NCBI RefSeq assembly: GCF_000018425.1
Contig: NC_010424.1
Location: 992,001 to 1,056,000 of the forward strand
Origin: Candidatus Desulforudis audaxviator MP104C
GTDB taxonomy: Bacteria > Bacillota > Desulfotomaculia > Desulfotomaculales > Desulforudaceae
DNA: 64,000 nucleotides
Direction: 5' to 3'
The notes beneath the pieces were generated by a model, which was not told where the DNA came from, did not search any database, and saw nothing but the letters and a program-made list of their open reading frames with translations. Positions within the stretch are counted from its first letter, which is position 1; the number at the start of each line of letters is the position of its first letter. A program made the position numbers and the translations under genes. Positions 1-64,000 of this stretch are shown here, in pieces.

Positions 1-2
1 CA

Positions 3-215
3 GTGGGGTTTCCCAAGTACGATCTGTCCGAAGACGAGATGAAGAAGTGGATCGACCAGATCGCCGTCATCTGCCTCAGTGATGACTTCCAGCGTCTTAA
101 GGACGAACTTGAAGTTCTCTACCGGGCCTCGGGGATCGGCGACAGTGCCGAGGAAGCCAGGATGTGTGCGTTTTCGGATGCGTTGTATGCGTTCCTGGCG
201 GAAAAGGAAGCCTAA
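3..215 (+). CDS. Small acidic hypothetical protein, possibly partial
   Basis: A 70-residue frame opens with GTG at base 3, but the window starts two bases earlier, so neither the ribosome-binding site nor a longer upstream extension can be seen. The product is acidic, mostly helical in appearance, and has no signal peptide or membrane segment. I do not recognise the family. It ends 17 bases before a small DUF4258-like gene, a spacing typical of two-gene toxin-antitoxin or regulatory pairs. A partner role is inference only. Confidence 0.5.
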   Translation: MGFPKYDLSEDEMKKWIDQIAVICLSDDFQRLKDELEVLYRASGIGDSAEEARMCAFSDALYAFLAEKEA

Positions 216-232
216 GGTTAAGGGAAGCAGGC

Positions 233-454
233 ATGCCGGTAGTAATTACGGAACACGCTCGAAAGAGACTGAACCAGAAGCGCCAGGAGAATATCTCCAC
301 CAGCGACATCATTGAGGCAGCGTCCGGTATTCCCGGGCACATCCCTTCGGCCACGCGTTTCCGAGGTTTCGTCGCCAAATCGGGGCGGGTCTTTGACATA
401 GTGGCCAAGGATATCCCCGGCAGGCGCCTGGTAGTCACGGTAATCGGGAAGTAG
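233..454 (+). CDS. Small DUF4258-like protein
   Basis: This 73-residue basic protein starts at the ATG at 233, preceded by AGGGAAGCAGGC; an in-frame start further upstream at 164 lies inside the preceding gene and is unlikely. The pattern ITEHARKRLNQK near the N-terminus, a short helix and a C-terminal strand pair ending RRLVVTVIG resemble DUF4258-type small proteins, which share the compact fold of RelE/BrnT-like toxins. It sits 17 bases downstream of a small acidic gene, so a toxin-antitoxin pair is possible. No catalytic residues can be assigned by eye, and the family assignment is tentative. Confidence 0.55.
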   Translation: MPVVITEHARKRLNQKRQENISTSDIIEAASGIPGHIPSATRFRGFVAKSGRVFDIVAKDIPGRRLVVTVIGK

Positions 455-541
455 GATGAACTGTCGGCTAGGCCCGGCGAGACTCCGACGTCCGGCTTGG
501 CCGGCAGCAATTACTTAATTTACAAGTGGAGGTATTTTTTA

Positions 542-811
542 ATGACCCTCAGCGCGGACAAGAAGCAGCCCATAATTGATAAGTTCAAACTGCACGAGAA
601 CGACACCGGTTCCCCGGAAGTACAGGTGGCCATTCTCACCGAGCGGATCAATCTGCTCACCGAACACCTGAAGACGCACCGCAAGGACTTCCATTCCAGG
701 CGGGGCCTTTTAAAGATGGTCGGACAACGCCGGGCGCTGTTGAATTACCTGCGGGACCGTGCTCCGGACCGTTACCGGAAGCTTATCCAGGAACTCGGAC
801 TGCGGAAGTAG
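542..811 (+). CDS. rpsO: 30S ribosomal protein S15
   Basis: The 89-residue product is the usual length of S15, which binds 16S rRNA at the central domain and helps assemble the 30S platform. Family hallmarks are visible: [19 protein letters not shown] near residue 17, the [15 protein letters not shown] segment and the C-terminal [12 protein letters not shown]. The start is set by the ATG at 542 behind GTGGAGG; an upstream in-frame ATG at 497 would add 15 atypical residues. The 87-base leader is GC-rich with possible pairing around GGCCCGGC and GCCGG, which could be an S15 autoregulatory leader, but I cannot assign one. It is followed by pnp, the classical rpsO-pnp order. Confidence 0.97.
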
Positions 812-892
812 GGGAAGGCATCCCCTGCTTCTTACCGTTTTGGGCGGTGCCCGGCTGCAATGAATTACGAGGTAGGAGGATCAAGCAGATTC

Positions 893-3118
893 ATGACCGA
901 GCAGGGTTATATTACACGTACAATTGAAATCAGCGGTCGGACTTTCAGCGTGGACATCGGCCGTGTGGCCGGGCAGGCCTCCGCTGGCGTCCTGGCCCGG
1001 TACGGGGAAACGGTGGTGCTGGTGGCGGCCACCCGGGAGGCGCTCCGGGAAGGGTTGGATTTCTTCCCCCTGACCGTGGACTATGAAGAACGGCATTACG
1101 CCGTCGGGCGGATTCCCGGAAGCTTCATGAAGCGTGAAGGCCGCCCCGGGGAAAAGGCCATTCTCGCCGCGCGGCTGATCGACCGGTCGATCAGGCCGCT
1201 CTTCCCGCGCAACTTCACCCAGGATGTGCACGTGGTGGCGCTGGTGATGTCGGTGGACCAGGACTGCTCGCCGGCGATCACGGCGATCCTCGGTGCTTCG
1301 GTGGCGCTGACCCTTTCGGACATCCCCTTCGCCGGCCCGGTGGGAGCGGTGATCATGGGGATGGTTGACGGGCAGTTGGTGGTCAACCCCACGCTGGAGC
1401 AGGACGAGAAGTCGGACCTGCACCTTACCGTCGCGGGGACCCGGGAAGCGATCAACATGGTGGAGGCGGGCGCCAAGGAGGTCTCCGAAGAAATAATAGT
1501 TGAGGCGCTCACCAAGGCGCACGCCGAGATCCAGCGGATCGCGGAGTGGGTCGGAGAGATCCGGGCGGAAGTCGAACCCCTGGGTTTGGCCCACCCGAAA
1601 ATTGAGGTGCCGGCGAACGAACCGGGTCCGGAACTGGTGGAGGCGGTCCGATCCGCCGGTTACGAAAAGATGCGGGCCGCCGTGCACCACTGCAAGAATG
1701 AGCGGCTCGACAAGAAGTCCGCCGACCGGCACCTGGAGGGGACCAAAGCCGAAATCATCAATGCCGTTCTGGAAAACTTCCCGGAAGAGGAACAGCGCCT
1801 GAAAAGCCTGGTCGACAAGCTGGAGAAAGAAGCCGTGCGGGAGTTGGTGCTGAAGGAAAAGGTACGGCTGGACGGCCGCGCCTTCGACGAAATCAGGGAC
1901 ATCAGCGTGGAGGTCAACGTGCTGCCGCGCACCCACGGTTCGGGGCTTTTCCAGCGCGGGCAGACCCAGGTCCTTTCGGTCCTCACCCTCGGCGCGGTGC
2001 GGGACGAGCAGATTCTGGACGGGCTGGACACCCAGGAAACCAAGCGGTTCATGCACCATTACAACTTTCCGTCCTTCTCCACCGGGGAGGCGCGCCCCAT
2101 CCGCTCGGCGGGCCGGCGCGAGATCGGTCACGGCGCCCTGGCGGGGCGGGCCCTGGAGGCGGTTCTGCCGGGAGAGGACGTTTTCCCGTATACCATACGG
2201 ATCGTGTCCGAGGTGCTGAGCTCCAACGGCTCAACCTCCATGGCCAGCGTCTGCGGCAGCTGCCTGGCCCTGATGGACGCGGGCGTGCCGATCAAGGCTC
2301 CGGTGGCGGGGATTGCGATGGGTCTGATCAAGGAGGGCGACGAGGTCGCCGTCCTGACCGATATCCAGGGTACGGAGGACCACCTCGGGGATATGGACTT
2401 CAAGGTGGCCGGCACCGAGCAGGGGGTCACCGCGCTCCAGATGGACATCAAGATCGCCGGGATCACCCCGGAAATTCTGGCTCAGGCGATGGCGCAGGCC
2501 CGGGAGGCCCGGCTGTACATCCTGGACCGGTATAAGGAGGTCATCCCGGGACCCAGACCGGAAATCTCCCCGCGGGCGCCGCGGATCATCCACACCACTA
2601 TTGATCCGGAGAAGATCCGGGACATTATCGGTCCCGGCGGCAAGATCATCCGGAAGATCACGGAGACGACCGGGGTGGATATCGACGTGGAAGATGACGG
2701 GCGGGTGTTCATCACCGCTCCTGACCCGGAGGGCGGCAAGAAGGCCCTGGAGATTATCAAAACCCTTACCGCCGAAGTCAAAGTGGGTGAGGTGTACTTA
2801 GGCCGCGTGGTGAAGATAATGGACTTCGGGTGCTTTGTGGAGGTTATCCCGGGGGTGCTCGGGTTGCCCGGCAAGGACGGACTGGTTCATATCTCGCACT
2901 TGGCCCACAACCGGGTGCGGAAAGTGGAAGACGTGGTCCGGGAAGGGGATCAGATACTGGTCAAGGCCATCGGTTTCGACAATCAGGGCCGCCTGAAACT
3001 GTCCAAAAAAGAAGCCATGGAGCCCCCCGCCGGCGGCGCCGGGGAGACCGGCCGGCCGGGCCTGATACAGGACGACCGCCCGGACCGGCGGCCGCGCTCG
3101 CGGTTTTCCCGGAGATAA
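893..3118 (+). CDS. pnp: Polyribonucleotide nucleotidyltransferase (PNPase)
   Basis: A 741-residue phosphorolytic 3'-5' exoribonuclease of mRNA decay. Two RNase PH domains flank a helical linker: the first carries [16 protein letters not shown] near residues 76-91, the second [17 protein letters not shown] near 396-413. A KH domain follows ([13 protein letters not shown], about 579-591) and then an S1 domain starting near 630 ([17 protein letters not shown]). Length matches the family. AGGAGG at 874-879 sits 13 bases before the ATG at 893, so I prefer this start over an ATG at 860. A rho-independent terminator lies about 85 bases downstream. Confidence 0.97.
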
Positions 3119-3201
3119 ACTAGGGACAAAGCCCCCTAACCTGGATAAACCAGAATTCAGAATCCAGTTCTCTTGCCATTTTACGCAGATGTTTGCACCA
3201 C

Positions 3202-3229
3202 AGGCCCTAAGGGGCCTTTTGTTTTTTTT
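3202..3229 (+). terminator. Rho-independent terminator after pnp
   Basis: AGGCCC at 3202-3207 pairs with GGGCCT at 3212-3217 across a 4-base loop, followed by TTTTGTTTTTTTT. It closes the rpsO-pnp unit; the next gene, a YlxY-type deacetylase, starts about 50 bases later and may need its own promoter. Confidence 0.85.
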
Positions 3230-3279
3230 CGGGTCAGCATCCTTTCTCCCGTGCATACTCTTGAATGGGGGTGAGGGTG

Positions 3280-4131
3280 GTGCGCTTGAGACTGGCGGTT
3301 TTGACGGCAGTTCTCTGTCTGGCCGTGGGCGGGCTCTGGTGGCGGTGGTCACCGGCCGTTCCGGCCACCGGGCCGCAGCCGGTCTACCACGGTCCGGGGG
3401 ACTCGCGGGCGGTGGCGCTGGCGGTGAACGTGGACTGGGGTGAGGAGTGCGTCCCCGAGATACTGAACATTTGCCGGGAACACGACATACACCTCACCTT
3501 CTTCGTCACCGGGCGGTGGGCCGGCAAGTTTCCCGATCTGGTGCGCCGGATGGCGGAGGAAGGTCACGAGATCGGCAACCACGGGTTCGGACATCCCCAT
3601 CCCGACATGCTGTCCGTGGAACAGAACTTGCGGGACATCCAGCGGGCCGAGACCGTGATCCGGGGAATCATCTCGCGGCGCACCACGTTGTTTGCCCCGC
3701 CCTACGGGGAACGCGGCCCGGCGGTGCTCCAGGCCGCCGGGCAAGCCGGGTACCGGACGATCCTGTGGAGCGTCGACACGTTGGACTGGAAGGTCCGCAA
3801 CGCCGATGTGATCACCGGCCGGGTGGTGAACCGGGTACACCCCGGGGCGATTGTGCTCATGCACCCGTTGGACGCCACCACTAAGGCGCTGCCGGTGATC
3901 ATCACGGAATTGGAAAAGGACGGTTACCGGTTTGTGACGGTAAGCCGGTTGCTGGGAGTGGGGTCGGAAACCAAACCGGAAAGCGCTCAAGGCCCTCGGC
4001 GAGAAACCCGGAGCGGGCAACAGTTCGTTAGAACCCGGCATCGCGGGATATGGTCCGCGGGGAAGGAGTTTCCAGCCCCGGGGCGAATAGAAGCAGGCAG
4101 TGCAGTAATTTTGGAGGTATGTAGCAGATGA
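3280..4131 (+). CDS. ylxY: YlxY-type polysaccharide deacetylase
   Basis: A carbohydrate esterase family 4 (NodB fold) protein, expected to act outside the membrane on peptidoglycan or another amino sugar polymer. A hydrophobic N-terminal segment of about 18 residues serves as signal or anchor. The NodB motifs are visible: the NVDWGEE variant of motif 1 (the first catalytic Asp position reads as Asn), THLTFF-like TFFVTG, EIGNHGFGHPHP carrying the two metal His, FAPPYGERG and a late LMHP. The D-to-N change in motif 1 is common in YlxY-like sporulation proteins, so activity is uncertain. The GTG at 3280 has GGGGGTGAGG upstream; an ATG at 3265 lacks one. A basic tail of about 55 residues follows the domain. 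Position after pnp and before an M16 peptidase matches Bacillus ylxY. Confidence 0.85.
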   Translation: MRLRLAVLTAVLCLAVGGLWWRWSPAVPATGPQPVYHGPGDSRAVALAVNVDWGEECVPEILNICREHDIHLTFFVTGRWAGKFPDLVRRMAEEGHEIGNHGFGHPHPDMLSVEQNLRDIQRAETVIRGIISRRTTLFAPPYGERGPAVLQAAGQAGYRTILWSVDTLDWKVRNADVITGRVVNRVHPGAIVLMHPLDATTKALPVIITELEKDGYRFVTVSRLLGVGSETKPESAQGPRRETRSGQQFVRTRHRGIWSAGKEFPAPGRIEAGSAVILEVCSR

Positions 4132-5390
4132 TCAACAAGGTGATCCTCGACAACGGCGTGTGCATCCTCACGGAAGAAATCCCGCACGTCCGGTCGGCGG
4201 CGGTGGGGTTCTGGGTGGACGCCGGGTCGCGCGACGAGGCGGACTCCGTGTCCGGGGTCTGCCACTTCATCGAGCACATGCTGTTCAAGGGCACCGAGAA
4301 CCGGTCGGCCAAGGATATCGCCGAAGCCCTGGACCGTGTCGGCGGCCAGTTGAACGCTTTCACCACCAAGGAGTACACGTGCTACTACGCCAGGGTGCTG
4401 GACGAGCACCTGGAACTCGCGGTTGATGTGCTGACGGACATGCTGTTTCACTCGCGGTTCGCGCCGGAAGACGTGGAGCGGGAACGGAACGTCATTGTTG
4501 AAGAGATTAAGATGTACGAGGACACCCCCGACGAACTGGTCCACGACGTCCTGGCCAAGGCGCTCTGGAACACGCACGCGCTCGGCCGCCCGGTCATCGG
4601 CAGCGCCGGAGTGATTCAAAACCTTTCCTGGGGCGATCTCCTGGACTATTACGACCGCCACTACCGCCACGGGCGGTACGTGATCGCGGTGGCCGGGAAC
4701 GTGAAGCACGAACGGGTAACCGAACTTCTGAGCCGGATTTTCAGTGACCTGCCGGCCGGCGGCCCGCCGCGGGCGGTGGTCGCGCCGCACCCCAGTCAGA
4801 GGGTGGAATGCCGGGAGAAAGACACCGAACAGGTGCACTTGTGCATCGGCTCACAAGGGCTGCGGCTGGACGATGAGCACATCTACGTCCTGCAGGTGTT
4901 GAACACCCTCCTCGGCGGGGGGATGAGTTCCCGGCTGTTCCAGAAGGTGCGCGAGCAGCTCGGCCTGGCGTACAACATTTATTCCTATCACAGTTCCTAC
5001 CGGGACACCGGGTTGTTCGGGATCTACGCGGGGTTGAGCCGGGAAAACGTGGGCACCGTGCTCGATATCGTGCTGGATGAGGTAAATGACCTCCGCAACG
5101 GAGGAGTGAGCGAAGAGGAGATGACCAGAGCCAAGGAACAGCTCAAGGGCAGTTTTCTGTTGAGCCTGGAAAGCGTCAACGCCCGGATGAGCCGCCTGGG
5201 GAAATCGCAGCTGTACTTGGGCCGCGTGCAGACGCCGGAGGAAATCGTCCGGGAATTGGCCCGGGTAAAAACGGAACAGATCGCGGCCGTGTGTGACCAG
5301 ATTTTCCGGCGGGACAAGCTCTCCCTGGCCTCCATCGGCCCGTGGCAGGAAGACGGCGCCTGGTCGGCGGCTCTTTCGCGGTTGGGTTGA
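4128..5390 (+). CDS. M16 family zinc peptidase (MlpA/YmxG type)
   Basis: This 420-residue protein is an insulinase/pitrilysin (M16) peptidase of the compact bacterial processing-peptidase type. The inverted zinc motif HFIEH lies at about residues 46-50, and the third ligand lies in the NVIVEEIK segment near 124. The C-terminal half has the non-catalytic M16 domain, including RLFQKVREQLGLAYN. Its ATG overlaps the stop of the deacetylase gene by four bases, with GGAGG 10 bases upstream, so the two are translationally coupled. The order ylxY-M16-(dut)-ymxH corresponds to the Bacillus ylxY-mlpA-ymxH block. The substrate is unknown. Confidence 0.92.
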   Translation: MINKVILDNGVCILTEEIPHVRSAAVGFWVDAGSRDEADSVSGVCHFIEHMLFKGTENRSAKDIAEALDRVGGQLNAFTTKEYTCYYARVLDEHLELAVDVLTDMLFHSRFAPEDVERERNVIVEEIKMYEDTPDELVHDVLAKALWNTHALGRPVIGSAGVIQNLSWGDLLDYYDRHYRHGRYVIAVAGNVKHERVTELLSRIFSDLPAGGPPRAVVAPHPSQRVECREKDTEQVHLCIGSQGLRLDDEHIYVLQVLNTLLGGGMSSRLFQKVREQLGLAYNIYSYHSSYRDTGLFGIYAGLSRENVGTVLDIVLDEVNDLRNGGVSEEEMTRAKEQLKGSFLLSLESVNARMSRLGKSQLYLGRVQTPEEIVRELARVKTEQIAAVCDQIFRRDKLSLASIGPWQEDGAWSAALSRLG

Positions 5391-5397
5391 GAGCGAC

Positions 5398-5865
5398 ATG
5401 GCCGAAGTCACCCGCATCGTGCTGCGCGTTAAGAAACTGAACCCCACCATCGGAAAGTCCTGGCCCGGCCCGGCCTATGCCACTTCCGGGGCGGCCGGTC
5501 TTGACCTGTGTGCCGCCCTTGATTCTTCCCTGACCATCGCCCCCGGGGAGCGGGTCCAAATTCCAACGGGCATCGCGGTCCAGCTTCCGGAGCGGAACCT
5601 GGTCGGGCTGGTTTTCGGACGCAGCGGCCTCGCTGCCAGGCACGGTATCACCCTGGCCAACGGCGTCGGGGTCATCGACGCCGATTACACGGGCGAGATT
5701 ATCTGCCCCGTAGTCAATCACGGCACCGAACCCTTCACGTTAAGCCCCGGTGACCGGATCGCGCAGTTGGTATGCGTGCCGATCGCCGTGGCGGAGGTAG
5801 AGTACGTCTTCGAGTTGGCGGAGACGGCCAGGGGTGCCGGCGGTTTCGGTTCGACCGGTAAATAA
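5398..5865 (+). CDS. dut: dUTP diphosphatase
   Basis: A 155-residue trimeric-type dUTPase that hydrolyses dUTP to dUMP and pyrophosphate, keeping uracil out of DNA and feeding dTMP synthesis. All five signature motifs are present: AAGLDL, GRSGLA, GVIDADYTGEI, GDRIAQLV, and the C-terminal GGFGSTGK that closes over the active site. I chose the ATG at 5398, eight bases after the peptidase stop; the frame is open upstream to 5293, but that would overlap the M16 gene and has no homologous content. A weak GAGAG precedes the start. Confidence 0.95.
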   Translation: MAEVTRIVLRVKKLNPTIGKSWPGPAYATSGAAGLDLCAALDSSLTIAPGERVQIPTGIAVQLPERNLVGLVFGRSGLAARHGITLANGVGVIDADYTGEIICPVVNHGTEPFTLSPGDRIAQLVCVPIAVAEVEYVFELAETARGAGGFGSTGK

Positions 5866-5935
5866 CTTCTGTTGTCCATAGCGCCGGGTCATATCGGCCG
5901 GACCCGTCCCATATGAATGTTAGGGGGTGGGACGG

Positions 5936-6298
5936 ATGATCACGGCGACCCTGTTGTTCTTGCTGACGCTGGCGTTGATAGCCTTTTCAATTCGGGAGAG
6001 AATCAAGCTGCAGGCCTCCCGGTTCCGGAGCCACAAATCCTGGGAACTGGAGCCTCGGGCCACCCCGCTTTCGGAGGCCGTGTTGAACCTCATAGGGATA
6101 GCCGGAGGGGTCTATCTGGCCCTGATCATGCTGTTCACGTTTCTGGAAGTCAGCCTGCCGAACAAAATCAGCCTGGGTGGGGTTGAGGTCGAGCCGTTGG
6201 CCGCTTTCGCCATTGGGCTGGCTATCGTGCAGCCGTTTATTTTGCGGCTGTGGGAAATGATCCGGGAGAGACTCCGGAGTCAGGGCAAGGGGGTATGA
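5936..6298 (+). CDS. Small membrane protein, unknown
   Basis: A 120-residue protein with three likely membrane helices: one at the very N-terminus (ATLLFLLTLALIAF), one near residue 56 (IGGVYLALIMLFTFLEV-like) and one near 87-100 (AAFAIGLAIVQPF). Basic loops separate them. TAGGGGGTGG lies just before the ATG at 5936; a GTG at 5927 is inside that site and less likely. The gene abuts ymxH directly (stop TGA at 6296-6298, next ATG at 6299), so the two are co-transcribed. I do not recognise the family. Confidence 0.75.
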   Translation: MITATLLFLLTLALIAFSIRERIKLQASRFRSHKSWELEPRATPLSEAVLNLIGIAGGVYLALIMLFTFLEVSLPNKISLGGVEVEPLAAFAIGLAIVQPFILRLWEMIRERLRSQGKGV

Positions 6299-6577
6299 AT
6301 GATGCGTTTGACCGAACTGATGGGTAAAGAGGTAGTCAATCTCTTCAACGGCGCCCGGCTGGGTGTGATCGGGGAGTCCGATCTGACTATTGATGCCGAT
6401 TCGGGGCACGTGCACGCCATCATCCTGCCGCGGCGGAGCAATATCGTAAGCATGTGGACCGAGCGCCAACAATTGACCATACCCTGGGAGGCGGTCCGCA
6501 AAATCGGTACCGAGGTTGTAATCGTCGAACTCGCGAACAACCAGTCCGTACCCCGTTTCAGACGTTCTCCCCTCTAG
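6299..6577 (+). CDS. ymxH: YlmC/YmxH family PRC-barrel sporulation protein
   Basis: A 92-residue protein with a single PRC-barrel: MRLTELMGKEVVNLFNGARL is the characteristic opening of the YlmC/YmxH family, followed by GVIGESDLTID and the IPWEAVRKIGTEVVIVE closing strands. In Bacillus, ymxH lies between mlpA and the dipicolinate synthase genes, as here apart from a local insertion. The exact role is not established; the family is linked to sporulation. Two ATG codons stand in tandem at the start. A short basic tail (RFRRSPL) ends the protein just before two hairpins. Confidence 0.88.
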   Translation: MMRLTELMGKEVVNLFNGARLGVIGESDLTIDADSGHVHAIILPRRSNIVSMWTERQQLTIPWEAVRKIGTEVVIVELANNQSVPRFRRSPL

Positions 6578-6581
6578 CCCG

Positions 6582-6614
6582 CCGGCAAAAGGTGTCAGAC
6601 ACCTTTTTTGCCGG
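6582..6614 (+). repeat. REP-like palindrome GGTGTCAGACACC with extended A/T stem
   Basis: Core GGTGTC-A-GACACC at 6591-6603, extended on both sides by CCGGCAAAA and TTTTTTGCCGG into a stem of about 15 pairs. It sits directly after ymxH. The same core pattern recurs near 14525, 24711 and 51867. With its T-run it could also act as a terminator. Confidence 0.7.
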
Positions 6615-6656
6615 GGCAGGTCAGTGCTACGACCGCATCGTTAATTAATTTCACCT

Positions 6657-6692
6657 GAACTCCCGCCACCGTTTCCGCGGGAGTTCCTTTTT
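6657..6692 (+). terminator. Rho-independent terminator after ymxH
   Basis: GAACTCCCGC (6657-6666) pairs with GCGGGAGTTC (6677-6686) across a 10-base loop, followed by CTTTTTG. This is a perfect 10-pair stem with a T-run and ends the deacetylase-to-ymxH unit. Confidence 0.85.
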
Positions 6693-6742
6693 GCGGCGTA
6701 AATAAATCGGCTTGCACAGACAATACTAGAATTTAGAAGACC

Positions 6743-6811
6743 GGGGACCGGCTCCCCGCACGGCTCGAAGGCCGGGGGACTGGCTCCTTTTCCCGCACGG
6801 CAGTCTTACTG
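6743..6811. repeat. Two imperfect direct repeats
   Basis: GGGGACCGGCTCCCCGCACGGC near 6743-6764 is repeated as GGGGACTGGCTCC...CCCGCACGGC near 6775-6811 with a small insertion. The pair fills part of the space between the ymxH terminator and the serine protease gene. Function unknown; it may be another small dispersed repeat. Confidence 0.5.
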
Positions 6812-6843
6812 TTCGCGGTGCGTGTTTTTGGGGGGTTCGAGGC

Positions 6844-7836
6844 ATGGGCTTTGCCGCCCGGTGCTCCCTGATGGCCCAGATCGCCCGCAAGCGCGGGTCC
6901 CAGGTCATCGCTTACGTCACCGGTGACCGAGAGAATGTGAGCACCCGGATCGCCCCGGACGTTTTGCCGGTGTTTCACCGTCACCTCCGGCTGCTGCCCG
7001 CCGGCGAGCGGCTGGACCTCTTTTTGTACAGCCGCGGGGGTGACGTGCTCACCCCGTGGCGGCTGGTACACCTGGTCCGGGAGTGGGCGGCCGAATTTGC
7101 GGTCCTGGTCCCCTACCGGGCCTACAGTGCCGGCACCCTGATCTGCCTGGGGGCGGACGAAGTGGTCATGGGGGTAATGGGTGAACTGGGACCCATCGAC
7201 CCCAGTGTAGTCAGCGCTTTCAACCCCAAGGACCCGGTGAACCCCAACGCCAGGATTCCGGTCAACGTGGAGGACGTGTACTCTTTTTTGGCGCTGGCCC
7301 GGGAGGTGGCGGGGATGTCGCACGACGAAGACCGGCGGAAGACTTTCCTCTTGCTGGCCGAAAAGATTCACCCCCTGGCCCTGGGGAATGTGCACCGCAA
7401 CTATCTGCTGGTGCGGTCCCTGGCCCAAAAGCTGCTCGCCTTGCGCCAAAATCCCCCGACGCCGGACCAGGTCCGACACATCGTCGACAGCCTGACCGAA
7501 AAGCTGTACGCTCACAACCACATGATCCCCCGCCGGGAAGCGTCCACCGAAATCGGCCTGGCGACCACGTACCCCGACCCCGAGCTGGAAAGCCTGCTGT
7601 GGGCTCTGTACGAAAACTACGAACAGGAACTGCTTCTGGGTCAGCCCTTCAACCCCGCGGATATCATCCGGGGCACGCGTACTGATTTTGAGGTGGTGGG
7701 CGGTCTGGTGGAGTCGATGGCCGGACAAGACGCCTTCGTTTTCCACGGCGTCGCCGAAAGACAGGATTGCCCAGACGGCCGAATCAACGTGACGATACTG
7801 CGCCAGGGATGGCGGCGCGCACAGGGAGGTGCGTGA
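6844..7836 (+). CDS. Clp-fold serine protease, SDH/SppA-like (PF01972 type)
   Basis: A 330-residue protein with the ClpP/crotonase fold of the serine dehydrogenase proteinase family. The oxyanion segment YSRGGDVLTPWRL appears near residue 61, and the nucleophile segment YRAYSAGTLICLGADEVVMG near 94-113 contains the candidate catalytic Ser. GELGPIDPSV follows, as in related SppA-like membrane proteases. There is no clear signal peptide; a cytoplasmic or membrane-surface location is possible. GGGGGG nine bases upstream supports the ATG at 6844. In Bacillus the tepA Clp-like protease lies near this region, but this is a different subfamily. Its stop overlaps the region of a small downstream gene. 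Confidence 0.8.
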   Translation: MGFAARCSLMAQIARKRGSQVIAYVTGDRENVSTRIAPDVLPVFHRHLRLLPAGERLDLFLYSRGGDVLTPWRLVHLVREWAAEFAVLVPYRAYSAGTLICLGADEVVMGVMGELGPIDPSVVSAFNPKDPVNPNARIPVNVEDVYSFLALAREVAGMSHDEDRRKTFLLLAEKIHPLALGNVHRNYLLVRSLAQKLLALRQNPPTPDQVRHIVDSLTEKLYAHNHMIPRREASTEIGLATTYPDPELESLLWALYENYEQELLLGQPFNPADIIRGTRTDFEVVGGLVESMAGQDAFVFHGVAERQDCPDGRINVTILRQGWRRAQGGA

Positions 7837-7837
7837 G

Positions 7838-8011
7838 TTGAAAGAGGATGTCCCGCGGGACGTCCGCGTTTATCGGGTGCGCTTCAAGTACCCCGACCCG
7901 AGCCGCTACTATTACCTTTCCGACTCCAGCGGTTACCCGTCGGCGGATTACCGAATGCCCAACATCAGTCGGGAAAGGGAGCGGATCGTGGTCCGGGAAG
8001 TCCAGGAATAG
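7838..8011 (+). CDS. Small hypothetical protein linked to the Clp-fold protease
   Basis: A charged protein of 57 residues, rich in Arg and Tyr, with the run YYYLSDSSGYP in the middle. GGGAGG at 7824-7829 is eight bases before the TTG at 7838, so I prefer that start; a GTG at 7829 overlaps the Shine-Dalgarno site. It begins immediately after the stop of the protease gene and is very likely co-transcribed with it. No family recognised. Confidence 0.6.
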   Translation: MKEDVPRDVRVYRVRFKYPDPSRYYYLSDSSGYPSADYRMPNISRERERIVVREVQE

Positions 8012-8127
8012 CATCGCCCGTTCACGGTAGCCCGATAAACGGGGTGTAAAACAGCTCCCGCCACGTTGGAGGGGGTGGTTTGCTTATCAGCCGGGGGTGT
8101 GCTGCCGTTTTCGGGTCTTGGACCGGC

Positions 8128-8155
8128 TTGACACCTGGACAGGCCGTGTTATAAT
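8128..8155 (+). promoter_or_regulatory. Consensus vegetative (sigma-A type) promoter for dapB operon
   Basis: TTGACA at 8128-8133 and TATAAT at 8150-8155, both perfect hexamers, are separated by 16 bases. Transcription should start near 8162, about 37 bases before the dapB start. Confidence 0.85.
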
Positions 8156-8198
8156 ACTTGTTTAATTCAAAATATCCAGAAAACATTTCCGGAAAGGT

Positions 8199-9008
8199 GT
8201 GAGTACCATCATTCGAGTAGCCGTTTGTGGTGCCGCCGGAAGAATGGGACGGGAGGTTGTGCGGGCCCTGGCGAGGGATGACGGGTTGAGAGTGGTCGGT
8301 GCCGTCGATCCGCACGGCCTTGGCGCCGACGCGGGGGTTCTGGCCGGCCTCGACCCACTTGGGGTCACCGTGAGTGGCGACCTGGAAGAGGTGTTGAGAG
8401 AAACAAAGCCCGAGGTCATGGTTGACTTCACCTCCCCCACGGTCGTGGCGTCGAACGCCCGGACCGCAATCCGGGCCGGAGTTCATCCGGTCATCGGCAC
8501 TACGGGAATGAGCAATGAAGACCTGGCGGACTTACGCCGGCTGTGCGCCGAAACAGGTGTAGGCGGGTTCGTGGCCCCCAATTTCGCGGTGGGGGCCGTT
8601 TTGATGATGAAGTTTGCGGAAATGGCCGCTAAATTCATGCCGGCGGTTGAGATCATCGAATTGCACCACGACCAGAAGGCGGATGCCCCCTCCGGCACCG
8701 CCATCAAGACGGCCGAAATGATTAGCAACGCCCGCGGCGAGTACCGGCAGCCTTCGGTCACCAAGGTCTTGAAACTTGACGGTGTCCGGGGCGGCAATTA
8801 CGATGGCGGCATCCGCATTCACAGTGTCCGCCTGCCGGGGCTCGTGGCCCACCAGGAGGTCATTTTCGGCGGTCTGGGTCAAACCCTGTCCATCAGGCAT
8901 GATTCCATTTCCCGCGAATCGTTCATGCCTGGGGTGCTCTTGGCGGTGCGCCGGGTGATCGGACTCCGCGAAATGGTGGTCGGGCTGGAGAACCTCATTT
9001 TTGAGTAG
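8199..9008 (+). CDS. dapB: 4-hydroxy-tetrahydrodipicolinate reductase
   Basis: A 269-residue NAD(P)H-dependent reductase of the lysine and diaminopimelate pathway, acting on the product of DapA. The N-terminal nucleotide-binding motif VAVCGAAGRMGRE is at residues 7-19, VDFTSP near 75, and the catalytic signature ELHHDQKADAPSGTA near 155-169. The GTG at 8199 follows GGAAAGG with almost no spacing, so the true start is uncertain by a few codons. dapB heads a unit with dpaA, dpaB, asd and dapA, putting lysine/peptidoglycan precursor synthesis and spore dipicolinate synthesis together. Confidence 0.95.
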   Translation: MSTIIRVAVCGAAGRMGREVVRALARDDGLRVVGAVDPHGLGADAGVLAGLDPLGVTVSGDLEEVLRETKPEVMVDFTSPTVVASNARTAIRAGVHPVIGTTGMSNEDLADLRRLCAETGVGGFVAPNFAVGAVLMMKFAEMAAKFMPAVEIIELHHDQKADAPSGTAIKTAEMISNARGEYRQPSVTKVLKLDGVRGGNYDGGIRIHSVRLPGLVAHQEVIFGGLGQTLSIRHDSISRESFMPGVLLAVRRVIGLREMVVGLENLIFE

Positions 9009-9035
9009 GCGCCTTAAGCTCCGGGCAGTGACAGG

Positions 9036-9064
9036 CACCTCTCCCAGCGGCGAGTCATATATTG
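9036..9064 (+). promoter_or_regulatory. Possible sigma-K promoter before dpaA
   Basis: CACC at 9036-9039 fits the sigma-K -35 pattern (mACm). After 16 bases, CATATATTG at 9056-9064 matches the -10 pattern CATAnnnTA at all but the last base. dpaA/dpaB are known sigma-K targets in Bacillus. This is pattern matching by eye. Confidence 0.45.
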
Positions 9065-9090
9065 GCTAGCAACCAAGGGGAGGTGCAAAA

Positions 9091-10023
9091 ATGCTGCCGC
9101 TGGTGGGTTTAAGAATCAGTGTGCTTGGCGGCGACGGCCGAGGAGTCTACATCGTTCAAGAATTCGCGGCCATGGGCGCCCGGGTGAAGGCCCTGGGCAT
9201 CCCCGTCCTGGAAAACGCGCCTGAGGTGCTAGTCTGCAACGATCCGGCCCAGGCCCTGGCGGATATTGACGTACTGGTCGTGCCTTTGCCCGGTCTGGAC
9301 CGGGACGGGCGCCTGCACACCGTAACGGGGGAATCGCCGGTCATAACCAGGGAGATGCTTGAGACCGTCGGTACGGACGTACCGATTTTCACGGTTGTGG
9401 CCAAGGAGTACCTGACCCGACTGGCAGCCGAGCTGGGACTGCAGATTATTGAGTTGGCCGAGTTCCAGGAGTTCGCCATCCTGAACTCGATCCCCTCCGC
9501 CGAGGGAGCCGTTCAGTTGGCCATGGAGAAAATGCCGGCCACTATTCACGGCTCTCAGGTGGTGGTATTGGGTTTTGGTAACCTGGGAATGACGCTGGCG
9601 CGGATGTTGGATGCCCTGGGTGCGAAAACCACGGTGATGGCCCGTAATCCGGCGGCCCTGGCCAGGGCCTACGAGATGGGTTTCGGGACCGTGTTGCCGG
9701 AACGGCTGGCCGATCAACTCGCCCTGGCGGACCTGATTTTCAACACGGTTCCGGCTCCGATCCTTGACAAAAAGATCCTGAAGTCCGTCAACCCGGAAGC
9801 CTGTATCATCGACCTGGCTTCGGCACCGGGTGGAACCGACTTCACCGTGGCACGGGCGCTGGGGTTGAACGCCAGCCTGGCGCCGAACCTGCCCGGCAAA
9901 GTCGCCCCCAAGTCGGCCGGCCGGATCATCGCCCGGACCATCCAGCGGTTGCTGCACGGCACCGTCCTCAAGGGTACTTCTGTACATAAGGGGGTGCTTG
10001 CCGGTGCAGCTCACGGGCGTTAG
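9091..10023 (+). CDS. dpaA: Dipicolinate synthase subunit A
   Basis: A 310-residue protein matching SpoVFA/DpaA, the NAD(P)-binding subunit of dipicolinate synthase, which makes the calcium-chelated dipicolinic acid of the spore core in the mother cell. It has an N-terminal domain with VLGGDGRGVYIVQEFAAMG and a central Rossmann fold (VVVLGFGNLGMTLARML near 152-168). The EFAILNSIPSAEGAVQLAM segment is typical of the family. The start has GGGGAGG nine bases upstream. Its C-terminus overlaps dpaB by about 20 bases. A possible sigma-K promoter precedes it. Confidence 0.94.
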   Translation: MLPLVGLRISVLGGDGRGVYIVQEFAAMGARVKALGIPVLENAPEVLVCNDPAQALADIDVLVVPLPGLDRDGRLHTVTGESPVITREMLETVGTDVPIFTVVAKEYLTRLAAELGLQIIELAEFQEFAILNSIPSAEGAVQLAMEKMPATIHGSQVVVLGFGNLGMTLARMLDALGAKTTVMARNPAALARAYEMGFGTVLPERLADQLALADLIFNTVPAPILDKKILKSVNPEACIIDLASAPGGTDFTVARALGLNASLAPNLPGKVAPKSAGRIIARTIQRLLHGTVLKGTSVHKGVLAGAAHGR

Positions 10024-10591
10024 AATGGGCTTCGCGCTTACCGCGTCATTCTGCACCCTGGAACCGGTGGTGCAGCAAATCGAACAATTTGTGAGGGAAG
10101 GGGTTGAGGTCTACCCGATTATGTCCCGGGAGGCCGCCACCGTAGACACGCGTTACGGTACCGCCCAACAGTGGATGGACCGACTGGGTGCGATCACTGG
10201 AAAAAAGGTGCTCACCAGCATTGTGGAAGTCGAACCCATCGGTCCCCAGAAGCTGTTTGACGTGGTCGTAGTCGCTCCGTGCACGGGTAACACGGTGGCG
10301 AAACTGGCAAACGGGATTACGGACGGACCGGTATTGATGGCGGCCAAAGCTCAACTGAGGAACCGGCGTCCGGTGGTTATCGCCATCTCGACAAATGACG
10401 GGCTGGGCCTGAACGCCCGCAACATAGGGACCCTTTTGAACACGCGGAATGTCTATCTGGTGCCCTTCGGGCAGGACAGCCCGCAGCACAAGCCGAACTC
10501 ATTGATTGCGAGGATGGACCTGTTGGGAGCGACCATTGTCGAGGCGCTTCAGGGGCGTCAGTTGCAGCCGATCATCATCACCTACAGCTAG
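10004..10591 (+). CDS. dpaB: Dipicolinate synthase subunit B
   Basis: A 195-residue flavoprotein-fold subunit (SpoVFB). The N-terminus QLTGVRMGFALTASFCTLE aligns with the Bacillus start KGKRIGFGLTGSHCT, which supports the GTG at 10004; it lies nine bases after AAGGGGG, whereas a TTG at 9998 is too close. VVVAPCTGNTVAKLANGITDGPV is the flavin-binding-type signature near residue 87. The gene overlaps the end of dpaA, indicating translational coupling and equal subunit production. Confidence 0.93.
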   Translation: MQLTGVRMGFALTASFCTLEPVVQQIEQFVREGVEVYPIMSREAATVDTRYGTAQQWMDRLGAITGKKVLTSIVEVEPIGPQKLFDVVVVAPCTGNTVAKLANGITDGPVLMAAKAQLRNRRPVVIAISTNDGLGLNARNIGTLLNTRNVYLVPFGQDSPQHKPNSLIARMDLLGATIVEALQGRQLQPIIITYS

Positions 10592-10616
10592 AAAAAAGAA
10601 TAGGGGGTTTGTATGT

Positions 10617-11627
10617 TTGCCGGGATACAGCGTTTGTGTGGTTGGGGCCACAGGTGCGGTGGGACAGGAGATCCTGAAAGTACTGGCGCTGCGGGAATTT
10701 CCGCTGAACAAGCTGCGGTTGTGTGCCACAGCGCGCTCCGCAGGGAAAAAGGTTGCTTTCGGCGGTGAGGAGCTTACCGTCGAGGAGACCCGGGAATGGT
10801 CGTTCGAGGGTATGGACATTGCGCTGTTCGCCGGGGGGGCGGCCAGCACCGAATATGCCGAGGCGGCTCGGAAGGCGGGTGCCGTGGTCATCGACAATTC
10901 GAGCGCTTTCAGGCTAAACCCCGACGTGCCCCTGGTGGTTCCGGAGGTCAATCCCGAAGATGTCCGGTGGCACAAGGGGATTATCGCCAATCCGAACTGT
11001 TCGACCATCATCATGGTCGTGCCCTTGAAACCGCTGCATGACGCCGCCGGCATCCGGCGGGTGGTGGTTTCCACCTACCAGGCGGTATCCGGCGCAGGAT
11101 CAGCCGCTGTTCAGGAACTGGTCGCCCAGACCCGGGCGGTGCTGGATGGACAAACTTACCCGCCCCGGGTTTTCGCATACCAGATCGCTTTTAACCTGAT
11201 CCCGCACATCGACGTTTTTCAGGACCTGGACTACACCAAGGAAGAATGGAAACTGGTCCGGGAGACCCGGAAGATCCTACACGAGCCGGACATGCGGGTC
11301 ACCGCGACCACGGTCCGGGTGCCTGTATTCCGCAGCCACTCGGAGTCGATCAACGTCGAGACCGAGCGTTTTGTAAGTGCTCAGGAGGTCAGGGAGTTGC
11401 TTTCCCGCGCCCCCGGGGTGGTGGTGGTGGACAACCCGGAGCAGAAGCTCTATCCGATGCCTCTTGATGTGACCGAAAAGGACGAGGTGTTTGTCGGCCG
11501 CATTCGGCAGGACCCCACCCTGGAGAACGGCATTAACATGTTTGTGGCCGCCGACCAGTTGCGCAAGGGAGCAGCGACGAACGCGGTCCAGATTGCCGAA
11601 TTGCTGGTGGACTACGGCCTGCTGTAA
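10617..11627 (+). CDS. asd: Aspartate-semialdehyde dehydrogenase
   Basis: A 336-residue enzyme that reduces aspartyl phosphate to aspartate semialdehyde, the branch point to lysine, diaminopimelate, dipicolinate, threonine and methionine. The NADP motif [11 protein letters not shown] is near residue 9, the catalytic Cys lies in NPNCSTI near 128, and the substrate His in PVFRSHSES near 240. AGGGGG about 10 bases upstream sets the TTG at 10617; the frame is open further upstream but overlaps dpaB. In Bacillus an aspartokinase gene follows asd in this operon; here dapA follows directly. Confidence 0.95.
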
Positions 11628-11650
11628 AACTGATTCAGGAAGGTGAAAAC

Positions 11651-12535
11651 GTGACGGTGGATTTCGGGCGGGTGCTCACGGCGATGGTTTCGCCGTTTGA
11701 CAAGAACATGGAGCTGAACCTGCCAATGGCCCGGAAACTGGCCCGGCACCTGGTGGATTCGGGCTCGGACGGGCTGGTGGTGTGCGGTACCACCGGGGAA
11801 TCGCCGACCCTGTCGAAAGAGGAAAAGCTCGAACTTTTCCGGACGGTGGTCGACGAGGTGGGGGGCCGGGCCGTCGTGGTGGCCGGCACCGGGAGCTACT
11901 CGACTAAAGACAGCATCGCGCTGACCCAGGCGGCCGAGAAACTGGGCGTGGATGCGGTGATGCTGGTCTGCCCCTACTACAACAAGCCCTCGCAGGATGG
12001 GCTTTACCAGCACTTCCGGGCGGTGGCCGAAAGCACCAACCTGCCGGTGATGATCTACAACATACCCGGGCGGACGTCGATCAACCTGTTGCCCCAGACC
12101 TGTGCCCGGCTGGCCGAGATCGGGAACATCGTCGCCATCAAAGAGGCCAGCGGCAATATGGACCAGGCCACCGAGCTTCGCCGGCTGCTGCCGGACCATT
12201 TCCACATTTACAGCGGGGATGATTCGATGACGCTGCCCCTGCTCGCTGTCGGGGGCAAGGGTGTGGTGAGTGTGGCCGCGCACCTGGTGGGGGGCAAGAT
12301 CCAGGAGATGATCAACGCCTTCACGTCCGGGAACATCACCCTGGCCGCAAAACTGCACAGCAGCCTGTTCCCGCTGATCAAGGGGCTTTTTATGACCACC
12401 AACCCGGTGCCGGTGAAGGCGGCGCTCGGAATGTTAGGACTGAACGTGGGCCCACCGCGGCTGCCCCTGGTCGAAGCGACGGAGCAGGAGAAAGAAAAGC
12501 TGCGCGTCCTGCTCAGGGAGGCTCAGCTGCTGTAG
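11651..12535 (+). CDS. dapA: 4-hydroxy-tetrahydrodipicolinate synthase
   Basis: A 294-residue class I aldolase (TIM barrel) condensing pyruvate with aspartate semialdehyde. The Schiff-base Lys lies in VAIKEAS near 163, the catalytic Tyr in YNIPGRTS near 136, and the N-terminal GTTGESPTL loop near 47. Its product is used both by DapB (lysine, peptidoglycan) and DpaAB (dipicolinate), all encoded just upstream. GTG start at 11651 with AGGAAGGTG upstream. Confidence 0.96.
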
Positions 12536-12580
12536 CACCGTGAACAAATCCATAGTGGTCTCATATAGGGAGGTGCGCAT

Positions 12581-14245
12581 TTGCCGCCAGAGACCAAGCT
12601 GCAAATCATACCTCTCGGGGGCCTGGGGGAAATTGGCAAGAACATCATGGCCGTCCGCTATGGCGAGGACATCCTGGTGATCGACTGCGGCCTGATGTTT
12701 CCGGAGGAGGAGATGTTGGGAATCGACATCGTCATTCCCGACATCCAGTATCTTTTGGAGAACAGGGAACTGGTGCGGGGGATTCTGCTCACCCATGGAC
12801 ACGAGGACCATATCGGCGCATTGCCGTACGTGTTGAAGCAGATCAATGTTCCTGTTTTTGGGACCAAACTCACCCTGGGCCTCCTGGAGGCGAAGTTTAG
12901 AGAGCATGTTTTCAGTGAAGAGATAAAAATGGTGGTCATCAATCCGCGGGAGACCGTGCATATCGGTTGTTTTTCCGCGGAATTCATCCGGGTTTCGCAC
13001 AGCGTGCCGGATGCGGTGGGCATCGCCCTGCACACGCCCATCGGAACCGTGCTCCATACGGGCGATTTCAAAGTCGATTACACCCCGGTGGACGGGGAAG
13101 TCATCGACCTCCACCGGTTTGCACGGCTGGGCGAACAAGGCGTCCTGGTCATGCTGTCGGACAGCACCAACGTTGAACGTCCAGGCTACACCCTGTCCGA
13201 ACGGGTGGTCGGGGCGACCTTTGACGAAGTCTTCGGGGTCTCCAAAGAGCGGATCATCGTGGCCACGTTCGCTTCGAACGTGCACCGACTGCAGCAGGCC
13301 GTCTACGCGGCGCACAGGCACCGGCGCAAAGTGGCGGTGGCCGGCAGAAGCATGGTAAACGTGGTCAACATCGCCTCCGAGTTGGGTTACCTGGATATTC
13401 CCGCGGGGACGTTGATCAACCTGGAGGAGGCCAACCGCCTGCCCCGCAGCCAGGTAGTGCTCCTGACCACCGGGAGCCAGGGAGAACCGATGTCGGCGCT
13501 GACCCGGATGGCCTTGGGTGATCACCGCCAGGTGGAGATCCTGCCCGGGGACACCATCATCATCTCGGCCACCCCGATCCCGGGGAACGAGAAACTGGTG
13601 TCCCGGATCATCAACCACCTGTACAAGCACGGAGCGACCGTGATCCACGAACGTGTTTCCGGAACCCACGTTTCCGGGCACTCCAGCGCCGAGGAACTGA
13701 AACTGATGCTGAAACTGGTACAACCTAAGTTCTTCGTGCCGATACACGGAGAGTACCGGATGCTGGTCAAGCACGCCGAACTGGCCCGGGAAATGGGGGT
13801 GCGGCCGGAGAACGTCTTCGTGGCGGAGAACGGCAATATCCTCGAGTTCACCCGCAAGAAGGGCCGGATCGCCGGGAAGGTGTCCTCGGGCCGGATACTG
13901 GTGGACGGTCTGGGCATCGGCGACGTCGGGAACATCGTGCTCCGGGACCGCAAGCAGCTCGGCCAGGACGGGATCCTGATCGTCGTGGTGACCATCGACC
14001 CAGAATCCAGGCAGGTGATCGCGGGGCCGGAGATCGTGTCGCGCGGCTTCGTGTACGTGCGCGAGTCCGAGGAACTGATGGAAGACGCCCGGGAGCGGGT
14101 GCGCACCACCCTTGACGGCTGCACGGGGCGCGGCGTGGGTGAATGGTCAGCCATCAAGTCGGAAGTGCGGGACGCCCTGGGCAAGTTCCTGTACGAGCGG
14201 ACCGGGCGGCGGCCCATGATCCTGCCGATTATTATGGAAACTTAA
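12581..14245 (+). CDS. rnj: Ribonuclease J
   Basis: A 554-residue metallo-beta-lactamase/beta-CASP ribonuclease with endo- and 5'-3' exonuclease activity in RNA maturation and decay. The metal motif THGHEDHIGAL is near residues 70-80, followed by HTGDFKVD and SDSTN. The beta-CASP region contains TTGSQGEPMSAL, and SGHSS near 365 gives a further metal ligand region. The C-terminal domain is present, so the gene is full length. GGGAGG eight bases upstream supports the TTG at 12581. It sits after dapA, as RNase J-type genes do in Bacillus, and ends at a two-way terminator shared with tRNA-Sec. Confidence 0.95.
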   Translation: MPPETKLQIIPLGGLGEIGKNIMAVRYGEDILVIDCGLMFPEEEMLGIDIVIPDIQYLLENRELVRGILLTHGHEDHIGALPYVLKQINVPVFGTKLTLGLLEAKFREHVFSEEIKMVVINPRETVHIGCFSAEFIRVSHSVPDAVGIALHTPIGTVLHTGDFKVDYTPVDGEVIDLHRFARLGEQGVLVMLSDSTNVERPGYTLSERVVGATFDEVFGVSKERIIVATFASNVHRLQQAVYAAHRHRRKVAVAGRSMVNVVNIASELGYLDIPAGTLINLEEANRLPRSQVVLLTTGSQGEPMSALTRMALGDHRQVEILPGDTIIISATPIPGNEKLVSRIINHLYKHGATVIHERVSGTHVSGHSSAEELKLMLKLVQPKFFVPIHGEYRMLVKHAELAREMGVRPENVFVAENGNILEFTRKKGRIAGKVSSGRILVDGLGIGDVGNIVLRDRKQLGQDGILIVVVTIDPESRQVIAGPEIVSRGFVYVRESEELMEDARERVRTTLDGCTGRGVGEWSAIKSEVRDALGKFLYERTGRRPMILPIIMET

Positions 14246-14275
14246 GGGACGGGCCGGCACTTGTGGGATAATAAA

Positions 14276-14301
14276 ACCCGCCGGGCGTGTTGCGGGCGGG
14301 T
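14276..14301. terminator. Bidirectional terminator between rnj and tRNA-Sec
   Basis: ACCCGCC (14276-14282) pairs with GGCGGGT (14295-14301). On the minus strand the stem is followed by TTTATTAT, so it fits the convergent tRNA-Sec best; on the plus strand it is followed by CTTGATATTTCTTT. Confidence 0.65.
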
Positions 14302-14314
14302 CTTGATATTTCTT

Positions 14315-14408
14315 TGGCGGGAGTGCGTGGGAATCGAACCCACCCGGGGTTTCTCGCCCCGCGACTGGTTTTGAAGACCAGGAGGCCCACCAGGACCCAT
14401 TCACTCCC
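14315..14408 (-). tRNA. selC: tRNA-Sec (anticodon TCA)
   Basis: On the minus strand a 94-base tRNA runs from GGGAGTG at 14408 to an encoded CCA at 14317-14315. The anticodon loop CTTCAAA reads TCA at 14374-14372, decoding UGA as selenocysteine. The long acceptor arm (GGGAGTG with CACTCCC), a long variable arm (CGCGGGGCGAGAAACCCCG) and a T arm GTGGGTTCGATTCCCAC are all in place. The length and long variable arm fit bacterial selC rather than a nonsense suppressor. No selA, selB or selD is in the window. Confidence 0.93.
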
Positions 14409-14517
14409 GTATTGTGACGCGGGGACCGTGAACTTGCAACATTATAGCATGTGTCGGGATCGGCGGGCAATTGGAATTGGACAACCGTGCCGCGGGGAGC
14501 CCGACAATTTGGAAAGT

Positions 14518-14543
14518 AAAAAAAGGGGTCTGACCCCTTTTTA
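14518..14543. repeat. REP-like palindrome GGGGTCTGACCCC with A/T flanks
   Basis: GGGGTC-T-GACCCC at 14525-14537, flanked by a run of seven A and a run of five T, forming a perfect stem. It lies a few bases before the lspA ribosome-binding site. It belongs to the same family as the palindromes at 6591, 24711 and 51867. Confidence 0.7.
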
Positions 14544-14557
14544 TAAGGGGGACGGCA

Positions 14558-15019
14558 GTGCGAAGATTCTGGGTCGTGGTGTTGGCGGTGTTCACGCTGG
14601 ATCAGGGGGCCAAGGCGCTGGTGCAGAGGACGATCGAGCCGGGTCAGGACGTGGAGGTTATCGGCTCCTGGCTGCGGCTTACCCATGTTTACAACCCCGG
14701 GGGCGCATTCGGGATCTTCGGCGGCCAACCGGTGTTGGTGCTCGGGTTCACCTTGCTGGCGGCGGTGGTTGTCCTGGCTTTCCTGCCGCGGATCATCCGG
14801 GCTGGATACGGCCTGCCGGTCGGACTGTTGTTCGGCGGAGCGCTGGGCAACCTGGCCGACCGCCTTCGGTACGGCCGGGTGCTGGACTTCATCGACTTCG
14901 GTTTCTGGCCGGTGTTCAACCTGGCCGACGTGGCGATCACGGCCGGGGCCGTGCTTTTGGGGGCACACGTCCTGTGGCACGAGCGGAGTCACCGAGGGGG
15001 ACAAGATGGCCACGCTTAA
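14558..15019 (+). CDS. lspA: Lipoprotein signal peptidase (signal peptidase II)
   Basis: A 153-residue aspartic membrane peptidase that cleaves lipoprotein signal peptides after lipid addition to Cys. Four membrane helices are visible, and the two catalytic Asp lie in GNLADRL (near 98-104) and FNLADVAI (near 120-127); the VYNPGGAFGI loop is also typical. GTG start at 14558 behind AAGGGGG. It overlaps rluD by 14 bases, the common lspA-rluD arrangement in Firmicutes. Confidence 0.95.
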   Translation: MRRFWVVVLAVFTLDQGAKALVQRTIEPGQDVEVIGSWLRLTHVYNPGGAFGIFGGQPVLVLGFTLLAAVVVLAFLPRIIRAGYGLPVGLLFGGALGNLADRLRYGRVLDFIDFGFWPVFNLADVAITAGAVLLGAHVLWHERSHRGGQDGHA

Positions 15020-15935
15020 CCGTTACACAGTGGAGGAAGAAGACGAACAGACCCGCCTGGACGTGTTCCTGGCCGGACAGAATCCGGAACTGAGCCGGGC
15101 CCGTATCCAGAAGCTCATTTCCCTGGAGTTGGTCACGGTCAACGGGCGTCCGGCACGGGCCAGCCACCGGGTACGGGGCGGCGACTGCGTGGAACTAAAG
15201 GTGCCGGACCCGGAGACGCCCAGAATCGAGCCGGAAGCCATCCCTTTGGAGGTCTGCTTCGAGGACCCGGACGTGCTGGTGGTGAACAAGCCCCGGGGGC
15301 TGGTGGTTCACCCGGCCGTCGGGCACTACTCCGGGACGCTGGTGAACGCGCTTTTGCACCACTGCCGGGACCTTTCCGGCATCAACGGTATTCTGCGCCC
15401 GGGAATAGTCCACCGCCTGGACCGGGACACCTCCGGGCTGCTGATGGTCGCCAAGAACGACGCCGCTCACCTGGCCCTGGCCGGCCAGCTCAAAGACCGC
15501 GCGGTGCTCCGGCGGTACACCGCCCTGGTCCACGGCCGGCCCCGGCGCGAGACGGGCACGGTGGACGCTCCGATCGGACGCCACCCCCGGGACCGCCAGC
15601 GCATGGCGGTCACTCCCCGCAGCGGTCGCGCGGCTCGCACCCACTATCGCGTGGTCCGGCGCTTTGACAAGTTTTCCCTGCTGGAACTTACCCTGGATAC
15701 CGGGCGCACCCACCAGATCCGCGTGCACATGGCCCACGTGGGTCACCCGCTGGTCGGGGACCTGAAATACGGGCATGCCCGCCCGGAGCTGGGACTTGAA
15801 GGCCAGTTCCTGCACGCCGGCACCCTCGGGTTCCGGCACCCGCGCACCGGGGAGGTCTTGGTCTTCGAAGCCCCGCTGCCCTCCGAACTGGCCGCGGTGC
15901 TGGAGCGCCTTTCCCCGTTGGGGCAACCCAATTAG
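15006..15935 (+). CDS. rluD: RluA-family pseudouridine synthase (RluD-like)
   Basis: A 309-residue protein that isomerises uridines in 23S rRNA. An S4 RNA-binding domain (about 18-80, with RIQKLISLELVTVNG) is followed by the catalytic domain with HRLDRDTSGLL near 136-146 carrying the catalytic Asp, and GRTHQIRVHMAHVGHPLVGD near 236. The ATG at 15006 lies inside the lspA end; the frame is open upstream but overlaps lspA out of frame. Which uridines are modified cannot be told; Firmicutes RluD/YlyB types are close. Confidence 0.92.
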   Translation: MATLNRYTVEEEDEQTRLDVFLAGQNPELSRARIQKLISLELVTVNGRPARASHRVRGGDCVELKVPDPETPRIEPEAIPLEVCFEDPDVLVVNKPRGLVVHPAVGHYSGTLVNALLHHCRDLSGINGILRPGIVHRLDRDTSGLLMVAKNDAAHLALAGQLKDRAVLRRYTALVHGRPRRETGTVDAPIGRHPRDRQRMAVTPRSGRAARTHYRVVRRFDKFSLLELTLDTGRTHQIRVHMAHVGHPLVGDLKYGHARPELGLEGQFLHAGTLGFRHPRTGEVLVFEAPLPSELAAVLERLSPLGQPN

Positions 15936-15997
15936 TTTTTGAGGCGGCGGCATCAATCGGGACACATCTTAATCCGGGGTGATGCGCCTGGTATTGT

Positions 15998-16015
15998 AGG
16001 TGCTGGGGAACACCT
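15998..16015. repeat. 18-bp hairpin repeat, left copy beside ISNCY element
   Basis: AGGTGCTGGGGAACACCT, a 5-pair stem with an 8-base loop, lies five bases outside the left end of the insertion sequence. An identical copy in the same orientation is at 17651-17668 beyond the right end. Confidence 0.8.
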
Positions 16016-16137
16016 GTCAATGGCCAGTGAAAATGTCACCCTAAAACACACTAACTTGGACTGAGAAAATGTCACCTTTGTAATCGTTAAAATGGTCTGA
16101 GGAAATGTCACCTTTGAAACCGCCGTCCAAGATTATT

Positions 16138-16215
16138 CCTCTCGCCTGTTGGCCGTCAAGGGCAAGGGCTACGCCGCCGCGGATGCGGCCCCTTGACGGC
16201 CGGCCAGGCGAGAGG
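16138..16215. repeat. Long hairpin inside the IS, downstream of the transposase
   Basis: CCTCTCGCCTG...GCCGTCAAGGG at 16138-16162 pairs with CCCCTTGACGGCC...CAGGCGAGAGG at 16189-16215, a near-perfect stem of about 24 pairs with a 26-base loop. It lies between the transposase stop and the left inverted repeat. It may stop transcription or shield the transposase gene from outside reading. Confidence 0.75.
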
Positions 16216-16249
16216 TGACAGGTGACTCAAGGGTTTCAAGGTTGCTCAT

Positions 16250-17605
16250 TTAAAAGGCGTACTTGCGGAAGCGCTTTCTCTTGGCTTCCAGGTACGCTTC
16301 CACTGGTGTTGAAGGCTTGGGCGCTATGGGAGAAATCTGGCGCCAGGGATGATCCGCAGTCACCGGAGCAGGTTCCCGGCGGGGCTTGGCTTGACGGATC
16401 TCCGCCTTAGGTGCCGGCTGGGGAACGAACTCCCTTAGCGAAAACACCTTATCGCCATACTTGGCGCTTATCGTCCCGTCCAGATGAGTAAGGACCGTAA
16501 CCTTCGCCCTGGGCGCCAGGCTAACTGCTTGATCTTTGACATCGATAAGCTGGTAAGTCTTACAGTGAAACGAGATCGTGGAACCATTGGAAGCCGTACG
16601 CTCTTCCCGAAAGGCAATAATCTCGTTGAGCCGTTCACTGGTGGGTGCGGGTTTAAAGGCCGGTTCCGGATCGGCGGCCCAAACGGCGAAGCGGGCGTTG
16701 AAGCGCTCAATAAAGACCGGGAGAAAGGCGTTCGCGTCTTCAATGTTGGAGATCCCTCGCAGGCGCATCTCTATCACCAGACGGCTCTGCAGGGTTTCCC
16801 ACAAACGTTCTATACGCCCTTTGGCTTGGGGAGAGCGTGCCTGAATATGATTGATTCCCAATTCCTCCAGGGCCTTACCGAACTGGGTCAGGGCAACGGT
16901 TTTGCCGGCCAGCTCCTCATCAATGGACAACTTGTCCTTCTTCGGTGAGAAGAAGATGGAGTGGCCGTCCGTATAGAGGCTCACCGGGATTCCGTGATTT
17001 ATGACCGTTAGGTTTAAGACCATCAAGTAACCGTACAGATCCTCTTCGGGCCGGAACCAAAGTGCCAGGATCTTACCGGTGGCGTCATCAATATTACCGT
17101 GGAGGCAGGCCTTGGGGCCACGATCTTCAAACCAGGCGTACGGGCTGGCGTCGCTTTGGACCAAAAGCCCTTCTTGAGGCATGCGCTTGCGGGAGCGCCG
17201 TTTCCGCCGCTTGGCTCGGCGGCTGTGCCGATTCTTGATACCGGCCTGCTTGAATATGCGACGCAAGCTGCGGCCCGAGATCGAAATTTCATATAGTTCC
17301 TCAAGCAGCTCAGCCATATGCTCGCAACTTGCGTCCTTGAGTTCTTCTGAGGCGAGGCTGATGATCCGGTCCCGGACGTCGTGGGTTATAGCGTGTTTTG
17401 GTTTACGGCCTCGGTTTTTGTGGACGAGGAAAGCCTCACCCTCCTGTTTCATTCCTTTCTTGAGGCGCATAACCTGACGTTCGCTGAGACCAAGGAGGAC
17501 GGCAGCCTGCCGAATGGATACCTTGCCTGCAAGGACCCGTTCCATAATACCTAGTCTCCTGGCTTCCTTGGGTTTCAAGAAAACGTCTCCCTTCATGGGT
17601 GACAT
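16250..17605 (-). CDS. ISNCY-type DDE transposase
   Basis: About 451 residues. The N-terminus has a helix-turn-helix (VSIRQAAVLLGLSERQVMRLKK) and a second DNA-binding segment with a basic patch (RRAKRRKRRSRKR). The integrase core shows the catalytic triad: D in VQSDASPYAWF, D in SLYTDGHSIFF, E in KGRIERLWETLQSRL. ATG codons at 17605 and 17596 are both possible starts just inside the right inverted repeat; the frame is open further upstream but outside the element. No frameshift or stop, so the element may be active. Confidence 0.88.
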   Translation of the reverse strand: MSPMKGDVFLKPKEARRLGIMERVLAGKVSIRQAAVLLGLSERQVMRLKKGMKQEGEAFLVHKNRGRKPKHAITHDVRDRIISLASEELKDASCEHMAELLEELYEISISGRSLRRIFKQAGIKNRHSRRAKRRKRRSRKRMPQEGLLVQSDASPYAWFEDRGPKACLHGNIDDATGKILALWFRPEEDLYGYLMVLNLTVINHGIPVSLYTDGHSIFFSPKKDKLSIDEELAGKTVALTQFGKALEELGINHIQARSPQAKGRIERLWETLQSRLVIEMRLRGISNIEDANAFLPVFIERFNARFAVWAADPEPAFKPAPTSERLNEIIAFREERTASNGSTISFHCKTYQLIDVKDQAVSLAPRAKVTVLTHLDGTISAKYGDKVFSLREFVPQPAPKAEIRQAKPRREPAPVTADHPWRQISPIAPKPSTPVEAYLEAKRKRFRKYAF

Positions 17606-17650
17606 TTTCTCAGACCGCTTATGAGGTGACAATATCACAGGCCAACAGCA

Positions 17651-17668
17651 AGGTGCTGGGGAACACCT
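17651..17668. repeat. 18-bp hairpin repeat, right copy beside ISNCY element
   Basis: Identical to the copy at 15998-16015 and in the same orientation, six bases outside the right end of the insertion sequence. Its last T is also the first base of a candidate -35 element for the downstream pilT. Confidence 0.8.
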
Positions 17669-17696
17669 TGCCATATGCCGTAACGCGTGGTAATAT
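17668..17696 (+). promoter_or_regulatory. Candidate promoter for cluster I (pilT)
   Basis: TTGCCA at 17668-17673 and TAATAT at 17691-17696 with a 17-base gap; an overlapping TATAAT at 17694-17699 would have a 20-base gap. The roughly 110-base leader to pilT contains TTTTGATTAAAA and GTAG...CTAC pairings but no riboswitch that I recognise. Confidence 0.4.
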
Positions 17697-17814
17697 AATG
17701 AAGATTTATCATGAATATGTCGAGTAATGTAGAAAAACGTAGTCCGAAAAACCTTTTGATTAAAACCGGTTGAGTAGCTGACGAAACCTACCAAGCGGGA
17801 GTGTATAAGGGACA

Positions 17815-18933
17815 ATGGACAGTCATGGGGGAAAGGAATACCCTATTGATTTTGACACATTATTGAGAATCACCGTGGAACGGCAGGGTTCGGACTTGCA
17901 CCTGACGGCCGGTTTGCCCCCGGTGGTCCGGATTCACGGCGAGCTGGTTCCCCTGGACTATCCCCCGCTGAAACCGTCCGACATAGAGCAATTGGTCCTG
18001 CCCCGGCTGGAACCGTCCTACCGAGCCATACTCGACGAGAAATGGGAACTGGACTTTTCCTATTCCGTGGCCGGGGTGAGCCGGTTCCGCGGGAACATCA
18101 TGCGCCAGCGGGGCAGCTACTCCGCGGTTTTGCGGGTGGTGCCCTACAAGGCTCCGGCTCTCGAGGAGTTGGGCCTGCCGCCGGCGGTGCGCAATCTCTG
18201 CTTTCTCCCGCGCGGGCTGGTACTGGTCACCGGGCCGACCGGGAGCGGCAAATCCACCACACTGGCCGCCATGATCGACCTCATCAACCGGGAACGACGC
18301 GTGAATGTAGTCACCGTGGAAGATCCGATTGAGTTCCTGCACCGGCACAACAAGGCCATCGTCCGGCAGCGGGAGGTGGGGAGCGACACCCGCTCCTTTG
18401 CGGATGCCCTGCGGCACGTTCTACGCGCCGACCCCGATGTGATCCTCATCGGCGAGATGCGTGATCTCGAGAGCATCGCCATCGCCCTGACGGCGGCCGA
18501 AACCGGCCACCTGGTGTTTTCGACCCTGCACACCCAGACCGCGCCGCTTACCATCCACCGCATTGTAGACGTGTTCCAGGAACACCAGCGCGATCAAATA
18601 CGCCAACAGTTGGCCGACTCCCTGCAGGGGGTGATCGCCCAGCAGTTGGTGCCCAGGGCGGACGGCAAAGGGCGGGTGGCCGCCGTCGAATTGATGCTGG
18701 CCTCACCGGCGGTGCGCGCCCTGATCCGGGAGGGCAAGGAGCACCAGATGTACAGTGTCATCCAGACCAGTAGGCAGCAGGGTATGCAGACCATGGACCA
18801 GGCGCTGGCCGAACTGTACACCGCCGGGAAAATCAGCCGCGAGGCGGCCCTGGAGCGGTGCGTGGACCGGACCGAGTTGGAGCGCCTGATGCAAAAAGGG
18901 GTCCCTGGCTCCATGGACCGACGGCTGAAGTGA
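17815..18933 (+). CDS. pilT: PilT-family retraction ATPase (cluster I)
   Basis: A 372-residue hexameric ATPase that depolymerises type IV pili. The N-terminal PAS-like domain has SDLHLTAGLPPVVRIHG; Walker A GPTGSGKST is at about 140-148, the Asp box VTVEDPIEF near 169, Walker B VILIGEMRD near 211, and the His box ETGHLVFSTLHT near 227. The retraction signature AIRNLIREGK appears as AVRALIREGK near 303. Length is normal. It begins the first pilus cluster and is followed by pilC after 48 bases. The start codon has only a poorly spaced AAGGGA. Confidence 0.93.
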   Translation: MDSHGGKEYPIDFDTLLRITVERQGSDLHLTAGLPPVVRIHGELVPLDYPPLKPSDIEQLVLPRLEPSYRAILDEKWELDFSYSVAGVSRFRGNIMRQRGSYSAVLRVVPYKAPALEELGLPPAVRNLCFLPRGLVLVTGPTGSGKSTTLAAMIDLINRERRVNVVTVEDPIEFLHRHNKAIVRQREVGSDTRSFADALRHVLRADPDVILIGEMRDLESIAIALTAAETGHLVFSTLHTQTAPLTIHRIVDVFQEHQRDQIRQQLADSLQGVIAQQLVPRADGKGRVAAVELMLASPAVRALIREGKEHQMYSVIQTSRQQGMQTMDQALAELYTAGKISREAALERCVDRTELERLMQKGVPGSMDRRLK

Positions 18934-18981
18934 ACTTGAAACCCGCATTAACCGGATCCAAAGAAACAGGATGAACAGACT

Positions 18982-20190
18982 ATGAGACTGTACACCTATG
19001 AAGCCGTCAACAAGTCGGGCCACCTGATTACCGGGCAGTTGGAGGCCGAGCAGGAGTGGATGGTGGTCGAACGCCTCCGCCAGATGGGCTTCTGGGTGGT
19101 GGAGGTCAAGGCCGTCCGGCCCTCGGCCGTCCGGGGCGCCGTGTTCAGGTCCCGCAAGGTCGGCCTGGGGGATTTGACCCTCTTCAGCCGCCAGTTGACT
19201 TCGATGCTGGACGCCGGCATTCCCCTGACCCGGGCCTTGTTCACCTTAAGCAAGCAAATTGCCAACCCCACCCTGCGCAACGCGGTGAGTGACGTGGCGC
19301 GCAACGTGGAAGGCGGCCAGAGTTTCAGTGACGCCTTAAGCGCCCACCCCGGCATCTTTTCCACCCTGTTCGTCAGCATGACCCGGGCGGGCGAGGTCGG
19401 CGGTTTTTTAAGCGAGGCGCTGTCCCGCCTTTCCACCCAGCTGGAACAGGAAAAGAGTATCCGCGACCACGTCCGCTCCGCCTCTTTCTACCCGATCGCC
19501 GTCTTGGGCTTTGCTGGGGTCGTCGTGTTGGCCATGCTCTATTTCCTCGTTCCCGTCTTCATGCAGTTCTTCCCGGAGGGGATGGTCCTGCCCCTGCCCA
19601 CCAGGGTGGTTGTCGTCCTGTCCAACTCCCTACACCAATGGTGGTTTATCTGGGCAATTACGGTGGCGGCCCTGGTGCTAGGGTTCCGGTACTACCTGCG
19701 CAGTCCGGCCGGCAGCCGCGCCTGGGACCGCCTCAAGTACCGGCTGCCGGTGTTCGGCTCTTTGTTTCACCGGGCGGTGATGGCGCGGTTCGCGCGTACC
19801 CTTGCCACTCTGCTCACGGGCGGCATTCCGATTCTGCAGGCGCTGGAAGCCTCCGGTCCCGCTTCCGGCAGCCAGAAGGTGGCCGAGGCGGTGCACGGAA
19901 TCATCGAACAAATTCAAGAAGGCAAGAACCTCGCCGGTCCCATGGGGGATTCCGGGATTTTCCCGCCCATGATGGTGGACATGGTGGCTGTCGGCGAAGA
20001 ATCCGGCACCCTGCCGGACTTGTTGGGCCGCATCGCAGCGTTTTACGAGGAAGAGGTGGCCACCATGGCCAAGGGGCTGACCGCCCTCCTGGAACCACTG
20101 ATGCTGGTGGTTATCGGTATCATCATCGCCGTGGTGGTCATTTCCCTGTACCTACCCATCTTTACCGCCGTAATCTCGGGTGTGCGATAA
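18982..20190 (+). CDS. pilC: PilC/GspF-family inner membrane platform protein (cluster I)
   Basis: A 402-residue polytopic protein that couples the cytoplasmic ATPase to pilin insertion. It carries two T2SSF domains: residues about 65-185 (FSRQLTSMLDAGIPLTRAL) and about 265-390 (FARTLATLLTGGIPILQALEA). Membrane helices follow each domain (YPIAVLGFAGVVVLAMLYFLV-like, then LMLVVIGIIIAVVVISLY). The N-terminus YTYEAVNKSGHLITGQLEAE is the standard PilC opening. Located between pilT and pilM. Confidence 0.93.
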   Translation: MRLYTYEAVNKSGHLITGQLEAEQEWMVVERLRQMGFWVVEVKAVRPSAVRGAVFRSRKVGLGDLTLFSRQLTSMLDAGIPLTRALFTLSKQIANPTLRNAVSDVARNVEGGQSFSDALSAHPGIFSTLFVSMTRAGEVGGFLSEALSRLSTQLEQEKSIRDHVRSASFYPIAVLGFAGVVVLAMLYFLVPVFMQFFPEGMVLPLPTRVVVVLSNSLHQWWFIWAITVAALVLGFRYYLRSPAGSRAWDRLKYRLPVFGSLFHRAVMARFARTLATLLTGGIPILQALEASGPASGSQKVAEAVHGIIEQIQEGKNLAGPMGDSGIFPPMMVDMVAVGEESGTLPDLLGRIAAFYEEEVATMAKGLTALLEPLMLVVIGIIIAVVVISLYLPIFTAVISGVR

Positions 20191-20230
20191 CGTTTTACAG
20201 TCAACGGACAAAGGAGTGGGACTTCAAGCT

Positions 20231-21268
20231 ATGGGTTTATTAGGTTCAGGTGGAGCCGTCGGCCTGGAACTGGACACGGTTGAAGCTCGGGCGGTGGAAC
20301 TGCGGGGCAAGGCCGGTGCGGCCGGCGCGGCCACCTTGACGGCTTGGGGCCGGGTGAGTCTCCCCCCGGGCGCCGTTGTCGACGGGATGGTGTCCCAACC
20401 GGAGCTGGTGGGGAAGGCCCTAGCCGAACTGTGGTCCGCCGGCCGGATCACCAGCCGCGAGGTAGTACTCGGCGTGGTAAACCGGGAAGTCCTGGTGCGC
20501 TTCGCCGTCGTGCCGGTGATGCCCCGGACCAAGCTTTTTGGTGTCATCCGCCATCACGCCCGGGATCTCCTGCCGATTCCCCTGGACACGGCGGTCTGGG
20601 ACTATACGGTGATCGGTGAGCGGCCGGGCTTGGAGAGCCGGATGTTCGAACTGCTGCTCGTGGCCGCGCGGCGGGAAATGCTGGACGGCTTTTTGCTGGC
20701 GCTGGCCTTCGCCCGTCTGGAGCCGCGGGACATCGACGTGGCCTCCCTGGCTCTGCTGCGGGTCATGCCGCCGTCCCCGGCGGACGGCGCGGTCGTGCTG
20801 GTGGACCTGGGCAACGGATCAAGCACTGTTCTGGTCATCGCACGGGGCATGCTGCGGTTGGCCCGCTTTGTTTCGGTCAGCCTGGAGGCGGCCGCCGGCA
20901 TGCTGGGATGTTCCGTAGAGGAGGCCTTGGCCGGGCCGGGCGGTACCGCGCACAGGCAATGGCCGGCCGAGACCCTGGCCGCCTGGGCTGGCGGCGTGGA
21001 GGCCGAGATCCGCGCCTCCGTGGACTATTACCAGCGGCAGGAGCCGGAGCCGGAGGCCGTATCGGAAGTCGTCCTCAGCGGCCGGGGAGTCCGGGTACCG
21101 GGCCTGACCACCCAACTGGAGGGCAATCTGGGAGTGCCGGTCAGGATCATCGAGCCCCTGCAGGGGATTACCTTGCCGGCGGGAATAGCCGAGAACAGCT
21201 CCTGGTCGGCTCCCGATTTCGCGACCTGTATCGGGCTGGCGCGACGCGGATTGGAGGGGGGACGTTGA
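20231..21268 (+). CDS. pilM: PilM-like actin-fold assembly protein (cluster I)
   Basis: A 345-residue cytoplasmic ATP-binding protein of the type IV pilus alignment complex, which binds the N-terminus of PilN. FtsA/actin-like segments are visible: AVGLELDTVEARAVEL at the N-terminus, VVLVDLGNGSSTVLVI near 189 (phosphate 2 type) and VVLSGRGVRVPGL near 284. The start is the ATG at 20231 after AAGGAG with a wide 15-base spacer; the frame is open to 20180 but overlaps pilC. It overlaps pilN by four bases. Confidence 0.86.
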   Translation: MGLLGSGGAVGLELDTVEARAVELRGKAGAAGAATLTAWGRVSLPPGAVVDGMVSQPELVGKALAELWSAGRITSREVVLGVVNREVLVRFAVVPVMPRTKLFGVIRHHARDLLPIPLDTAVWDYTVIGERPGLESRMFELLLVAARREMLDGFLLALAFARLEPRDIDVASLALLRVMPPSPADGAVVLVDLGNGSSTVLVIARGMLRLARFVSVSLEAAAGMLGCSVEEALAGPGGTAHRQWPAETLAAWAGGVEAEIRASVDYYQRQEPEPEAVSEVVLSGRGVRVPGLTTQLEGNLGVPVRIIEPLQGITLPAGIAENSSWSAPDFATCIGLARRGLEGGR

Positions 21269-21867
21269 ATAAGATCAACATCAGCCTTTTACCTCCGGAA
21301 ATACGGAACCGGCAGCGGGCACGCCGCAGAACCGATTATTATCTCCTGGCCGTCAGCGTGGTAATGCTGTTTTTCTTGGGAGTCTACCTCGTGTTTCTGG
21401 GCATCACTTTTCAAGTGCGTGCGGAAGTGAATGCTCTGCGGAAGGAACGGGCGGCGCTCCAGGAGGAGATCGCCGCCTACCAGGAATACGCAACGCTTGA
21501 GGAACAGGCCAAGGAGGCATCCAGGATGCTGGGGGACGCCATGGGCACCACCCCGGACTGGGCCTCCCTTTTGGCCGATTTGAGCCTGCACCTGCCCGAA
21601 GGGGTCTGGCTCGAAAGCCTTTCGGCTTCCTATCAGAACACGGGCGGCGCTTCCAAGCAGGGGGGCGGTGAATTGACTTTCAGAGGCTGGGCAATCTCCC
21701 GGGCGGTCGTGGACGGTCGCCTGGATGAGTTTGGCGCGGTGCCGGGGCTGGCGGAGGCGCGCTGCCGGTTGACAACGGTGGAAAGCACCCGGCTCGGCCT
21801 CGAGTTCACAGCCCGGATCCTGCCGGGCGACCCCTACCAGCCGGCCTTTCGGGGGGATGCCCGGTGA
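21265..21867 (+). CDS. pilN: PilN-like assembly protein (cluster I)
   Basis: A 200-residue bitopic membrane protein. The N-terminal motif NKINISLLPPEIRNRQRARR is the PilM-binding INLLP-type peptide; one membrane helix (LLAVSVVMLFFLGVYLVFLG) follows, then a coiled coil (EVNALRKERAALQEEIAAYQ) and a ferredoxin-like fold with LPEGVWLESLSASYQ. The TTG at 21265 has GGAGGGGG just upstream and overlaps the pilM stop. Confidence 0.85.
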   Translation: MNKINISLLPPEIRNRQRARRRTDYYLLAVSVVMLFFLGVYLVFLGITFQVRAEVNALRKERAALQEEIAAYQEYATLEEQAKEASRMLGDAMGTTPDWASLLADLSLHLPEGVWLESLSASYQNTGGASKQGGGELTFRGWAISRAVVDGRLDEFGAVPGLAEARCRLTTVESTRLGLEFTARILPGDPYQPAFRGDAR

Positions 21868-22442
21868 AGACCAAGCCCGCCATCCGGCCGCGCGGGCCGG
21901 CGCTGACTTTAAGCGTTGTGAGCCTTCTGGTGCTGGCCGCCCTTCTAGCGGCGATCTTCTTTCAGGTGGGTGCCGTCCGCGAGGCCCGCGAAGCGCTGGC
22001 CGCCGAGCGGCGCGCGGTGGTCCAAATGGAGGAGCGGCGGCGCTATTTGTTGGAACTACAGAAGAATATTCCGGCCTGGAAGCAGTATGTGGACGCACAC
22101 CTGTCGTTGATTCCGGCCGGGCCGGAGGAAAACACGCTTCTTATCGAACTGCACGAGATGGCATTCCTGGCCGGGGTGCACGATTTCCAGGTGGGTTTCG
22201 GCGAGCCGGTGGCGCGTCCGGGATACACCGAGATACCGCTGACCCTCCGCTTTGAGGGCAGCTACCGGAGTACGCTGCGGTTTTTGGATGAATTGCGGTA
22301 CGGGGTACGCGCCATCCGTGTGGACAAGGTCAACCTCGTTTCGGGCGGGGCCGGCCCATCCGGCCTGAAAGCGGAGATCACCGCCGCCGCCTTCCACCGG
22401 GGCGACGGTGGCGACGAGAAGGCGGCATCACCGCGGCAGTAA
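21864..22442 (+). CDS. pilO: PilO-like assembly protein (cluster I)
   Basis: A 192-residue protein with a short basic N-terminus, one membrane helix (LTLSVVSLLVLAALLAAIFF), a coiled coil (REALAAERRAVVQMEERRR) and a globular end with ARPGYTEIPLTLRFEGSYRS, the typical PilO/GspM-like segment. It pairs with PilN in the alignment subcomplex. The GTG at 21864 overlaps the pilN stop by four bases. Followed after 22 bases by pilB. Confidence 0.84.
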   Translation: MKTKPAIRPRGPALTLSVVSLLVLAALLAAIFFQVGAVREAREALAAERRAVVQMEERRRYLLELQKNIPAWKQYVDAHLSLIPAGPEENTLLIELHEMAFLAGVHDFQVGFGEPVARPGYTEIPLTLRFEGSYRSTLRFLDELRYGVRAIRVDKVNLVSGGAGPSGLKAEITAAAFHRGDGGDEKAASPRQ

Positions 22443-22464
22443 CCATCAAGAGGTGTAGGGAGAG

Positions 22465-24150
22465 ATGCTCAAGCCGGGAGCGAACCTTCTGGGGATGAAC
22501 CTGGTGAAGGCCGGGGTGATCACCCAGGAACAACTGGAGGAGGCCTTAAAACGGCAGGACCCGAAAAAAGGCGGGAAAGGGTTTTTAGGGGCCACCCTCG
22601 TGGAGCTGGGTTACTGCACCGAAGAAGACATTGCCCAGGTCATCGCCAGGCAAAACGGCGTACCTTATGTTTCACTGGAAACATTCGCGGCCGACCCCCA
22701 GGCCGTGGGCCTGATTGCGCCGGAGGTCGCCCGGCGCTACCGCGCCCTGCCCATCGGGTTTCAAAACGGCAAATTGGTGGTGGCCATGAAGCAGCCCCGG
22801 GACGTGATCGCGCTGGATGACCTGCGCATCATCACCGGCCGGGAGATCCAACCGGTGGTCATTCCGGACAGCCAGTTCGACGCGGCCATGCAGCGGTACA
22901 GCCAGAGCGGCCTGGAGGTCGAGCTGGCGGCTGCGGAAGAAGAAGTCGCCGAAGAAGTGGTGGCCGGACTGGACGAGGCTGCGCAGCGTCCGGCGGTGCA
23001 GCTGGCCAACGCCATCTTCAACCAGGCGGTCTGGGCTTCCGCCAGCGACGTGCACATCGAACCCCTGGAGAAAAGCCTGCGGGTGCGCTTTCGCATCGAC
23101 GGGGTGCTGCACAACATCCTGCAGCCCCCGCGCCACCTACATGCATCGCTGGTCTCGCGCATCAAGGTGATGGCCAACATGGACATCGCCGAGCGCCGCG
23201 TCCCCCAGGACGGCCGCTTCACCCTGCGGGTGGAGGGGAAGACCATTGATGTGCGGGTCGCCTCGCTGCCCGGGAGCTACGGCGAAAAACTCACTCTCCG
23301 CCTGCTGGACCGCAGTGTCCGGCTGATATCCCTGGAGGAACTGGGCTTCCCGCCGGAGGTGCTGGCCAACTACCGGAAGGTGATGCGTCGCCCGTACGGC
23401 CTCATCCTGGTGACCGGCCCGACGGGGAGCGGCAAGAGCACCACGCTCTACGCCACCCTGTCCGCCTTGAACACGCCGGAGAAGCACGTCGTCACCGTGG
23501 AGGACCCAGTCGAGTACCGCCTGGACGGGGTCAACCAGATCCAGATCAACCCCCGCGCCGGGCTGACCTTTGCCACCGGACTGCGCTCCATCCTGCGCAA
23601 CGACCCGGACATCATCATGGTCGGGGAGATCCGCGACCGGGAGACCGCCCGCATCGCCGTGGAAGCGGCGCTTACCGGCCACCTGGTGCTGTCCACCCTG
23701 CACACCAACGACGCCGCCGGGGCGGTCACCCGCCTGGGCGACATGGGCATCGAGCCCTTCCTGACCGCCTCCTCGCTGGTGGCCGTCGTGGGCCAGCGTC
23801 TGGTGCGCGTCCTCTGCCCCCAGTGCGCGCAGTCCTACGAGCTGGGGCGGGAAGAACTGCTGGCCGGCGTGCCCGACTTTCCCCTGGACGACGGGGAAAA
23901 GACCATCACCCTCTACCGTCCGGGAGGGTGCCTGCGCTGCAGCCACACCGGCTACCGCGGTCGGATGGGAGTGTACGAGCTGCTGCTGGTCAGCGAGACC
24001 ATCCAGCGCCTTACTCTGGAACGTGCTCCGGCCCGGGAGATCAAGGAGGCCGCCGTGGCCGAGGGGATGGTCACCTTCCGCCGCGACGGCCTGCTGCGGG
24101 TGAAGCAGGGGATCACCTCGCTGGAGGAGGTGATGCGGGTCACGGCTTAA
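22465..24150 (+). CDS. pilB: PilB/GspE-family extension ATPase (cluster I)
   Basis: A 561-residue hexameric ATPase powering pilus extension. The N-terminal MshEN-like domain has two halves: LGMNLVKAGVITQEQLEEAL and, after a short linker, FLGATLVELGYCTEEDIAQV followed by IARQ, matching the RLGxxL...Q cyclic di-GMP binding pattern apart from F for R. Walker A GPTGSGKST is near 318-326, the Asp box VTVEDPVEY near 347, and the His box TGHLVLSTLHTND near 406. The zinc tetracysteine is CPQC...CLRCSHTGYRGR. Full length. Confidence 0.94.
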   Translation: MLKPGANLLGMNLVKAGVITQEQLEEALKRQDPKKGGKGFLGATLVELGYCTEEDIAQVIARQNGVPYVSLETFAADPQAVGLIAPEVARRYRALPIGFQNGKLVVAMKQPRDVIALDDLRIITGREIQPVVIPDSQFDAAMQRYSQSGLEVELAAAEEEVAEEVVAGLDEAAQRPAVQLANAIFNQAVWASASDVHIEPLEKSLRVRFRIDGVLHNILQPPRHLHASLVSRIKVMANMDIAERRVPQDGRFTLRVEGKTIDVRVASLPGSYGEKLTLRLLDRSVRLISLEELGFPPEVLANYRKVMRRPYGLILVTGPTGSGKSTTLYATLSALNTPEKHVVTVEDPVEYRLDGVNQIQINPRAGLTFATGLRSILRNDPDIIMVGEIRDRETARIAVEAALTGHLVLSTLHTNDAAGAVTRLGDMGIEPFLTASSLVAVVGQRLVRVLCPQCAQSYELGREELLAGVPDFPLDDGEKTITLYRPGGCLRCSHTGYRGRMGVYELLLVSETIQRLTLERAPAREIKEAAVAEGMVTFRRDGLLRVKQGITSLEEVMRVTA

Positions 24151-24184
24151 GCCTTAGAAAAATTATGATAAAAAAGAGGAATTT

Positions 24185-24255
24185 CCGGCCTGGCTGTCTA
24201 ACTCCATAATTTGGAGCATCCAGAAAAGGATGGCGGCCGGACCGGTGCTTGGCAC
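24185..24255 (+). ncRNA. Structured 5' leader of pilA (unassigned)
   Basis: The 145-base gap between pilB and pilA can fold as a three-way junction: CCGGCC (24185-24190) with GGCCGG (24235-24240) encloses CTCCA/TGGAG (24202-24206, 24212-24216) and CATCC/GGATG (24217-24221, 24228-24232), the latter two stacked end to end. A further hairpin GTGC-TTG-GCAC (24245-24255) follows. No T-run follows, so it is not a plain terminator. It lacks the conserved bases of cyclic di-GMP riboswitches that I know. Folding is by eye. Confidence 0.45.
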
Positions 24256-24295
24256 ACCATCCAACAAGAGAGTGCCCGAAAGGAGGTGAATTTTG

Positions 24296-24709
24296 ATGTT
24301 CTACAAATTCGCCCGTTCGCTGAAGAAAGACCAGAGGGGCTTCACGCTGGTGGAGCTGATGGTGGTTGTGGTGATCATCGGGGTTCTGGTGGCGATTGCG
24401 GTGCCGGTGTACCGCAACGTGACCGACAATGCGAATCGGAAGACGGTAGAGGCCAACTTGAGGATTATCGACAGCGCCATTGTGCAGCATTTGGCCATTA
24501 ACCCAGGCGTCCCACCTACATCGGACAATCTGGTGACCGGCGGATTTCTGCGGGCGTGGCCTACCGGACCAACTGGTGTCACAAGGTATGTTATAGTAGG
24601 AACTGGCACTGCCGCCAACCCTTATAGGGCAGCTGTAGATATTCCTGCAAATACATTCGGAACACACGCTGAATTGGATGATGCACCGTTACCGATTACT
24701 TGGCAGTAA
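24296..24709 (+). CDS. pilA: Type IV prepilin, PilA-like (cluster I)
   Basis: A 137-residue prepilin. The leader MFYKFARSLKKDQRG ends at the peptidase site G/FTLVELMVVVVIIGVL, with Glu at +5. The hydrophobic helix of about 22 residues is followed by AVPVYRNVTDNANRKTVEANL, typical of class IVa pilins of Gram-positives. The C-terminal half is less GC-rich than its surroundings, as expected of a variable surface domain. AAGGAGG lies nine bases before the ATG at 24296. It is the only pilin in cluster I, probably the major one. Confidence 0.9.
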   Translation: MFYKFARSLKKDQRGFTLVELMVVVVIIGVLVAIAVPVYRNVTDNANRKTVEANLRIIDSAIVQHLAINPGVPPTSDNLVTGGFLRAWPTGPTGVTRYVIVGTGTAANPYRAAVDIPANTFGTHAELDDAPLPITWQ

Positions 24710-24710
24710 C

Positions 24711-24723
24711 GGTGCCAGGCACC
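24711..24723. repeat. REP-like palindrome GGTGCCAGGCACC
   Basis: A perfect 6-pair palindrome with one central A, starting one base after the pilA stop. Same family as the copies at 6591, 14525 and 51867. About 60 bases further lies the fragment of a REP-associated transposase gene. Confidence 0.7.
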
Positions 24724-24752
24724 TAACTTATTAACTTATGGATTGGTAAGAG

Positions 24753-24785
24753 CCTCCTGCCACAATGCGGCAGGAGGTGTTTTTT
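24753..24785 (+). terminator. Rho-independent terminator after pilA
   Basis: CCTCCTGCC (24753-24761) pairs with GGCAGGAGG (24769-24777) across a 7-base loop, followed by TGTTTTTT. It ends cluster I. Confidence 0.9.
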
Positions 24786-24860
24786 GTGGGCCGGCGGCCG
24801 CGGGTGGAATATGCGGAAGCCATCTGCCACGTTATCCCGGGTTCGACAGCTGCTAGATAA
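24786..24860 (+). pseudogene. N-terminal fragment of a REP-associated (Y1/HUH) transposase
   Basis: Reading from the GTG at 24786 gives GRRPRVEYAEAICHVIP, the standard opening of IS200/REP-associated tyrosine transposases, before a stop after 24 codons. The remainder of the gene is absent; an IS1634-type element starts about 55 bases downstream. Confidence 0.65.
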
Positions 24861-24914
24861 ACCAACGGCACAACAAGGCTTCCCCCAAGGGCTCCGGGGA
24901 ATGGGAAAATTATA

Positions 24915-26668
24915 GGTGTTTATCTAGGTTATCCGGCAGTCAGAAGTAGTGATGTTCAGTATTTTCGGGGGTTGGGGGATTTTCAGGGCTTTGAACAATT
25001 GGTGTTGATCAGGTTCTGTTTCAGTGCGCTGATGCACACGTGCCGTGGGGAACTGGAACTCACCCACGTGCATTCGCTGCAGGTGTGCACGGATGGTGCG
25101 CCAGGTCTGTCCAGTTTGGTTCTCCGCTATCCGGACCAGGAGCAGGGCCAACCAGCAGAGCAGCACGTGGGCACGGATGCGGTCCTCCAGCCGGTGGCGG
25201 GTACCACCCGAAGGGTGGTCGGGCCGCAGCTCCAGGGTGCTCTTCAGGGTGCGGAAGGCATCCTCCACCTGCAGCAACTGCTTGTAGCCGAGGGCCACGT
25301 CCTCCGGGGCGAGGGTGTCATCTGAAGTACGCAGGAGGTACTTGCCGTCCAGGCGTTCCTCGGCCTTGATCTTGTCCTTGTCGATCCGGGGTTGGCCGCG
25401 CTTGTCGGTCTTGAGGTAGCGGCCGTAGGTGGGGTGAGCGATGATACTGCAGACCGCCTTGGTGTGGGGCGCACCGTTTAGTTCGCCGATACGGGCCAAC
25501 TCAAGCTTGAGTTTGTCCAGGGTCTCTTCGCGCTTGGCCTTGTCCCACTCGGCCTCCTCGGGGTTGCGGACCAGGACGTAGCGGGTGCGGGCCTCGCCGT
25601 CGCCGATGACGATCTCCTTGACCTCCAGGTTGTCGCGCACGGTCTTGAAGCGGCCCGGGTGGGAAAGCGCCTTTTCCACCGTGTTCTTGCCGGCCCGCAT
25701 GCGCTCGCCGGCAATGTAGTGGCCGCCGGCCCTTTGCAGATAGCGCAGGTTCTCCTCGGAAGCCATGCCGCGGTCCAGGACGGTGATCACCCGGCCAAGC
25801 TTCCAGCCCACGAGGTCTTTTTTGACCTCCTGGACCACGGACATATCGGCGGTGTTGCCCGGCCATACCCAGCAGCGTACCGGGATACCGTCCCTGGTCA
25901 CCGCGAGACCGATCACCGCTTGGGGCAGATCCGGCCGGGAGTCCTTGGAGTGACCCTTACGCCTTAAACCCTCGTCATCTTCGGTTTCGATCTCGAAGTA
26001 AGTGGAGGTGGTGTCAAAGTACAAAAGGTCCACCTCCAGATTAAAGAGATGGCTGACTTGACAAAAGACTTGGTACTGCAAGGATTCCTCGGCCTCCAGC
26101 AAGAAGTCCAAGGCCCGGTAGAGGTGGTGGAGCGGGATCTCCGGCAAGTCCGGGATGTATACGTCCTGGGCCACCCACTCTTCCACGGCGCGCTTGCTCA
26201 TGGGAGCCAGGGCCCGGTTGGCCACCAGGGCGAAAATGGTCCGTTCCACCGGGCTCTGGAACTTGCGTTCTTTGAGCAGTTGCGTAAGAATCCGGTCCAC
26301 ACCCAGGTGTTTCCATAATCCTTGCAGTACCCAGGCGCCACCGAAGGGCTTGGAACTTTCAAACCCGAATTCCGTACCGTAGTCGCGGCGGGCTTCAAAG
26401 CGCAGCAACTCATCCGGCCCCAGGTAGCGGCAAATACTCCGGGCCAGGCGCTCCAGGCCCGCGCGGTCCACGTTTTCTGCACGGCCGAAGTTGTAGAGCA
26501 CCTGGACCTCGGAACGACGTGTTTCAGGGTTCCAAGTATTGTGGGCCAGTTGCACGTAGCAGGTTTGGGTTCCGTTTTTGTTCTTGCGGACGGTAGTGCG
26601 GATATACATATCTATATTGTAGCACGTGTACCAGTGATTCGACAATACCCAACTTATCAAAACGTATA
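24915..26668 (-). mobile_element. IS1634-type insertion sequence, about 1.75 kb (ends approximate)
   Basis: The element is defined by its full transposase. Weakly similar ends can be aligned: GTGTTTATCTAGGTT near 24916 and, on the other strand, ACGTTTTGATAAGTT near 26665. I could not fix the exact boundaries or a target duplication. It lies between two remnants of REP-associated transposases, in a zone that appears to collect mobile DNA. Confidence 0.65.
24924..26609 (-). CDS. IS1634-family (IS4 superfamily) DDE transposase
   Basis: A 561-residue transposase from the ATG at 26609; an in-frame ATG at 26660 would add 17 unlikely residues. DDE-fold hallmarks: first D in LLYFDTTSTYFE near 200, second D in ITVLDRGMASEENL near 275, and the Y-R/E region LLQVEDAFRTLKSTLELRP near 455. 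The N-terminus YIRTTVRKNKNGTQTCYVQL is characteristic of the IS1634 group. The frame is intact, so the element may be mobile. Confidence 0.9.
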   Translation of the reverse strand: MYIRTTVRKNKNGTQTCYVQLAHNTWNPETRRSEVQVLYNFGRAENVDRAGLERLARSICRYLGPDELLRFEARRDYGTEFGFESSKPFGGAWVLQGLWKHLGVDRILTQLLKERKFQSPVERTIFALVANRALAPMSKRAVEEWVAQDVYIPDLPEIPLHHLYRALDFLLEAEESLQYQVFCQVSHLFNLEVDLLYFDTTSTYFEIETEDDEGLRRKGHSKDSRPDLPQAVIGLAVTRDGIPVRCWVWPGNTADMSVVQEVKKDLVGWKLGRVITVLDRGMASEENLRYLQRAGGHYIAGERMRAGKNTVEKALSHPGRFKTVRDNLEVKEIVIGDGEARTRYVLVRNPEEAEWDKAKREETLDKLKLELARIGELNGAPHTKAVCSIIAHPTYGRYLKTDKRGQPRIDKDKIKAEERLDGKYLLRTSDDTLAPEDVALGYKQLLQVEDAFRTLKSTLELRPDHPSGGTRHRLEDRIRAHVLLCWLALLLVRIAENQTGQTWRTIRAHLQRMHVGEFQFPTARVHQRTETEPDQHQLFKALKIPQPPKILNITTSDCRIT

Positions 26669-26741
26669 TCTATGCCTTTTTTGGATTTACGCAATGCCTG
26701 AGCCCGCAAAGTATTGATATTACTGGGTTTTAGTTTTCCGA

Positions 26742-26995
26742 ATGCCTAGAAAATGGCCCGGAACTGTCGAACTCGGGGTTATTCGGCGGGGGAACAACCG
26801 GGAGTATATTTTTGAAACCGACGGGACAAGCAAAGTCTGCTGAGGGAAATAGAAAAATGCCGGATAGCCATGGGTGTCAAGCTGTTCGGCTACGTCATCA
26901 TGGGAAACCACTGTCACCTGATTTTGCAGACCACGACCAGTCCGTTGAGCAAGGTCATGCACCGGATTAACGGGCGGCGAGATGGAGAAAGCTGA
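26742..26995 (+). pseudogene. Frameshifted REP-associated (Y1/HUH) transposase remnant
   Basis: The ATG at 26742 gives MPRKWPGTVEL...RRGNNREYIFETDGTSK before a TGA. The next frame continues with REIEKCRIAMGVKLFGYVIM and then GNHCHLILQTT, which contains the HxH metal motif of HUH transposases, and ends at 26993-26995. The catalytic Tyr region is missing. The gene is broken by a frameshift and a 3' truncation. Confidence 0.75.
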
Positions 26996-27251
26996 ACCTT
27001 ACCTGGTCAAGGGTGCTGAGTATGGGGCGTACGCTCTAGAACGGTATGTAGATCTTGGGAAGTTCTATCTGCACCAACAGCGGTTTGAGGATGCAGAAAG
27101 GGTGTTTTTAGCCGGACTAGGTTTCCGGGACGCCGCCCTTAAGGCATTACCTGATAAGGACAGTGTTAAGAAGCAGATCGCCGAACTTAATCTTTTGCTG
27201 GCGCGTATATACGACAACAGGGAGAACGCGAATTGTCTCAGCATCACCTGA
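26982..27251 (+). CDS. TPR-like small protein, possibly a gene fragment
   Basis: An 89-residue frame begins inside the end of the transposase remnant. The sequence YALERYVDLGKFYLHQQRFEDAERVF looks like one tetratricopeptide unit, followed by a Lys/Glu-rich helix. No ribosome-binding site is visible, and similar segments occur at the C-termini of larger TPR proteins, so a decayed fragment is likely. It ends about 90 bases before the convergent pseudopilin gene. Confidence 0.45.
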   Translation: MEKAEPYLVKGAEYGAYALERYVDLGKFYLHQQRFEDAERVFLAGLGFRDAALKALPDKDSVKKQIAELNLLLARIYDNRENANCLSIT

Positions 27252-27344
27252 GGGCTGCCGAGACTATAAGCGTTAAGTGAATTTTTACCCTGTGGAAAAA
27301 CGACGAGGATAAGTCAAGTTTACTTTGGGAAATCTATCTGCCGC

Positions 27345-28973
27345 CTATTCACTCAAAAATGGATAGTCGGCGACCGAGCTGAAGAAAGTGTTTATATGCT
27401 TGAAAGTGACGGTGGTCCCGCCGCGCGTAACAAAAAAGCCGTCTCTGGCGATCACCACTCCCTCGAAGAACTCTCCCTCAAAGGTCACTCTTCCGTTCGG
27501 CGCGTATAATACCCCGCTGACCCCGCTGCCTCCAAGCCTAGTGATGGTGATATCTCCCTTGCTGACGATGACCACGTTGTGCGCGGTCGGCCGCCAGGCG
27601 GTCGACGAATAATTATCGGCATAAATTTTAATTCCACTTGTCAGGGCTCCCCCGGATACATATCCGTTGGCGGCATACCAGGCGTCCGGTTTTAAAGCAG
27701 GAAAGCCAAAATCAGGCACCACAAAGCCCGGAACGCTGTCCACCTTGATGCATTTTGAAATGATGCCAGGGCTCATGCGTTTGGGATGGGTTAGAGTACC
27801 CGTATAGTAAATGCGCGCATTGGGCTTGAGGTCGGGTGTCCAACCCAGTTCCACATTCCCATTGACATAAATATTGCCGTGGATTACCGCGTCCTTCAAG
27901 CGCAGATTGCCGGCGACGTAGACGTTGCCGTAAACATCACGCTTCCCTTTCCATAAAGTCAAGTCGCCGTTAATATAAATGGAACCGGTGTTATCGGCCG
28001 CGCCTAAATCGGCGCTCCCTCCATCCAAATCTACAGAGCCGTCTATATAAATTGTTTTAACGTCGATATGAGAACCCTTGTTCAAATCATCTTCCCCCAA
28101 GTTCCCCTTGATTACAATGGTGGCGTTTCGTCCTTCAACTTTTTCGCCTTCAAAAACCAAGCGGCCTCCATACACAAACACGTTCTGATCCTGCAAAAAG
28201 TCATAAAAATCATATTTATCCACAAAGTAGGCCCTTGCTTCTATGTCTTTGTTCATGACGATCGTGGTGGTGGCCGTAGTGATATTGACTCCATTGATGA
28301 GCCACTTCTTGAATACCCATCCGTCCGCCGGAAAAGCCGTCAAAGGCACCGTGGTATTCTTTTCATAAACGTGGTCGCCCGCCTCCGGGGATGTGGTACC
28401 ATTGCCTTCTGCTACCGAGACCGTTAGCGTATATCGTTCCGGAGGTGTTTCCGCTGGCCGCTCACTTTTGTAGGCAACAGCCACTCCGTCTTTACCGCTT
28501 GAATCGGCCAGGGGATTCAGAAGCCGAATCCTGCCGTCTATGGCGTAAGCATCTTCACCGCTGTTGGCGACGCGATAAGCCAAAAACTCCCCGTCCAGGG
28601 AAAAACCAAGATCCTCCTTCAGCACGACCCCCTCCGAGATGCGGTCAAAGACCGTATCTTCGCCGCCGCCTGCTTTCCGGTGCTTGAGGACACCATCCTT
28701 AACGTAAATATAGTTGAGGTCCGCGGCAAACGATTGGGGGACGGAACCGAGCACATATACGTGGGTGGCATACCTTAGCTCTTGGGTAATAAAGTCGGCT
28801 GCCAGGCGAATATTCTGCCGCACCCAGGAGCGCTGTTCCCCCGCGGTAAAAGATTGGTGGCCGAAATAAAAAAAGGTGTAACCTATTGCCAGTACCGCGC
28901 CCAAAAGGGCCGCCCCGACCAGCAGCTCCACCAAGGTCAATCCCTTGTTGTTCCCGGGGCCGCGCTCAAACAT
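27345..28973 (-). CDS. PilW/PulJ-type pseudopilin with large exported domain (cluster II, minus arm)
   Basis: A 542-residue protein, unusually large for a pseudopilin. The prepilin site is G/LTLVELLVGAALLGAVL after a 10-residue leader, followed by a PulJ-like segment. Near residues 195-265 lies an InlB/Listeria-type repeat (YTLTVSVAEGNGTTSPEAG, FPADGWVFKKWLING). From about 290 come strand repeats such as IYINGDLTLWKG, VYVAGNLRLKDA, IYVNGNVELGW and VIVSKGDITITRLG, suggesting a bactofilin-like or parallel beta-helix fold. GGGGAGG before the ATG at 28973 fixes the start. Possible tip protein or adhesin by inference. Codons are more AT-rich than in the neighbours. Confidence 0.8.
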   Translation of the reverse strand: MFERGPGNNKGLTLVELLVGAALLGAVLAIGYTFFYFGHQSFTAGEQRSWVRQNIRLAADFITQELRYATHVYVLGSVPQSFAADLNYIYVKDGVLKHRKAGGGEDTVFDRISEGVVLKEDLGFSLDGEFLAYRVANSGEDAYAIDGRIRLLNPLADSSGKDGVAVAYKSERPAETPPERYTLTVSVAEGNGTTSPEAGDHVYEKNTTVPLTAFPADGWVFKKWLINGVNITTATTTIVMNKDIEARAYFVDKYDFYDFLQDQNVFVYGGRLVFEGEKVEGRNATIVIKGNLGEDDLNKGSHIDVKTIYIDGSVDLDGGSADLGAADNTGSIYINGDLTLWKGKRDVYGNVYVAGNLRLKDAVIHGNIYVNGNVELGWTPDLKPNARIYYTGTLTHPKRMSPGIISKCIKVDSVPGFVVPDFGFPALKPDAWYAANGYVSGGALTSGIKIYADNYSSTAWRPTAHNVVIVSKGDITITRLGGSGVSGVLYAPNGRVTFEGEFFEGVVIARDGFFVTRGGTTVTFKHINTFFSSVADYPFLSE

Positions 28974-29044
28974 GTTTTGCCCTCCCCGGCTCCACATGTT
29001 ACTTAACCTCGTATCCTTCAAAGGTTAGTTCAGCACGGTCGGAC

Positions 29045-29401
29045 CTATTCGGCCTCGGCGTTGTAAATATTTGTGGCCATAGTAATACAAACCAAAGAAC
29101 CTTCCTCAACAATGCCGGCGTCATCTATCCGCATCAGATAATTGTCTCCGGTGCGGGTTGAGAACGAAATTTCAAAATCGGCCTTTCTAGCAACGTCATT
29201 TCGGCTTATTTTCTCTTCCAAGACTTGCTGGGTATGATAAATAAGCCTACTTTTCTCACCACTGTCCATTATGCCTTTAAAGCTCGCGCTCAAAAGGACA
29301 GCGGCCGCCGCAATAAAGATAGCCAGTAAGGCCACGGCAACGATTATCTCGACCAGGGAAAAACCCCTGTGCGTTGATGGAAACCGGCTTTTTCCCCTCA
29401 T
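29045..29401 (-). CDS. PilV/GspI-type pseudopilin (cluster II, minus arm)
   Basis: A 118-residue prepilin with leader MRGKSRFPSTHRG and cleavage site G/FSLVEIIVAVALLAIFIAAAAVLL, Glu at +5. The soluble part is short, with EKSRLIYHTQQVLEEKIS typical of PilV/GspI minor pilins. It is immediately downstream of the PilX-like gene (one base between stop and start) and upstream of the large PilW-like gene; all three form one unit. Confidence 0.82.
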   Translation of the reverse strand: MRGKSRFPSTHRGFSLVEIIVAVALLAIFIAAAAVLLSASFKGIMDSGEKSRLIYHTQQVLEEKISRNDVARKADFEISFSTRTGDNYLMRIDDAGIVEEGSLVCITMATNIYNAEAE

Positions 29402-29402
29402 C

Positions 29403-29801
29403 TCAGCGGCTCCAATATCTATTATTGCTGCTGTCGATTTCCAGTGTCAGGGTTTGTGTTACGCCGTCCACTTCCCCTGTTGACTGAATGACCAGTCTTT
29501 GCGCCTGCTTGTCAATCCGCACGGAAAAATGCTTTTCCGCGTTGCCTTCCAAATTATACGGTCCGGAAATCCAGGGATAATCATCACGGGCGATTAAAGA
29601 TTCGAAATTGTTAACGGCGTAATCCGCAACCAGCTCCGCTCCGGATCTGGCCAGGTAGTGCGCCTGCATTGCTTTTTCTTGTACGATAACATGCTTTACG
29701 TCTGTCATGGAATAATACCACAAAGCCGTACCAAGTAAGGATATCACCAAGATCACCATGAGCACCGAGGGCATAGCCCACCCTTTTTCGCTAAAAATCA
29801 T
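29403..29801 (-). CDS. PilX-type minor pilin-like membrane protein (cluster II, minus arm)
   Basis: A 132-residue protein: MIFSEKGWAMPSVLMVILVISLLGTALWYY has the PilX pattern in which the prepilin site is degenerate and lacks Glu at +5. QAHYLARSGAELVADYAV is the matching post-helix segment (the AYY-AEAG type in PilX). First gene of the minus-strand minor-pilin unit. Confidence 0.75.
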   Translation of the reverse strand: MIFSEKGWAMPSVLMVILVISLLGTALWYYSMTDVKHVIVQEKAMQAHYLARSGAELVADYAVNNFESLIARDDYPWISGPYNLEGNAEKHFSVRIDKQAQRLVIQSTGEVDGVTQTLTLEIDSSNNRYWSR

Positions 29802-29875
29802 ACCTGTTTACACCCCCGGTCCGTAGCCATCAACCTTATCTTCCTTATCTTCCTAGCTTAGTTCAGCATTATACA

Positions 29876-30139
29876 CTATGTTTTTTGACAAAGAAACCTT
29901 TCAATAACGTATTCCCACTGTAACAAGGCCGTTTTCGTCGGCGGCGGCGAAGATGAAGCGTCAGGAGGGATTTCGGTGAAATCGGCCGGCCCGTCCCGGG
30001 GTTTCCGGCCGGCGAGCAAAAACGGCGGCTGAAATCTAGCGGGGCACCGGGCCGCTGAACCGACAACAGGCGGCACATTATCTAAATCAAGGTCAAGCGG
30101 GGTGCGTCTTAGAACGCGCTCCTGGCCGGTTTTCGCCAT
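29876..30139 (-). CDS. Doubtful small frame between secretin-like and PilX-like genes
   Basis: An 87-residue frame starting 18 bases after the secretin-like gene stop. It is Pro- and Arg-rich (ASSSPPPTK) with no clear domain and no good ribosome-binding site. The 356-base stretch 29802-30157 otherwise holds a GC-rich inverted repeat (CGGCCGGC near 29983 with CCGGCCGG near 30005) and AT-rich sequence with TATAAT on the minus strand near 29871, a possible promoter for the minor-pilin genes. The frame may be chance. Confidence 0.25.
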   Translation of the reverse strand: MAKTGQERVLRRTPLDLDLDNVPPVVGSAARCPARFQPPFLLAGRKPRDGPADFTEIPPDASSSPPPTKTALLQWEYVIERFLCQKT

Positions 30140-30157
30140 ATCTTGAGGCGCTTTTGT

Positions 30158-31405
30158 TTATTCAATCTTCTTGTTCAACGCCTCGATCTGCTTGATCTTT
30201 TCCGGGGACTCCTCGACCCAGAGCACGTAGTGAGGGTTGTCCGCGTCTCCCGAGAGGTTGCGGGAGATGTGGAAACTTCCGATCGGCACGCCGCTGAGTT
30301 CGCTCAAAAGGTGCCGCCTGGCGTTTGCCGCCTCGTGGGCATGAGCACCGGTGGTCGAGGCCACCGGTACCCGTATCCTCTGCCGCGTCCCGTCGAGGCC
30401 GGCCAGGGCGCCGCGCACCTGGTTCTGGAGGTGGGGCGGACAGATCACCAAAATCTCCTGGCTGATCTCCGGGTAGTTGAAGGTTTGGGTGGCCACGTCT
30501 TCAAAACCGAAGGCTGCCAGGCGAGAGGCCGCGTCGGCGGCCGAGATGTTTTTGAGCTGGTACACGAACACGGTTCGTTCCCGGGCGTCCAGGGTGTCGA
30601 GCGCTCTGGCCAGATCTTCCACCTGGCCCCAACGGTTGTGCAGTGTACGGTCAAAGATCAATAGCTGATTGCCCAACACCACGGACTGGGAGACGTCCAG
30701 CCCCGCCTGACCCAAAAGGTCCGCCAGCCGGACCGGTGACACCTGCGTAGTCGTGAGGGTCCGGTATTGCAGAGATAGTTCATTCTCCGCCCGGTCGACC
30801 GCCTGCAGCAGTTCCCGCAGCTTGTGCAGGGCCTGTGGGGTGCCCTGAGCCCAGAGCACCTGGGGATTGGTATCCACCGAGATGCTGGAGAGGGGGATGC
30901 CCAGCTCTTCTATCAAGGGTTTCACCTTGTCCGCGGTAACAAACAGCAGGTTAAACCGCGTCAGGATCATCTGCTTGAAGAAGTCGTTGTGCAGGGTGTC
31001 CGGGTCGGCAATGACGATGACGTTCCCCTCGCGCAGGTAGGACAGTCCCTGGGTCTGAAGAATAAGCTCGAAGGCCTGGGCCAGGGTTATGCCCTGGGCC
31101 TCGAAAGTAACCGGACCCGCGGCTTCATCCACCAGAACCATGCTCACGCCCATCTTGATGGCCAGCGCCGACAGAACGTCCCGGAGGTCCGCCTGCCGCA
31201 CGTCCAAGGTGATGGCCTCGCCGCCCAGACCGGCAACAGAGATGGAGTCAGTGATTCCCGGCGCTCCGCCCAGGGCGGCCTGGTCCGGGTTCCCGCTCCC
31301 CGGCGCCGGGTTCGGCCAACCGACCAGCAACAGCACGATGACCAGGAAGTGGACCAGCGGTTTCAAGAAGCGGCCTTTCGGGTTGGGCTGTGTTGCGTAT
31401 TTCAA
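30158..31405 (-). CDS. Secretin-like protein with STN and N domains but no secretin barrel
   Basis: A 415-residue exported protein. TTG at 31405 follows GGAGG by nine bases. One hydrophobic segment (FLKPLVHFLVIVLLLVGW) is a signal or anchor. An STN domain covers about residues 60-130 (LDVRQADLRDVLSALAIKMG, QGLSYLREGNVIVIAD). Two secretin N-like units follow: FNLLFVTADKVKPLIEELG...LRELLQAVD and VFVYQLKNISAADAASRLAAFGFE. No C-terminal outer-membrane secretin domain (the VPxLxxIPxxGxLF region) is present; the protein ends after about 75 residues of unfamiliar sequence. In a cell with one membrane it may be a wall-spanning or scaffold remnant of PilQ. Confidence 0.75.
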   Translation of the reverse strand: MKYATQPNPKGRFLKPLVHFLVIVLLLVGWPNPAPGSGNPDQAALGGAPGITDSISVAGLGGEAITLDVRQADLRDVLSALAIKMGVSMVLVDEAAGPVTFEAQGITLAQAFELILQTQGLSYLREGNVIVIADPDTLHNDFFKQMILTRFNLLFVTADKVKPLIEELGIPLSSISVDTNPQVLWAQGTPQALHKLRELLQAVDRAENELSLQYRTLTTTQVSPVRLADLLGQAGLDVSQSVVLGNQLLIFDRTLHNRWGQVEDLARALDTLDARERTVFVYQLKNISAADAASRLAAFGFEDVATQTFNYPEISQEILVICPPHLQNQVRGALAGLDGTRQRIRVPVASTTGAHAHEAANARRHLLSELSGVPIGSFHISRNLSGDADNPHYVLWVEESPEKIKQIEALNKKIE

Positions 31406-31419
31406 TGACCTGATCCTCC

Positions 31420-31917
31420 TCAGCGCCTTCCGGCCAATGAGAGTTCCAACTCTTGCTCGCCGGCGGTGAGCAGAACGGTGTCCTTGTCGATTTTCGAGAC
31501 GGTCCAAACGCTCTGCACCAGGTCCCCTTCGGAGACCACGTAGGCGGCGTCGCCGGCCTCGATGATGGCCAGGTTGCCCCCGCGGCCGCCCAGGATGACG
31601 CCGGCGAGTTCCAGGGGGCCTATAAACGGATCCTTGACCTGTTTGCGTTTGGGAGTTTCCTCCGGTACCGGGTCCAGCGGCCTCTTGGTCTTGGGCAAAA
31701 CCTCGTACGCCTGGCCGGCTTTGTCCGGGCCGGTTCCGGGCGGGGCCTGGTCGGCGGGAACGTTGCCGGCGTCAGGCTTCAGGATGACGTACGTCACTGT
31801 GCCCGCGCTGATAACGACAAAGGCGATGCCCAGCGCCGCGATGACCCGCAGGTGGCGTTTGAAAAACTCGGTCCTGCTGGTCCGTTCCACGTTCACTTCA
31901 GGGTTGCTCTCGGCCAC
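31420..31917 (-). CDS. PilP/GspC-like bitopic protein
   Basis: A 165-residue protein with an N-terminal membrane helix (VIAALGIAFVVISAGTVTYVI), a Pro-rich linker and a C-terminal small beta domain: DPFIGPLELAGVILGGRGGN, AYVVSEGDLV, VSKIDKDTVLL. This is the PilP / GspC homology-region pattern, which in diderms binds the secretin N0 domain. The GTG at 31917 has AAGGAGAGAG upstream; a start at 31965 would add 16 residues. It lies just upstream of the secretin-like gene (14 bases), as pilP precedes pilQ in proteobacteria. Confidence 0.75.
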   Translation of the reverse strand: MAESNPEVNVERTSRTEFFKRHLRVIAALGIAFVVISAGTVTYVILKPDAGNVPADQAPPGTGPDKAGQAYEVLPKTKRPLDPVPEETPKRKQVKDPFIGPLELAGVILGGRGGNLAIIEAGDAAYVVSEGDLVQSVWTVSKIDKDTVLLTAGEQELELSLAGRR

Positions 31918-32208
31918 GCCAAGCTCTCTCTCCTTCCCCCTTCTGGTTAAGGGACACCGGAACACAGAGGGTTTACTCCTGGATACAAATTGGAGATTCG
32001 GCGCGAATATTGAGTTTTCCTTCCGGATTTTGGGGCATGACTAGTTTTTTGCGGTTCATTACGGGAACTTGTGAATCGCCGGCGATTGTGTGGATGGTTT
32101 GAGTAGTGCCAAGCAGGTGTTTCGACAACATTGCATATAATTCCTGGAATATCTATACTTTGAGTATGTGACTACGTGTTTCGGGCGCTTATAGGTTCAA
32201 ACTAAAAC

Positions 32209-32973
32209 GTGGGGGTGCGGGTGGTTCTCGAGGGCCTCCTGATATTCGTGCTCGGATCCATCGTGGGCAGCTTTCTCAACGTCTGCATCCACCGCCTGCC
32301 GGTCGGGGAGTCGGTAGTGTTTCCACCGTCGCGGTGTGTCTCCTGCGGGGCGAAGCTGGGCTTTATCGACCTGGTGCCAGTGTTCAGCTTCCTCTATCTG
32401 CGGGGGCGGTGCCGCCGGTGCGGGGTGCCTATCTCGTGGCATTACCCGCTGGTGGAGTGCGCCGCCGGTTTGTTGTTTGTCCTGGCCTGGCTGCGGTTCG
32501 GCGCCACCTGGGCGACGCCGGGCGCCTGGGCACTCTTTGCGGTGTTGCTCATCGCAACGCTGATCGACCTCCGCCATGGAATCATTCCCGACCGGGTCGT
32601 GCTGGCCGGCCTGGTGCTGGGGTTGCCGCTGGTGGCGCTTCAGTCGTGGGCCGCCCTGCTCTGGGGCGCGGCCGCGTTTTTGGGGGCGGGCCTCTTCATG
32701 CTGGCCATCGCGGTGATATCCCGCGGGGGGATGGGTGGGGGCGATATCAAACTCGCGGCGCTGATGGGGCTCTACCTGGGTCCGGCGGGGGTGGCGCTGG
32801 CGCTGTTTCTGGCCTTTTTGGCCGGGGGAACGGTGGCGGTGTTGCTGCTGGCCACCGGTCGGAAGGGCAGGAAGGACCCGGTGCCGTTCGGGCCGTACCT
32901 GGCGCTGGGAGGCATCGTCGCCGCGCTCTGGGGAAGGGAGATAATCAGTTGGTATTTTGGTTTGTGGGGTTAA
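32209..32973 (+). CDS. pilD: Prepilin peptidase / N-methyltransferase
   Basis: A 254-residue polytopic aspartic peptidase (A24A) that cleaves prepilins and methylates the new N-terminal residue. The N-terminal domain has FVLGSIVGSFLNVCIHRLP and two CxxC pairs, CVSC near 43 and CRRC near 67. Catalytic Asp are in LIDLRHGIIPD near 119 and GGGDIKLAAL near 177. It is the only prepilin peptidase in the window. Start GTG at 32209 or 32221. The 291-base gap to the minus arm holds both divergent promoters; I see TATAAT near 32136 but no convincing -35. Confidence 0.92.
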   Translation: MGVRVVLEGLLIFVLGSIVGSFLNVCIHRLPVGESVVFPPSRCVSCGAKLGFIDLVPVFSFLYLRGRCRRCGVPISWHYPLVECAAGLLFVLAWLRFGATWATPGAWALFAVLLIATLIDLRHGIIPDRVVLAGLVLGLPLVALQSWAALLWGAAAFLGAGLFMLAIAVISRGGMGGGDIKLAALMGLYLGPAGVALALFLAFLAGGTVAVLLLATGRKGRKDPVPFGPYLALGGIVAALWGREIISWYFGLWG

Positions 32974-33041
32974 AAAGAAAAGGGAATACCGATCGCATCT
33001 AGAAAGTCTTGGTGAGCTTCCGATTGTTTTGAGGTGTTGTT

Positions 33042-34727
33042 GTGGCGGAGGCAAAGACTTCCAAGAAGCAACTCGGGGAACAACTTATTGAAAGAGCTCT
33101 GATCACCAGGGAACAGCTCTGGGAAGCCCTGCGGATTCAGTCCAAGACCGGCGACAAGCTGGGCGTCATTCTGGTCGGGATGGGTTTGGTCTCCCAGGAC
33201 GAGATCAACGACATTCTGGGCTTGGCTCCCACCGTGTCCCTGGAGTCGATCGACCCTGATTTGCTGAAGACTGTACCGGAACAACTTATCCGGAAATATA
33301 TGGCCATCCCGGTGAAGAAAGAAGGACGTAAACTGACACTAGCCTTGGCCGACCCGACAAACATCCTGGCGATAGATGATTTCCGCCTGATTCTGGGGTG
33401 CGAGGTGGAACCGGTGAAGATGGCGCAGGAAGACATCGAGGCGGCGCTGCAGAAACACTTCGGCATCCCGCAGTTTGACAAAGCTTTCGAGGAATTTGAC
33501 CTGGAAGTGGCCGCGGAGGAGGAAGAGCCGGAAGAGGAAAGCCTGGTCGACGACGCCCCCGTGGTGCGGTTGGTGAATTCCCTGTTCCTGCAAGCCATCG
33601 AAATGAAAGCCAGCGACATCCATATCGAACCCCAGGAGACCGGACTCCGGATCAGGTACCGGGTGGACGGCCTGCTGCGGGAGGTCGCCCACCTGCCCAA
33701 GAAGATCCGCCCCGCCGTCATCTCTCGTGTCAAGATTATGTCCGAAATGGACATCGCCGAGAAAAGGGTGCCCCAGGACGGCCGTATCCCACTCAAGTTT
33801 GGGACCAAAGAGATCGACATGCGTGTGTCAACCCTGCCGACGGCTTACGGAGAGAAAGTGGTCAGCCGCCTGCTGGACAAGTCGGGTATGCAGAACTACC
33901 GAATCGAACAGCTCGGCTTTCACCCGGACAACCTCAGGAAGTTCCAGTCGGCTCTTCGCAATGCTTACGGGATGTTGCTGATCACCGGCCCCACGGGAAG
34001 CGGCAAAACCACCACCCTCTATGCCGCCCTCAACCAACTGAACACCCCGGAGAGGAATATCACCACGATTGAAGACCCGATTGAGTACATGTTGCGGGGC
34101 ATCAACCAGACACAGGTGAACGTCAAGGCCGGAATGACCTTCGCCGCCGGGCTTCGCTCGATTCTGCGGCAGGACCCGGACATCGTGATGGTCGGAGAGA
34201 TCCGCGACCGGGAGACGGCTGACATCGCCGTGCGGGCGGCGGTAACCGGCCACCTGGTGATGTCAACGCTACATACCAACGACGCCGCCAGCGCGGTAAA
34301 CCGCCTGGTGGATATGGGCGTGGAGCCTTTTATGGTCTCGGCCTCCCTGCTCGGGGTGGTGGCCCAGCGTCTGGTGCGCCGCCTTTGCACAACATGCAAG
34401 GAGGCCTACCCGCTGCCGGAGCACGATCCGGTGCGCCAGTTCCTCGGCTGCGACTCTGCCGATGCGGTGACGCTCTACCGGGGCCGGGGCTGTAACCGGT
34501 GCGGCCAATCCGGGTACCGGGGCCGGGTGGCTCTGCACGAGGTGTTCATCGTCGGGTCCGAACTCCGTCCCCTGATTTCGGCCAACGTGCCCGCCGACCA
34601 GCTTAAGCAGAAAGCGGTTCAGCACGGGATGATCACCTTGAAACAGGACGGAGTGTATAAGGTGCTGGAGGGCCTGACCACCGTGGACGAAGTTATGCGC
34701 GTGGCCTACATCGGTGAGGATGAGTAG
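33042..34727 (+). CDS. pilB: PilB/GspE-family extension ATPase (cluster II)
   Basis: A 561-residue assembly ATPase. The N-terminal MshEN-like domain begins LGEQLIERALITREQLWEAL, but its second half (KLGVILVGMGLVSQDEINDI, then LGLAPTVSL) is shortened where the motif normally ends in Q. An acidic linker (EEEEPEEES) precedes the catalytic core with SDIHIEP, Walker A GPTGSGKTT near 316, Asp box TIEDPIEYML, Walker B IVMVGEIRD and His box TGHLVMSTLHTND. Tetracysteine: CTTC...CNRCGQSGYRGR. The GTG at 33042 follows GAGGTG. Confidence 0.93.
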   Translation: MAEAKTSKKQLGEQLIERALITREQLWEALRIQSKTGDKLGVILVGMGLVSQDEINDILGLAPTVSLESIDPDLLKTVPEQLIRKYMAIPVKKEGRKLTLALADPTNILAIDDFRLILGCEVEPVKMAQEDIEAALQKHFGIPQFDKAFEEFDLEVAAEEEEPEEESLVDDAPVVRLVNSLFLQAIEMKASDIHIEPQETGLRIRYRVDGLLREVAHLPKKIRPAVISRVKIMSEMDIAEKRVPQDGRIPLKFGTKEIDMRVSTLPTAYGEKVVSRLLDKSGMQNYRIEQLGFHPDNLRKFQSALRNAYGMLLITGPTGSGKTTTLYAALNQLNTPERNITTIEDPIEYMLRGINQTQVNVKAGMTFAAGLRSILRQDPDIVMVGEIRDRETADIAVRAAVTGHLVMSTLHTNDAASAVNRLVDMGVEPFMVSASLLGVVAQRLVRRLCTTCKEAYPLPEHDPVRQFLGCDSADAVTLYRGRGCNRCGQSGYRGRVALHEVFIVGSELRPLISANVPADQLKQKAVQHGMITLKQDGVYKVLEGLTTVDEVMRVAYIGEDE

Positions 34728-34758
34728 CCGCGCTTGATTCTTTAAGGAGGCGCGCGGG

Positions 34759-35856
34759 ATGCAGATAGACGAGATTCTAAGACTGGCCTTCAAACTGGGC
34801 GTGTCCGACGTGCACCTGACGGTGGATAGCCCGCCGGCCTTCCGCCTGCACGGCGCCCTCCTGCCGTTTGATGCTCCGGAATGGCAGGGGCGGCTGGAAA
34901 TCGACCCATCGTACGTGCGGGCCTTGACTCCGGCCGATACCGACGGGCTGGCCCGGCAACTCATCGCTCCGGAGCGGTACAATGACTTTCTCCGGGTCGG
35001 GGATTTGGACTTTTCGTACGCTATCGAGGGCGTGGGGCGCTTCCGGGTGAACGCGTACAAGCAGAAGGGCAACGTGGCGTTGGCGCTCCGCCTGATCAAC
35101 TCCAGGATTCTGTCATTCAGCGAACTCGGCCTGCCGGAAATTCTGGCCTACCTGTCCCGCCGGCCCCGGGGTATGGTCCTGGTGACCGGTCCCACCGGCA
35201 GCGGCAAGTCGACCACCCTGGCGTCCATGATTGACCTGATCAACCGGGAGCGGCACGACCACATCATCACCCTGGAAGACCCGATCGAGTTTGTGCACGT
35301 GCACAAGAAATGCCGGGTCAACCAGCGGGAGATCGGACTGGATACCGGATCCTTCGCCAGCGCCCTGCGCGCCGCTATGCGCGAGGACCCCGACGTCATC
35401 CTGGTGGGTGAAATGCGCGACCCGGAGACGGTCGGGATCGCCCTGACGGCGGCCGAGACCGGCCACCTGGTTTTGGCTACCCTGCACACCTCCAGCGCGG
35501 CCCAGACCATCGATCGGATCATCGATGTCTTCCCCCCGCACCAGCAGCAGCAGATCCGGGTTCAACTGGCCAACACGATCCAGGGAGTGGTCGCGCAGCA
35601 ACTCATCCCCCGGATCGACAAGCCGGGACGGGTGGCGGCCATTGAAATCATGGTGGCCACGCCGGCAATACGAAACCTGATTCGCGAAGGCAAGACCTAC
35701 CAGATCATCAGCCAGATTCAGACCGGGGCGAAGTACGGAATGCAGTCGCTGGATATGAGCCTGCGCACGCTGTACCAGAAGAACATGATCAGCAAGCAGG
35801 AGGCCCTGAACCGGGCGGCTGACCCGGAGAGTCTCAGGAAGATGATCGAGGAGTGA
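34759..35856 (+). CDS. pilT: PilT-family retraction ATPase (cluster II)
   Basis: A 365-residue retraction ATPase: SDVHLTVDSPPAFRLHG at the N-terminus, Walker A GPTGSGKST near 142, ITLEDPIEFVH, VILVGEMRDPETV, His box ETGHLVLATLHTSSA, and the exact AIRNLIREGK signature near 304. Preceded by AAGGAGG, nine bases before the ATG. It is a second copy beside the cluster I gene, so clusters I and II each have their own retraction motor. Confidence 0.94.
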   Translation: MQIDEILRLAFKLGVSDVHLTVDSPPAFRLHGALLPFDAPEWQGRLEIDPSYVRALTPADTDGLARQLIAPERYNDFLRVGDLDFSYAIEGVGRFRVNAYKQKGNVALALRLINSRILSFSELGLPEILAYLSRRPRGMVLVTGPTGSGKSTTLASMIDLINRERHDHIITLEDPIEFVHVHKKCRVNQREIGLDTGSFASALRAAMREDPDVILVGEMRDPETVGIALTAAETGHLVLATLHTSSAAQTIDRIIDVFPPHQQQQIRVQLANTIQGVVAQQLIPRIDKPGRVAAIEIMVATPAIRNLIREGKTYQIISQIQTGAKYGMQSLDMSLRTLYQKNMISKQEALNRAADPESLRKMIEE

Positions 35857-35901
35857 CGTCGCAGCACGGGTAGAGGTTCCGAGAGTTGTGTTCAACATAG
35901 G

Positions 35902-37161
35902 ATGCTCATGCTGAAAAAACGGCTCGGAGGCAAGATCGGGAAAGTGAAAGGCCGTAAGTTCAGGTACAAGGCCCGGAATGAGTCCGGGAGACTGGTGGGG
36001 GGCACCATCACCGCGGAAAGCGAAACCGCCGCCCGGGCCCGTTTGAGGGAGCGCCGGTACTTCGTGGTGGAACTCAAGCCGGCGCCGCAAGCCGGGGGTT
36101 CATCGTTCGCGGCGCTGACCGCGCCGAAGGTGACGGCCAGGGACCTGGCCGTATTCTGCCGCCAGCTGGCCACCATGGTCCAGGCCGGAATGCCGCTCCT
36201 GACCTGTTTGAACGTACTCGGGCAGCAGAGTGACAACAAGACCCTGCGCCTGACGGCGGCGTCGGTGGCCATGGCTGTGGAAGCGGGGAATACCCTTTCG
36301 GAAGCGCTACGCGCCTTTCCCAAGATCTTCCCCGAACTCTTTGTCACGATGGTCGAGGCCGGAGAAACGGGCGGCGCACTCGAGGAGGTGCTGGAGCGCC
36401 TGGCCACCCAACTGGAGAAGGATGCGGACATCAGGGCCAAGGTGAAGTCGGCCATGAGTTACCCCCTGGTGATTTTGGCCGTGGCTCTGGCAGCCATTTC
36501 CATCATCCTGATCTTTGTGCTCCCGACCTTTACGGAGATGCTGACTTCTATGAACCTGCCCTTGCCTGTACCGACCCTGCTGGTGATCGGGCTCAGCGAC
36601 TTCCTGCGGGGGTACTGGTACCTGGTGCTGCTGTCGTTGGCCGGGGCCGTCTTCGCACTGCGGCAATACGCACGCACCAAGAATGGGCGGCGGGCCGTCG
36701 ACCGGCTGATACTCCGGCTGCCGGTCTTCGGCACGCTGATCAGGAAAATGATCATCGCCCGGGTGAACCGGACCTTGAGTTCTCTGGTACGGAGCGGAGT
36801 GCCCCTGCTGCAGTCCCTGGCCATTGTCCGCCGTATTGCCGGCAACCAGATCGTGGCCGAGGCCATTCTGAGCGCCGAAAACAGCGTCAAGGAGGGCGAA
36901 GGGCTGGCGAAGCCGCTGGAGAGAAGCAGGGTTTTCCCGCCGATGGTTACCCGGATGATCGCCATCGGCGAGGACACCGGCGCCCTGGACAACCTCCTGG
37001 ACCGGGTGGCCCAGTTCTACGAGCGGGAGGTCGACGCGACCGTGTCCCGGCTTTCCAGCATCCTGGAGCCCCTCTTGATGGTTTTCTTCGGGCTGGTCGT
37101 CGGTTTCATCCTGCTCGCGGTTTACCTGCCCATGTTCAGCGTTGTTGCCGGGATAAGCTAG
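35902..37161 (+). CDS. pilC: PilC/GspF-family platform protein (cluster II)
   Basis: About 419 residues with two T2SSF domains (FCRQLATMVQAGMPLLTCL near 90; VNRTLSSLVRSGVPLLQSLA near 290) and three membrane segments, the last FFGLVVGFILLAVYLPMF. The usual family start FRYKARNESGRLVGG lies near residue 17, and a GTG at 35944 behind GGAGG could be the real start, removing a basic 14-residue extension. Followed by a run of pseudopilin genes after 95 bases. Confidence 0.92.
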   Translation: MLMLKKRLGGKIGKVKGRKFRYKARNESGRLVGGTITAESETAARARLRERRYFVVELKPAPQAGGSSFAALTAPKVTARDLAVFCRQLATMVQAGMPLLTCLNVLGQQSDNKTLRLTAASVAMAVEAGNTLSEALRAFPKIFPELFVTMVEAGETGGALEEVLERLATQLEKDADIRAKVKSAMSYPLVILAVALAAISIILIFVLPTFTEMLTSMNLPLPVPTLLVIGLSDFLRGYWYLVLLSLAGAVFALRQYARTKNGRRAVDRLILRLPVFGTLIRKMIIARVNRTLSSLVRSGVPLLQSLAIVRRIAGNQIVAEAILSAENSVKEGEGLAKPLERSRVFPPMVTRMIAIGEDTGALDNLLDRVAQFYEREVDATVSRLSSILEPLLMVFFGLVVGFILLAVYLPMFSVVAGIS

Positions 37162-37256
37162 TCTGGGTGCCCGGTAGCCGGAGTGTGGTAGTCGCGTACA
37201 GTAGTATAGTATAGTTAAGGTACGAGAGGGGCGCGCGGCAGAAGGGGTGAGCGGGT

Positions 37257-37778
37257 TTGCAGCCGCTGGAGGGCCGGGGTGGCGAGCCGGGGAGCGGGAA
37301 AGCCGGGAGCGCGGGTTTCACTCTGATCGAAATGGCGGTGGTCCTGGCGATTATCGGGATCATTCTGGCCGTCGCCGTGCCGAATATGCGAACGTCCCTG
37401 GATTCCTATCACGTCCGGAGTGCCGCCGCCGAGATCGCTACCACGATCCGGTACGCGCAGCAGGAAAGCGTGAGCCGGGAGATGCGGCACAAGATCGTAT
37501 TCGATTCCGGGCGTAACAGCTATACCCTGTACAGGATTGAGTGCGTGGATCCGGGGGATCCGGAAGAGATCCAAACCGAACTGGAAAGCAGCTCTTTGCC
37601 GGCCAATGTGCTCTTGGCGGGCACAACCTTCCCTGCCGGCGAGCTCACCTTCGGGGAGCAGGGCCGCCCCTCCACGGCGGGGCAGGTGACCCTGAAGGGC
37701 GGTTCGGGGCAGTCCCGCCTGGTGGTGGTGGACGGCACCGGAGGGGTACGGGTGATGACCCCTTCCGGGGAATCCTGA
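37257..37778 (+). CDS. GspH/FimT-type pseudopilin (cluster II)
   Basis: A 173-residue prepilin with a 19-residue leader and site G/FTLIEMAVVLAIIGIILAVAVPNM. The post-helix part (AAAEIATTIRYAQQESVSRE, HKIVFDSGRNSYTLYRI) matches GspH. TTG start at 37257, with AGAAGGGGTGAG upstream. Candidate minor pseudopilin priming pilus assembly. Confidence 0.85.
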   Translation: MQPLEGRGGEPGSGKAGSAGFTLIEMAVVLAIIGIILAVAVPNMRTSLDSYHVRSAAAEIATTIRYAQQESVSREMRHKIVFDSGRNSYTLYRIECVDPGDPEEIQTELESSSLPANVLLAGTTFPAGELTFGEQGRPSTAGQVTLKGGSGQSRLVVVDGTGGVRVMTPSGES

Positions 37779-37804
37779 GCCGGACTAGACAGGGGGAAGC
37801 GGGC

Positions 37805-38248
37805 ATGACCACAGGTTTGACACTGCGGCAAGGGGGGACAGGAGGCGTGACCTCCCGGAAAACCGGTCTGACACGCCAATCGGTCGGTTTCACGGTCATC
37901 GAGGTGCTGGTGGCCACGGTAATTATCTCCATTGTGCTGGCGCCCCTGGCCACCGCCTACATGCTGCATCACCGGGCATCGGTACGCGCCGGTGCTGAAA
38001 CCACGGCGCTAATGCTGGCACAGGACAGGCTGGAGGAGCTGAAAGCCAGACCGTACGCCGAGGTGGCCGGCACTGCCTTCCGGTGGTTCACCGAGGTACC
38101 GGGCTACGAGCAGTACGCCGGTTACGGGTACGAAGTGGAGGTAAGCACCGGAGCGCTCCGCGTCAAGACAATTACCGTCACGGTGACTTACCCGACCCTG
38201 GACGGCACTGGCACGCTGGCCTTGCAGACGGAACGGGCGCGACGATGA
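37805..38248 (+). CDS. PilV/GspI-type pseudopilin (cluster II)
   Basis: A 147-residue prepilin. ATG at 37805 after AGGGGGAAG; a GTG at 37847 after GGAGGC would give a shorter leader. Cleavage site G/FTVIEVLVATVIISIVLAPLA with Glu at +5, then MLHHRASVRAGAETTALMLA and QDRLEELKARPYAEVAG, the typical PilV/GspI pattern. Its stop overlaps the next start by four bases. Confidence 0.84.
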   Translation: MTTGLTLRQGGTGGVTSRKTGLTRQSVGFTVIEVLVATVIISIVLAPLATAYMLHHRASVRAGAETTALMLAQDRLEELKARPYAEVAGTAFRWFTEVPGYEQYAGYGYEVEVSTGALRVKTITVTVTYPTLDGTGTLALQTERARR

Positions 38249-38715
38249 TACGGTTGAGGCTTTGCGACGGACAACGCGGCTTTACACTGATAGAACTGCT
38301 GATCGCATCACTTATCCTGGTGCTCGTCCTGACCGTGGCTCAGATGCTCCTTTTTGAGGCCCTGGTTTCCTGGCAGAAGGGCGAAGCCCGCCAGGAGGTG
38401 CGGGAGAATCTGCGACGAGGCCTAGACCGCATGTCCCGCGAACTGCGTGCGGCCCAGGGACTGACGGGGGGCTGTGACGAGGGGCGGCTGGTGTTCGTCA
38501 ATACCGACGGCAATACGGTGACGTACTATGCAAATGAAGAACGGCAGCTGGTCCGCGAGGTGGACGGGACGACCATAGTAGTTGCCAGGGGGATCAGTGA
38601 AGCCCGGTTTTCTTATCACGAGTCCGGCCGGGTGGCCATACGCCTGCGGGGCGATGCCGAAGGGACCAGTCTCGAACTGACGACAAGCGTAACCCTGCGG
38701 GAAACGACCGGGTGA
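38245..38715 (+). CDS. PilW/PulJ-type pseudopilin (cluster II)
   Basis: A 156-residue prepilin with leader MIRLRLCDGQRG and site G/FTLIELLIASLILVLVLTVAQ. The segment ENLRRGLDRMSRELRAAQG is the standard PulJ/PilW signature. The soluble domain ends in beta strands (RLVFVNTDGNTVTYYANEE). ATG at 38245 overlaps the preceding stop. Confidence 0.85.
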   Translation: MIRLRLCDGQRGFTLIELLIASLILVLVLTVAQMLLFEALVSWQKGEARQEVRENLRRGLDRMSRELRAAQGLTGGCDEGRLVFVNTDGNTVTYYANEERQLVREVDGTTIVVARGISEARFSYHESGRVAIRLRGDAEGTSLELTTSVTLRETTG

Positions 38716-38731
38716 CCGGGGGTGAATCAGC

Positions 38732-39961
38732 GTGGTGCGCAATCGGGAAGGTGAGGCCGGCCAAGCCTTGGTTCTGGTAACCATGGTAGTGGCCATCGCC
38801 ATTGTAGTGGCTTCCGCCCTGGTGACACTGGGGACCGGCGCGGTTAGGGTTGCCCGGGCACACACCGACGACGTGAAGGCCTACTACATCGCCGAGGCGG
38901 GCATGGAGCGGGCATTGGCCCAGTTGCGGCTCCAGCCGTCGTGGGAGGGCTTTGTCGGTAACTGGGAAGGTTTCGACCCGGCCGACGGGTCGGTTGCCTT
39001 CGGCGGGGGGAAGTATGCCTTTGAGGTCGCCGCCGGGGAATGGGACTCCAACATGCGCCGGGAAGTAACCATTACTTCCGTCGGCAGCTATGGCTCAGCG
39101 CAAAAGACTCTGGTAATGCCTGTCCGGGTAGAATTGCACGAGGCCGTCTGGAACTGGCCGGGTCTCTTTGTAGATGGGACGACAACCCAGTCTTGGCTGG
39201 GCTCCCTTTCGCTGGAGATAACCGATGAAATCCTTGAGAATATTGGGAAGGTGTTCGTGCGCGGCAGTCTCTCCGTTGGCGGAAACGCACGACTTACAGG
39301 AAACAGCCTCCACGTTCTTGGCGACCTAAGCGTCAGCGGGAACGCCAGGGTGATCATGAACGAAGTCAAGGTGGGGGGAAGCATTACCGGTCCAATAAAC
39401 GATCCGTCTGGAAAGGGGATTCAGGTGCCTACTCCGGGTGACTGTCAGAGCGGCTTAGATCCGTTCCCGGGTGAGCCGCCGGAAGTCCTCACCGAACAAA
39501 TGCTGCAATACTACAACGATCTTGTTCAGGACGAGTACCTTACGACATGGGACAGTAGTCACCTGAGCAGTCTGGAGGGTATCTATCGCCATGTGGGGGA
39601 CCTTACGCTGTCGGGAGAGTATGCCGGCTACGGTACCATAATCGCCACCGGCAACATTACGATCACCAGGAACTTGACGAAAACGACCGGCGCGAGCGGT
39701 TCACTAAGGCTTATATCCTTGGGCGAACAAGTCAAGGTGCAAACCTGCACGCTGGAAGCAGATGTGATCGCCCGAAAACTCTGTTTGAATGGGAACGCAG
39801 GCCTGAAGGGCACCGTTATTGCTCAGAACGTGGTGCTGAGCGGTGGCGGAAACGGTGTAAATTTTGAATATGACCCGGGTCGAATCCTGACCAACGGCAT
39901 GGCTTTGCCCGGAACCGAGGTTAAGATTCTTGGCTGGCGTGAGAAATACGGGGTTTTCTAG
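38732..39961 (+). CDS. PilX-type protein with beta-helix-like domain (cluster II)
   Basis: A 409-residue protein. The N-terminus AGQALVLVTMVVAIAIVVAS with AYYIAEAGMERALAQLR is the PilX/GspK-like pattern without a canonical prepilin site. From about residue 170 the chain shows repeated short strands: VFVRGSLSVGGNARLTG, LHVLGDLSVSGNARV, TIIATGNITITRN, VIARKLCLNGNAGLKG, VIAQNVVLSGGG. This suggests a beta-helix or bactofilin-like surface domain. Similar proteins are in cluster III and, with a PulJ N-terminus, in the minus arm. GTG start at 38732. Confidence 0.78.
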   Translation: MVRNREGEAGQALVLVTMVVAIAIVVASALVTLGTGAVRVARAHTDDVKAYYIAEAGMERALAQLRLQPSWEGFVGNWEGFDPADGSVAFGGGKYAFEVAAGEWDSNMRREVTITSVGSYGSAQKTLVMPVRVELHEAVWNWPGLFVDGTTTQSWLGSLSLEITDEILENIGKVFVRGSLSVGGNARLTGNSLHVLGDLSVSGNARVIMNEVKVGGSITGPINDPSGKGIQVPTPGDCQSGLDPFPGEPPEVLTEQMLQYYNDLVQDEYLTTWDSSHLSSLEGIYRHVGDLTLSGEYAGYGTIIATGNITITRNLTKTTGASGSLRLISLGEQVKVQTCTLEADVIARKLCLNGNAGLKGTVIAQNVVLSGGGNGVNFEYDPGRILTNGMALPGTEVKILGWREKYGVF

Positions 39962-39982
39962 CCAAGGAGGGGGACGCAGGTA

Positions 39983-41107
39983 TTGAATGTCAAGCAACTG
40001 GTGAAAAGGATTCTGCCCCAGCGCACCACCTTTACGGCCGTGGACTACGGCACGCGGGCGATCAAGGTCGCGACGGTGAGCCTGGCGGGGCCCCAGCCCA
40101 CGCTGCTGCAACTGGTGCGAACGGCCCAGCCGGAGCTCGGGAACGATGAGACCGACGAGGGGGCCCGGCTGAGTCGGCTGGCGGAGGCGGTGGATGCGGC
40201 AGGGATCAAGGGCCAGCACGTGTTTGCCGCCCTGGGGGCGGACAAGGTCATCACGCGCCTTGTCCGGGTGCCCAGAATGCCGGAAAAGGAACTGGCCTCG
40301 GCGGTCAGTTTCGAGGCGGAAAAGTCCATCCCCATTCCGTTGTCGGACCTGATCGTGCGGTACGTCAAGCTGGGTGAAACCGAGGGCGAGGATGGGACGC
40401 AGCAGCAGTTATTGCTGGCGGCGGTGCCGGCGCAGGTGGTGCACGATTTCTACGAGCTGTTTGTCCAGGCCGGCGTGACCATCTCAGCCCTGGACTTGCA
40501 GCCGCTGGCCCTCTGGCGGGTGTTGGGCGGGGTGGTCGGCCACGAGGAACATCCCGCGGAGGTGGTGGCCGTGGCCGACCTGGGCGCGGCGCACACGACA
40601 CTCATTGTGGTTGACCGGGGGGCGCTGGTATTCTGTCATTCGCTGGGTGTGGGCGGAGACCTGCTGACCAAGTCCATGGCCGACACGTACGGGATCGATT
40701 TCGGCGAGGCGCAGCAATTGAAAGAGAAGAGCGGGAAGATCCTATCGGCGGAGGAGGCGGCGAACATCACCTCGCCCGACGAGATGCAGCTGGACTTTTC
40801 CCTCCGGGACGGCCTGGGCGAAATTGTGCGGGAACTCCGCCGGGCGTTGGATTATTACGCCGCGGGCAAAAACGCCCGGCCGATCAAAAGGTTGGTGTTG
40901 AGCGGGGGGACCTGCAATCTCAAAGGATTCGTGTCCTTTATGGCTGAGGCCCTGGAGTTCCCGGTGGAACTCGGTACCCTGCCGTTTGCGGTACCCGAGG
41001 GCGTTGAGGCGGAGATGTCGGTGTGCGATCCGGCGATGTTCATGGCGGTGGGGCTGGCTTTACGTGAGGCGCGGTTCAGCCTCACCAGGCCGGGGAAGGG
41101 GGACTGA
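39983..41107 (+). CDS. pilM: PilM-like actin-fold assembly protein (cluster II)
   Basis: A 374-residue PilM with the typical motifs: FTAVDYGTRAIKVATV near 15, RVPRMPEKELASAVSFEAEKSIP near 93, VAVADLGAAHTTLIVVDRG near 195, and VLSGGTCNLKGF near 308. TTG at 39983 behind AAGGAGGGGG. Six bases separate it from pilN. Closest in shape to classical T4P PilM of the three copies. Confidence 0.92.
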   Translation: MNVKQLVKRILPQRTTFTAVDYGTRAIKVATVSLAGPQPTLLQLVRTAQPELGNDETDEGARLSRLAEAVDAAGIKGQHVFAALGADKVITRLVRVPRMPEKELASAVSFEAEKSIPIPLSDLIVRYVKLGETEGEDGTQQQLLLAAVPAQVVHDFYELFVQAGVTISALDLQPLALWRVLGGVVGHEEHPAEVVAVADLGAAHTTLIVVDRGALVFCHSLGVGGDLLTKSMADTYGIDFGEAQQLKEKSGKILSAEEAANITSPDEMQLDFSLRDGLGEIVRELRRALDYYAAGKNARPIKRLVLSGGTCNLKGFVSFMAEALEFPVELGTLPFAVPEGVEAEMSVCDPAMFMAVGLALREARFSLTRPGKGD

Positions 41108-41113
41108 GTTGTT

Positions 41114-41779
41114 ATGTACAAGATCAACCTTTTACCGCCTGAACTCCAGAAAGATGTTTCCGTGGATATGGGGCGTCTTAAGAAACTGCTGGTTTTGGCG
41201 GCGGTGTTCGTGGTGCTGGTCGGTAGCTACGGTTCATTTCTCTGGCAGTACCACGCCCGTAACGCGGAACTGGCCCAACTGCGCGCCCAGGTGGCGCTGG
41301 TGAAACCAATCGCCGAGCAGGTGGACGCGCTTGCGGCCCGGAGTGCGGAAAACGAAAAGCGCAGCGCGGAGCTGGAAACGCTCCTGTTGGGTCAGATCAG
41401 GTGGACCAGGCTGCTGAATGACATCAACTATAACCTGCCGGCCGACGTGTTTCTGGGTGTGATTCGGGCCGGACGGGTAGAGGATGTCCCGGTTCTGGGC
41501 GGTTTTGCTTCCCCATCTGGTTTGAAGGCGGACAAGACAGCGGCCGGCAAGGCCGAGCCGCAGGGCTTGGTACTACCCAACGTGATCACGATTCAAGGGG
41601 TGGCCCAGTCCACCGCTTCTATCGGGGTGCTGATCAACAACCTTTACAGCCTGCCCTATTTCGAACTGGTCCAACTCAAATACCTGGAAGAAGAAGTGCT
41701 TACTTTCCACGGACACAAGCTGTTCGAGGTCGACGCATACCTGAAAGGGGCTGATATCGATGTGGCAGAACCTCAGTGA
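41114..41779 (+). CDS. pilN: PilN-like assembly protein (cluster II)
   Basis: A 221-residue bitopic protein opening MYKINLLPPELQKD, the classical PilN INLLP motif that docks into PilM. One helix (LLVLAAVFVVLVGSYGSFLW), a coiled coil (LAALRAQ-like, RSAENEKRSAELETLL), and a ferredoxin-like fold with WTRLLNDINYNLPADVFLG. It overlaps the next gene by 20 bases. Confidence 0.9.
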   Translation: MYKINLLPPELQKDVSVDMGRLKKLLVLAAVFVVLVGSYGSFLWQYHARNAELAQLRAQVALVKPIAEQVDALAARSAENEKRSAELETLLLGQIRWTRLLNDINYNLPADVFLGVIRAGRVEDVPVLGGFASPSGLKADKTAAGKAEPQGLVLPNVITIQGVAQSTASIGVLINNLYSLPYFELVQLKYLEEEVLTFHGHKLFEVDAYLKGADIDVAEPQ

Positions 41780-42668
41780 ACGGCAACGGCTCCTGGTAAT
41801 GGTAGCGGCGACTGTCCTGGTGTTTGCTCTGCTCTACCTGTTAGTCTTGAGCAGGCAGATCAGTGCTTTTCAGAGGGCTGGTGCCGCCCTGGAGGCCACC
41901 AGTGCCGAACTGCAACAGTACCGGGCCAAAGCGGCACGTTTCGAGGTGGAAAAGGAGAGGGAGGCTGCTTCCCAGATCCGGCTGGAGGAACTCAGCCGGC
42001 ATTTTGACACCAACTACCAGAGCGGAACGGTATTGGTAATGCTTGGCATCAAAGCCTTGGAGGAAGAGGTGTTCATCGCGGGCCTAAAGCCTGGCGCGGT
42101 GATTGAAAGAACCGGTTACTTGGTACTGCCGGTGGAGCTGGAATTCTGGAGCACTTATGCAAGTTGCCTGTCCCTGATCAACTACCTCGAAAACCTCGGC
42201 AACTTGGTGCACGTCTTAAATCTGGAAATTCAGCAGTACTTCGGGGGTAACGACCTCCTAACCGTTTTTGAACACGGCTTGGAACCGGTAGTGCGCACCA
42301 AGGTCACCCTGGCCTTCTACACTGTGCCGGACGCTGGTCAGGAACTGTACGGTGAGGTCATGCGTATTCAGGAATGGTCGCAGGGGAGGGGCACCAGGGC
42401 CTTTCAATACCCCGGGGAGCTTTTCGGCAAGGTTTCGCCGCATTTTGAAGTGCGGATGGGCGGGGAGGTCCCACTCCTGTACCTGGTAACCCTGCCGGAA
42501 CCGGAACAGGAATCCGGGGAGACAACCGGTACCGGTGTCCGGGACAGTGATCCGCCGACAGTAGAGCCCGCACCGGAGGTGCGGGAGGTACCGGCGGGGC
42601 AGCTGGCTTCCGAACCGGATTCGGGCGAGGGACCGCCTGGGGCTGTTGGTTTGCCCTTTCACAATTAG
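41760..42668 (+). CDS. pilO: PilO-like assembly protein with C-terminal extension (cluster II)
   Basis: A 302-residue protein, longer than usual. Helix LLVMVAATVLVFALLYLLVL, coiled coil (LEATSAELQQYRAKAARFEVE), then the PilO core with VLPVELEFWSTYASCLSLINYLENL. About 80 residues of low-complexity, Pro/Glu-rich tail follow (PEPEQESGETTGTG...PTVEPAPEVREVP). The tail may be a wall linker. ATG at 41760 overlaps pilN. Confidence 0.82.
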   Translation: MWQNLSERQRLLVMVAATVLVFALLYLLVLSRQISAFQRAGAALEATSAELQQYRAKAARFEVEKEREAASQIRLEELSRHFDTNYQSGTVLVMLGIKALEEEVFIAGLKPGAVIERTGYLVLPVELEFWSTYASCLSLINYLENLGNLVHVLNLEIQQYFGGNDLLTVFEHGLEPVVRTKVTLAFYTVPDAGQELYGEVMRIQEWSQGRGTRAFQYPGELFGKVSPHFEVRMGGEVPLLYLVTLPEPEQESGETTGTGVRDSDPPTVEPAPEVREVPAGQLASEPDSGEGPPGAVGLPFHN

Positions 42669-42690
42669 GTAACGCTTGGGGGCGTGCAAG

Positions 42691-43116
42691 ATGAGCAGAT
42701 ACCTCACCATAGCCGCGATGGTGTTACTGTTGTCCTTTAGCTTCCTGATCGGGGCGGACGCGGTGGAGAACCGCGGCATCATAGTCGATGGCACCCGCCT
42801 GGTGACGAACGTCAATGCTTACGACGTGGCCGGGCGCATTATGGTGCCGTTAAGGCCGCTGGCCGAAAGGCTGGGGGGGCGGGTAGATTTCAATTACGAA
42901 ACCGGAATGGTGGAAGTCCGTCGGGGTCAAAAGCACGTAATAATACCTCAGCATTCACTGACCTATTACGAAAACGGGCGGCCCAAGCGTACCGAATGGC
43001 CTGCTGAGATTGTGAACGGACGCATGATGGTGCCTTCCAGCCTGATCGACGATTTTTTTGGTTCCAAAACCTATTGCGACGGGCGGAACGGATTCGTGAT
43101 CGTACTCAGCCGGTAG
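42691..43116 (+). CDS. Exported copper amine oxidase N-terminal-like domain protein
   Basis: A 141-residue protein with a signal peptide (YLTIAAMVLLLSFSFLIGADA) and a single copper amine oxidase N-terminal-like domain (PF07833 type): IMVPLRPLAERLGGRVDFNYE, VIIPQHS, GRMMVPSSLIDDFFG. The domain is a stalk-like module common in secreted Firmicutes proteins and has no oxidase activity by itself. It follows pilO by 22 bases and precedes the HD-GYP gene. ATG at 42691; a TTG at 42676 adds five residues. Confidence 0.82.
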   Translation: MSRYLTIAAMVLLLSFSFLIGADAVENRGIIVDGTRLVTNVNAYDVAGRIMVPLRPLAERLGGRVDFNYETGMVEVRRGQKHVIIPQHSLTYYENGRPKRTEWPAEIVNGRMMVPSSLIDDFFGSKTYCDGRNGFVIVLSR

Positions 43117-43166
43117 GCTGATCGTTGGCGGCGGATAGCGGAAAACCATCCCATGGAGGCCTCATT

Positions 43167-44291
43167 ATGAGCGAGATCGAATTCAGGCTGGCGGCCCTGG
43201 AAGAGCGCATCAGGGAACTAGAAACCGTCCTTGAAGTCAGCGGGGTGATCAGTGCCACCCTGGACGCTGACCGGATAATGGACGTGGTGCTGGATGCCTG
43301 CATGGGGGCCGTAAGCGCAGAAGCCGGCACGCTCTGGATCCTGGATGACGAATACCTGTTGCCGGTGGCCACTCGCGGCCCCAAAGCCGACCGCCTGCAA
43401 GAGTTGAAGCTGAAAAAAGGGGAGGGTCTGGCCGGCCAGGTCTGCGAAGGCCGGGAGCCGGTGTTTGTAGAGGACGTAACCAGGGACGAGCGCTGGGCAA
43501 GCCATTTTGGCGAGACCACCGGGTTCATCACCCGTTCAATGCTGGTGGTTCCCCTGTTTACCGAAGAGAAGAGTGTTGGTTCACTGCAACTGATCAACAA
43601 ACTGGATGGCGCGCTTTTCAATGACGCGGATTTGAGGATTAGCAGAGCCCTCGCGCTTCACTCGGCCAAGGTCATCGTCAACAGCCGCCGGCACGTGCAG
43701 CAGCGCCGGTTTCTAAACTCTCTGCTCGCTGCTGTTGCGGACTTGCTTGATGCGCGGGATCCGCGAGCCAAGGGGCACTCGGAGCGTGTCAGCCAATACG
43801 CTCTTCTAATTGCTCAAGAGTTGGGGCTTGACCCGGAGGAACAGGATTTGGTTCAATGGGCCTCCCTGCTGCACGACGTCGGCAAAATCACCGTACCTGA
43901 GGAAATCCTGGCGAAAGCCCACCCGCTGGACGTGAGAGCCTGGGAACAGATCAACCAGCACCCCATCCAGGGGGGGAACATCATCATCCAGCTTAGACCT
44001 AAAAGCCTGACCCGTTACTTGTGGGCCGGGGTGCGCTACCACCACGAACGCTACGACGGCAACGGCTTCCCCACGGGTCTGTCGGGGGAGGATATACCGC
44101 TGGTGGCCCGGATCATCGCCATCGCCAACGCTTTTGACAACATGGTTAGCACCGAGCGCTACGGCCCGGCCGTGGCCGCGGTAGAGGCCCTGGAGGAAAT
44201 CGAGCGCTGCGCCGGTACCTGCTACGACCCAAAGCTGGTGGATGCTTTTGTATGCGCAATGCGTTCCCGCCTGACCGCGACGCAGCCGTAG
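43167..44291 (+). CDS. GAF domain HD-GYP domain protein (putative c-di-GMP phosphodiesterase)
   Basis: A 374-residue cytoplasmic protein: short coiled coil, GAF domain (about 25-165), HD-GYP domain (about 185-360). HD-GYP landmarks: GHSERVSQYA near 203, HDVGKITVP near 236, INQHPIQGG near 265, HHERYDGNGFPTGLSG near 291. In the segment where family members read AD-x-x-DA, this one reads IANAFDNM, so a metal-ligand Asp seems replaced by Asn, and activity is uncertain. GGAGG before the ATG at 43167 sets the start. Last gene of the cluster II plus arm. Confidence 0.88.
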   Translation: MSEIEFRLAALEERIRELETVLEVSGVISATLDADRIMDVVLDACMGAVSAEAGTLWILDDEYLLPVATRGPKADRLQELKLKKGEGLAGQVCEGREPVFVEDVTRDERWASHFGETTGFITRSMLVVPLFTEEKSVGSLQLINKLDGALFNDADLRISRALALHSAKVIVNSRRHVQQRRFLNSLLAAVADLLDARDPRAKGHSERVSQYALLIAQELGLDPEEQDLVQWASLLHDVGKITVPEEILAKAHPLDVRAWEQINQHPIQGGNIIIQLRPKSLTRYLWAGVRYHHERYDGNGFPTGLSGEDIPLVARIIAIANAFDNMVSTERYGPAVAAVEALEEIERCAGTCYDPKLVDAFVCAMRSRLTATQP

Positions 44292-44317
44292 CAGAGATCA
44301 AGAGATCAATAGTTAAG

Positions 44318-44692
44318 TTAACGTCGCTTATTCTTTAACACCAGTATCTCCTGCCAGTGCCGGTCAAGTCTTTCATCCTGGCGGTTCTGCCTTTCTTCGA
44401 TGCGGGCAAGGCTTTCCAGCATAAGGCCGCGGGCGTCGTAAAGACCCCTGATTTTATCGGTGATTTCGCCTTCCACATGGGCGGCCAGCTTGCTCAGGTC
44501 TTTGGCGATCTTCTCCTGGCCCTGGCGCAGTTTATGCTGGCCCTGGCGGAGTTCTTTCAGTTCCTGGGCTTGGGCTTGCTGGCCCTGGCGGAGTTCATTT
44601 TGGCCCTGGCGGAGTTCTCTCAGTTCGTTGAGAATCTCTCTTAGGACGTCATCCAAGGCGGCGGCCTCCCTTGGTGAAGGTATTAGGTACAT
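44318..44692 (-). CDS. Heptad-repeat coiled-coil protein
   Basis: About 124 residues from the ATG at 44692 (an ATG at 44746 reaches into the neighbouring insertion sequence). The core is a run of near-identical heptads ELRQGQN, ELRQGQQ, ELRQGQH, KLRQGQE, predicting a long parallel coiled coil, followed by IAKDLSKLAAHVEGEI and a second helix IEERQNRQDERLDRHW. No catalytic features. It is convergent with the HD-GYP gene. The ISLre2-type element begins 44 bases upstream of this start, so its native promoter may have been displaced. Confidence 0.65.
   Translation of the reverse strand: MYLIPSPREAAALDDVLREILNELRELRQGQNELRQGQQAQAQELKELRQGQHKLRQGQEKIAKDLSKLAAHVEGEITDKIRGLYDARGLMLESLARIEERQNRQDERLDRHWQEILVLKNKRR
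44517..44640. repeat. Tandem 21-bp coding repeats
   Basis: Copies of TGGCCCTGGCGGAGTTC and close variants recur every 21 bases or multiples of it within the coiled-coil gene, encoding the ELRQGQ heptads on the minus strand. Repeat-length change by slippage would alter the coil by whole heptads. Confidence 0.75.
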
Positions 44693-44726
44693 ATTACCAC
44701 AGACGGTGAGCGATGGGAATGCCGAA

Positions 44727-44735
44727 AGGGCATGG
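44727..44735. repeat. 9-bp target duplication, left copy
   Basis: AGGGCATGG, identical to 46318-46326 on the other side of the insertion sequence. Confidence 0.85.
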
Positions 44736-46317
44736 GTCCGTGTCAAGACTTAGTAGGCGATCTCCCAGCCGATTTAATTTGAATTAGACCGTAGACCACC
44801 TCGGTGAACTAATCTCTCTTACTATGTGCTTGACCCAGTGTTTTCCGGCGTGCGGTCCTTCAAGGGCGGGCACGTTGGCTTGAAGCCAGGCCTCGGGATC
44901 TTTGCCGAAGCGTTTGGGCAGTTGGATTGCCTCGGCTCCGACAGCCTTTTTCAGTAGGTCGAACCGGGGTTCCGAGTGTACCGCGTATCTGTCCAGCTCA
45001 TCATTAGCCCGTACCGCTAACAGGCGTCCCATCCGTTCCGCACCGGCCGGGCTCCAACGCGCCCCAATCCGCTTTGTTCGCCTGGCGATGGTGTGACGGA
45101 CCTGGCCCTCGATCGCACCTAAACGGTCTCCCTCCGGCAAGGCGGCGATACCTTGCCAGTTAGCCAGGAGATACTCCTTAAGCCGCATGATCCCGTTACG
45201 GCGTGCACCCCGGTTGACCCGAATCGCCTGATCCAAGGCGGAAACTACCGCATCTTGGTTTAGCTCGGCTAACCCTTCGGTGACAGTTTCATAGACGTTG
45301 CTGCTGTAACTTAAAGCCTCGGTTAAACGCCGGCGCAGGTGGAAGGGGTCAAGGTGGTAAGTCGCCCCGGGGAACATCTCCAGGCCTTGTTTGATCCACT
45401 CGGCGCCGTCCCCACCAATGCGGATCCGCTCTACCCTGCTAAGGTCCCACTTGTGGCCGAAGGCCGCCCCGGTGTCTTCCCAAGCCACCCGGCTGCCCCT
45501 GGCGGTGGCCACCGTGTAACGGTTCACCAGTTTCCGGGTCTTTTGTTCCCTGCCCTCGTAGCCGATAAACAGCTTGATCTCACCAAACGCCTTGGGCGAC
45601 CGCTGCAAGGGTATTACTACACCATCGGCTTCAATGGATAACTCCCGAACCTCCTTGCCGCCTTCAGGAACCACACCGTCTTCAAAGACGGCCTCGCGTA
45701 GTGCCTCAGCATCCCGGGCGGCCTTTTCTCCAGCATCCTGAACCTTAGACCAGACGGTCATCCAGTGAATCCCCGGTACTAGAAAACCCATAACCCGGGC
45801 CGCGCGCCTGAAGGGCATCTCCGTGCCTAGCTCCAGGATCATACGGGTCATCCGCGGTGTCACCCGTTGGCGTTCAGGGATTCCCAAGGCTTCGTCCAGA
45901 AGGAACCGGTACGCGCCGGTCTTCTGGTTACGGTACAGTCGGCGCTTAACCGTAATCTCACCGAAGCTGGTGACCAGGGTCCGCGACCGCTGTCCCACGT
46001 TCTTGAGGGCTGGATCCCGCTTGCCGCTTAACTCAAGGTCAATGTGTGCCAGCGCCTCCTCCAGCATTTTGCCGCCTGCCTGTTGAACCAACCGCTGCAC
46101 CCGCTCTTCCAACTCATCCACATTGCGCACCGACCTGAACACCTCAAAAATTCCCTTGGCCAGAAACAGGACTACCTCAAGCAGAAAGCGAATCTTGAAC
46201 ATGAGACCTCACTCCTTTGGCGGGGAGGGCTTCCCCTCAGGGGAAGCCGTTTTGAGGTCTCACTTCTATTTCCGACCTCACATCTCCTACTTAAACCTTA
46301 CACTCACAGGGCATGGC
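44736..46317 (-). mobile_element. ISLre2-type insertion sequence, 1582 bp
   Basis: Between two identical 9-bp repeats AGGGCATGG. The ends form imperfect inverted repeats: GTCCGTGTCAAGACTTAGTAGG at the left and, on the other strand, GTGAGTGTAAGGTTTAAGTAGG at the right. One transposase gene on the minus strand. The intact frame and perfect target duplication suggest a recent insertion. Confidence 0.9.
44784..46202 (-). CDS. ISLre2-family (UPF0236) transposase
   Basis: A 472-residue transposase: LVTSFGEITVKRRLYRNQKT near 75 and GYEGREQKTRKLVNRYTVA near 212 are characteristic of the ISLre2/UPF0236 group. Candidate acidic residues lie in ELSIEADGVVIPL, RIGGDGAEWIK with YHLDPFHLRR, and the late ELDRYAV region. 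Full length with no stop. The C-terminus ends just inside the left inverted repeat. Confidence 0.9.
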   Translation of the reverse strand: MFKIRFLLEVVLFLAKGIFEVFRSVRNVDELEERVQRLVQQAGGKMLEEALAHIDLELSGKRDPALKNVGQRSRTLVTSFGEITVKRRLYRNQKTGAYRFLLDEALGIPERQRVTPRMTRMILELGTEMPFRRAARVMGFLVPGIHWMTVWSKVQDAGEKAARDAEALREAVFEDGVVPEGGKEVRELSIEADGVVIPLQRSPKAFGEIKLFIGYEGREQKTRKLVNRYTVATARGSRVAWEDTGAAFGHKWDLSRVERIRIGGDGAEWIKQGLEMFPGATYHLDPFHLRRRLTEALSYSSNVYETVTEGLAELNQDAVVSALDQAIRVNRGARRNGIMRLKEYLLANWQGIAALPEGDRLGAIEGQVRHTIARRTKRIGARWSPAGAERMGRLLAVRANDELDRYAVHSEPRFDLLKKAVGAEAIQLPKRFGKDPEAWLQANVPALEGPHAGKHWVKHIVREISSPRWSTV

Positions 46318-46326
46318 CCCGGCCGC
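46318..46326. repeat. 9-bp target duplication, right copy
   Basis: AGGGCATGG, matching 44727-44735. Confidence 0.85.
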
Positions 46327-46379
46327 CGCCCTGGCGTCGGCAAGGCAGGGCTTTCATCAGAAATTTCGGAAGGCGGTCT

Positions 46380-47087
46380 TTACCTTGCGGGGTCGAGCGA
46401 GAGTTCCTTGACGAGTTTGTTCAGCGCCCGTTTTTCGATGCGGGACACGTAGCTTCGGGAGATGCCCAGGTCCTGGGCGATCTCCTGCTGGGTCTGCCGG
46501 GTGTCGTCCACGAGCCCGAAGCGCAGGGCCAGCACCTTCTTCTCCCGCCGCGAGAGCTTGTGCATTTTCTCCAGCAGGCGACGCTGTTCGAAGTGGGTCT
46601 CCACTTTATCCTCAACCACTTCCGGATTGGTGCCCAGGATGTCGATCAGGGTGATTTCGTTTCCCTCCTTGTCAACCCCGATGGGGTCCTGCAGGGAGAC
46701 CTCGAAACGGGTCTTCTTCACGGTACGCAGGTGCATGAGGATTTCGTTCTCGATGCACCGGGCGGCGTAGGTCGCCAGGCGCGCGCCCTTGTGCGGGTTG
46801 AAGGTGTTGATGGCCTTGATGAGGCCGATGGTGCCGATGGAAATGAGGTCGTCCGTGTCCTCCCCGGTGCTATCGTATTTTTTGATGATATGGGCCACGA
46901 GACGCAGGTTACGCTCGGTCAGGATATTTCGGGCGTGTTCGTCACCGGCCAGCATGCGCCGGACATACTCTTTTTCTTCTTCGCGGGAAAGGGGTTGGGG
47001 AAAGGAATTGTTGGTGATGTGGGAGAGCAGCAGCACGACACCGTTGATCAACGAGACGACGCCGGCGGTGAGGACGGCGGGCAGCAT
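46380..47087 (-). CDS. sigK: Sporulation sigma factor K (pro-sigma-K)
   Basis: A 235-residue sigma factor for late mother-cell genes. A hydrophobic pro-sequence (VLTAGVVSLINGVVLLLSHI) is followed by NNSFPQPLS, the region cleaved by SpoIVFB in Bacillus. Region 2 has HARNILTERNLRLVAHIIKK and DLISIGTIGLIKAINTF; region 4 has QEIAQDLGISRSYVSRIEKR. The gene is continuous, with no skin element or recombinase. TTGGAGG before the ATG at 47087 sets the start; upstream in-frame codons lack a ribosome site. Its 3' end lies 54 bases from the ISLre2 target duplication. Confidence 0.95.
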   Translation of the reverse strand: MLPAVLTAGVVSLINGVVLLLSHITNNSFPQPLSREEEKEYVRRMLAGDEHARNILTERNLRLVAHIIKKYDSTGEDTDDLISIGTIGLIKAINTFNPHKGARLATYAARCIENEILMHLRTVKKTRFEVSLQDPIGVDKEGNEITLIDILGTNPEVVEDKVETHFEQRRLLEKMHKLSRREKKVLALRFGLVDDTRQTQQEIAQDLGISRSYVSRIEKRALNKLVKELSLDPAR

Positions 47088-47232
47088 GGCGACACCTCCA
47101 AGAAAGGGATGCATGTAAATGGTATGCGGTGGGGTGCTGATCTGTGACATTTCTACATTATCGTAGGGTACCAAGAAGTCCGGGAGCACGCGCACCGTCC
47201 GGCCGCACCGCTTATCTCGTCGAACGGTGCAA

Positions 47233-47643
47233 TTACTGGGTGATTTGCGTTGGAGTAAAGACTTGGAGCCCGTCAATGCGTGCGAAGTGAGCGGCGTTAC
47301 CGGTCACGATGGGTATTCTGTTGGCCATACAGATACCGGCGATAAAGACGTCCCGCGTGCCAATAGTCTGCCCGTGCACGCGCAGTTGTTTCTCAATTTC
47401 GGCCGCACACGCAGCGGCATCCATATCAAAGGGTAGCACGCCCAACAGCCGGTACATTTTCTCAATGAGTCGCACCTTTTTGCTGTCTTGCTCAAGGCCG
47501 ACTCTTAACTCAAACAGTGTCACGGCGGTGAGAACTCCTTCTCCGGTATTCAATAGTGCTGCAAAGCAACTCTTGTCCGGTTCATGACCCCTTAGAAAAC
47601 CAATTATCACCGAGGTGTCAATTACGATTCCCACCGCTCCCAC
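47233..47643 (-). CDS. vapC: VapC-type PIN domain toxin
   Basis: A 136-residue PIN-domain ribonuclease: IVIDTSVIIGFLRG near 6, FELRVGLEQ near 44, GTRDVFIAGICMANRIPIVTGNAAHF near 95-120. The acidic set D, E, D is present; the fourth position reads VTGN, with Asn where Asp is common. It overlaps vapB by 22 bases, so it is translated through coupling. A GTG at 47634 is an alternative start. Confidence 0.9.
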   Translation of the reverse strand: MGAVGIVIDTSVIIGFLRGHEPDKSCFAALLNTGEGVLTAVTLFELRVGLEQDSKKVRLIEKMYRLLGVLPFDMDAAACAAEIEKQLRVHGQTIGTRDVFIAGICMANRIPIVTGNAAHFARIDGLQVFTPTQITQ

Positions 47644-47867
47644 ACCTTCCGGATCTTGTTTTCAACTTCCCGGGCCTCAGTGTCTTCGAGGGTGCCGGCC
47701 AAGGAGAGGATCTCCTTGATATCTGTGTCCCGGGCGTGTGCGTACTTAGCCAGATACAGATCCAGTGCTTCATTTACAATTTGCGAGTACCCTCTGAAAC
47801 CGCGGCGTGCGGCGATGGCCAGAAGTTTGGCTCTCTTGTCATCCGGTATTTCAATGGTGGTTCGCAT
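47622..47867 (-). CDS. vapB: VapB-type ribbon-helix-helix antitoxin
   Basis: An 81-residue protein opening MRTTIEIPDDKRAKLLAIAA, a ribbon-helix-helix strand and helix, with GYSQIVNEALDLYLAKYA as second helix. The C-terminal part (LEDTEAREVENKIRKVWERW) would wrap the toxin. GGGGG lies upstream of the ATG, and a good promoter with TGCA-containing repeats precedes it, consistent with self-repression by the RHH dimer. Confidence 0.88.
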   Translation of the reverse strand: MRTTIEIPDDKRAKLLAIAARRGFRGYSQIVNEALDLYLAKYAHARDTDIKEILSLAGTLEDTEAREVENKIRKVWERWES

Positions 47868-47887
47868 TGCTATTCCCCCTTTAATGC

Positions 47888-47916
47888 ATTATAGTATTTG
47901 AATGCATGTTATGCAA
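47888..47916 (-). promoter_or_regulatory. vapBC promoter with palindromic operator-like sequence
   Basis: On the minus strand TTGCAT (47916-47911) and TATAAT (47893-47888) are 17 bases apart. TGCA occurs three times around it (near 47885, 47903, 47912), giving TGCATT...AATGCA symmetry that could bind the antitoxin. Confidence 0.75.
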
Positions 47917-48131
47917 GTCGCTGTATCGGCGGCGCCAGCCTATGCCCGAGCCCCCACAAATTGGTTTTATTTTCCGTTTGTGAGAGTGGGCCGACCGATT
48001 TGTTGCAGGCGGTGGGCGCTTTCTCGATGAACAGCTGCCATGAATCCTCGTGTTGTTGCAGGGGGATGCACCGAAAACGGCGAAGAATCAAGGATCAAAA
48101 GCAAAAGCAGGCTCCGGGGAGGAGCGGTACT

Positions 48132-49256
48132 TTGAACCGTTCTTGGTATTCCGCGGCCGTTCTGGCCGGGGGCAAAAACTCACGGATGAATGTGCCCAAA
48201 GCCTTCCTTGACGTGGGCGGAAGGCCGATTATCCAGCGGGTGCTGGATGAAATCCGGCCCCATTTCGACGAGACAATGATCATCGCCAATGAGGACGCCG
48301 GTTACACCGGCCTGGGTGTGCCCGTGTACCCGGACCTCATCCCGGGGCGGGGCCCTTTGAGCGGCATTCACGCGGCGCTCTCGCATGCGGCCCACCCCTG
48401 CACTTTTGTCGTGGCATGTGATATGCCGTTTGTCAACGGCCGTCTGGCCCGGCTAGTTGCGGAAAAGGCCGAGGGCTGGGATTGTGCGGTGCCCAAGGCC
48501 GGAAAGCACCCGGAACCGCTGTTTGCGGCCTACACGAAGAGTTGCCTGCCCGCGGTGAACGAGTGCCTGGAGCAGAACCGCCTGAAGGTGATGGATTTGT
48601 TGTCCCGGCTGCGGGTAAATTACGTCGAAGAAGATCTGGTGGCCTTGACGGGGCCGGGGGATATCTTTTTTAATGTAAACAACCCGCAAGACCTGAGTCA
48701 GGCGCGGGCGCTGGCCCAACCCGGCGGTTCCCGGCCGGAAACCGGGTTCTCCGGGCGGCCGCCTCTTTTTTGCGTGGTTGGCACCTCGAATTCCGGAAAG
48801 ACCCTGCTGGTGACCCGGTTGGTGCAGGAATTCCGGGAGCGGGGTTTCCGGGTGGGTACGGTGAAACACTGCCCGCACGGCGCCGATATGGACGTGTCCG
48901 GCAAGGATTCCTGGCAGCATTCGCGGGCCGGGGCCGAACTGGCGATGGTGACTACGCCTGGCCGGCTGGCCCTGTTCCGGGAGTTGCCGGCCGAGTTGTC
49001 CCTGGAGGAGGTCGCGGCTCATTTCCGGGGGCTGGACCTGCTGATCGTGGAGGGCTATAAACATCTGGACTATCCCAAGATACTGGTCCGGTCCGACCGG
49101 AATTGGCCGGGCAACCCGCAGGGGTTGTTCGCCTTGGTCGGTCCGGGTTTGCCGGAACTCGACCTCCCGGTGTATGATCCGGAGGATGTCAAGGGTCTCG
49201 CCGCCGCGGTGGTCGACCGTCTTGGCTTGAACCGGCAGCTGGCTGGGGGGGTGTAG
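48132..49256 (+). CDS. mobA/mobB: MobA-MobB fusion (molybdenum cofactor guanylyltransferase / MobB GTPase)
   Basis: A 374-residue two-domain protein. MobA part (about 1-195): AAVLAGGKNSRMNVPKAFLD nucleotide-binding loop, FVVACDMPFVNGRL metal-binding Asp, and NVNNPQDL. It attaches GMP to molybdopterin. MobB part (about 215-374): P-loop CVVGTSNSGKTLLVTRL, VGTVKHCPHG, LLIVEGYKHLDYPKI. GGGGAGG before the TTG at 48132 sets the start; the frame is open to 47898 with a Cys-rich and unlikely sequence. The 240-base gap to vapB holds nothing else that I recognise. Confidence 0.88.
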   Translation: MNRSWYSAAVLAGGKNSRMNVPKAFLDVGGRPIIQRVLDEIRPHFDETMIIANEDAGYTGLGVPVYPDLIPGRGPLSGIHAALSHAAHPCTFVVACDMPFVNGRLARLVAEKAEGWDCAVPKAGKHPEPLFAAYTKSCLPAVNECLEQNRLKVMDLLSRLRVNYVEEDLVALTGPGDIFFNVNNPQDLSQARALAQPGGSRPETGFSGRPPLFCVVGTSNSGKTLLVTRLVQEFRERGFRVGTVKHCPHGADMDVSGKDSWQHSRAGAELAMVTTPGRLALFRELPAELSLEEVAAHFRGLDLLIVEGYKHLDYPKILVRSDRNWPGNPQGLFALVGPGLPELDLPVYDPEDVKGLAAAVVDRLGLNRQLAGGV

Positions 49257-49259
49257 AGC

Positions 49260-49793
49260 GTGTTCCGTCTCTTGTTTCCGGACCTGTACGTACCCACAAT
49301 CTATGACGTTGACCCCGAGTATCTCCGCCGGCGGGGCATCCGGGGACTTATTTTCGACCTGGACAACACCATCCTGGAGCGTGGGGAAAGAACCCTGCCG
49401 CAGGAGGTGCTGGACTGGTTTGACACACTTAAGGCTCAGGGGTTCAAGATTTCGATCGTCTCCAACAGCCGGTCCCGCAAGGCCGAGGGGATGGCGAAGT
49501 CCCACGGGATTCCGGCCGTCTTCCGGGCGGTGAAACCGCGGCGCGGGCCTTTTTTGAAAGCGATCGAACTGATGGGGCTCACCCGCCGGGAGACGGCGGT
49601 GGTGGGCGACCAGATATTTACGGATGTGGTGGGCGGAAACCGCCTGGGGCTCTTCACCATTCTGATCAATCCGTTGCCGGGCAAGGAGTTTATCGGCACC
49701 ACTCTTTTCAGCCGCCAGTTGGAGAAGCTTTTGCTACCCCGCATCCGGAACCGCCACGGTTTCAGTAGGAGGCCGGGCCATGATCGACGCTAG
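49260..49793 (+). CDS. YqeG-family HAD phosphatase (class IIIA)
   Basis: A 177-residue HAD hydrolase: FDLDNTILERG motif I near 35, SIVSNSRSRKAEG motif II near 64, KPRRGPFLKAI motif III near 91, VVGDQIFTDVVGGNRLG motif IV near 113. The N-terminus LLFPDLYVPTIYDVDPEYL is typical of YqeG. In many Clostridia yqeG precedes aroE as here, which overlaps by 14 bases. Substrate unknown. Confidence 0.9.
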   Translation: MFRLLFPDLYVPTIYDVDPEYLRRRGIRGLIFDLDNTILERGERTLPQEVLDWFDTLKAQGFKISIVSNSRSRKAEGMAKSHGIPAVFRAVKPRRGPFLKAIELMGLTRRETAVVGDQIFTDVVGGNRLGLFTILINPLPGKEFIGTTLFSRQLEKLLLPRIRNRHGFSRRPGHDRR

Positions 49794-50649
49794 CACCCGG
49801 CTGGTGGTCCTACTGGGTTACCCGGTGCACCACAGCTATTCCCCCGCGATGCAGAACGCCGCCTTTCGGGCGGCGGGCCTGAATCTGGTGTACCTGGCCG
49901 CTCCGGTGCCGCCTGAACGATTGGCGCCGGCGGTGGCGGCGGTGGCAGCGCTGGACATGCCGGGGGCGAATGTGACCGTGCCGCACAAGGAACGGGTGCC
50001 GGCCTTCCTGGACGAAGTCGCCCCGGAGGCCCGGCTGCTCGGGGCCGTGAATACCATTGTGCACCGCAACGGCCGCCTGGTTGGCCACAACACCGACGGG
50101 ACCGGTTTCTTGCGCGCGCTCCGGGAGGCCGGATACGACCCCCGGGGAGAAGCGGTCGTAGTCTTGGGCGCGGGGGGGGCGGCGCGCGCCGTGGCGGTCA
50201 CCCTAGCCCTGGAGGGCGCGAAAGAGATCGTTGTTTTCAACCGCACGTTGGACCGCGCGCATCAGTTAGCCGCGCTGGTCCGGGAGCGGGGGTGCGGGGG
50301 GGCGGCGGCCCTGGGCTGGGAGGCGCTGGAGGGGCAAACCCCCGAAGCGCGAGCCGCCTTCGTCCGGGCGGGGCTGGTCGTGCAGACCACCTCTTTGGGG
50401 ATGTCCCCGCGGCTGGAGGACGGTCCGCCCGTTCCGCCGGAATGGATGTCCGCCAATCATCTGGCGTACGACCTGGTGTACAACCCGTCGGATACCGCCT
50501 TCCTGAGGATGGCCCGGAAGGCCGGGGCCCGGACCGCCGGCGGGGCCGGGATGCTGTTGCACCAGGGTGCCGCAGCTTTCGAACTCTGGACCGGGCGGGA
50601 CGCGCCGCTCGCGGCGATGAAACAGGCCCTGGAGGCCTGCCTGGCATAA
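49780..50649 (+). CDS. aroE: Shikimate dehydrogenase
   Basis: A 289-residue NADPH-dependent enzyme reducing 3-dehydroshikimate. Substrate site [17 protein letters not shown] near 13-29, NVTVPHKE with the catalytic Lys near 66-73, NTDGTGF near 105, the glycine-rich [12 protein letters not shown] near 125, and [18 protein letters not shown] near 255. ATG behind AGGAGG, overlapping the YqeG gene. First of four consecutive shikimate genes. Confidence 0.95.
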
Positions 50650-50677
50650 TTGTTATGGAAAGCGGGGTGCATGCTCC

Positions 50678-51850
50678 TTGCTGCGCTATCTGACGGCCGG
50701 GGAGTCCCACGGCCCGGCCCTGATCACTATCGTGGAGGGACTACCGGCCGGGCTCGCCGTGGAAGCGGGTTATGTGGATCGCCAACTGGCCCGCCGGCAG
50801 GGAGGCTACGGCCGGGGTAAGCGGATGGCGATCGAACAAGACCGGGTGCGGATCCTGTCCGGTGTCCGGGGGGGGCTGACCCTGGGAAGCCCGGTCTGCC
50901 TGCAGATCGAAAACCGCGACTGGGAAAACTGGTCGACGACAATGGCACCCGGTCCGGAGGCGGACACCGGCGACCGGGTGGTGACCCGGCCCCGGCCCGG
51001 GCACGCCGACCTGGCGGGGGTTTTGAAGTACGGGCACAAAGACGTGCGGAACGTGCTGGAGCGGGCCAGCGCGCGCGAAACGGCGGCCCGCGTGGCGGCC
51101 GGTAGCCTAGCCCGGCGCCTGCTGGAGGAGTTGGGGGTCGAAATCCTGGGCCTGGTGGTGCGGATCGGCCCGGTACAGGCGCGAATTCCGGAGGTGCCGC
51201 TGGATGCCCTGCGCGCCCGGATCGCCGAGTCCAGGGTGATGTGCCCGGACCCCTACGCGGGCTTAAGCATGGTGGAGGAGATCGACCGGGCGCGGGATGA
51301 CGGAGACTCGCTGGGCGGAGTGTTTGAACTGCACGCCTTCGGGGTGCCGCCGGGTCTCGGCTCCTATGTCCAGTGGGACCGGCGCCTGGACGGGCGCCTA
51401 GCCGGGGCGCTGATGAGCATCCAGGCCGTCAAGGGCGTCGAGATCGGCCTCGGGTTTGAGGGTGCCGCCCAGCGGGGCTCGGAGGTCCAGGATGAGATTT
51501 TCCACAACGGCGAAAAAGGGTTTTACCGGACGAGCAACCGGGCCGGCGGCATTGAGGGCGGGGTGTCGAACGGGCAACCGGTTGTGGTGCGGGTAGCCAT
51601 GAAGCCGATTCCGACCCTGCGCCGGCCGCTTGCCAGCGTGGACCTGGTTTCGCTGACACCCTCCGAAGCGGCCTTTGAGCGTTCGGACATCTGTGCGGTG
51701 CCTGCGGCATGTGTAATTGGGGAGGCGGTGCTGGCCTTTGAACTGGCCCGTGCCTGCTTGGAGAAGTTCGGGGGGGACAGCATGACCGAACTCCTGGACA
51801 ACCACCGCCGCTACCTGGAAAGGATCCGCGCCAACCGGGCGGGCGGCTGA
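50678..51850 (+). CDS. aroC: Chorismate synthase
   Basis: A 390-residue FMN-dependent enzyme making chorismate. [14 protein letters not shown] at the N-terminus, [33 protein letters not shown] near 106-138 with the conserved His and RASARET signature, and [18 protein letters not shown] near 296. TTG start at 50678. Full length. Confidence 0.96.
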
Positions 51851-51855
51851 CCGTC

Positions 51856-51888
51856 CCCCGAAAAAAGGGGCCTGGCCCCTTTTTTGGG
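51856..51888. repeat. REP-like palindrome GGGGCCTGGCCCC with A6/T6 flanks
   Basis: AAAAAAGGGGCC-T-GGCCCCTTTTTT flanked by CCC and GGG, a perfect stem between aroC and aroK. It has terminator geometry in both directions, yet lies inside a gene string that otherwise looks like one operon. Confidence 0.75.
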
Positions 51889-51920
51889 CGCGGCGGCGGG
51901 GAGTTGGAGGAGGTGGCCGC

Positions 51921-52490
51921 TTGCGCAACGTGATCCTGATCGGCTTCATGGGCACCGGCAAAAGCGCGGTGGGGTGGCGCTTGGCCCGGATCCTGGACCG
52001 TCCTTTTCTGGACACCGACTCCGAAATCGAGCGGCTGGCCGGCAAGCCGGTGCGCCGGATTTTCATTGAAGACGGAGAAGTACGGTTTCGCTCGGAGGAG
52101 GCGCTCCTGTGCCGGAAGCTGGCCGTGCCGCGGGGATTGGTGGTGGCCACTGGCGGCGGCGTGGTACTGAACCCGGAGAATGTGGCTAACCTTCGGGCCG
52201 GCGGCGTGCTGATCGGTCTTTCGGCCGACCCCGAGGTGATTTACCAGCGGGTCAGGCGAAAAAAAAGCCGCCCCTTGCTCCGGGGCAATGTTCGGGCACG
52301 CATCCGGGAGCTCCTCGAGGAACGAGCGGGGGCGTATGACGTCGCCGAATTCACGGTGGACACGGGGATGCACAGCCTGCCGAAAACGGTGGGGTTGATT
52401 ATGGAGTTCTTGAAGGAGCGGGGGTACCTTGAGGCGGGAAGTGACAGTGAATCTGGGGGCGTCCCGGAGTTACCCGATATTTCTCGGTGA
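51921..52490 (+). CDS. aroK: Shikimate kinase
   Basis: A 189-residue kinase phosphorylating shikimate. P-loop IGFMGTGKSAVG near 6-17, DTDSEIE near 32, FRSEEALLCRKL near 58, TGGGVVLNPEN near 77, and RPLLRGN in the lid near 113. TTG at 51921 after GGAGG. The last 60 bases overlap aroB in another frame, giving a short Ser/Glu-rich tail. Confidence 0.94.
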   Translation: MRNVILIGFMGTGKSAVGWRLARILDRPFLDTDSEIERLAGKPVRRIFIEDGEVRFRSEEALLCRKLAVPRGLVVATGGGVVLNPENVANLRAGGVLIGLSADPEVIYQRVRRKKSRPLLRGNVRARIRELLEERAGAYDVAEFTVDTGMHSLPKTVGLIMEFLKERGYLEAGSDSESGGVPELPDISR

Positions 52491-53511
52491 AGGTATTCTG
52501 CCCGGCCTGGGTGACGAAACCCGAAAGCGGGTGACCGGCGGCCGGGTGCTGGTGGTGACCAATCCCACGGTCGGGAGCCTGTGGGGACGCGAGGCCGAGC
52601 GGAGCCTCGCCGAAGCGGGATTCGCGGTGTACCGGGCCGAGATTCCGGACGGGGAAGAGTACAAGACGCTGGACACCGCGGCCCACCTGTACGACCGCGC
52701 CTTTGAGGCCGGCTTGGACCGGAGCTGCGCCGTGGTCGCCCTGGGAGGCGGCGTGGTCGGCGACGTCGCCGGTTTTACGGCCGCGACCTACATGCGCGGG
52801 GTACCCCTGGTCCAGGTGCCGACCACGCTCATGGCCCAGGTGGACAGCAGCGTGGGCGGTAAGGTGGCCGTGAATCACCCCCGGGGGAAGAACATCATCG
52901 GGGCGTTCTACCAGCCGGTGCTGGTGCTGGCCGACGTGGGCACCCTGCGCACTCTCCCCGGACGGGAACTGCGGGCTGGGATCGCGGAGGTCATCAAATA
53001 CGGGGTGATCAGCGACGCCGCCTTTTTCGGCTGGCTGGAGGAAAACCTGGAACGGCTCCTGAAAGGGGATCCGGAGGCTCTGACGTATGCGGTGGAAATG
53101 TCCTGCCGGATCAAAGCCCGGGTGGTGGAGGCCGACGAAACCGAGCAGGGCTTGCGCCGGGTCCTGAACTACGGGCACACGTTCGGGCACGCCCTGGAGG
53201 CCCTGACCGGTTACCGGGTTTACGTGCACGGGGAGGCGGTGGCCGTGGGCATGGTGGCAGCGGCGAAGCTTTCCGTGCTCCTGGGACTGCTGGACGAAGA
53301 GTCGTACAGCCGTATCGAACAGCTGGTCCGGCGGGCCGGGCTGCCGGCGGACATTCCGGCGGACCTGTCCTTCGAAGCGGCATTGACCTGCATGGAGCGT
53401 GACAAGAAGGCGCAGGACGGGCGGATCACTTTCGTTCTGCCCGAAGCAGTCGGCCGGGTGGGGTTCTACCCGGACCCGCCCGCTGATATGCTGCGCCGCC
53501 TGTTTTCTTGA
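52429..53511 (+). CDS. aroB: 3-dehydroquinate synthase
   Basis: A 360-residue NAD- and metal-dependent cyclase of the second shikimate step. DGEEYKTLDT near 67, ALGGGVVGDVAGFTAATYMRG near 103, QVPTTLMAQVDSSVGGKVAVNH near 126-147, NYGHTFGHALEAL near 246-258 with metal His ligands, HGEAVAVGM near 267. TTG at 52429 behind AAGGAGCGGGGG. Followed after 32 bases by pilB of cluster III. Confidence 0.96.
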   Translation: MRREVTVNLGASRSYPIFLGEGILPGLGDETRKRVTGGRVLVVTNPTVGSLWGREAERSLAEAGFAVYRAEIPDGEEYKTLDTAAHLYDRAFEAGLDRSCAVVALGGGVVGDVAGFTAATYMRGVPLVQVPTTLMAQVDSSVGGKVAVNHPRGKNIIGAFYQPVLVLADVGTLRTLPGRELRAGIAEVIKYGVISDAAFFGWLEENLERLLKGDPEALTYAVEMSCRIKARVVEADETEQGLRRVLNYGHTFGHALEALTGYRVYVHGEAVAVGMVAAAKLSVLLGLLDEESYSRIEQLVRRAGLPADIPADLSFEAALTCMERDKKAQDGRITFVLPEAVGRVGFYPDPPADMLRRLFS

Positions 53512-53543
53512 CGGAGCCGGGGCGGTTGGAGAGGGGGTAGGCC

Positions 53544-55238
53544 GTGAGAACGGAGACTTCCCGGAAACTCCTCGGGGAAATCCTGCTTGAGAAGCGGGTG
53601 ATCACCGCCGAGGCCTTGCAGGAAGCCCTGGATCTTCAAAAACAAACCGGGGAGCGCCTGGGCCGGGTGCTGGTGGACCTGGGATATGTGAGCGAGCATG
53701 TCCTGGTCGAGGCGCTCGCCGGTCAACTGGGGATCCGGTACGTACACCTGGACGGCCTGGCGCTCGACCCGGAGCTTGTCCGTAGTGTTCCGGAAAAGCT
53801 CATCCGGCGCCACAAGGCGGTACCGCTGCGCCGGGACGGGAGTCGGCTGCGGGTGGCGATGTCGGACCCCCTGAACGTAACCGCCGTCGACGACCTCCGC
53901 CTGGTTTCAGGTTGCGAAATCGATCCGGTGCTGGCGCTGGAATCCGAGTTGGATCTGGTCATCAGAAAGCACCTGGGGTTCCCCGACCTTGAAGAGACCG
54001 CCGGTGTGTTTGACGACGTCGAGGTGGTGCGCTCCGAAGTGGTCAGCCTCAATCCCGGGGAGCCGATGGATGACGAGGCGCCTGTGGTCCGGGTGGTCAA
54101 TTCGATGATTATGCAGGCGATTCGCGACGGGGCCAGCGACATGCACGTGGAGCATCTTGAAGAGCAGGTCCGGATACGGTGCCGGGTCGACGGCCTGCTG
54201 CGCGACCTTACCGTTCTGCCGCCGAAGTTCCGCTACCCGCTGGTTTCACGCCTGAAGATAATGGCCCGGCTGGACATTGCCGAGAAACGCGTGCCGCAGG
54301 ACGGCCGCTTCCAGGTACGGTACCGCGGCCGGGAAATCGACTTTCGGGTGTCCACAATGCCGACGGTGTTCGGTGAGAAGGTGGTCATCCGGATCCTGGA
54401 CAAGACCAGGATGATCAACCGAGTGGATAAACTGGGCTTTTCCGCCGCGAACCGGCAGCGTCTTACCGGGATACTCCGCCACCCGTACGGAATGGTGCTC
54501 ATCACCGGGCCCACCGGAAGCGGAAAGACCACCACCTTGTACGCCATCCTGAGTGAACTGAACTCCCCCGCGCTCAACGTAATCACGATCGAGGATCCGG
54601 TTGAGTATATTTTGCCAGGGGTCAACCAGATCCCGATCAACCCCCGGGCCGGGCTGACTTTTTCCCGCGGACTGCGCTCCATTTTGCGCCAGGATCCCGA
54701 CATCATCATGGTGGGGGAAATCAGGGACGCGGAAACGGCGGAGATCGCGGTGCGCGCGGCTACCACTGGGCACCTTGTTTTTTCTACCCTGCACACCAAC
54801 AACGCGGTTGGCGCCCTGTCCCGCCTGGTGGACATCGGCATAGAGCCTTTCCTGGTCGCTTCCAGCGTGCTGGGTGTGGTGGCGCAGCGGCTGGTGCGGG
54901 TGATCTGCCCGCGCTGCCGTGAGAGTTACCACCCGGCCCCGGGCGGCCTGGAGCGGTATTTTGCGGGACAGGGTCCTGATGAAACGGTCACCCTCCACCG
55001 GGGGATGGGTTGCACCCATTGCGGCCGAACGGGCTACCGCGGCCGAACCACCATCGGCGAAGTATTGCCCCTGTCGGCCGTTCTCCGGCAGATGGTGTGC
55101 GCCCGGGCCGGCGAGGGAGAGCTGGAAAGCCAGGCCGTCCGGGAGGGGTTCATCCTGATGAAGGATGACGGTCTGGAGAAGGTGCGCCGGGGAATCACCA
55201 CCGTCAGCGAAATCATGCGGGTGGCCTACGTCGACTAG
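53544..55238 (+). CDS. pilB: PilB/GspE-family extension ATPase (cluster III)
   Basis: A 564-residue assembly ATPase. Both MshEN halves look complete: LGEILLEKRVITAEALQEAL with DLQ, then RLGRVLVDLGYVSEHVLVEA with LAGQ, matching the c-di-GMP binding pattern. Core: SDMHVEH, Walker A GPTGSGKTT near 320, TIEDPVEYIL, IIMVGEIRDAETAE, His box TGHLVFSTLHTNNA. Tetracysteine CPRC...CTHCGRTGYRGR. GTG start at 53544 after GAGAGGGGG. Confidence 0.93.
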   Translation: MRTETSRKLLGEILLEKRVITAEALQEALDLQKQTGERLGRVLVDLGYVSEHVLVEALAGQLGIRYVHLDGLALDPELVRSVPEKLIRRHKAVPLRRDGSRLRVAMSDPLNVTAVDDLRLVSGCEIDPVLALESELDLVIRKHLGFPDLEETAGVFDDVEVVRSEVVSLNPGEPMDDEAPVVRVVNSMIMQAIRDGASDMHVEHLEEQVRIRCRVDGLLRDLTVLPPKFRYPLVSRLKIMARLDIAEKRVPQDGRFQVRYRGREIDFRVSTMPTVFGEKVVIRILDKTRMINRVDKLGFSAANRQRLTGILRHPYGMVLITGPTGSGKTTTLYAILSELNSPALNVITIEDPVEYILPGVNQIPINPRAGLTFSRGLRSILRQDPDIIMVGEIRDAETAEIAVRAATTGHLVFSTLHTNNAVGALSRLVDIGIEPFLVASSVLGVVAQRLVRVICPRCRESYHPAPGGLERYFAGQGPDETVTLHRGMGCTHCGRTGYRGRTTIGEVLPLSAVLRQMVCARAGEGELESQAVREGFILMKDDGLEKVRRGITTVSEIMRVAYVD

Positions 55239-55429
55239 CGGCGGGTAGACACCTCCTTTGCCCCAAAACCACTTCCGCGTCCGTTTCAATCTAAGGTGTC
55301 CGTTTTTATCTTCATTGTCCTCGTGCACAACATTTTCCAATGTTCGGCAGGAAATTAAGTCCCGGTGTAGAATATTGTTCCAAATCAGGTAAGGTGCTCT
55401 GTTATTTCCTCTTAAAGGGGGATTTTCTC

Positions 55430-56641
55430 CTGGTATTCGCATACCGGGCGCGCGATCGGCAAGGCCGCCGGGTAACGGGGCAAGTGGAAGCGGAGAACAA
55501 AGCGGCGGCAGCGGCCTCCCTATGGGCCAGAGGCTTTTTTGTAATCGATTTGAACGAGGCATCCAACAGGAGAGGTCCGGTCCGACCGCTTCCTTTCATA
55601 CGGGAGAAAGTGTCTGCTCGGGAACTGGCTCTGTTCTCCCGCCAGTCGGCCGCGTTGATCGACGCCGGCGTGCCTGTTTTGCGGGCGCTCCGGATTCTGA
55701 CCGCCCAGGCGCCGAACAGGCGTTTGCGCGACACACTCGACGAGGTTGCCGCAGCCGTCGAACGCGGTTCCTCCCTGGCAGGGGCCTTCAGGCGCCACCC
55801 CGACGTTTTCCCGTCCGTTTTCACCAGCCTGGTGGAAGCCGGGGAACTGGGAGGCCAACTGAACCTGGTCCTGGAGCGGCTGTCCGTGCACTACGAAAAG
55901 GAACACCTGTTCCGGGAGAAGATGCGCTCGGTTCTGACGTACCCTTTGATTGTGCTGGCTGTCGCGGTCCTGGCCGTGGCGGTGCTCACGACTTTTGTGC
56001 TCCCGACTCTGGCGGGTGTCCTAACGGAAACCGGGGTACCGCTGCCCCTGTTGACCGAGATTGTGATCAGGGTCAGCGAAAGCGCCAACCGATACTGGTA
56101 CCTGGTTTTCGCAAGTCTGACGGTCCTACCCGTCGCCCTGCGTCACCTGGTGGGCACACCGTGGGGGCGGGATTACTGGGACCGTGCTCTCCTGCGTATC
56201 CCCGTCTTCGGTCACCTGGCCGGGAGCATTATTATCGCCCGGTTTTGCCGGACGTTCGCCAGCCTGATCAAAAGCGGGGTGCCGATTCTGCAGGCCCTGG
56301 ATGTACTGGCCAAAACAGTGGGTAATGCCGGGATGGCCCGGGCCATCGAGGAGATCTCGGCCAACGTCGGCCAAGGGGAGAGCATCGCCGTCTTGTTGGA
56401 AAGAAGCCGCCTTTTTCCGCGGATGGTCACGCAGATGATCGTCGTGGGGGAGGAAACCGGCGCCCTGGACAAACTGCTGGAAAAAGTGGCGGTCTATTAT
56501 GAACAGGATGTCGACCAGACCGTTTCCAGGCTCGCCTCCGCGCTTGAGCCGGTCCTGATTCTAGCCGTGGGCGGCGTGGTCGGTCTGATCATCATCTCGG
56601 TTTTGCTGCCGCTTTTGGGGGCGATTGCGGGCATCTCGTAA
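55430..56641 (+). CDS. pilC: PilC/GspF-family platform protein (cluster III)
   Basis: Two T2SSF domains (FSRQSAALIDAGVPVLRALR; FCRTFASLIKSGVPILQALD) and three membrane segments ending VGLIIISVLLPLLGAIAG. The family start VFAYRARDRQGRRVTGQVEA begins right after 55430. AAAGGGGG sits at a good distance only from CTG at 55430, a rare start codon; the next in-frame upstream start is ATG 55340 with no ribosome site and 30 unlike residues. The 191-base gap after pilB is AT-rich at its end, and a promoter there is possible. Confidence 0.88.
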   Translation: MVFAYRARDRQGRRVTGQVEAENKAAAAASLWARGFFVIDLNEASNRRGPVRPLPFIREKVSARELALFSRQSAALIDAGVPVLRALRILTAQAPNRRLRDTLDEVAAAVERGSSLAGAFRRHPDVFPSVFTSLVEAGELGGQLNLVLERLSVHYEKEHLFREKMRSVLTYPLIVLAVAVLAVAVLTTFVLPTLAGVLTETGVPLPLLTEIVIRVSESANRYWYLVFASLTVLPVALRHLVGTPWGRDYWDRALLRIPVFGHLAGSIIIARFCRTFASLIKSGVPILQALDVLAKTVGNAGMARAIEEISANVGQGESIAVLLERSRLFPRMVTQMIVVGEETGALDKLLEKVAVYYEQDVDQTVSRLASALEPVLILAVGGVVGLIIISVLLPLLGAIAGIS

Positions 56642-56661
56642 CGCAAGGGGAAAGGGGACCG

Positions 56662-57222
56662 GTGAGAATGAAGGGACTGGTCGAGGCAGCGTCCGGCCTG
56701 CTCCGGCATTTCCGGGAACGGGAAAAGGAGTTGGTCAAGACGATGTCCGGCCTGCTCCGTAAGGCTCCGCCCGGGCAGAAAGGGTTCACCCTCGTCGAAG
56801 TCCTGCTGGTGATAGTCCTCATCGGTATTATCACCGCCATCGCTTTGCCGCGGTTTGTCGGACACGCCGACCGGGCGCGGACGAGCGTTGTGTTGGCTGA
56901 ATTGCAGTCCATGAAGACGGTGGTGGAACTCCACTACGCGGAGGCGGGCCGCCTGCCGGCGGCCAGCGTTCTTGACCAAGCCGGCACTGTGAGAAGGGTA
57001 ATGAACGACGGCGGCATCAACTGGGGTGGCCCCTCTGGGATCGTCAATCCATGGGGTAAACCGTACCATTACGCCACCGCCGGAACGCGCTATATCGTCT
57101 ATACCGAAGACAATGCCGGTGCTCCCGGCGTTTGCCACTACGTTACGGACGCACACCCGCCGGGCACGGGCCCCAGACCTCAGGGTTACGATTTGGCCGG
57201 TCCTGTGCCGAGCCGGTCCTGA
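56662..57222 (+). CDS. GspG/PilA-type major pseudopilin (cluster III)
   Basis: A 186-residue prepilin from GTG 56662, with cleavage site G/FTLVEVLLVIVLIGIITAIALPRFV and Glu at +5. The leader would be 40 residues, unusually long; an ATG at 56743 behind AAAAGGAG gives a 13-residue leader (MSGLLRKAPPGQKG) and may be the real start. The C-terminal part with NPWGKPYHYATAGTRYIVYT resembles the GspG calcium-loop region (GxPY...). Probably the main pilin of cluster III. Confidence 0.84.
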   Translation: MRMKGLVEAASGLLRHFREREKELVKTMSGLLRKAPPGQKGFTLVEVLLVIVLIGIITAIALPRFVGHADRARTSVVLAELQSMKTVVELHYAEAGRLPAASVLDQAGTVRRVMNDGGINWGGPSGIVNPWGKPYHYATAGTRYIVYTEDNAGAPGVCHYVTDAHPPGTGPRPQGYDLAGPVPSRS

Positions 57223-57230
57223 CGAAACCG

Positions 57231-57710
57231 ATGCGGACGGGGTGGCGGGTTGAACGGCGAGCCGGTTTCACCTTGGTGGAACTGGTGGTGGTCATGGTTA
57301 TCACCGTGGTTTTGCTGGGGCTGACGGTGCCGAATTTCGTCAAGATCACCGCCCGGCACCAGTTCGAGAGCGCGGCGCGCCGCATGGTCGCCGACATTCG
57401 GGAGACCCGGGAACTCGCCCGGGTGGAAAACACCGGCTACGAGATCCAGTTCCTGACGGCGGTGGAACGGTACCACATCAAGCGGTGGGACAGCGTGACC
57501 GTAAGGCGGAGAGTGCAGTTGCCGGCGCAGGTGGACTTGGTGCACGCCGCTTTCGGAGGTTCGGGTAGCGTTCTCCGGTTCAACGCTTACGGGGAACCCA
57601 ATTGGAACGGGACGGTGACGCTCAAGAACCGTCTGACCGGGGAGATGCGTTACGTGATTGTAAGCCAGACCGGCCGGGTGCGGGTGAGTAATGTACCGGC
57701 GGCGGACTGA
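57231..57710 (+). CDS. GspH/FimT-type pseudopilin (cluster III)
   Basis: A 159-residue prepilin with leader MRTGWRVERRAG and site G/FTLVELVVVMVITVVLLGLTVPNF. FESAARRMVADIRETRELAR is the GspH post-helix pattern. ATG at 57231, nine bases after the preceding stop; it overlaps the next gene by 20 bases. Confidence 0.84.
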   Translation: MRTGWRVERRAGFTLVELVVVMVITVVLLGLTVPNFVKITARHQFESAARRMVADIRETRELARVENTGYEIQFLTAVERYHIKRWDSVTVRRRVQLPAQVDLVHAAFGGSGSVLRFNAYGEPNWNGTVTLKNRLTGEMRYVIVSQTGRVRVSNVPAAD

Positions 57711-58062
57711 ATGGCGGTACCATCGGAATCAGGCCGGCCTAACCCTGCTGGAGGTCCTGCTGGCGGCGGTCATTCTGGGTTTGGCGGCCGTCTCGGTTTT
57801 CAACCTGCTTGTGGTCACCAGACAACTCCAAACTGATGCCCGGCAGCACATGGAGGCCCTGCGGACGGCGGAATCGGTGTTGGAGTCTTACAAAGCCCGG
57901 CCTTACAGCGATATTGCCCGGCCCGGAGAAGAACTTGACGATCAGGTGGTGGTGGCGGTGGCGGAACGCGCCGGCCTCAAGGTGGTCACGGTGACGGTTT
58001 TCTATCCGGCGGGGGAAGGCGTGAAGTCTGTCTCGCTGACCCTGGAGCGCGGACCCCGTTGA
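57691..58062 (+). CDS. PilV/GspI-type pseudopilin (cluster III)
   Basis: A 123-residue prepilin: leader MYRRRTEWRYHRNQAG, site G/LTLLEVLLAAVILGLAAVSVFNLL with Glu at +5, then TAESVLESYKARPYSDIARPG, closely parallel to the cluster II PilV-like protein (LEELKARPYAEVAG). ATG inside the preceding gene. Confidence 0.83.
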   Translation: MYRRRTEWRYHRNQAGLTLLEVLLAAVILGLAAVSVFNLLVVTRQLQTDARQHMEALRTAESVLESYKARPYSDIARPGEELDDQVVVAVAERAGLKVVTVTVFYPAGEGVKSVSLTLERGPR

Positions 58063-58652
58063 CCTTCCGGGCGGGCCGACCGCCGGCTGGAAGGCGGTTT
58101 TTGGCCTGTGAGCGGGGCTTGACGCTCGTGGAAGCGGTGGTTGCGGCCCTGCTGATGACGCTCGTGATGGTCGCGGTGCTGGGTCTTTACGGAAGGGCGG
58201 TTGTCTACTGGAAACGAAGTGAAGCGGTCGCCGATCTGGAAGACCACTTACGCGTTTCCCTGAACACCCTGGGATCCGACCTCCGGAACGCGCGCACCCT
58301 GAACTGGCTGACCGGGCCCCCCACCCGGATTCAACCCGGAGTGGCGGCGACCGACCTTTTTGAGCTGGTGGTGCCTAAGAGAACAGTGCCCTGGGAAACG
58401 GAAACCATTCGTTACTCCTGGGCGGCCACCGGTACCGGGGATACGAGAAATGTGCTCCGGCGCAAGGTGGGTTCAGCCGTTCCACAACCTATTGCCCACC
58501 ACATCACCGGGATCGAGGTTGACATGGACGCCGGAAACGGATTGGAGGCGCGGGGGCTGGTGCTGGTAACCCTGCGGGCTGAAAAGGAATACCGGGGTCA
58601 GCCCGTAGCGGCCGAGGTGACCGGCAGGTTCCAAATCCGGGTGGTGGACTGA
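58059..58652 (+). CDS. PilW/PulJ-type pseudopilin (cluster III)
   Basis: A 197-residue prepilin: 20-residue leader, site G/LTLVEAVVAALLMTLVMVAVLGL, then SEAVADLEDHLRVSLNTLGSDLRNARTL, the PulJ pattern. Beta-rich soluble part. TTG at 58059 overlaps the preceding stop by four bases. Confidence 0.83.
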   Translation: MTFRAGRPPAGRRFLACERGLTLVEAVVAALLMTLVMVAVLGLYGRAVVYWKRSEAVADLEDHLRVSLNTLGSDLRNARTLNWLTGPPTRIQPGVAATDLFELVVPKRTVPWETETIRYSWAATGTGDTRNVLRRKVGSAVPQPIAHHITGIEVDMDAGNGLEARGLVLVTLRAEKEYRGQPVAAEVTGRFQIRVVD

Positions 58653-58672
58653 CATTCGCCCACCGGGGCGAG

Positions 58673-59872
58673 GTGCGATGGGAGGATCGGGCGGGCGTGT
58701 TTTTGCGGACGAACAGCGGGCAGGTGTTCCTGTCCGTAATGCTCATCCTGACAGCCCTGTTGATTCTCGGTACAGCGAGCGTGGCTCTGGCCTCCGGTTT
58801 GAAGCGGATATCTATGATACAGGAGTGGCGCACCGGAGCTTACTACGCGGCGGACGCGGGAGTTGAGCGGGCTCTGGCGAGACTGGCGGGGGAACCGGAA
58901 TGGCGCGACCCCGTGGGCCTCCAACTGGCCGGGCCGTACCTGTCGAGTGACGGAGAGCCGGTGGGAACGATCGTGCGGGTCCGGGTAACGGACGCCGCTG
59001 CCCAGCCGGAGTTTGGGTGCCGGGTGCAGGTCACCGCCACCGGCGCCTTCCGCGAGGCCGAACAGCAGATTACGGTCACCGCCATCCTCGTTCCGAACAC
59101 CGGCCTGTTCAACGGGGTTTCTATACTTCCGGACACGCCTGCCCGGCGGGTGGATGTTTCCGGAGAGCTTAACATCCAGAGCCCGGTGGGGAAAGGAACC
59201 TTGCTTATAGACGGCGATCTGGCGGTGGAGGGTGGAGCCCAGGTTTGTGCCGATGTGTTTGCTTCGGGGCGCGTGGAACCCGGTGGCAAAGCGAGGATTC
59301 AGGGCCGGGTCGAGGAGCGCTACCCCGGTGTTCCCCGGTTTCCTACGGTGGATAAAGAGTGGCTGGCTGCGCACGCCACCGAGGTGTTTCGAGGCGACCT
59401 CAACATCGGCCATTCCGAGGATGACGGTCTGGATATCTCGACCCTGGCCGAATGCGGCATCTATTTGGTGGAAGGGACGATCACCATCGCCGGTACGTAT
59501 TACGTCCGGACCACCCTGGTGGCGGTCGGGGACATAGCGATCACCGGCGACCTGAAGCGCGGTGCTGGCGACGCCGGCCTGCTCACGCTGATCGCGCTCG
59601 GCGGCCGGGCGGGCACCTCGGGGGATGTTGCCGTCCTGGCGGAGAACGCCGCGGTGGAGGCACTCATCCTGGCGCAAGGAACGTTCAGGGTGGCGGGCGA
59701 TGTGGAACTCCGGGGAGGGGTGGTGGCCCGTGACCTGGCGGCACCGGGCTGGGAGGCGCCGTTGGCGCCCGCGGTCCGGATAAACTGCGACCCAGCCCTG
59801 GTTGCGCCCAACATTCCGCCCAGGGACGTAGTCCGGACCCGGCCGCGGATTGAATCCTGGGTGGGGGGCTGA
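58673..59872 (+). CDS. PilX-type protein with beta-helix-like domain (cluster III)
   Basis: A 399-residue protein with NSGQVFLSVMLILTALLILGTASVALA and AYYAADAGVERALARLAG, a PilX/GspK-like N-terminus without a standard prepilin Glu. Residues from about 160 show short-strand repeats: LLIDGDLAVEGGAQV, VFASGRVEPGGKARIQG, TLVAVGDIAITGDLK, LILAQGTFRVAGDVEL. The architecture equals the cluster II protein at 38732. A GTG at 58697 behind GGGAGG is an alternative start. Confidence 0.78.
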   Translation: MRWEDRAGVFLRTNSGQVFLSVMLILTALLILGTASVALASGLKRISMIQEWRTGAYYAADAGVERALARLAGEPEWRDPVGLQLAGPYLSSDGEPVGTIVRVRVTDAAAQPEFGCRVQVTATGAFREAEQQITVTAILVPNTGLFNGVSILPDTPARRVDVSGELNIQSPVGKGTLLIDGDLAVEGGAQVCADVFASGRVEPGGKARIQGRVEERYPGVPRFPTVDKEWLAAHATEVFRGDLNIGHSEDDGLDISTLAECGIYLVEGTITIAGTYYVRTTLVAVGDIAITGDLKRGAGDAGLLTLIALGGRAGTSGDVAVLAENAAVEALILAQGTFRVAGDVELRGGVVARDLAAPGWEAPLAPAVRINCDPALVAPNIPPRDVVRTRPRIESWVGG

Positions 59873-59909
59873 ATCCGTAAGAAACCCGGAAGGGAGCTGG
59901 GACAAGGCA

Positions 59910-60995
59910 ATGGTATGGTTCCGGAAGTTATCCCGGTTATTTTCACGGGGCAGCCGGGTGGGCACCGGTGTGGATCTAGGCACCCACGAGATCAAGGTGG
60001 TTCGGATGGCGCATAACGGCAACCGTCCGGTTGTTTTGGGGTGCGCTTCGGTTCCCGCCCCTTCCGGCGCCCAACCGGGCGGGCCGAACCGGCCGGAAAT
60101 GGCGGCGGCGCTCGAGGAGGCCCTGCAGGCCGCCGGCGCGGCCGAGGGTGCGAACGGGCTCGTAACCGCCATCGGTGGAGGCCGAGTGATTGCAAGAAAC
60201 ATCCTCCTGCCCGTCATGCCGGAAAGGGAGTTTGAGGCCGCCGTGCGGTGGGAGGCGGAACGGCATATTCCCGTGCCCCCGGACGAACTGGTCATCCGGC
60301 ACGTACGCCTGGGGGAAGTCGTGACGGATGGGGTGGCCCAGTTTCATGTCCTCCTGGTGGGAGCGCCCCGGAAACTGGTTCAGGATTACGACACCCTTTT
60401 CCGGGAGACGGGGCGGGTGCTGAACGCCGTGGATTTACAATCTCTGGCCCTGTGGCGGCTGTTTTTCGGTTTTCAACCGGAACGGACTCAACCCGGAACG
60501 GTGATTCTGCTGGATATCGGGGCCAACCACACGGAATTCGTGGTCGTTCAGGACGGCAGCTTCCGGTATTCCCGCTCGCTGCCGGGCGGCGCCGGCAGCC
60601 TGACCGGGGCGTTTCCCAGCTCTCCGGGGACCGGCCCGGCAACGGAGCGTGAGCAGAATGGGAACCTGGAACCGGAGGAGTACGCCGGTGGGGCTTTCTG
60701 GCGGGAAGCGGGGCCGGAGTATGCCGCGGGGCTTGAGGGCGGGGAACTCCTGTCCAATATCAGGCGCTCGATCGACTGGTATCAGAGCCGCAACCGGGGG
60801 CGGCGAGTGGAGCGGGTTATCGTTTCCGGAGGCGGCAGCCGGAAGGCCGGCTTGACCGGCTACCTCGCCGGGCAGCTGGGGCTCCCCGTCGATACGGGCC
60901 GCGCCCGGGTTTCATTCCCCGGTGCGGGGGAAGGGGAGTTCGACCGGAAGTTCGCGGTGGCGGCGGGACTGGCGCTGCGGGAGATGGTGCGCTGA
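59910..60995 (+). CDS. pilM: PilM-like actin-fold assembly protein (cluster III)
   Basis: A 361-residue PilM: GTGVDLGTHEIKVVRMAHNG near 18, LPVMPEREFEAAVRWEAERHIPVP near 98-121, VILLDIGANHTEFVVVQDG near 198, VIVSGGGSRKAGLTGYLAGQLG near 308. A Gly/Pro-rich stretch near 230-255 replaces part of subdomain 2B found in the cluster II copy. ATG at 59910; its stop overlaps pilN. Confidence 0.88.
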   Translation: MVWFRKLSRLFSRGSRVGTGVDLGTHEIKVVRMAHNGNRPVVLGCASVPAPSGAQPGGPNRPEMAAALEEALQAAGAAEGANGLVTAIGGGRVIARNILLPVMPEREFEAAVRWEAERHIPVPPDELVIRHVRLGEVVTDGVAQFHVLLVGAPRKLVQDYDTLFRETGRVLNAVDLQSLALWRLFFGFQPERTQPGTVILLDIGANHTEFVVVQDGSFRYSRSLPGGAGSLTGAFPSSPGTGPATEREQNGNLEPEEYAGGAFWREAGPEYAAGLEGGELLSNIRRSIDWYQSRNRGRRVERVIVSGGGSRKAGLTGYLAGQLGLPVDTGRARVSFPGAGEGEFDRKFAVAAGLALREMVR

Positions 60996-61585
60996 TGTAC
61001 AGAGTGAATCTCCTGACTCCTGAAGCCGAGGGATCGGCCTATGTGCGCCGCTCCGCAGGGCTTTGGACCTGGACCGGGCGTGCAGCCGCCCTGCTCCTGG
61101 CGGTTGGTTATGGGCTGTTCCTGCTGGCGTTTCATATGTCCGGGCTGCAGCTGATGCGGCAGCAGTCCGCCCTTGAACTCCTGGAACCGGAGATCCGGGC
61201 GGCCCTGGAACTGCGCGCGGACAGGGAGCGGGCGGAGGCCAGGCTTGGGGCTTGGCGGGAAGCAGCAAACCACGGAGGGGAATGGGTCGACGTGCTCGGA
61301 CAGGTGACCGGCGCTCTGCCCGCGGATGTCTGGCTGACCTCCTTGCGCCTCGTCCGCGGGGAAGAGGACACCGACCGGCCGGGACGACCGGGGGCGGCGA
61401 TGGTGCGGCTTGAGGGCGCCGGCGGTTCGCTGTCCTCGGTGGGGTTGTTCCTGCACAGCCTGCAGCGGCGGCCCTGTTTTTCGAGTGCCCAACTGCAAAC
61501 GGCAAGGGAAAGCAAAGACGGCGTTTTGGTTTTTGCCATCGATCTGAGACTGGCGGGAGACGGCCGTGGGGTCGCGTTTGAGTGA
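60995..61585 (+). CDS. pilN: PilN-like assembly protein (cluster III)
   Basis: A 196-residue bitopic protein beginning MYRVNLLTPEAEG, a variant of the INLLP docking peptide. One helix (AALLLAVGYGLFLLAFHM), coiled coil, and VDVLGQVTGALPADVWLTSL near 100, parallel to PilN of the other clusters. Overlaps PilO by 20 bases. Confidence 0.85.
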   Translation: MYRVNLLTPEAEGSAYVRRSAGLWTWTGRAAALLLAVGYGLFLLAFHMSGLQLMRQQSALELLEPEIRAALELRADRERAEARLGAWREAANHGGEWVDVLGQVTGALPADVWLTSLRLVRGEEDTDRPGRPGAAMVRLEGAGGSLSSVGLFLHSLQRRPCFSSAQLQTARESKDGVLVFAIDLRLAGDGRGVAFE

Positions 61586-62267
61586 GCGGGCCAGGAAAAC
61601 GGTGATCGTACTGGGCGCGGCCCTGGTGGTCGGGTGCTTTTTCTTGTACGTGCTCAAACCCCAGTTGGACGGTTTCGTCGACACCCGGCGCAAGATCCGG
61701 GGCCTGGAACGGGAGTTGGCAGCGGCCGAGGAGGTACTGGCTGCGCAGGCGGCGCACCGGGTAGCGCTTCAGAAAGCCCGGGCGGAACTCCGTCATTTGC
61801 AGCGCCGGTTTTCGGCCGACGTCACCGACGGGATGATGATGGCCGAAATCGGGGCCAAGGCGGCCGCCGCCGGGGTGGACGTTGTACACTTTCAGCCGCG
61901 GGAGGTGGCGGAAGGCGAACACCTGCTGGAGTTTCCCGTCAAAATCGGGGTGCGGGGTGACTTCCCGAATGTGCTGACGTTCATGGAACTGCTCCGGAGT
62001 CTGCCCAACACCGCGCAAATCCGTGAGTTCGCGATCCACAGGGAGCGGAAACCGGAAGCCGGGCGGGTGTGGGCCGACTTTCTGCTGGTGATATACTCCG
62101 AGAAGAACCCCACCCGGGCCAGGGACTTGAGTGCGGGGGACCAGGGTTTGCGCGACAACCCGTTTGAACCGGCGGCTTCGGCCGGTATCACGGATGGTGG
62201 CCTTCAGGGTTCCGGCTTTGCTGTTGATCAACCTGCCTATCCGTTCTCCGAACCGGACGTCAAGTGA
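61566..62267 (+). CDS. pilO: PilO-like assembly protein (cluster III)
   Basis: A 233-residue protein: helix VIVLGAALVVGCFFLYVLKP, coiled coil (RGLERELAAAEEVLAAQAAH), PilO core with MMMAEIGAKAAAAGVDVVHF and FPVKIGVRGDFPNVLTFMELL. A C-terminal tail of about 55 residues is Gly/Pro-rich. Last gene of cluster III. No pilP, secretin-like or pilT gene follows. Confidence 0.84.
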   Translation: MGSRLSERARKTVIVLGAALVVGCFFLYVLKPQLDGFVDTRRKIRGLERELAAAEEVLAAQAAHRVALQKARAELRHLQRRFSADVTDGMMMAEIGAKAAAAGVDVVHFQPREVAEGEHLLEFPVKIGVRGDFPNVLTFMELLRSLPNTAQIREFAIHRERKPEAGRVWADFLLVIYSEKNPTRARDLSAGDQGLRDNPFEPAASAGITDGGLQGSGFAVDQPAYPFSEPDVK

Positions 62268-62540
62268 ATGTTCAAACCCGGCCGTTCCGGTCAGTGTCCC
62301 GGCCCGGATAAAGCAGAATTCGGAATTATAAATTATAATCGGAATCAGAATACCACCAGAGCCTTTCCAGTACGGAATTCACTGAAGTGCGACAGAAGAA
62401 CCGTCTCCGTGTCTCACGGAAGTGTATGGACGGTGACCAGGCTTGGCTGTAAACTGGAACCCAAACGATAATAATAGTGGCAGTTTCGAACCGGGAAGAC
62501 TATCGGTGCAACGGTAATTTTTTGTCGGGAGGCTTTGCTT
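62268..62540 (+). other. Intergenic region between pilO and tldD
   Basis: 273 bases with no convincing gene. It is more AT-rich than its surroundings and contains ATTATAAATTATAAT near 62321-62335, a possible -10 region, without a clear -35. No T-tailed hairpin that would end cluster III is obvious. Confidence 0.5.
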
Positions 62541-64000
62541 TTGGTTGACAAGGACTTGTTGAAAGAGACGCTCACCGTGGCCATGTCCCGGGGGGGCGAC
62601 TTCGCGGACATTTTCGTGGAGTCCAGGCAGGTCACCGCCATCGGCTTGGAAGACGGCAAGGTCGAGCGGACGCAGTCGGGCACCGAGGCGGGCGCGGGCG
62701 TGCGGGTGTGGTCCGGGGACGCCACGGCCTACGCCTACACGAACGAACTTGACCGGGAGGGCCTGCTGCGGGCGGCGCGCATTGCGGCTCAAGCCCTCGG
62801 GAACGGGCGAAAGGACGTGACCGTAGACCTAGCTACCGCCAAGCCGCAGGTGACCTTCCGGGTGCGGGAGCTGCCCGGGGATGTCGCCGCGGAACGGAAG
62901 GCGGAGATGGTGCAGGAGGCCGACCGCAGCGCCCGGGCGGTGGACACCGAACACATCAAACAAGTAATGGCCGGGTACGGGGATGTGGTTCAGGACGTGG
63001 TGATCGCAAACAGCACCGGCATGCACGTGGAAGACCGTCGCGTCCGTACCCGCTTCGTGGTTCAGGCTGTTGCCGCCGGTCACGGGGTGATCCAGACCGG
63101 CGTCGAGGCAGCGGCCGGTATTGTGGGTTTTGAACTTTTTGACACCCACGACCCCCGGCGGATGGGCGCTACGGCCGCTGAACGGGCGAAAGCGCTTTTG
63201 AGCGCTGCGCCCGCCCCCTCTGGACGCATGCCGGTGGTCCTTTCCGGAACGGCGGGGGGAACCATGGTGCATGAGGCGTGCGGCCACGGGTTGGAGGCCG
63301 ATCTGGTCCAGAAGGGGCTTTCGGTTTACGGGGGAAAAGAGGGACAGGAGGTGGCCGCGCCCACGATTACGGTGATTGATGACGCCACGCTGGCGGACCG
63401 GTACGGCTCGTATGCGTTTGATGACGAAGGGGTGCCGGCCCGGCCGGTGACCCTTATCCGGGAAGGCGTCCTCGAAGATTACCTCTATGACCGGTTATCG
63501 GCCAAAAAGAACGGGCGGGAGTCAAACGGGCACGGGCGCCGGGAATCTTACCAGCACCGGCCGATCCCCAGGATGGCCAACACCTATATCGCCGCGGGAA
63601 AGGATTCCCCGGACGAAATCCTGCGTGAAGCCGGGAACGGGCTCCTGGTCCGGAAGATGGGGGGCGGCCAGGTGAACACGACCACCGGGGATTTCGTGTT
63701 CGAGGTGGCTGAGGGGTACTTGATTCGTGACGGGCAGATCGGGCCGATGGTCCGGGGTGCGACCCTGACCGGCAACGGTCCGGAAGTCCTGCGACGGGTG
63801 GTCATGGTCGGTTCCGACCTGGGGTTCACTATCGGGACCTGCGGCAAGGACGGTCAAGGGGTGCCGGTGAGCGACGCCCAACCGACGATGCTGGTGGGCA
63901 GAAACCGCAAAGACTCCCCGATAGTGGTGGGCGGCACCCGGCAGATGGGGGATGGCCCCGAGGTGCGGGCGGTCAGGGGGCTTGTGGACGAGGAGTTTTC
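62541..64000 (+). CDS. tldD: TldD family metalloprotease, 3' end outside window
   Basis: At least 486 codons from a TTG at 62541, eight bases after GGGAGG. The N-terminal half has GLEDGKVERTQSGTEAGAGV, and the zinc motif is MVHEACGHGLEAD near 243-255 (HExxxH). Later DDATLADRYGSYAFDDEGVP and NTYIAAGKDSPDEIL are typical of TldD. With TldE/PmbA it forms a heterodimeric protease that clips unfolded or small peptides. The partner gene is not in view. The frame runs off the window end. Confidence 0.93.
   Translation, partial: MVDKDLLKETLTVAMSRGGDFADIFVESRQVTAIGLEDGKVERTQSGTEAGAGVRVWSGDATAYAYTNELDREGLLRAARIAAQALGNGRKDVTVDLATAKPQVTFRVRELPGDVAAERKAEMVQEADRSARAVDTEHIKQVMAGYGDVVQDVVIANSTGMHVEDRRVRTRFVVQAVAAGHGVIQTGVEAAAGIVGFELFDTHDPRRMGATAAERAKALLSAAPAPSGRMPVVLSGTAGGTMVHEACGHGLEADLVQKGLSVYGGKEGQEVAAPTITVIDDATLADRYGSYAFDDEGVPARPVTLIREGVLEDYLYDRLSAKKNGRESNGHGRRESYQHRPIPRMANTYIAAGKDSPDEILREAGNGLLVRKMGGGQVNTTTGDFVFEVAEGYLIRDGQIGPMVRGATLTGNGPEVLRRVVMVGSDLGFTIGTCGKDGQGVPVSDAQPTMLVGRNRKDSPIVVGGTRQMGDGPEVRAVRGLVDEEF

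Follow-up and report, generated by a model that had tools for sequence, protein, structure and literature searches.

The closest described counterparts of the gene pair analysed here are PilP and PilQ, encoded in the pilMNOPQ operon of diderm bacteria, and the GspC and GspD proteins. Monoderm relatives have been described as lacking PilQ (Antunes 2016, PMC5007114); no secretin was recognized in monoderms and PilP was absent, as expected, from S. sanguinis (Pelicic 2019, PMC6916266); and a 2023 review (PMC10191384) again stated that the outer-membrane parts are missing in monoderms. The passage of type IV pili through the thick Gram-positive wall has been presented as an open question (PMC5007114). 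In its treatment of Gram-positive pil operons, one study (Imam 2011, PMC3244431) reported PilQ homologues in Desulfotomaculum reducens and Pelotomaculum thermopropionicum, suggesting transfer from Gram-negatives as their origin.

A window of 64,000 nucleotides from Candidatus Desulforudis audaxviator MP104C (NC_010424.1, positions 992,001 to 1,056,000; all positions below are those of the window) contains two minus-strand genes related to this pair. The first, P' (31420..31917), begins with GTG and encodes a bitopic PilP/GspC-type protein of 165 aa. The second, Q' (30158..31405), encodes a barrel-less PilQ of 415 aa; its TTG start codon lies 14 bases past the end of P' and is preceded by AGGAGG. 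The limits that an earlier note on this DNA had given for the pair (30158-31917) are correct.

Pfam searches of Q' returned an STN domain (residues 96-133, E 3e-7) and a Secretin_N domain (residues 151-207, E 4e-10), and HMMER counted two Secretin_N stretches on the longer ORF. Sequence matches to solved structures covered exclusively the N-type domains of Q', with PilQ N0-N1 in first place (E 8e-13), before GspD. The AlphaFold model of Q', built on a 29-sequence alignment (mean pLDDT 83.7, pTM 0.53), displays a signal-like helix, a disordered linker and five alpha/beta domains reaching the C-terminus; global superpositions of several domains at once gave large rmsd values, as expected with flexibly linked domains. 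The N0 (STN) domain (residues 60-135; 31001..31228), identified by Pfam, structure and profile, matched the N0 of barrel-bearing PilQ with a profile probability of 98.8. It is followed by the N1 (Secretin_N) domain (residues 146-208; 30782..30970), which aligns to PilQ N1, and Neisseria PilQ was the best structural match for both domains (Z 11.2, the value obtained with its N0). An N1-like repeat, D2 (residues 211-272; 30590..30775; profile probability 94 versus N1), is not present in part of the Q' relatives (two families). The third N-type domain (residues 277-341; 30383..30577) aligns to a GspD N-domain (residues 282-360 of 5w68, Z 8.5) and is more weakly N1-like in profile comparison (probability 47). 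The site of the barrel in diderm PilQ is occupied by a conserved C-terminal domain (residues 342-414; 30164..30382; NARRHLLSELSG...YVLWVEESPEK), modelled as beta-alpha-beta-beta-alpha and N1-like by profile (probability 86). The possibility that this domain is part of a secretin barrel was rejected (profile probability 2%). Since D2 and the C-terminal domain are N1-like and profile comparison related no Q' domain to the secretin barrel, the barrel region of Q' is replaced by other domains. The STN and Secretin_N units that the earlier note had recognized were thus recovered, the former by all three approaches; its count of three domains was too low, the model containing about five.

The TIGR02515 PilQ model aligned to Q' solely over its positions 1-180 of 428, giving 51 bits against an NCBIfam cut-off of 284. 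No match to the secretin barrel PF00263 was obtained in a six-frame search of the whole 2,349,476-base genome (E<=10), and on these grounds a hidden or split barrel elsewhere in the genome was rejected. The barrel was likewise found in 0 of 113 genomes of the class and in 0 of 46 Q' proteins. Q' is consequently not classed as a secretin, and the missing C-terminal secretin region reported in the earlier note is real.

The model of P' contains a transmembrane helix (residues 23-46; 31780..31851; pLDDT about 90), predicted in place of the lipoprotein anchor of PilP, and an HR/PilP beta domain (residues 100-165; 31423..31620). Together they bear out the bitopic, PilP/GspC-like nature proposed for this protein from the sequence. 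The Pfam GspC match to P' was below threshold (E 1e-3). In the structural comparison, the beta domain superposed best on the GspC HR in 3oss, with Z 10.3 and an rmsd of 1.8 over 61, followed by PilP of M. xanthus, P. aeruginosa and N. meningitidis. The top 12 structural matches all belonged to the PilP or GspC/GspB family, save one Dot/Icm chain, and scored Z 5.7-10.3, with a gap to the next row at Z 3.5. In the linker (residues 74-79, about 31681-31698, minus strand), L74, P75 and R79 are invariant, and most members carry LPxTxR.

Within the class, Q' was found in 30 of 113 genomes and P' in exactly those 30, a recurrence far beyond chance for Q', the counts in this and the phylum survey not being phylogenetically independent. 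P' lies directly upstream of Q' in 28 of these genomes and beside the PilM of cluster II (see below) in the other two. PilM was present in all 30 Q' carriers, versus 97 of the 113 genomes overall; the 67 genomes that encode PilM without the pair indicate that monoderm pili do not generally need P' and Q'. Among 398 genomes of the phylum, the 16 strong Q' carriers all lacked both the secretin barrel and Omp85, and the 66 genomes with weak Q' matches encoded true secretins in every case and Omp85 in 65. Carriers include Desulfotruncus, Desulfoscipio, Sporotomaculum, Desulforamulus, heliobacteria, Dethiobacter and several clostridial MAGs, among others. Secretin_N was present in 46/46 Q' proteins and an N-terminal, peptidoglycan-binding LysM domain in 10/46; neither LysM nor another known wall-binding domain was found in the host Q'. 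In two loci from clostridial MAGs, the pil cluster includes a short Q', and P' was not detected in the vicinity. A clostridial-type LysM-Q' pilus operon was also observed on a contig named Candidatus Sumerlaeota, whose protein is identical to one in another genome of the survey; this contig is probably a misnamed or misbinned MAG.

The usual gene order in Desulfotomaculia and heliobacteria is pilB-pilT-pilC-pilM-pilN-pilO-P'-Q'-pilin, followed by the pilin genes mC-mB-mA; in other lineages it is P'-Q'-pilT-pilC-pilM-pilN-pilO-pilB. Outside the family of the host, P' and Q' mostly come right after pilM, pilN and pilO, which matches the diderm pilMNOPQ arrangement. Diderms of the same phylum display PilM-PilN-PilO-PilP followed by a barrel-bearing PilQ in several loci, and a P' profile picks up deltaproteobacterial PilP, located there directly upstream of PilQ. 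It is mainly this shared gene order and the recovery of PilP by the P' profile that make the orthology of P' and Q' to PilP and PilQ well supported.

In the host, unlike in many relatives, the pilM-pilN-pilO-pilP-pilQ order is rearranged. Three type IV pilus gene sets occur within 45 kb (17815-24709, 32209-42668 and 53544-62267), each with pilM, pilN and pilO, and the window holds a single P'-Q' pair. Cluster I, on the plus strand, comprises PilT (17815..18933) and PilC (18982..20190), both assigned by similarity to the operon genes of relatives, PilM (20180..21268; PilM_2, E 1e-24), PilN (21265..21867; PilN, E 0.001, and operon position), PilO (21864..22442; PilO, E 1e-7), PilB (22465..24150; scoring 742-884 bits against PilB proteins from the P'-Q' operons of relatives) and a pilin (24293..24709; prepilin sequence and comparison with relatives' operons). 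Downstream of Q' and on the same strand lie the minor pilin mC (29403..29801; PilX-like, weak PilX_N, E 0.098), the minor pilin mB (29045..29401; N_methyl, E 7e-8) and the large pilin-like mA with an InlB-type repeat (27345..29021; N_methyl, Flg_new_2); mC-mB-mA follow Q' and a pilin in many relatives. Divergent from the pair, the prepilin peptidase gene pilD (32209..32973, plus strand) was recognized by sequence and by a position conserved in a congener. After the pilO of cluster II, 42676-43116 encodes a small protein that looks secreted and in which a copper amine oxidase N-terminal domain was recognized; similar proteins occur near P'-Q' clusters in some relatives. A selenocysteine tRNA gene is predicted at 14315-14408.

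The earlier note had placed P' and Q' in cluster II, an assignment that comparative gene order makes probably wrong. The congener keeps the pair beside cluster I, and pilB, pilC, pilM, pilN and pilO of cluster II were not found beside its locus; in other families, the neighbours of P' and Q' match cluster I proteins; and the mA-mB-mC block (24924-29801) is inverted in the host relative to the congener, with a DDE transposase gene (24924-26660) at the junction. As judged from these arrangements, cluster I (17.8-24.7 kb) is the set with which P' and Q' most likely work. In two Desulforudis MAGs, P' has moved to a site adjoining the PilM of cluster II, where the stretch read yielded neither PilN nor PilO.

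On balance, we favour the reading that P' and Q' are an ancient PilP-PilQ pair, re-purposed in barrel-less form as a wall-embedded collar of the type IVa pilus machine. P' would be anchored in the cell membrane together with PilN and PilO, and its HR domain would bind the N0 of Q' in the way GspC binds GspD (3oss). Exported Q' would stack its N-type domains into rings that would form a collar within the cell wall, keeping the pilus steady or guiding it at the point corresponding to the outer-membrane gate of diderms; in several lineages, LysM probably ties Q' to peptidoglycan. The analysis establishes the domain composition, orthology, co-occurrence and selection of the pair; ring formation, the HR-N0 contact, export, wall location and pilus passage are inferred. 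Several observations count against this reading: the host Q' carries no LysM, 67 class genomes have PilM but not the pair, two loci contain Q' with P' undetected in the vicinity, and P' adjoins the PilM of cluster II in two Desulforudis MAGs. Of the two alternatives put forward in the earlier note, a wall-crossing ring or a relic of a diderm ancestor, these data suggest that the former is the best reading, to which the LysM-bearing members add support. More broadly, and only tentatively, many monoderm Clostridia may keep a full PilM-N-O-P-Q set in which PilQ is a barrel-free ring stack tied to peptidoglycan and acting as a wall conduit for pili.

The main rival, which we regard as unlikely though deserving of attention, is a scaffold role without any ring around the pilus, in which the pair would lend stability to the PilMNO assembly platform or act as a wall sensor. 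PilMNO are indeed considered to work in pilus assembly proper, beyond alignment (PMC6916266), and the repeat number of N-type domains differs between Q' lineages; such variation might be hard to accommodate in a fixed conduit. Against this, N0-N1 are stacked ring domains in PilQ, GspD and injectisome secretins, and the LysM fusion indicates the wall as the place of action.

A role resembling type II secretion or DNA uptake, with P' as a bitopic GspC and Q' as a gateless GspD, is improbable. The membrane helix of P' and the GspC HR as its top structural match would suit such a system, as would the presence in Q' of more than two N-type domains, a feature of GspD; nevertheless, the operons include PilT, PilM, PilN, PilO and several pilins, and the N0-N1 region of Q' is nearest to PilQ.

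Conservation bears on a further reading, in which P' and Q' are a functionless remnant of PilP-PilQ decaying after loss of the outer membrane. A gene order equal to that of diderm pilMNOPQ would be expected of such a remnant, and the PilM-bearing genomes of the class that have no pair imply that its loss is tolerated. However, a comparison of congeners shows purifying selection on Q' (dN/dS 0.24; 0.43 in the case of P'), which is thus not a dying relic. Between congeners, Q' is 80% identical, more than PilM (62%), PilN (44%) and PilO (39%), and PilC is also less conserved. The architecture of Q' is near-constant over many families at 40-55% identity, P' and Q' co-occur exactly, and conserved domains stand in for the barrel, so that Q' is no mere cut version of PilQ. 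In an N0-N1 tree, which has few columns, long branches between groups and no known root, the barrel-less proteins fall on one side of a single branch (support 99/98, all bootstrap trees), a topology that a single barrel loss fits, without being proven by it. Decay is already largely ruled out by this conservation, and we consider it very improbable. The relic proposed in the earlier note hence survives in part: selection, architecture, the single branch and co-occurrence with P' speak against a decaying form, and gene order upholds inheritance from a diderm-type pilMNOPQ operon.

An LpxC match over the curated cut-off in 11 class genomes, and an Omp85 match in one, could be taken to favour an outer membrane in the host, or a separate protein that supplies the barrel. 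This reading is scarcely credible, because PF00263, Omp85 (PF01103) and LpxC (PF03331) are all absent from the host genome, the single Omp85 match among the 113 genomes of the class lies in a fragmented assembly without a secretin, and the LpxC of two relatives examined, from those 11 genomes, sits in a surface-glycan-like cluster. Read from sequence starts, the LpxC neighbours in both of these loci are an aminotransferase, an ATP-grasp protein and an oxidoreductase, resembling a surface-glycan set; with this context, and with a host devoid of LpxC, lipid A was rejected as a sign of an outer membrane in the class. The host genome encodes Spo0A and shows no sign of an outer membrane, in line with the description of a single-membrane spore former in the earlier note. 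Of the two outcomes by which that note would have been refuted, a secretin C-terminal domain and a diderm host, the searches thus gave neither the domain nor any diderm marker. A sporulation channel was also rejected, as the P' and Q' genes are located in pilus operons.

The persistence of a barrel-less PilP-PilQ pair in many monoderm Clostridia corrects the general statement on monoderms, and it means that a PilQ annotation by itself is no proof of an outer membrane. P' and Q' give the search for a wall conduit specific candidate proteins, open to deletion and imaging, and they mark the changes that a diderm machine undergoes once the outer membrane is lost; if the proposed role is true, a barrel-free PilQ stack would answer how type IV pili cross a thick wall. 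The finding is not wholly new, since PilQ homologues in Gram-positives were already reported in 2011 (PMC3244431). Those homologues very probably belong to the same family as Q'; the passages on them are silent about a lost barrel, about PilP and about LysM.

Compared with PilQ (TIGR02515; 4av2, 6w6m, 3jc8), Q' shares N0 and N1 in sequence and structure, and its place after PilP in pilMNOPQ. It differs in having no secretin C-domain or barrel, in its extra N-type domains and conserved C-terminal domain, in the AMIN domains, none of which were found, in the LysM fused to some members, and in hosts without outer-membrane markers. P' resembles PilP (2lc4, 2ivw) and the GspC HR (3oss) in its HR/PilP beta fold, in a conserved DPF before the fold and in a gene directly upstream of PilQ; unlike PilP, it has a transmembrane helix, as in GspC, is no lipoprotein and carries a linker with an invariant LP...R motif. 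Ring domains outside a membrane are also found in SpoIIIAG and other Firmicute rings built from the ring-building motif. Their likeness to Q' concerns the way of working, without sequence comparison, and operon and partner proteins differ; no literature joining the ring-building motif, SpoIIIAG and the secretin was found. In diderms, TsaP is a LysM protein associated with PilQ, and the complex 6ve2 is among the structural matches of Q'. The use of LysM near a type IV pilus gate is shared, with the difference that here the domain is fused to the N terminus of Q' itself, in 10 of 46 members.
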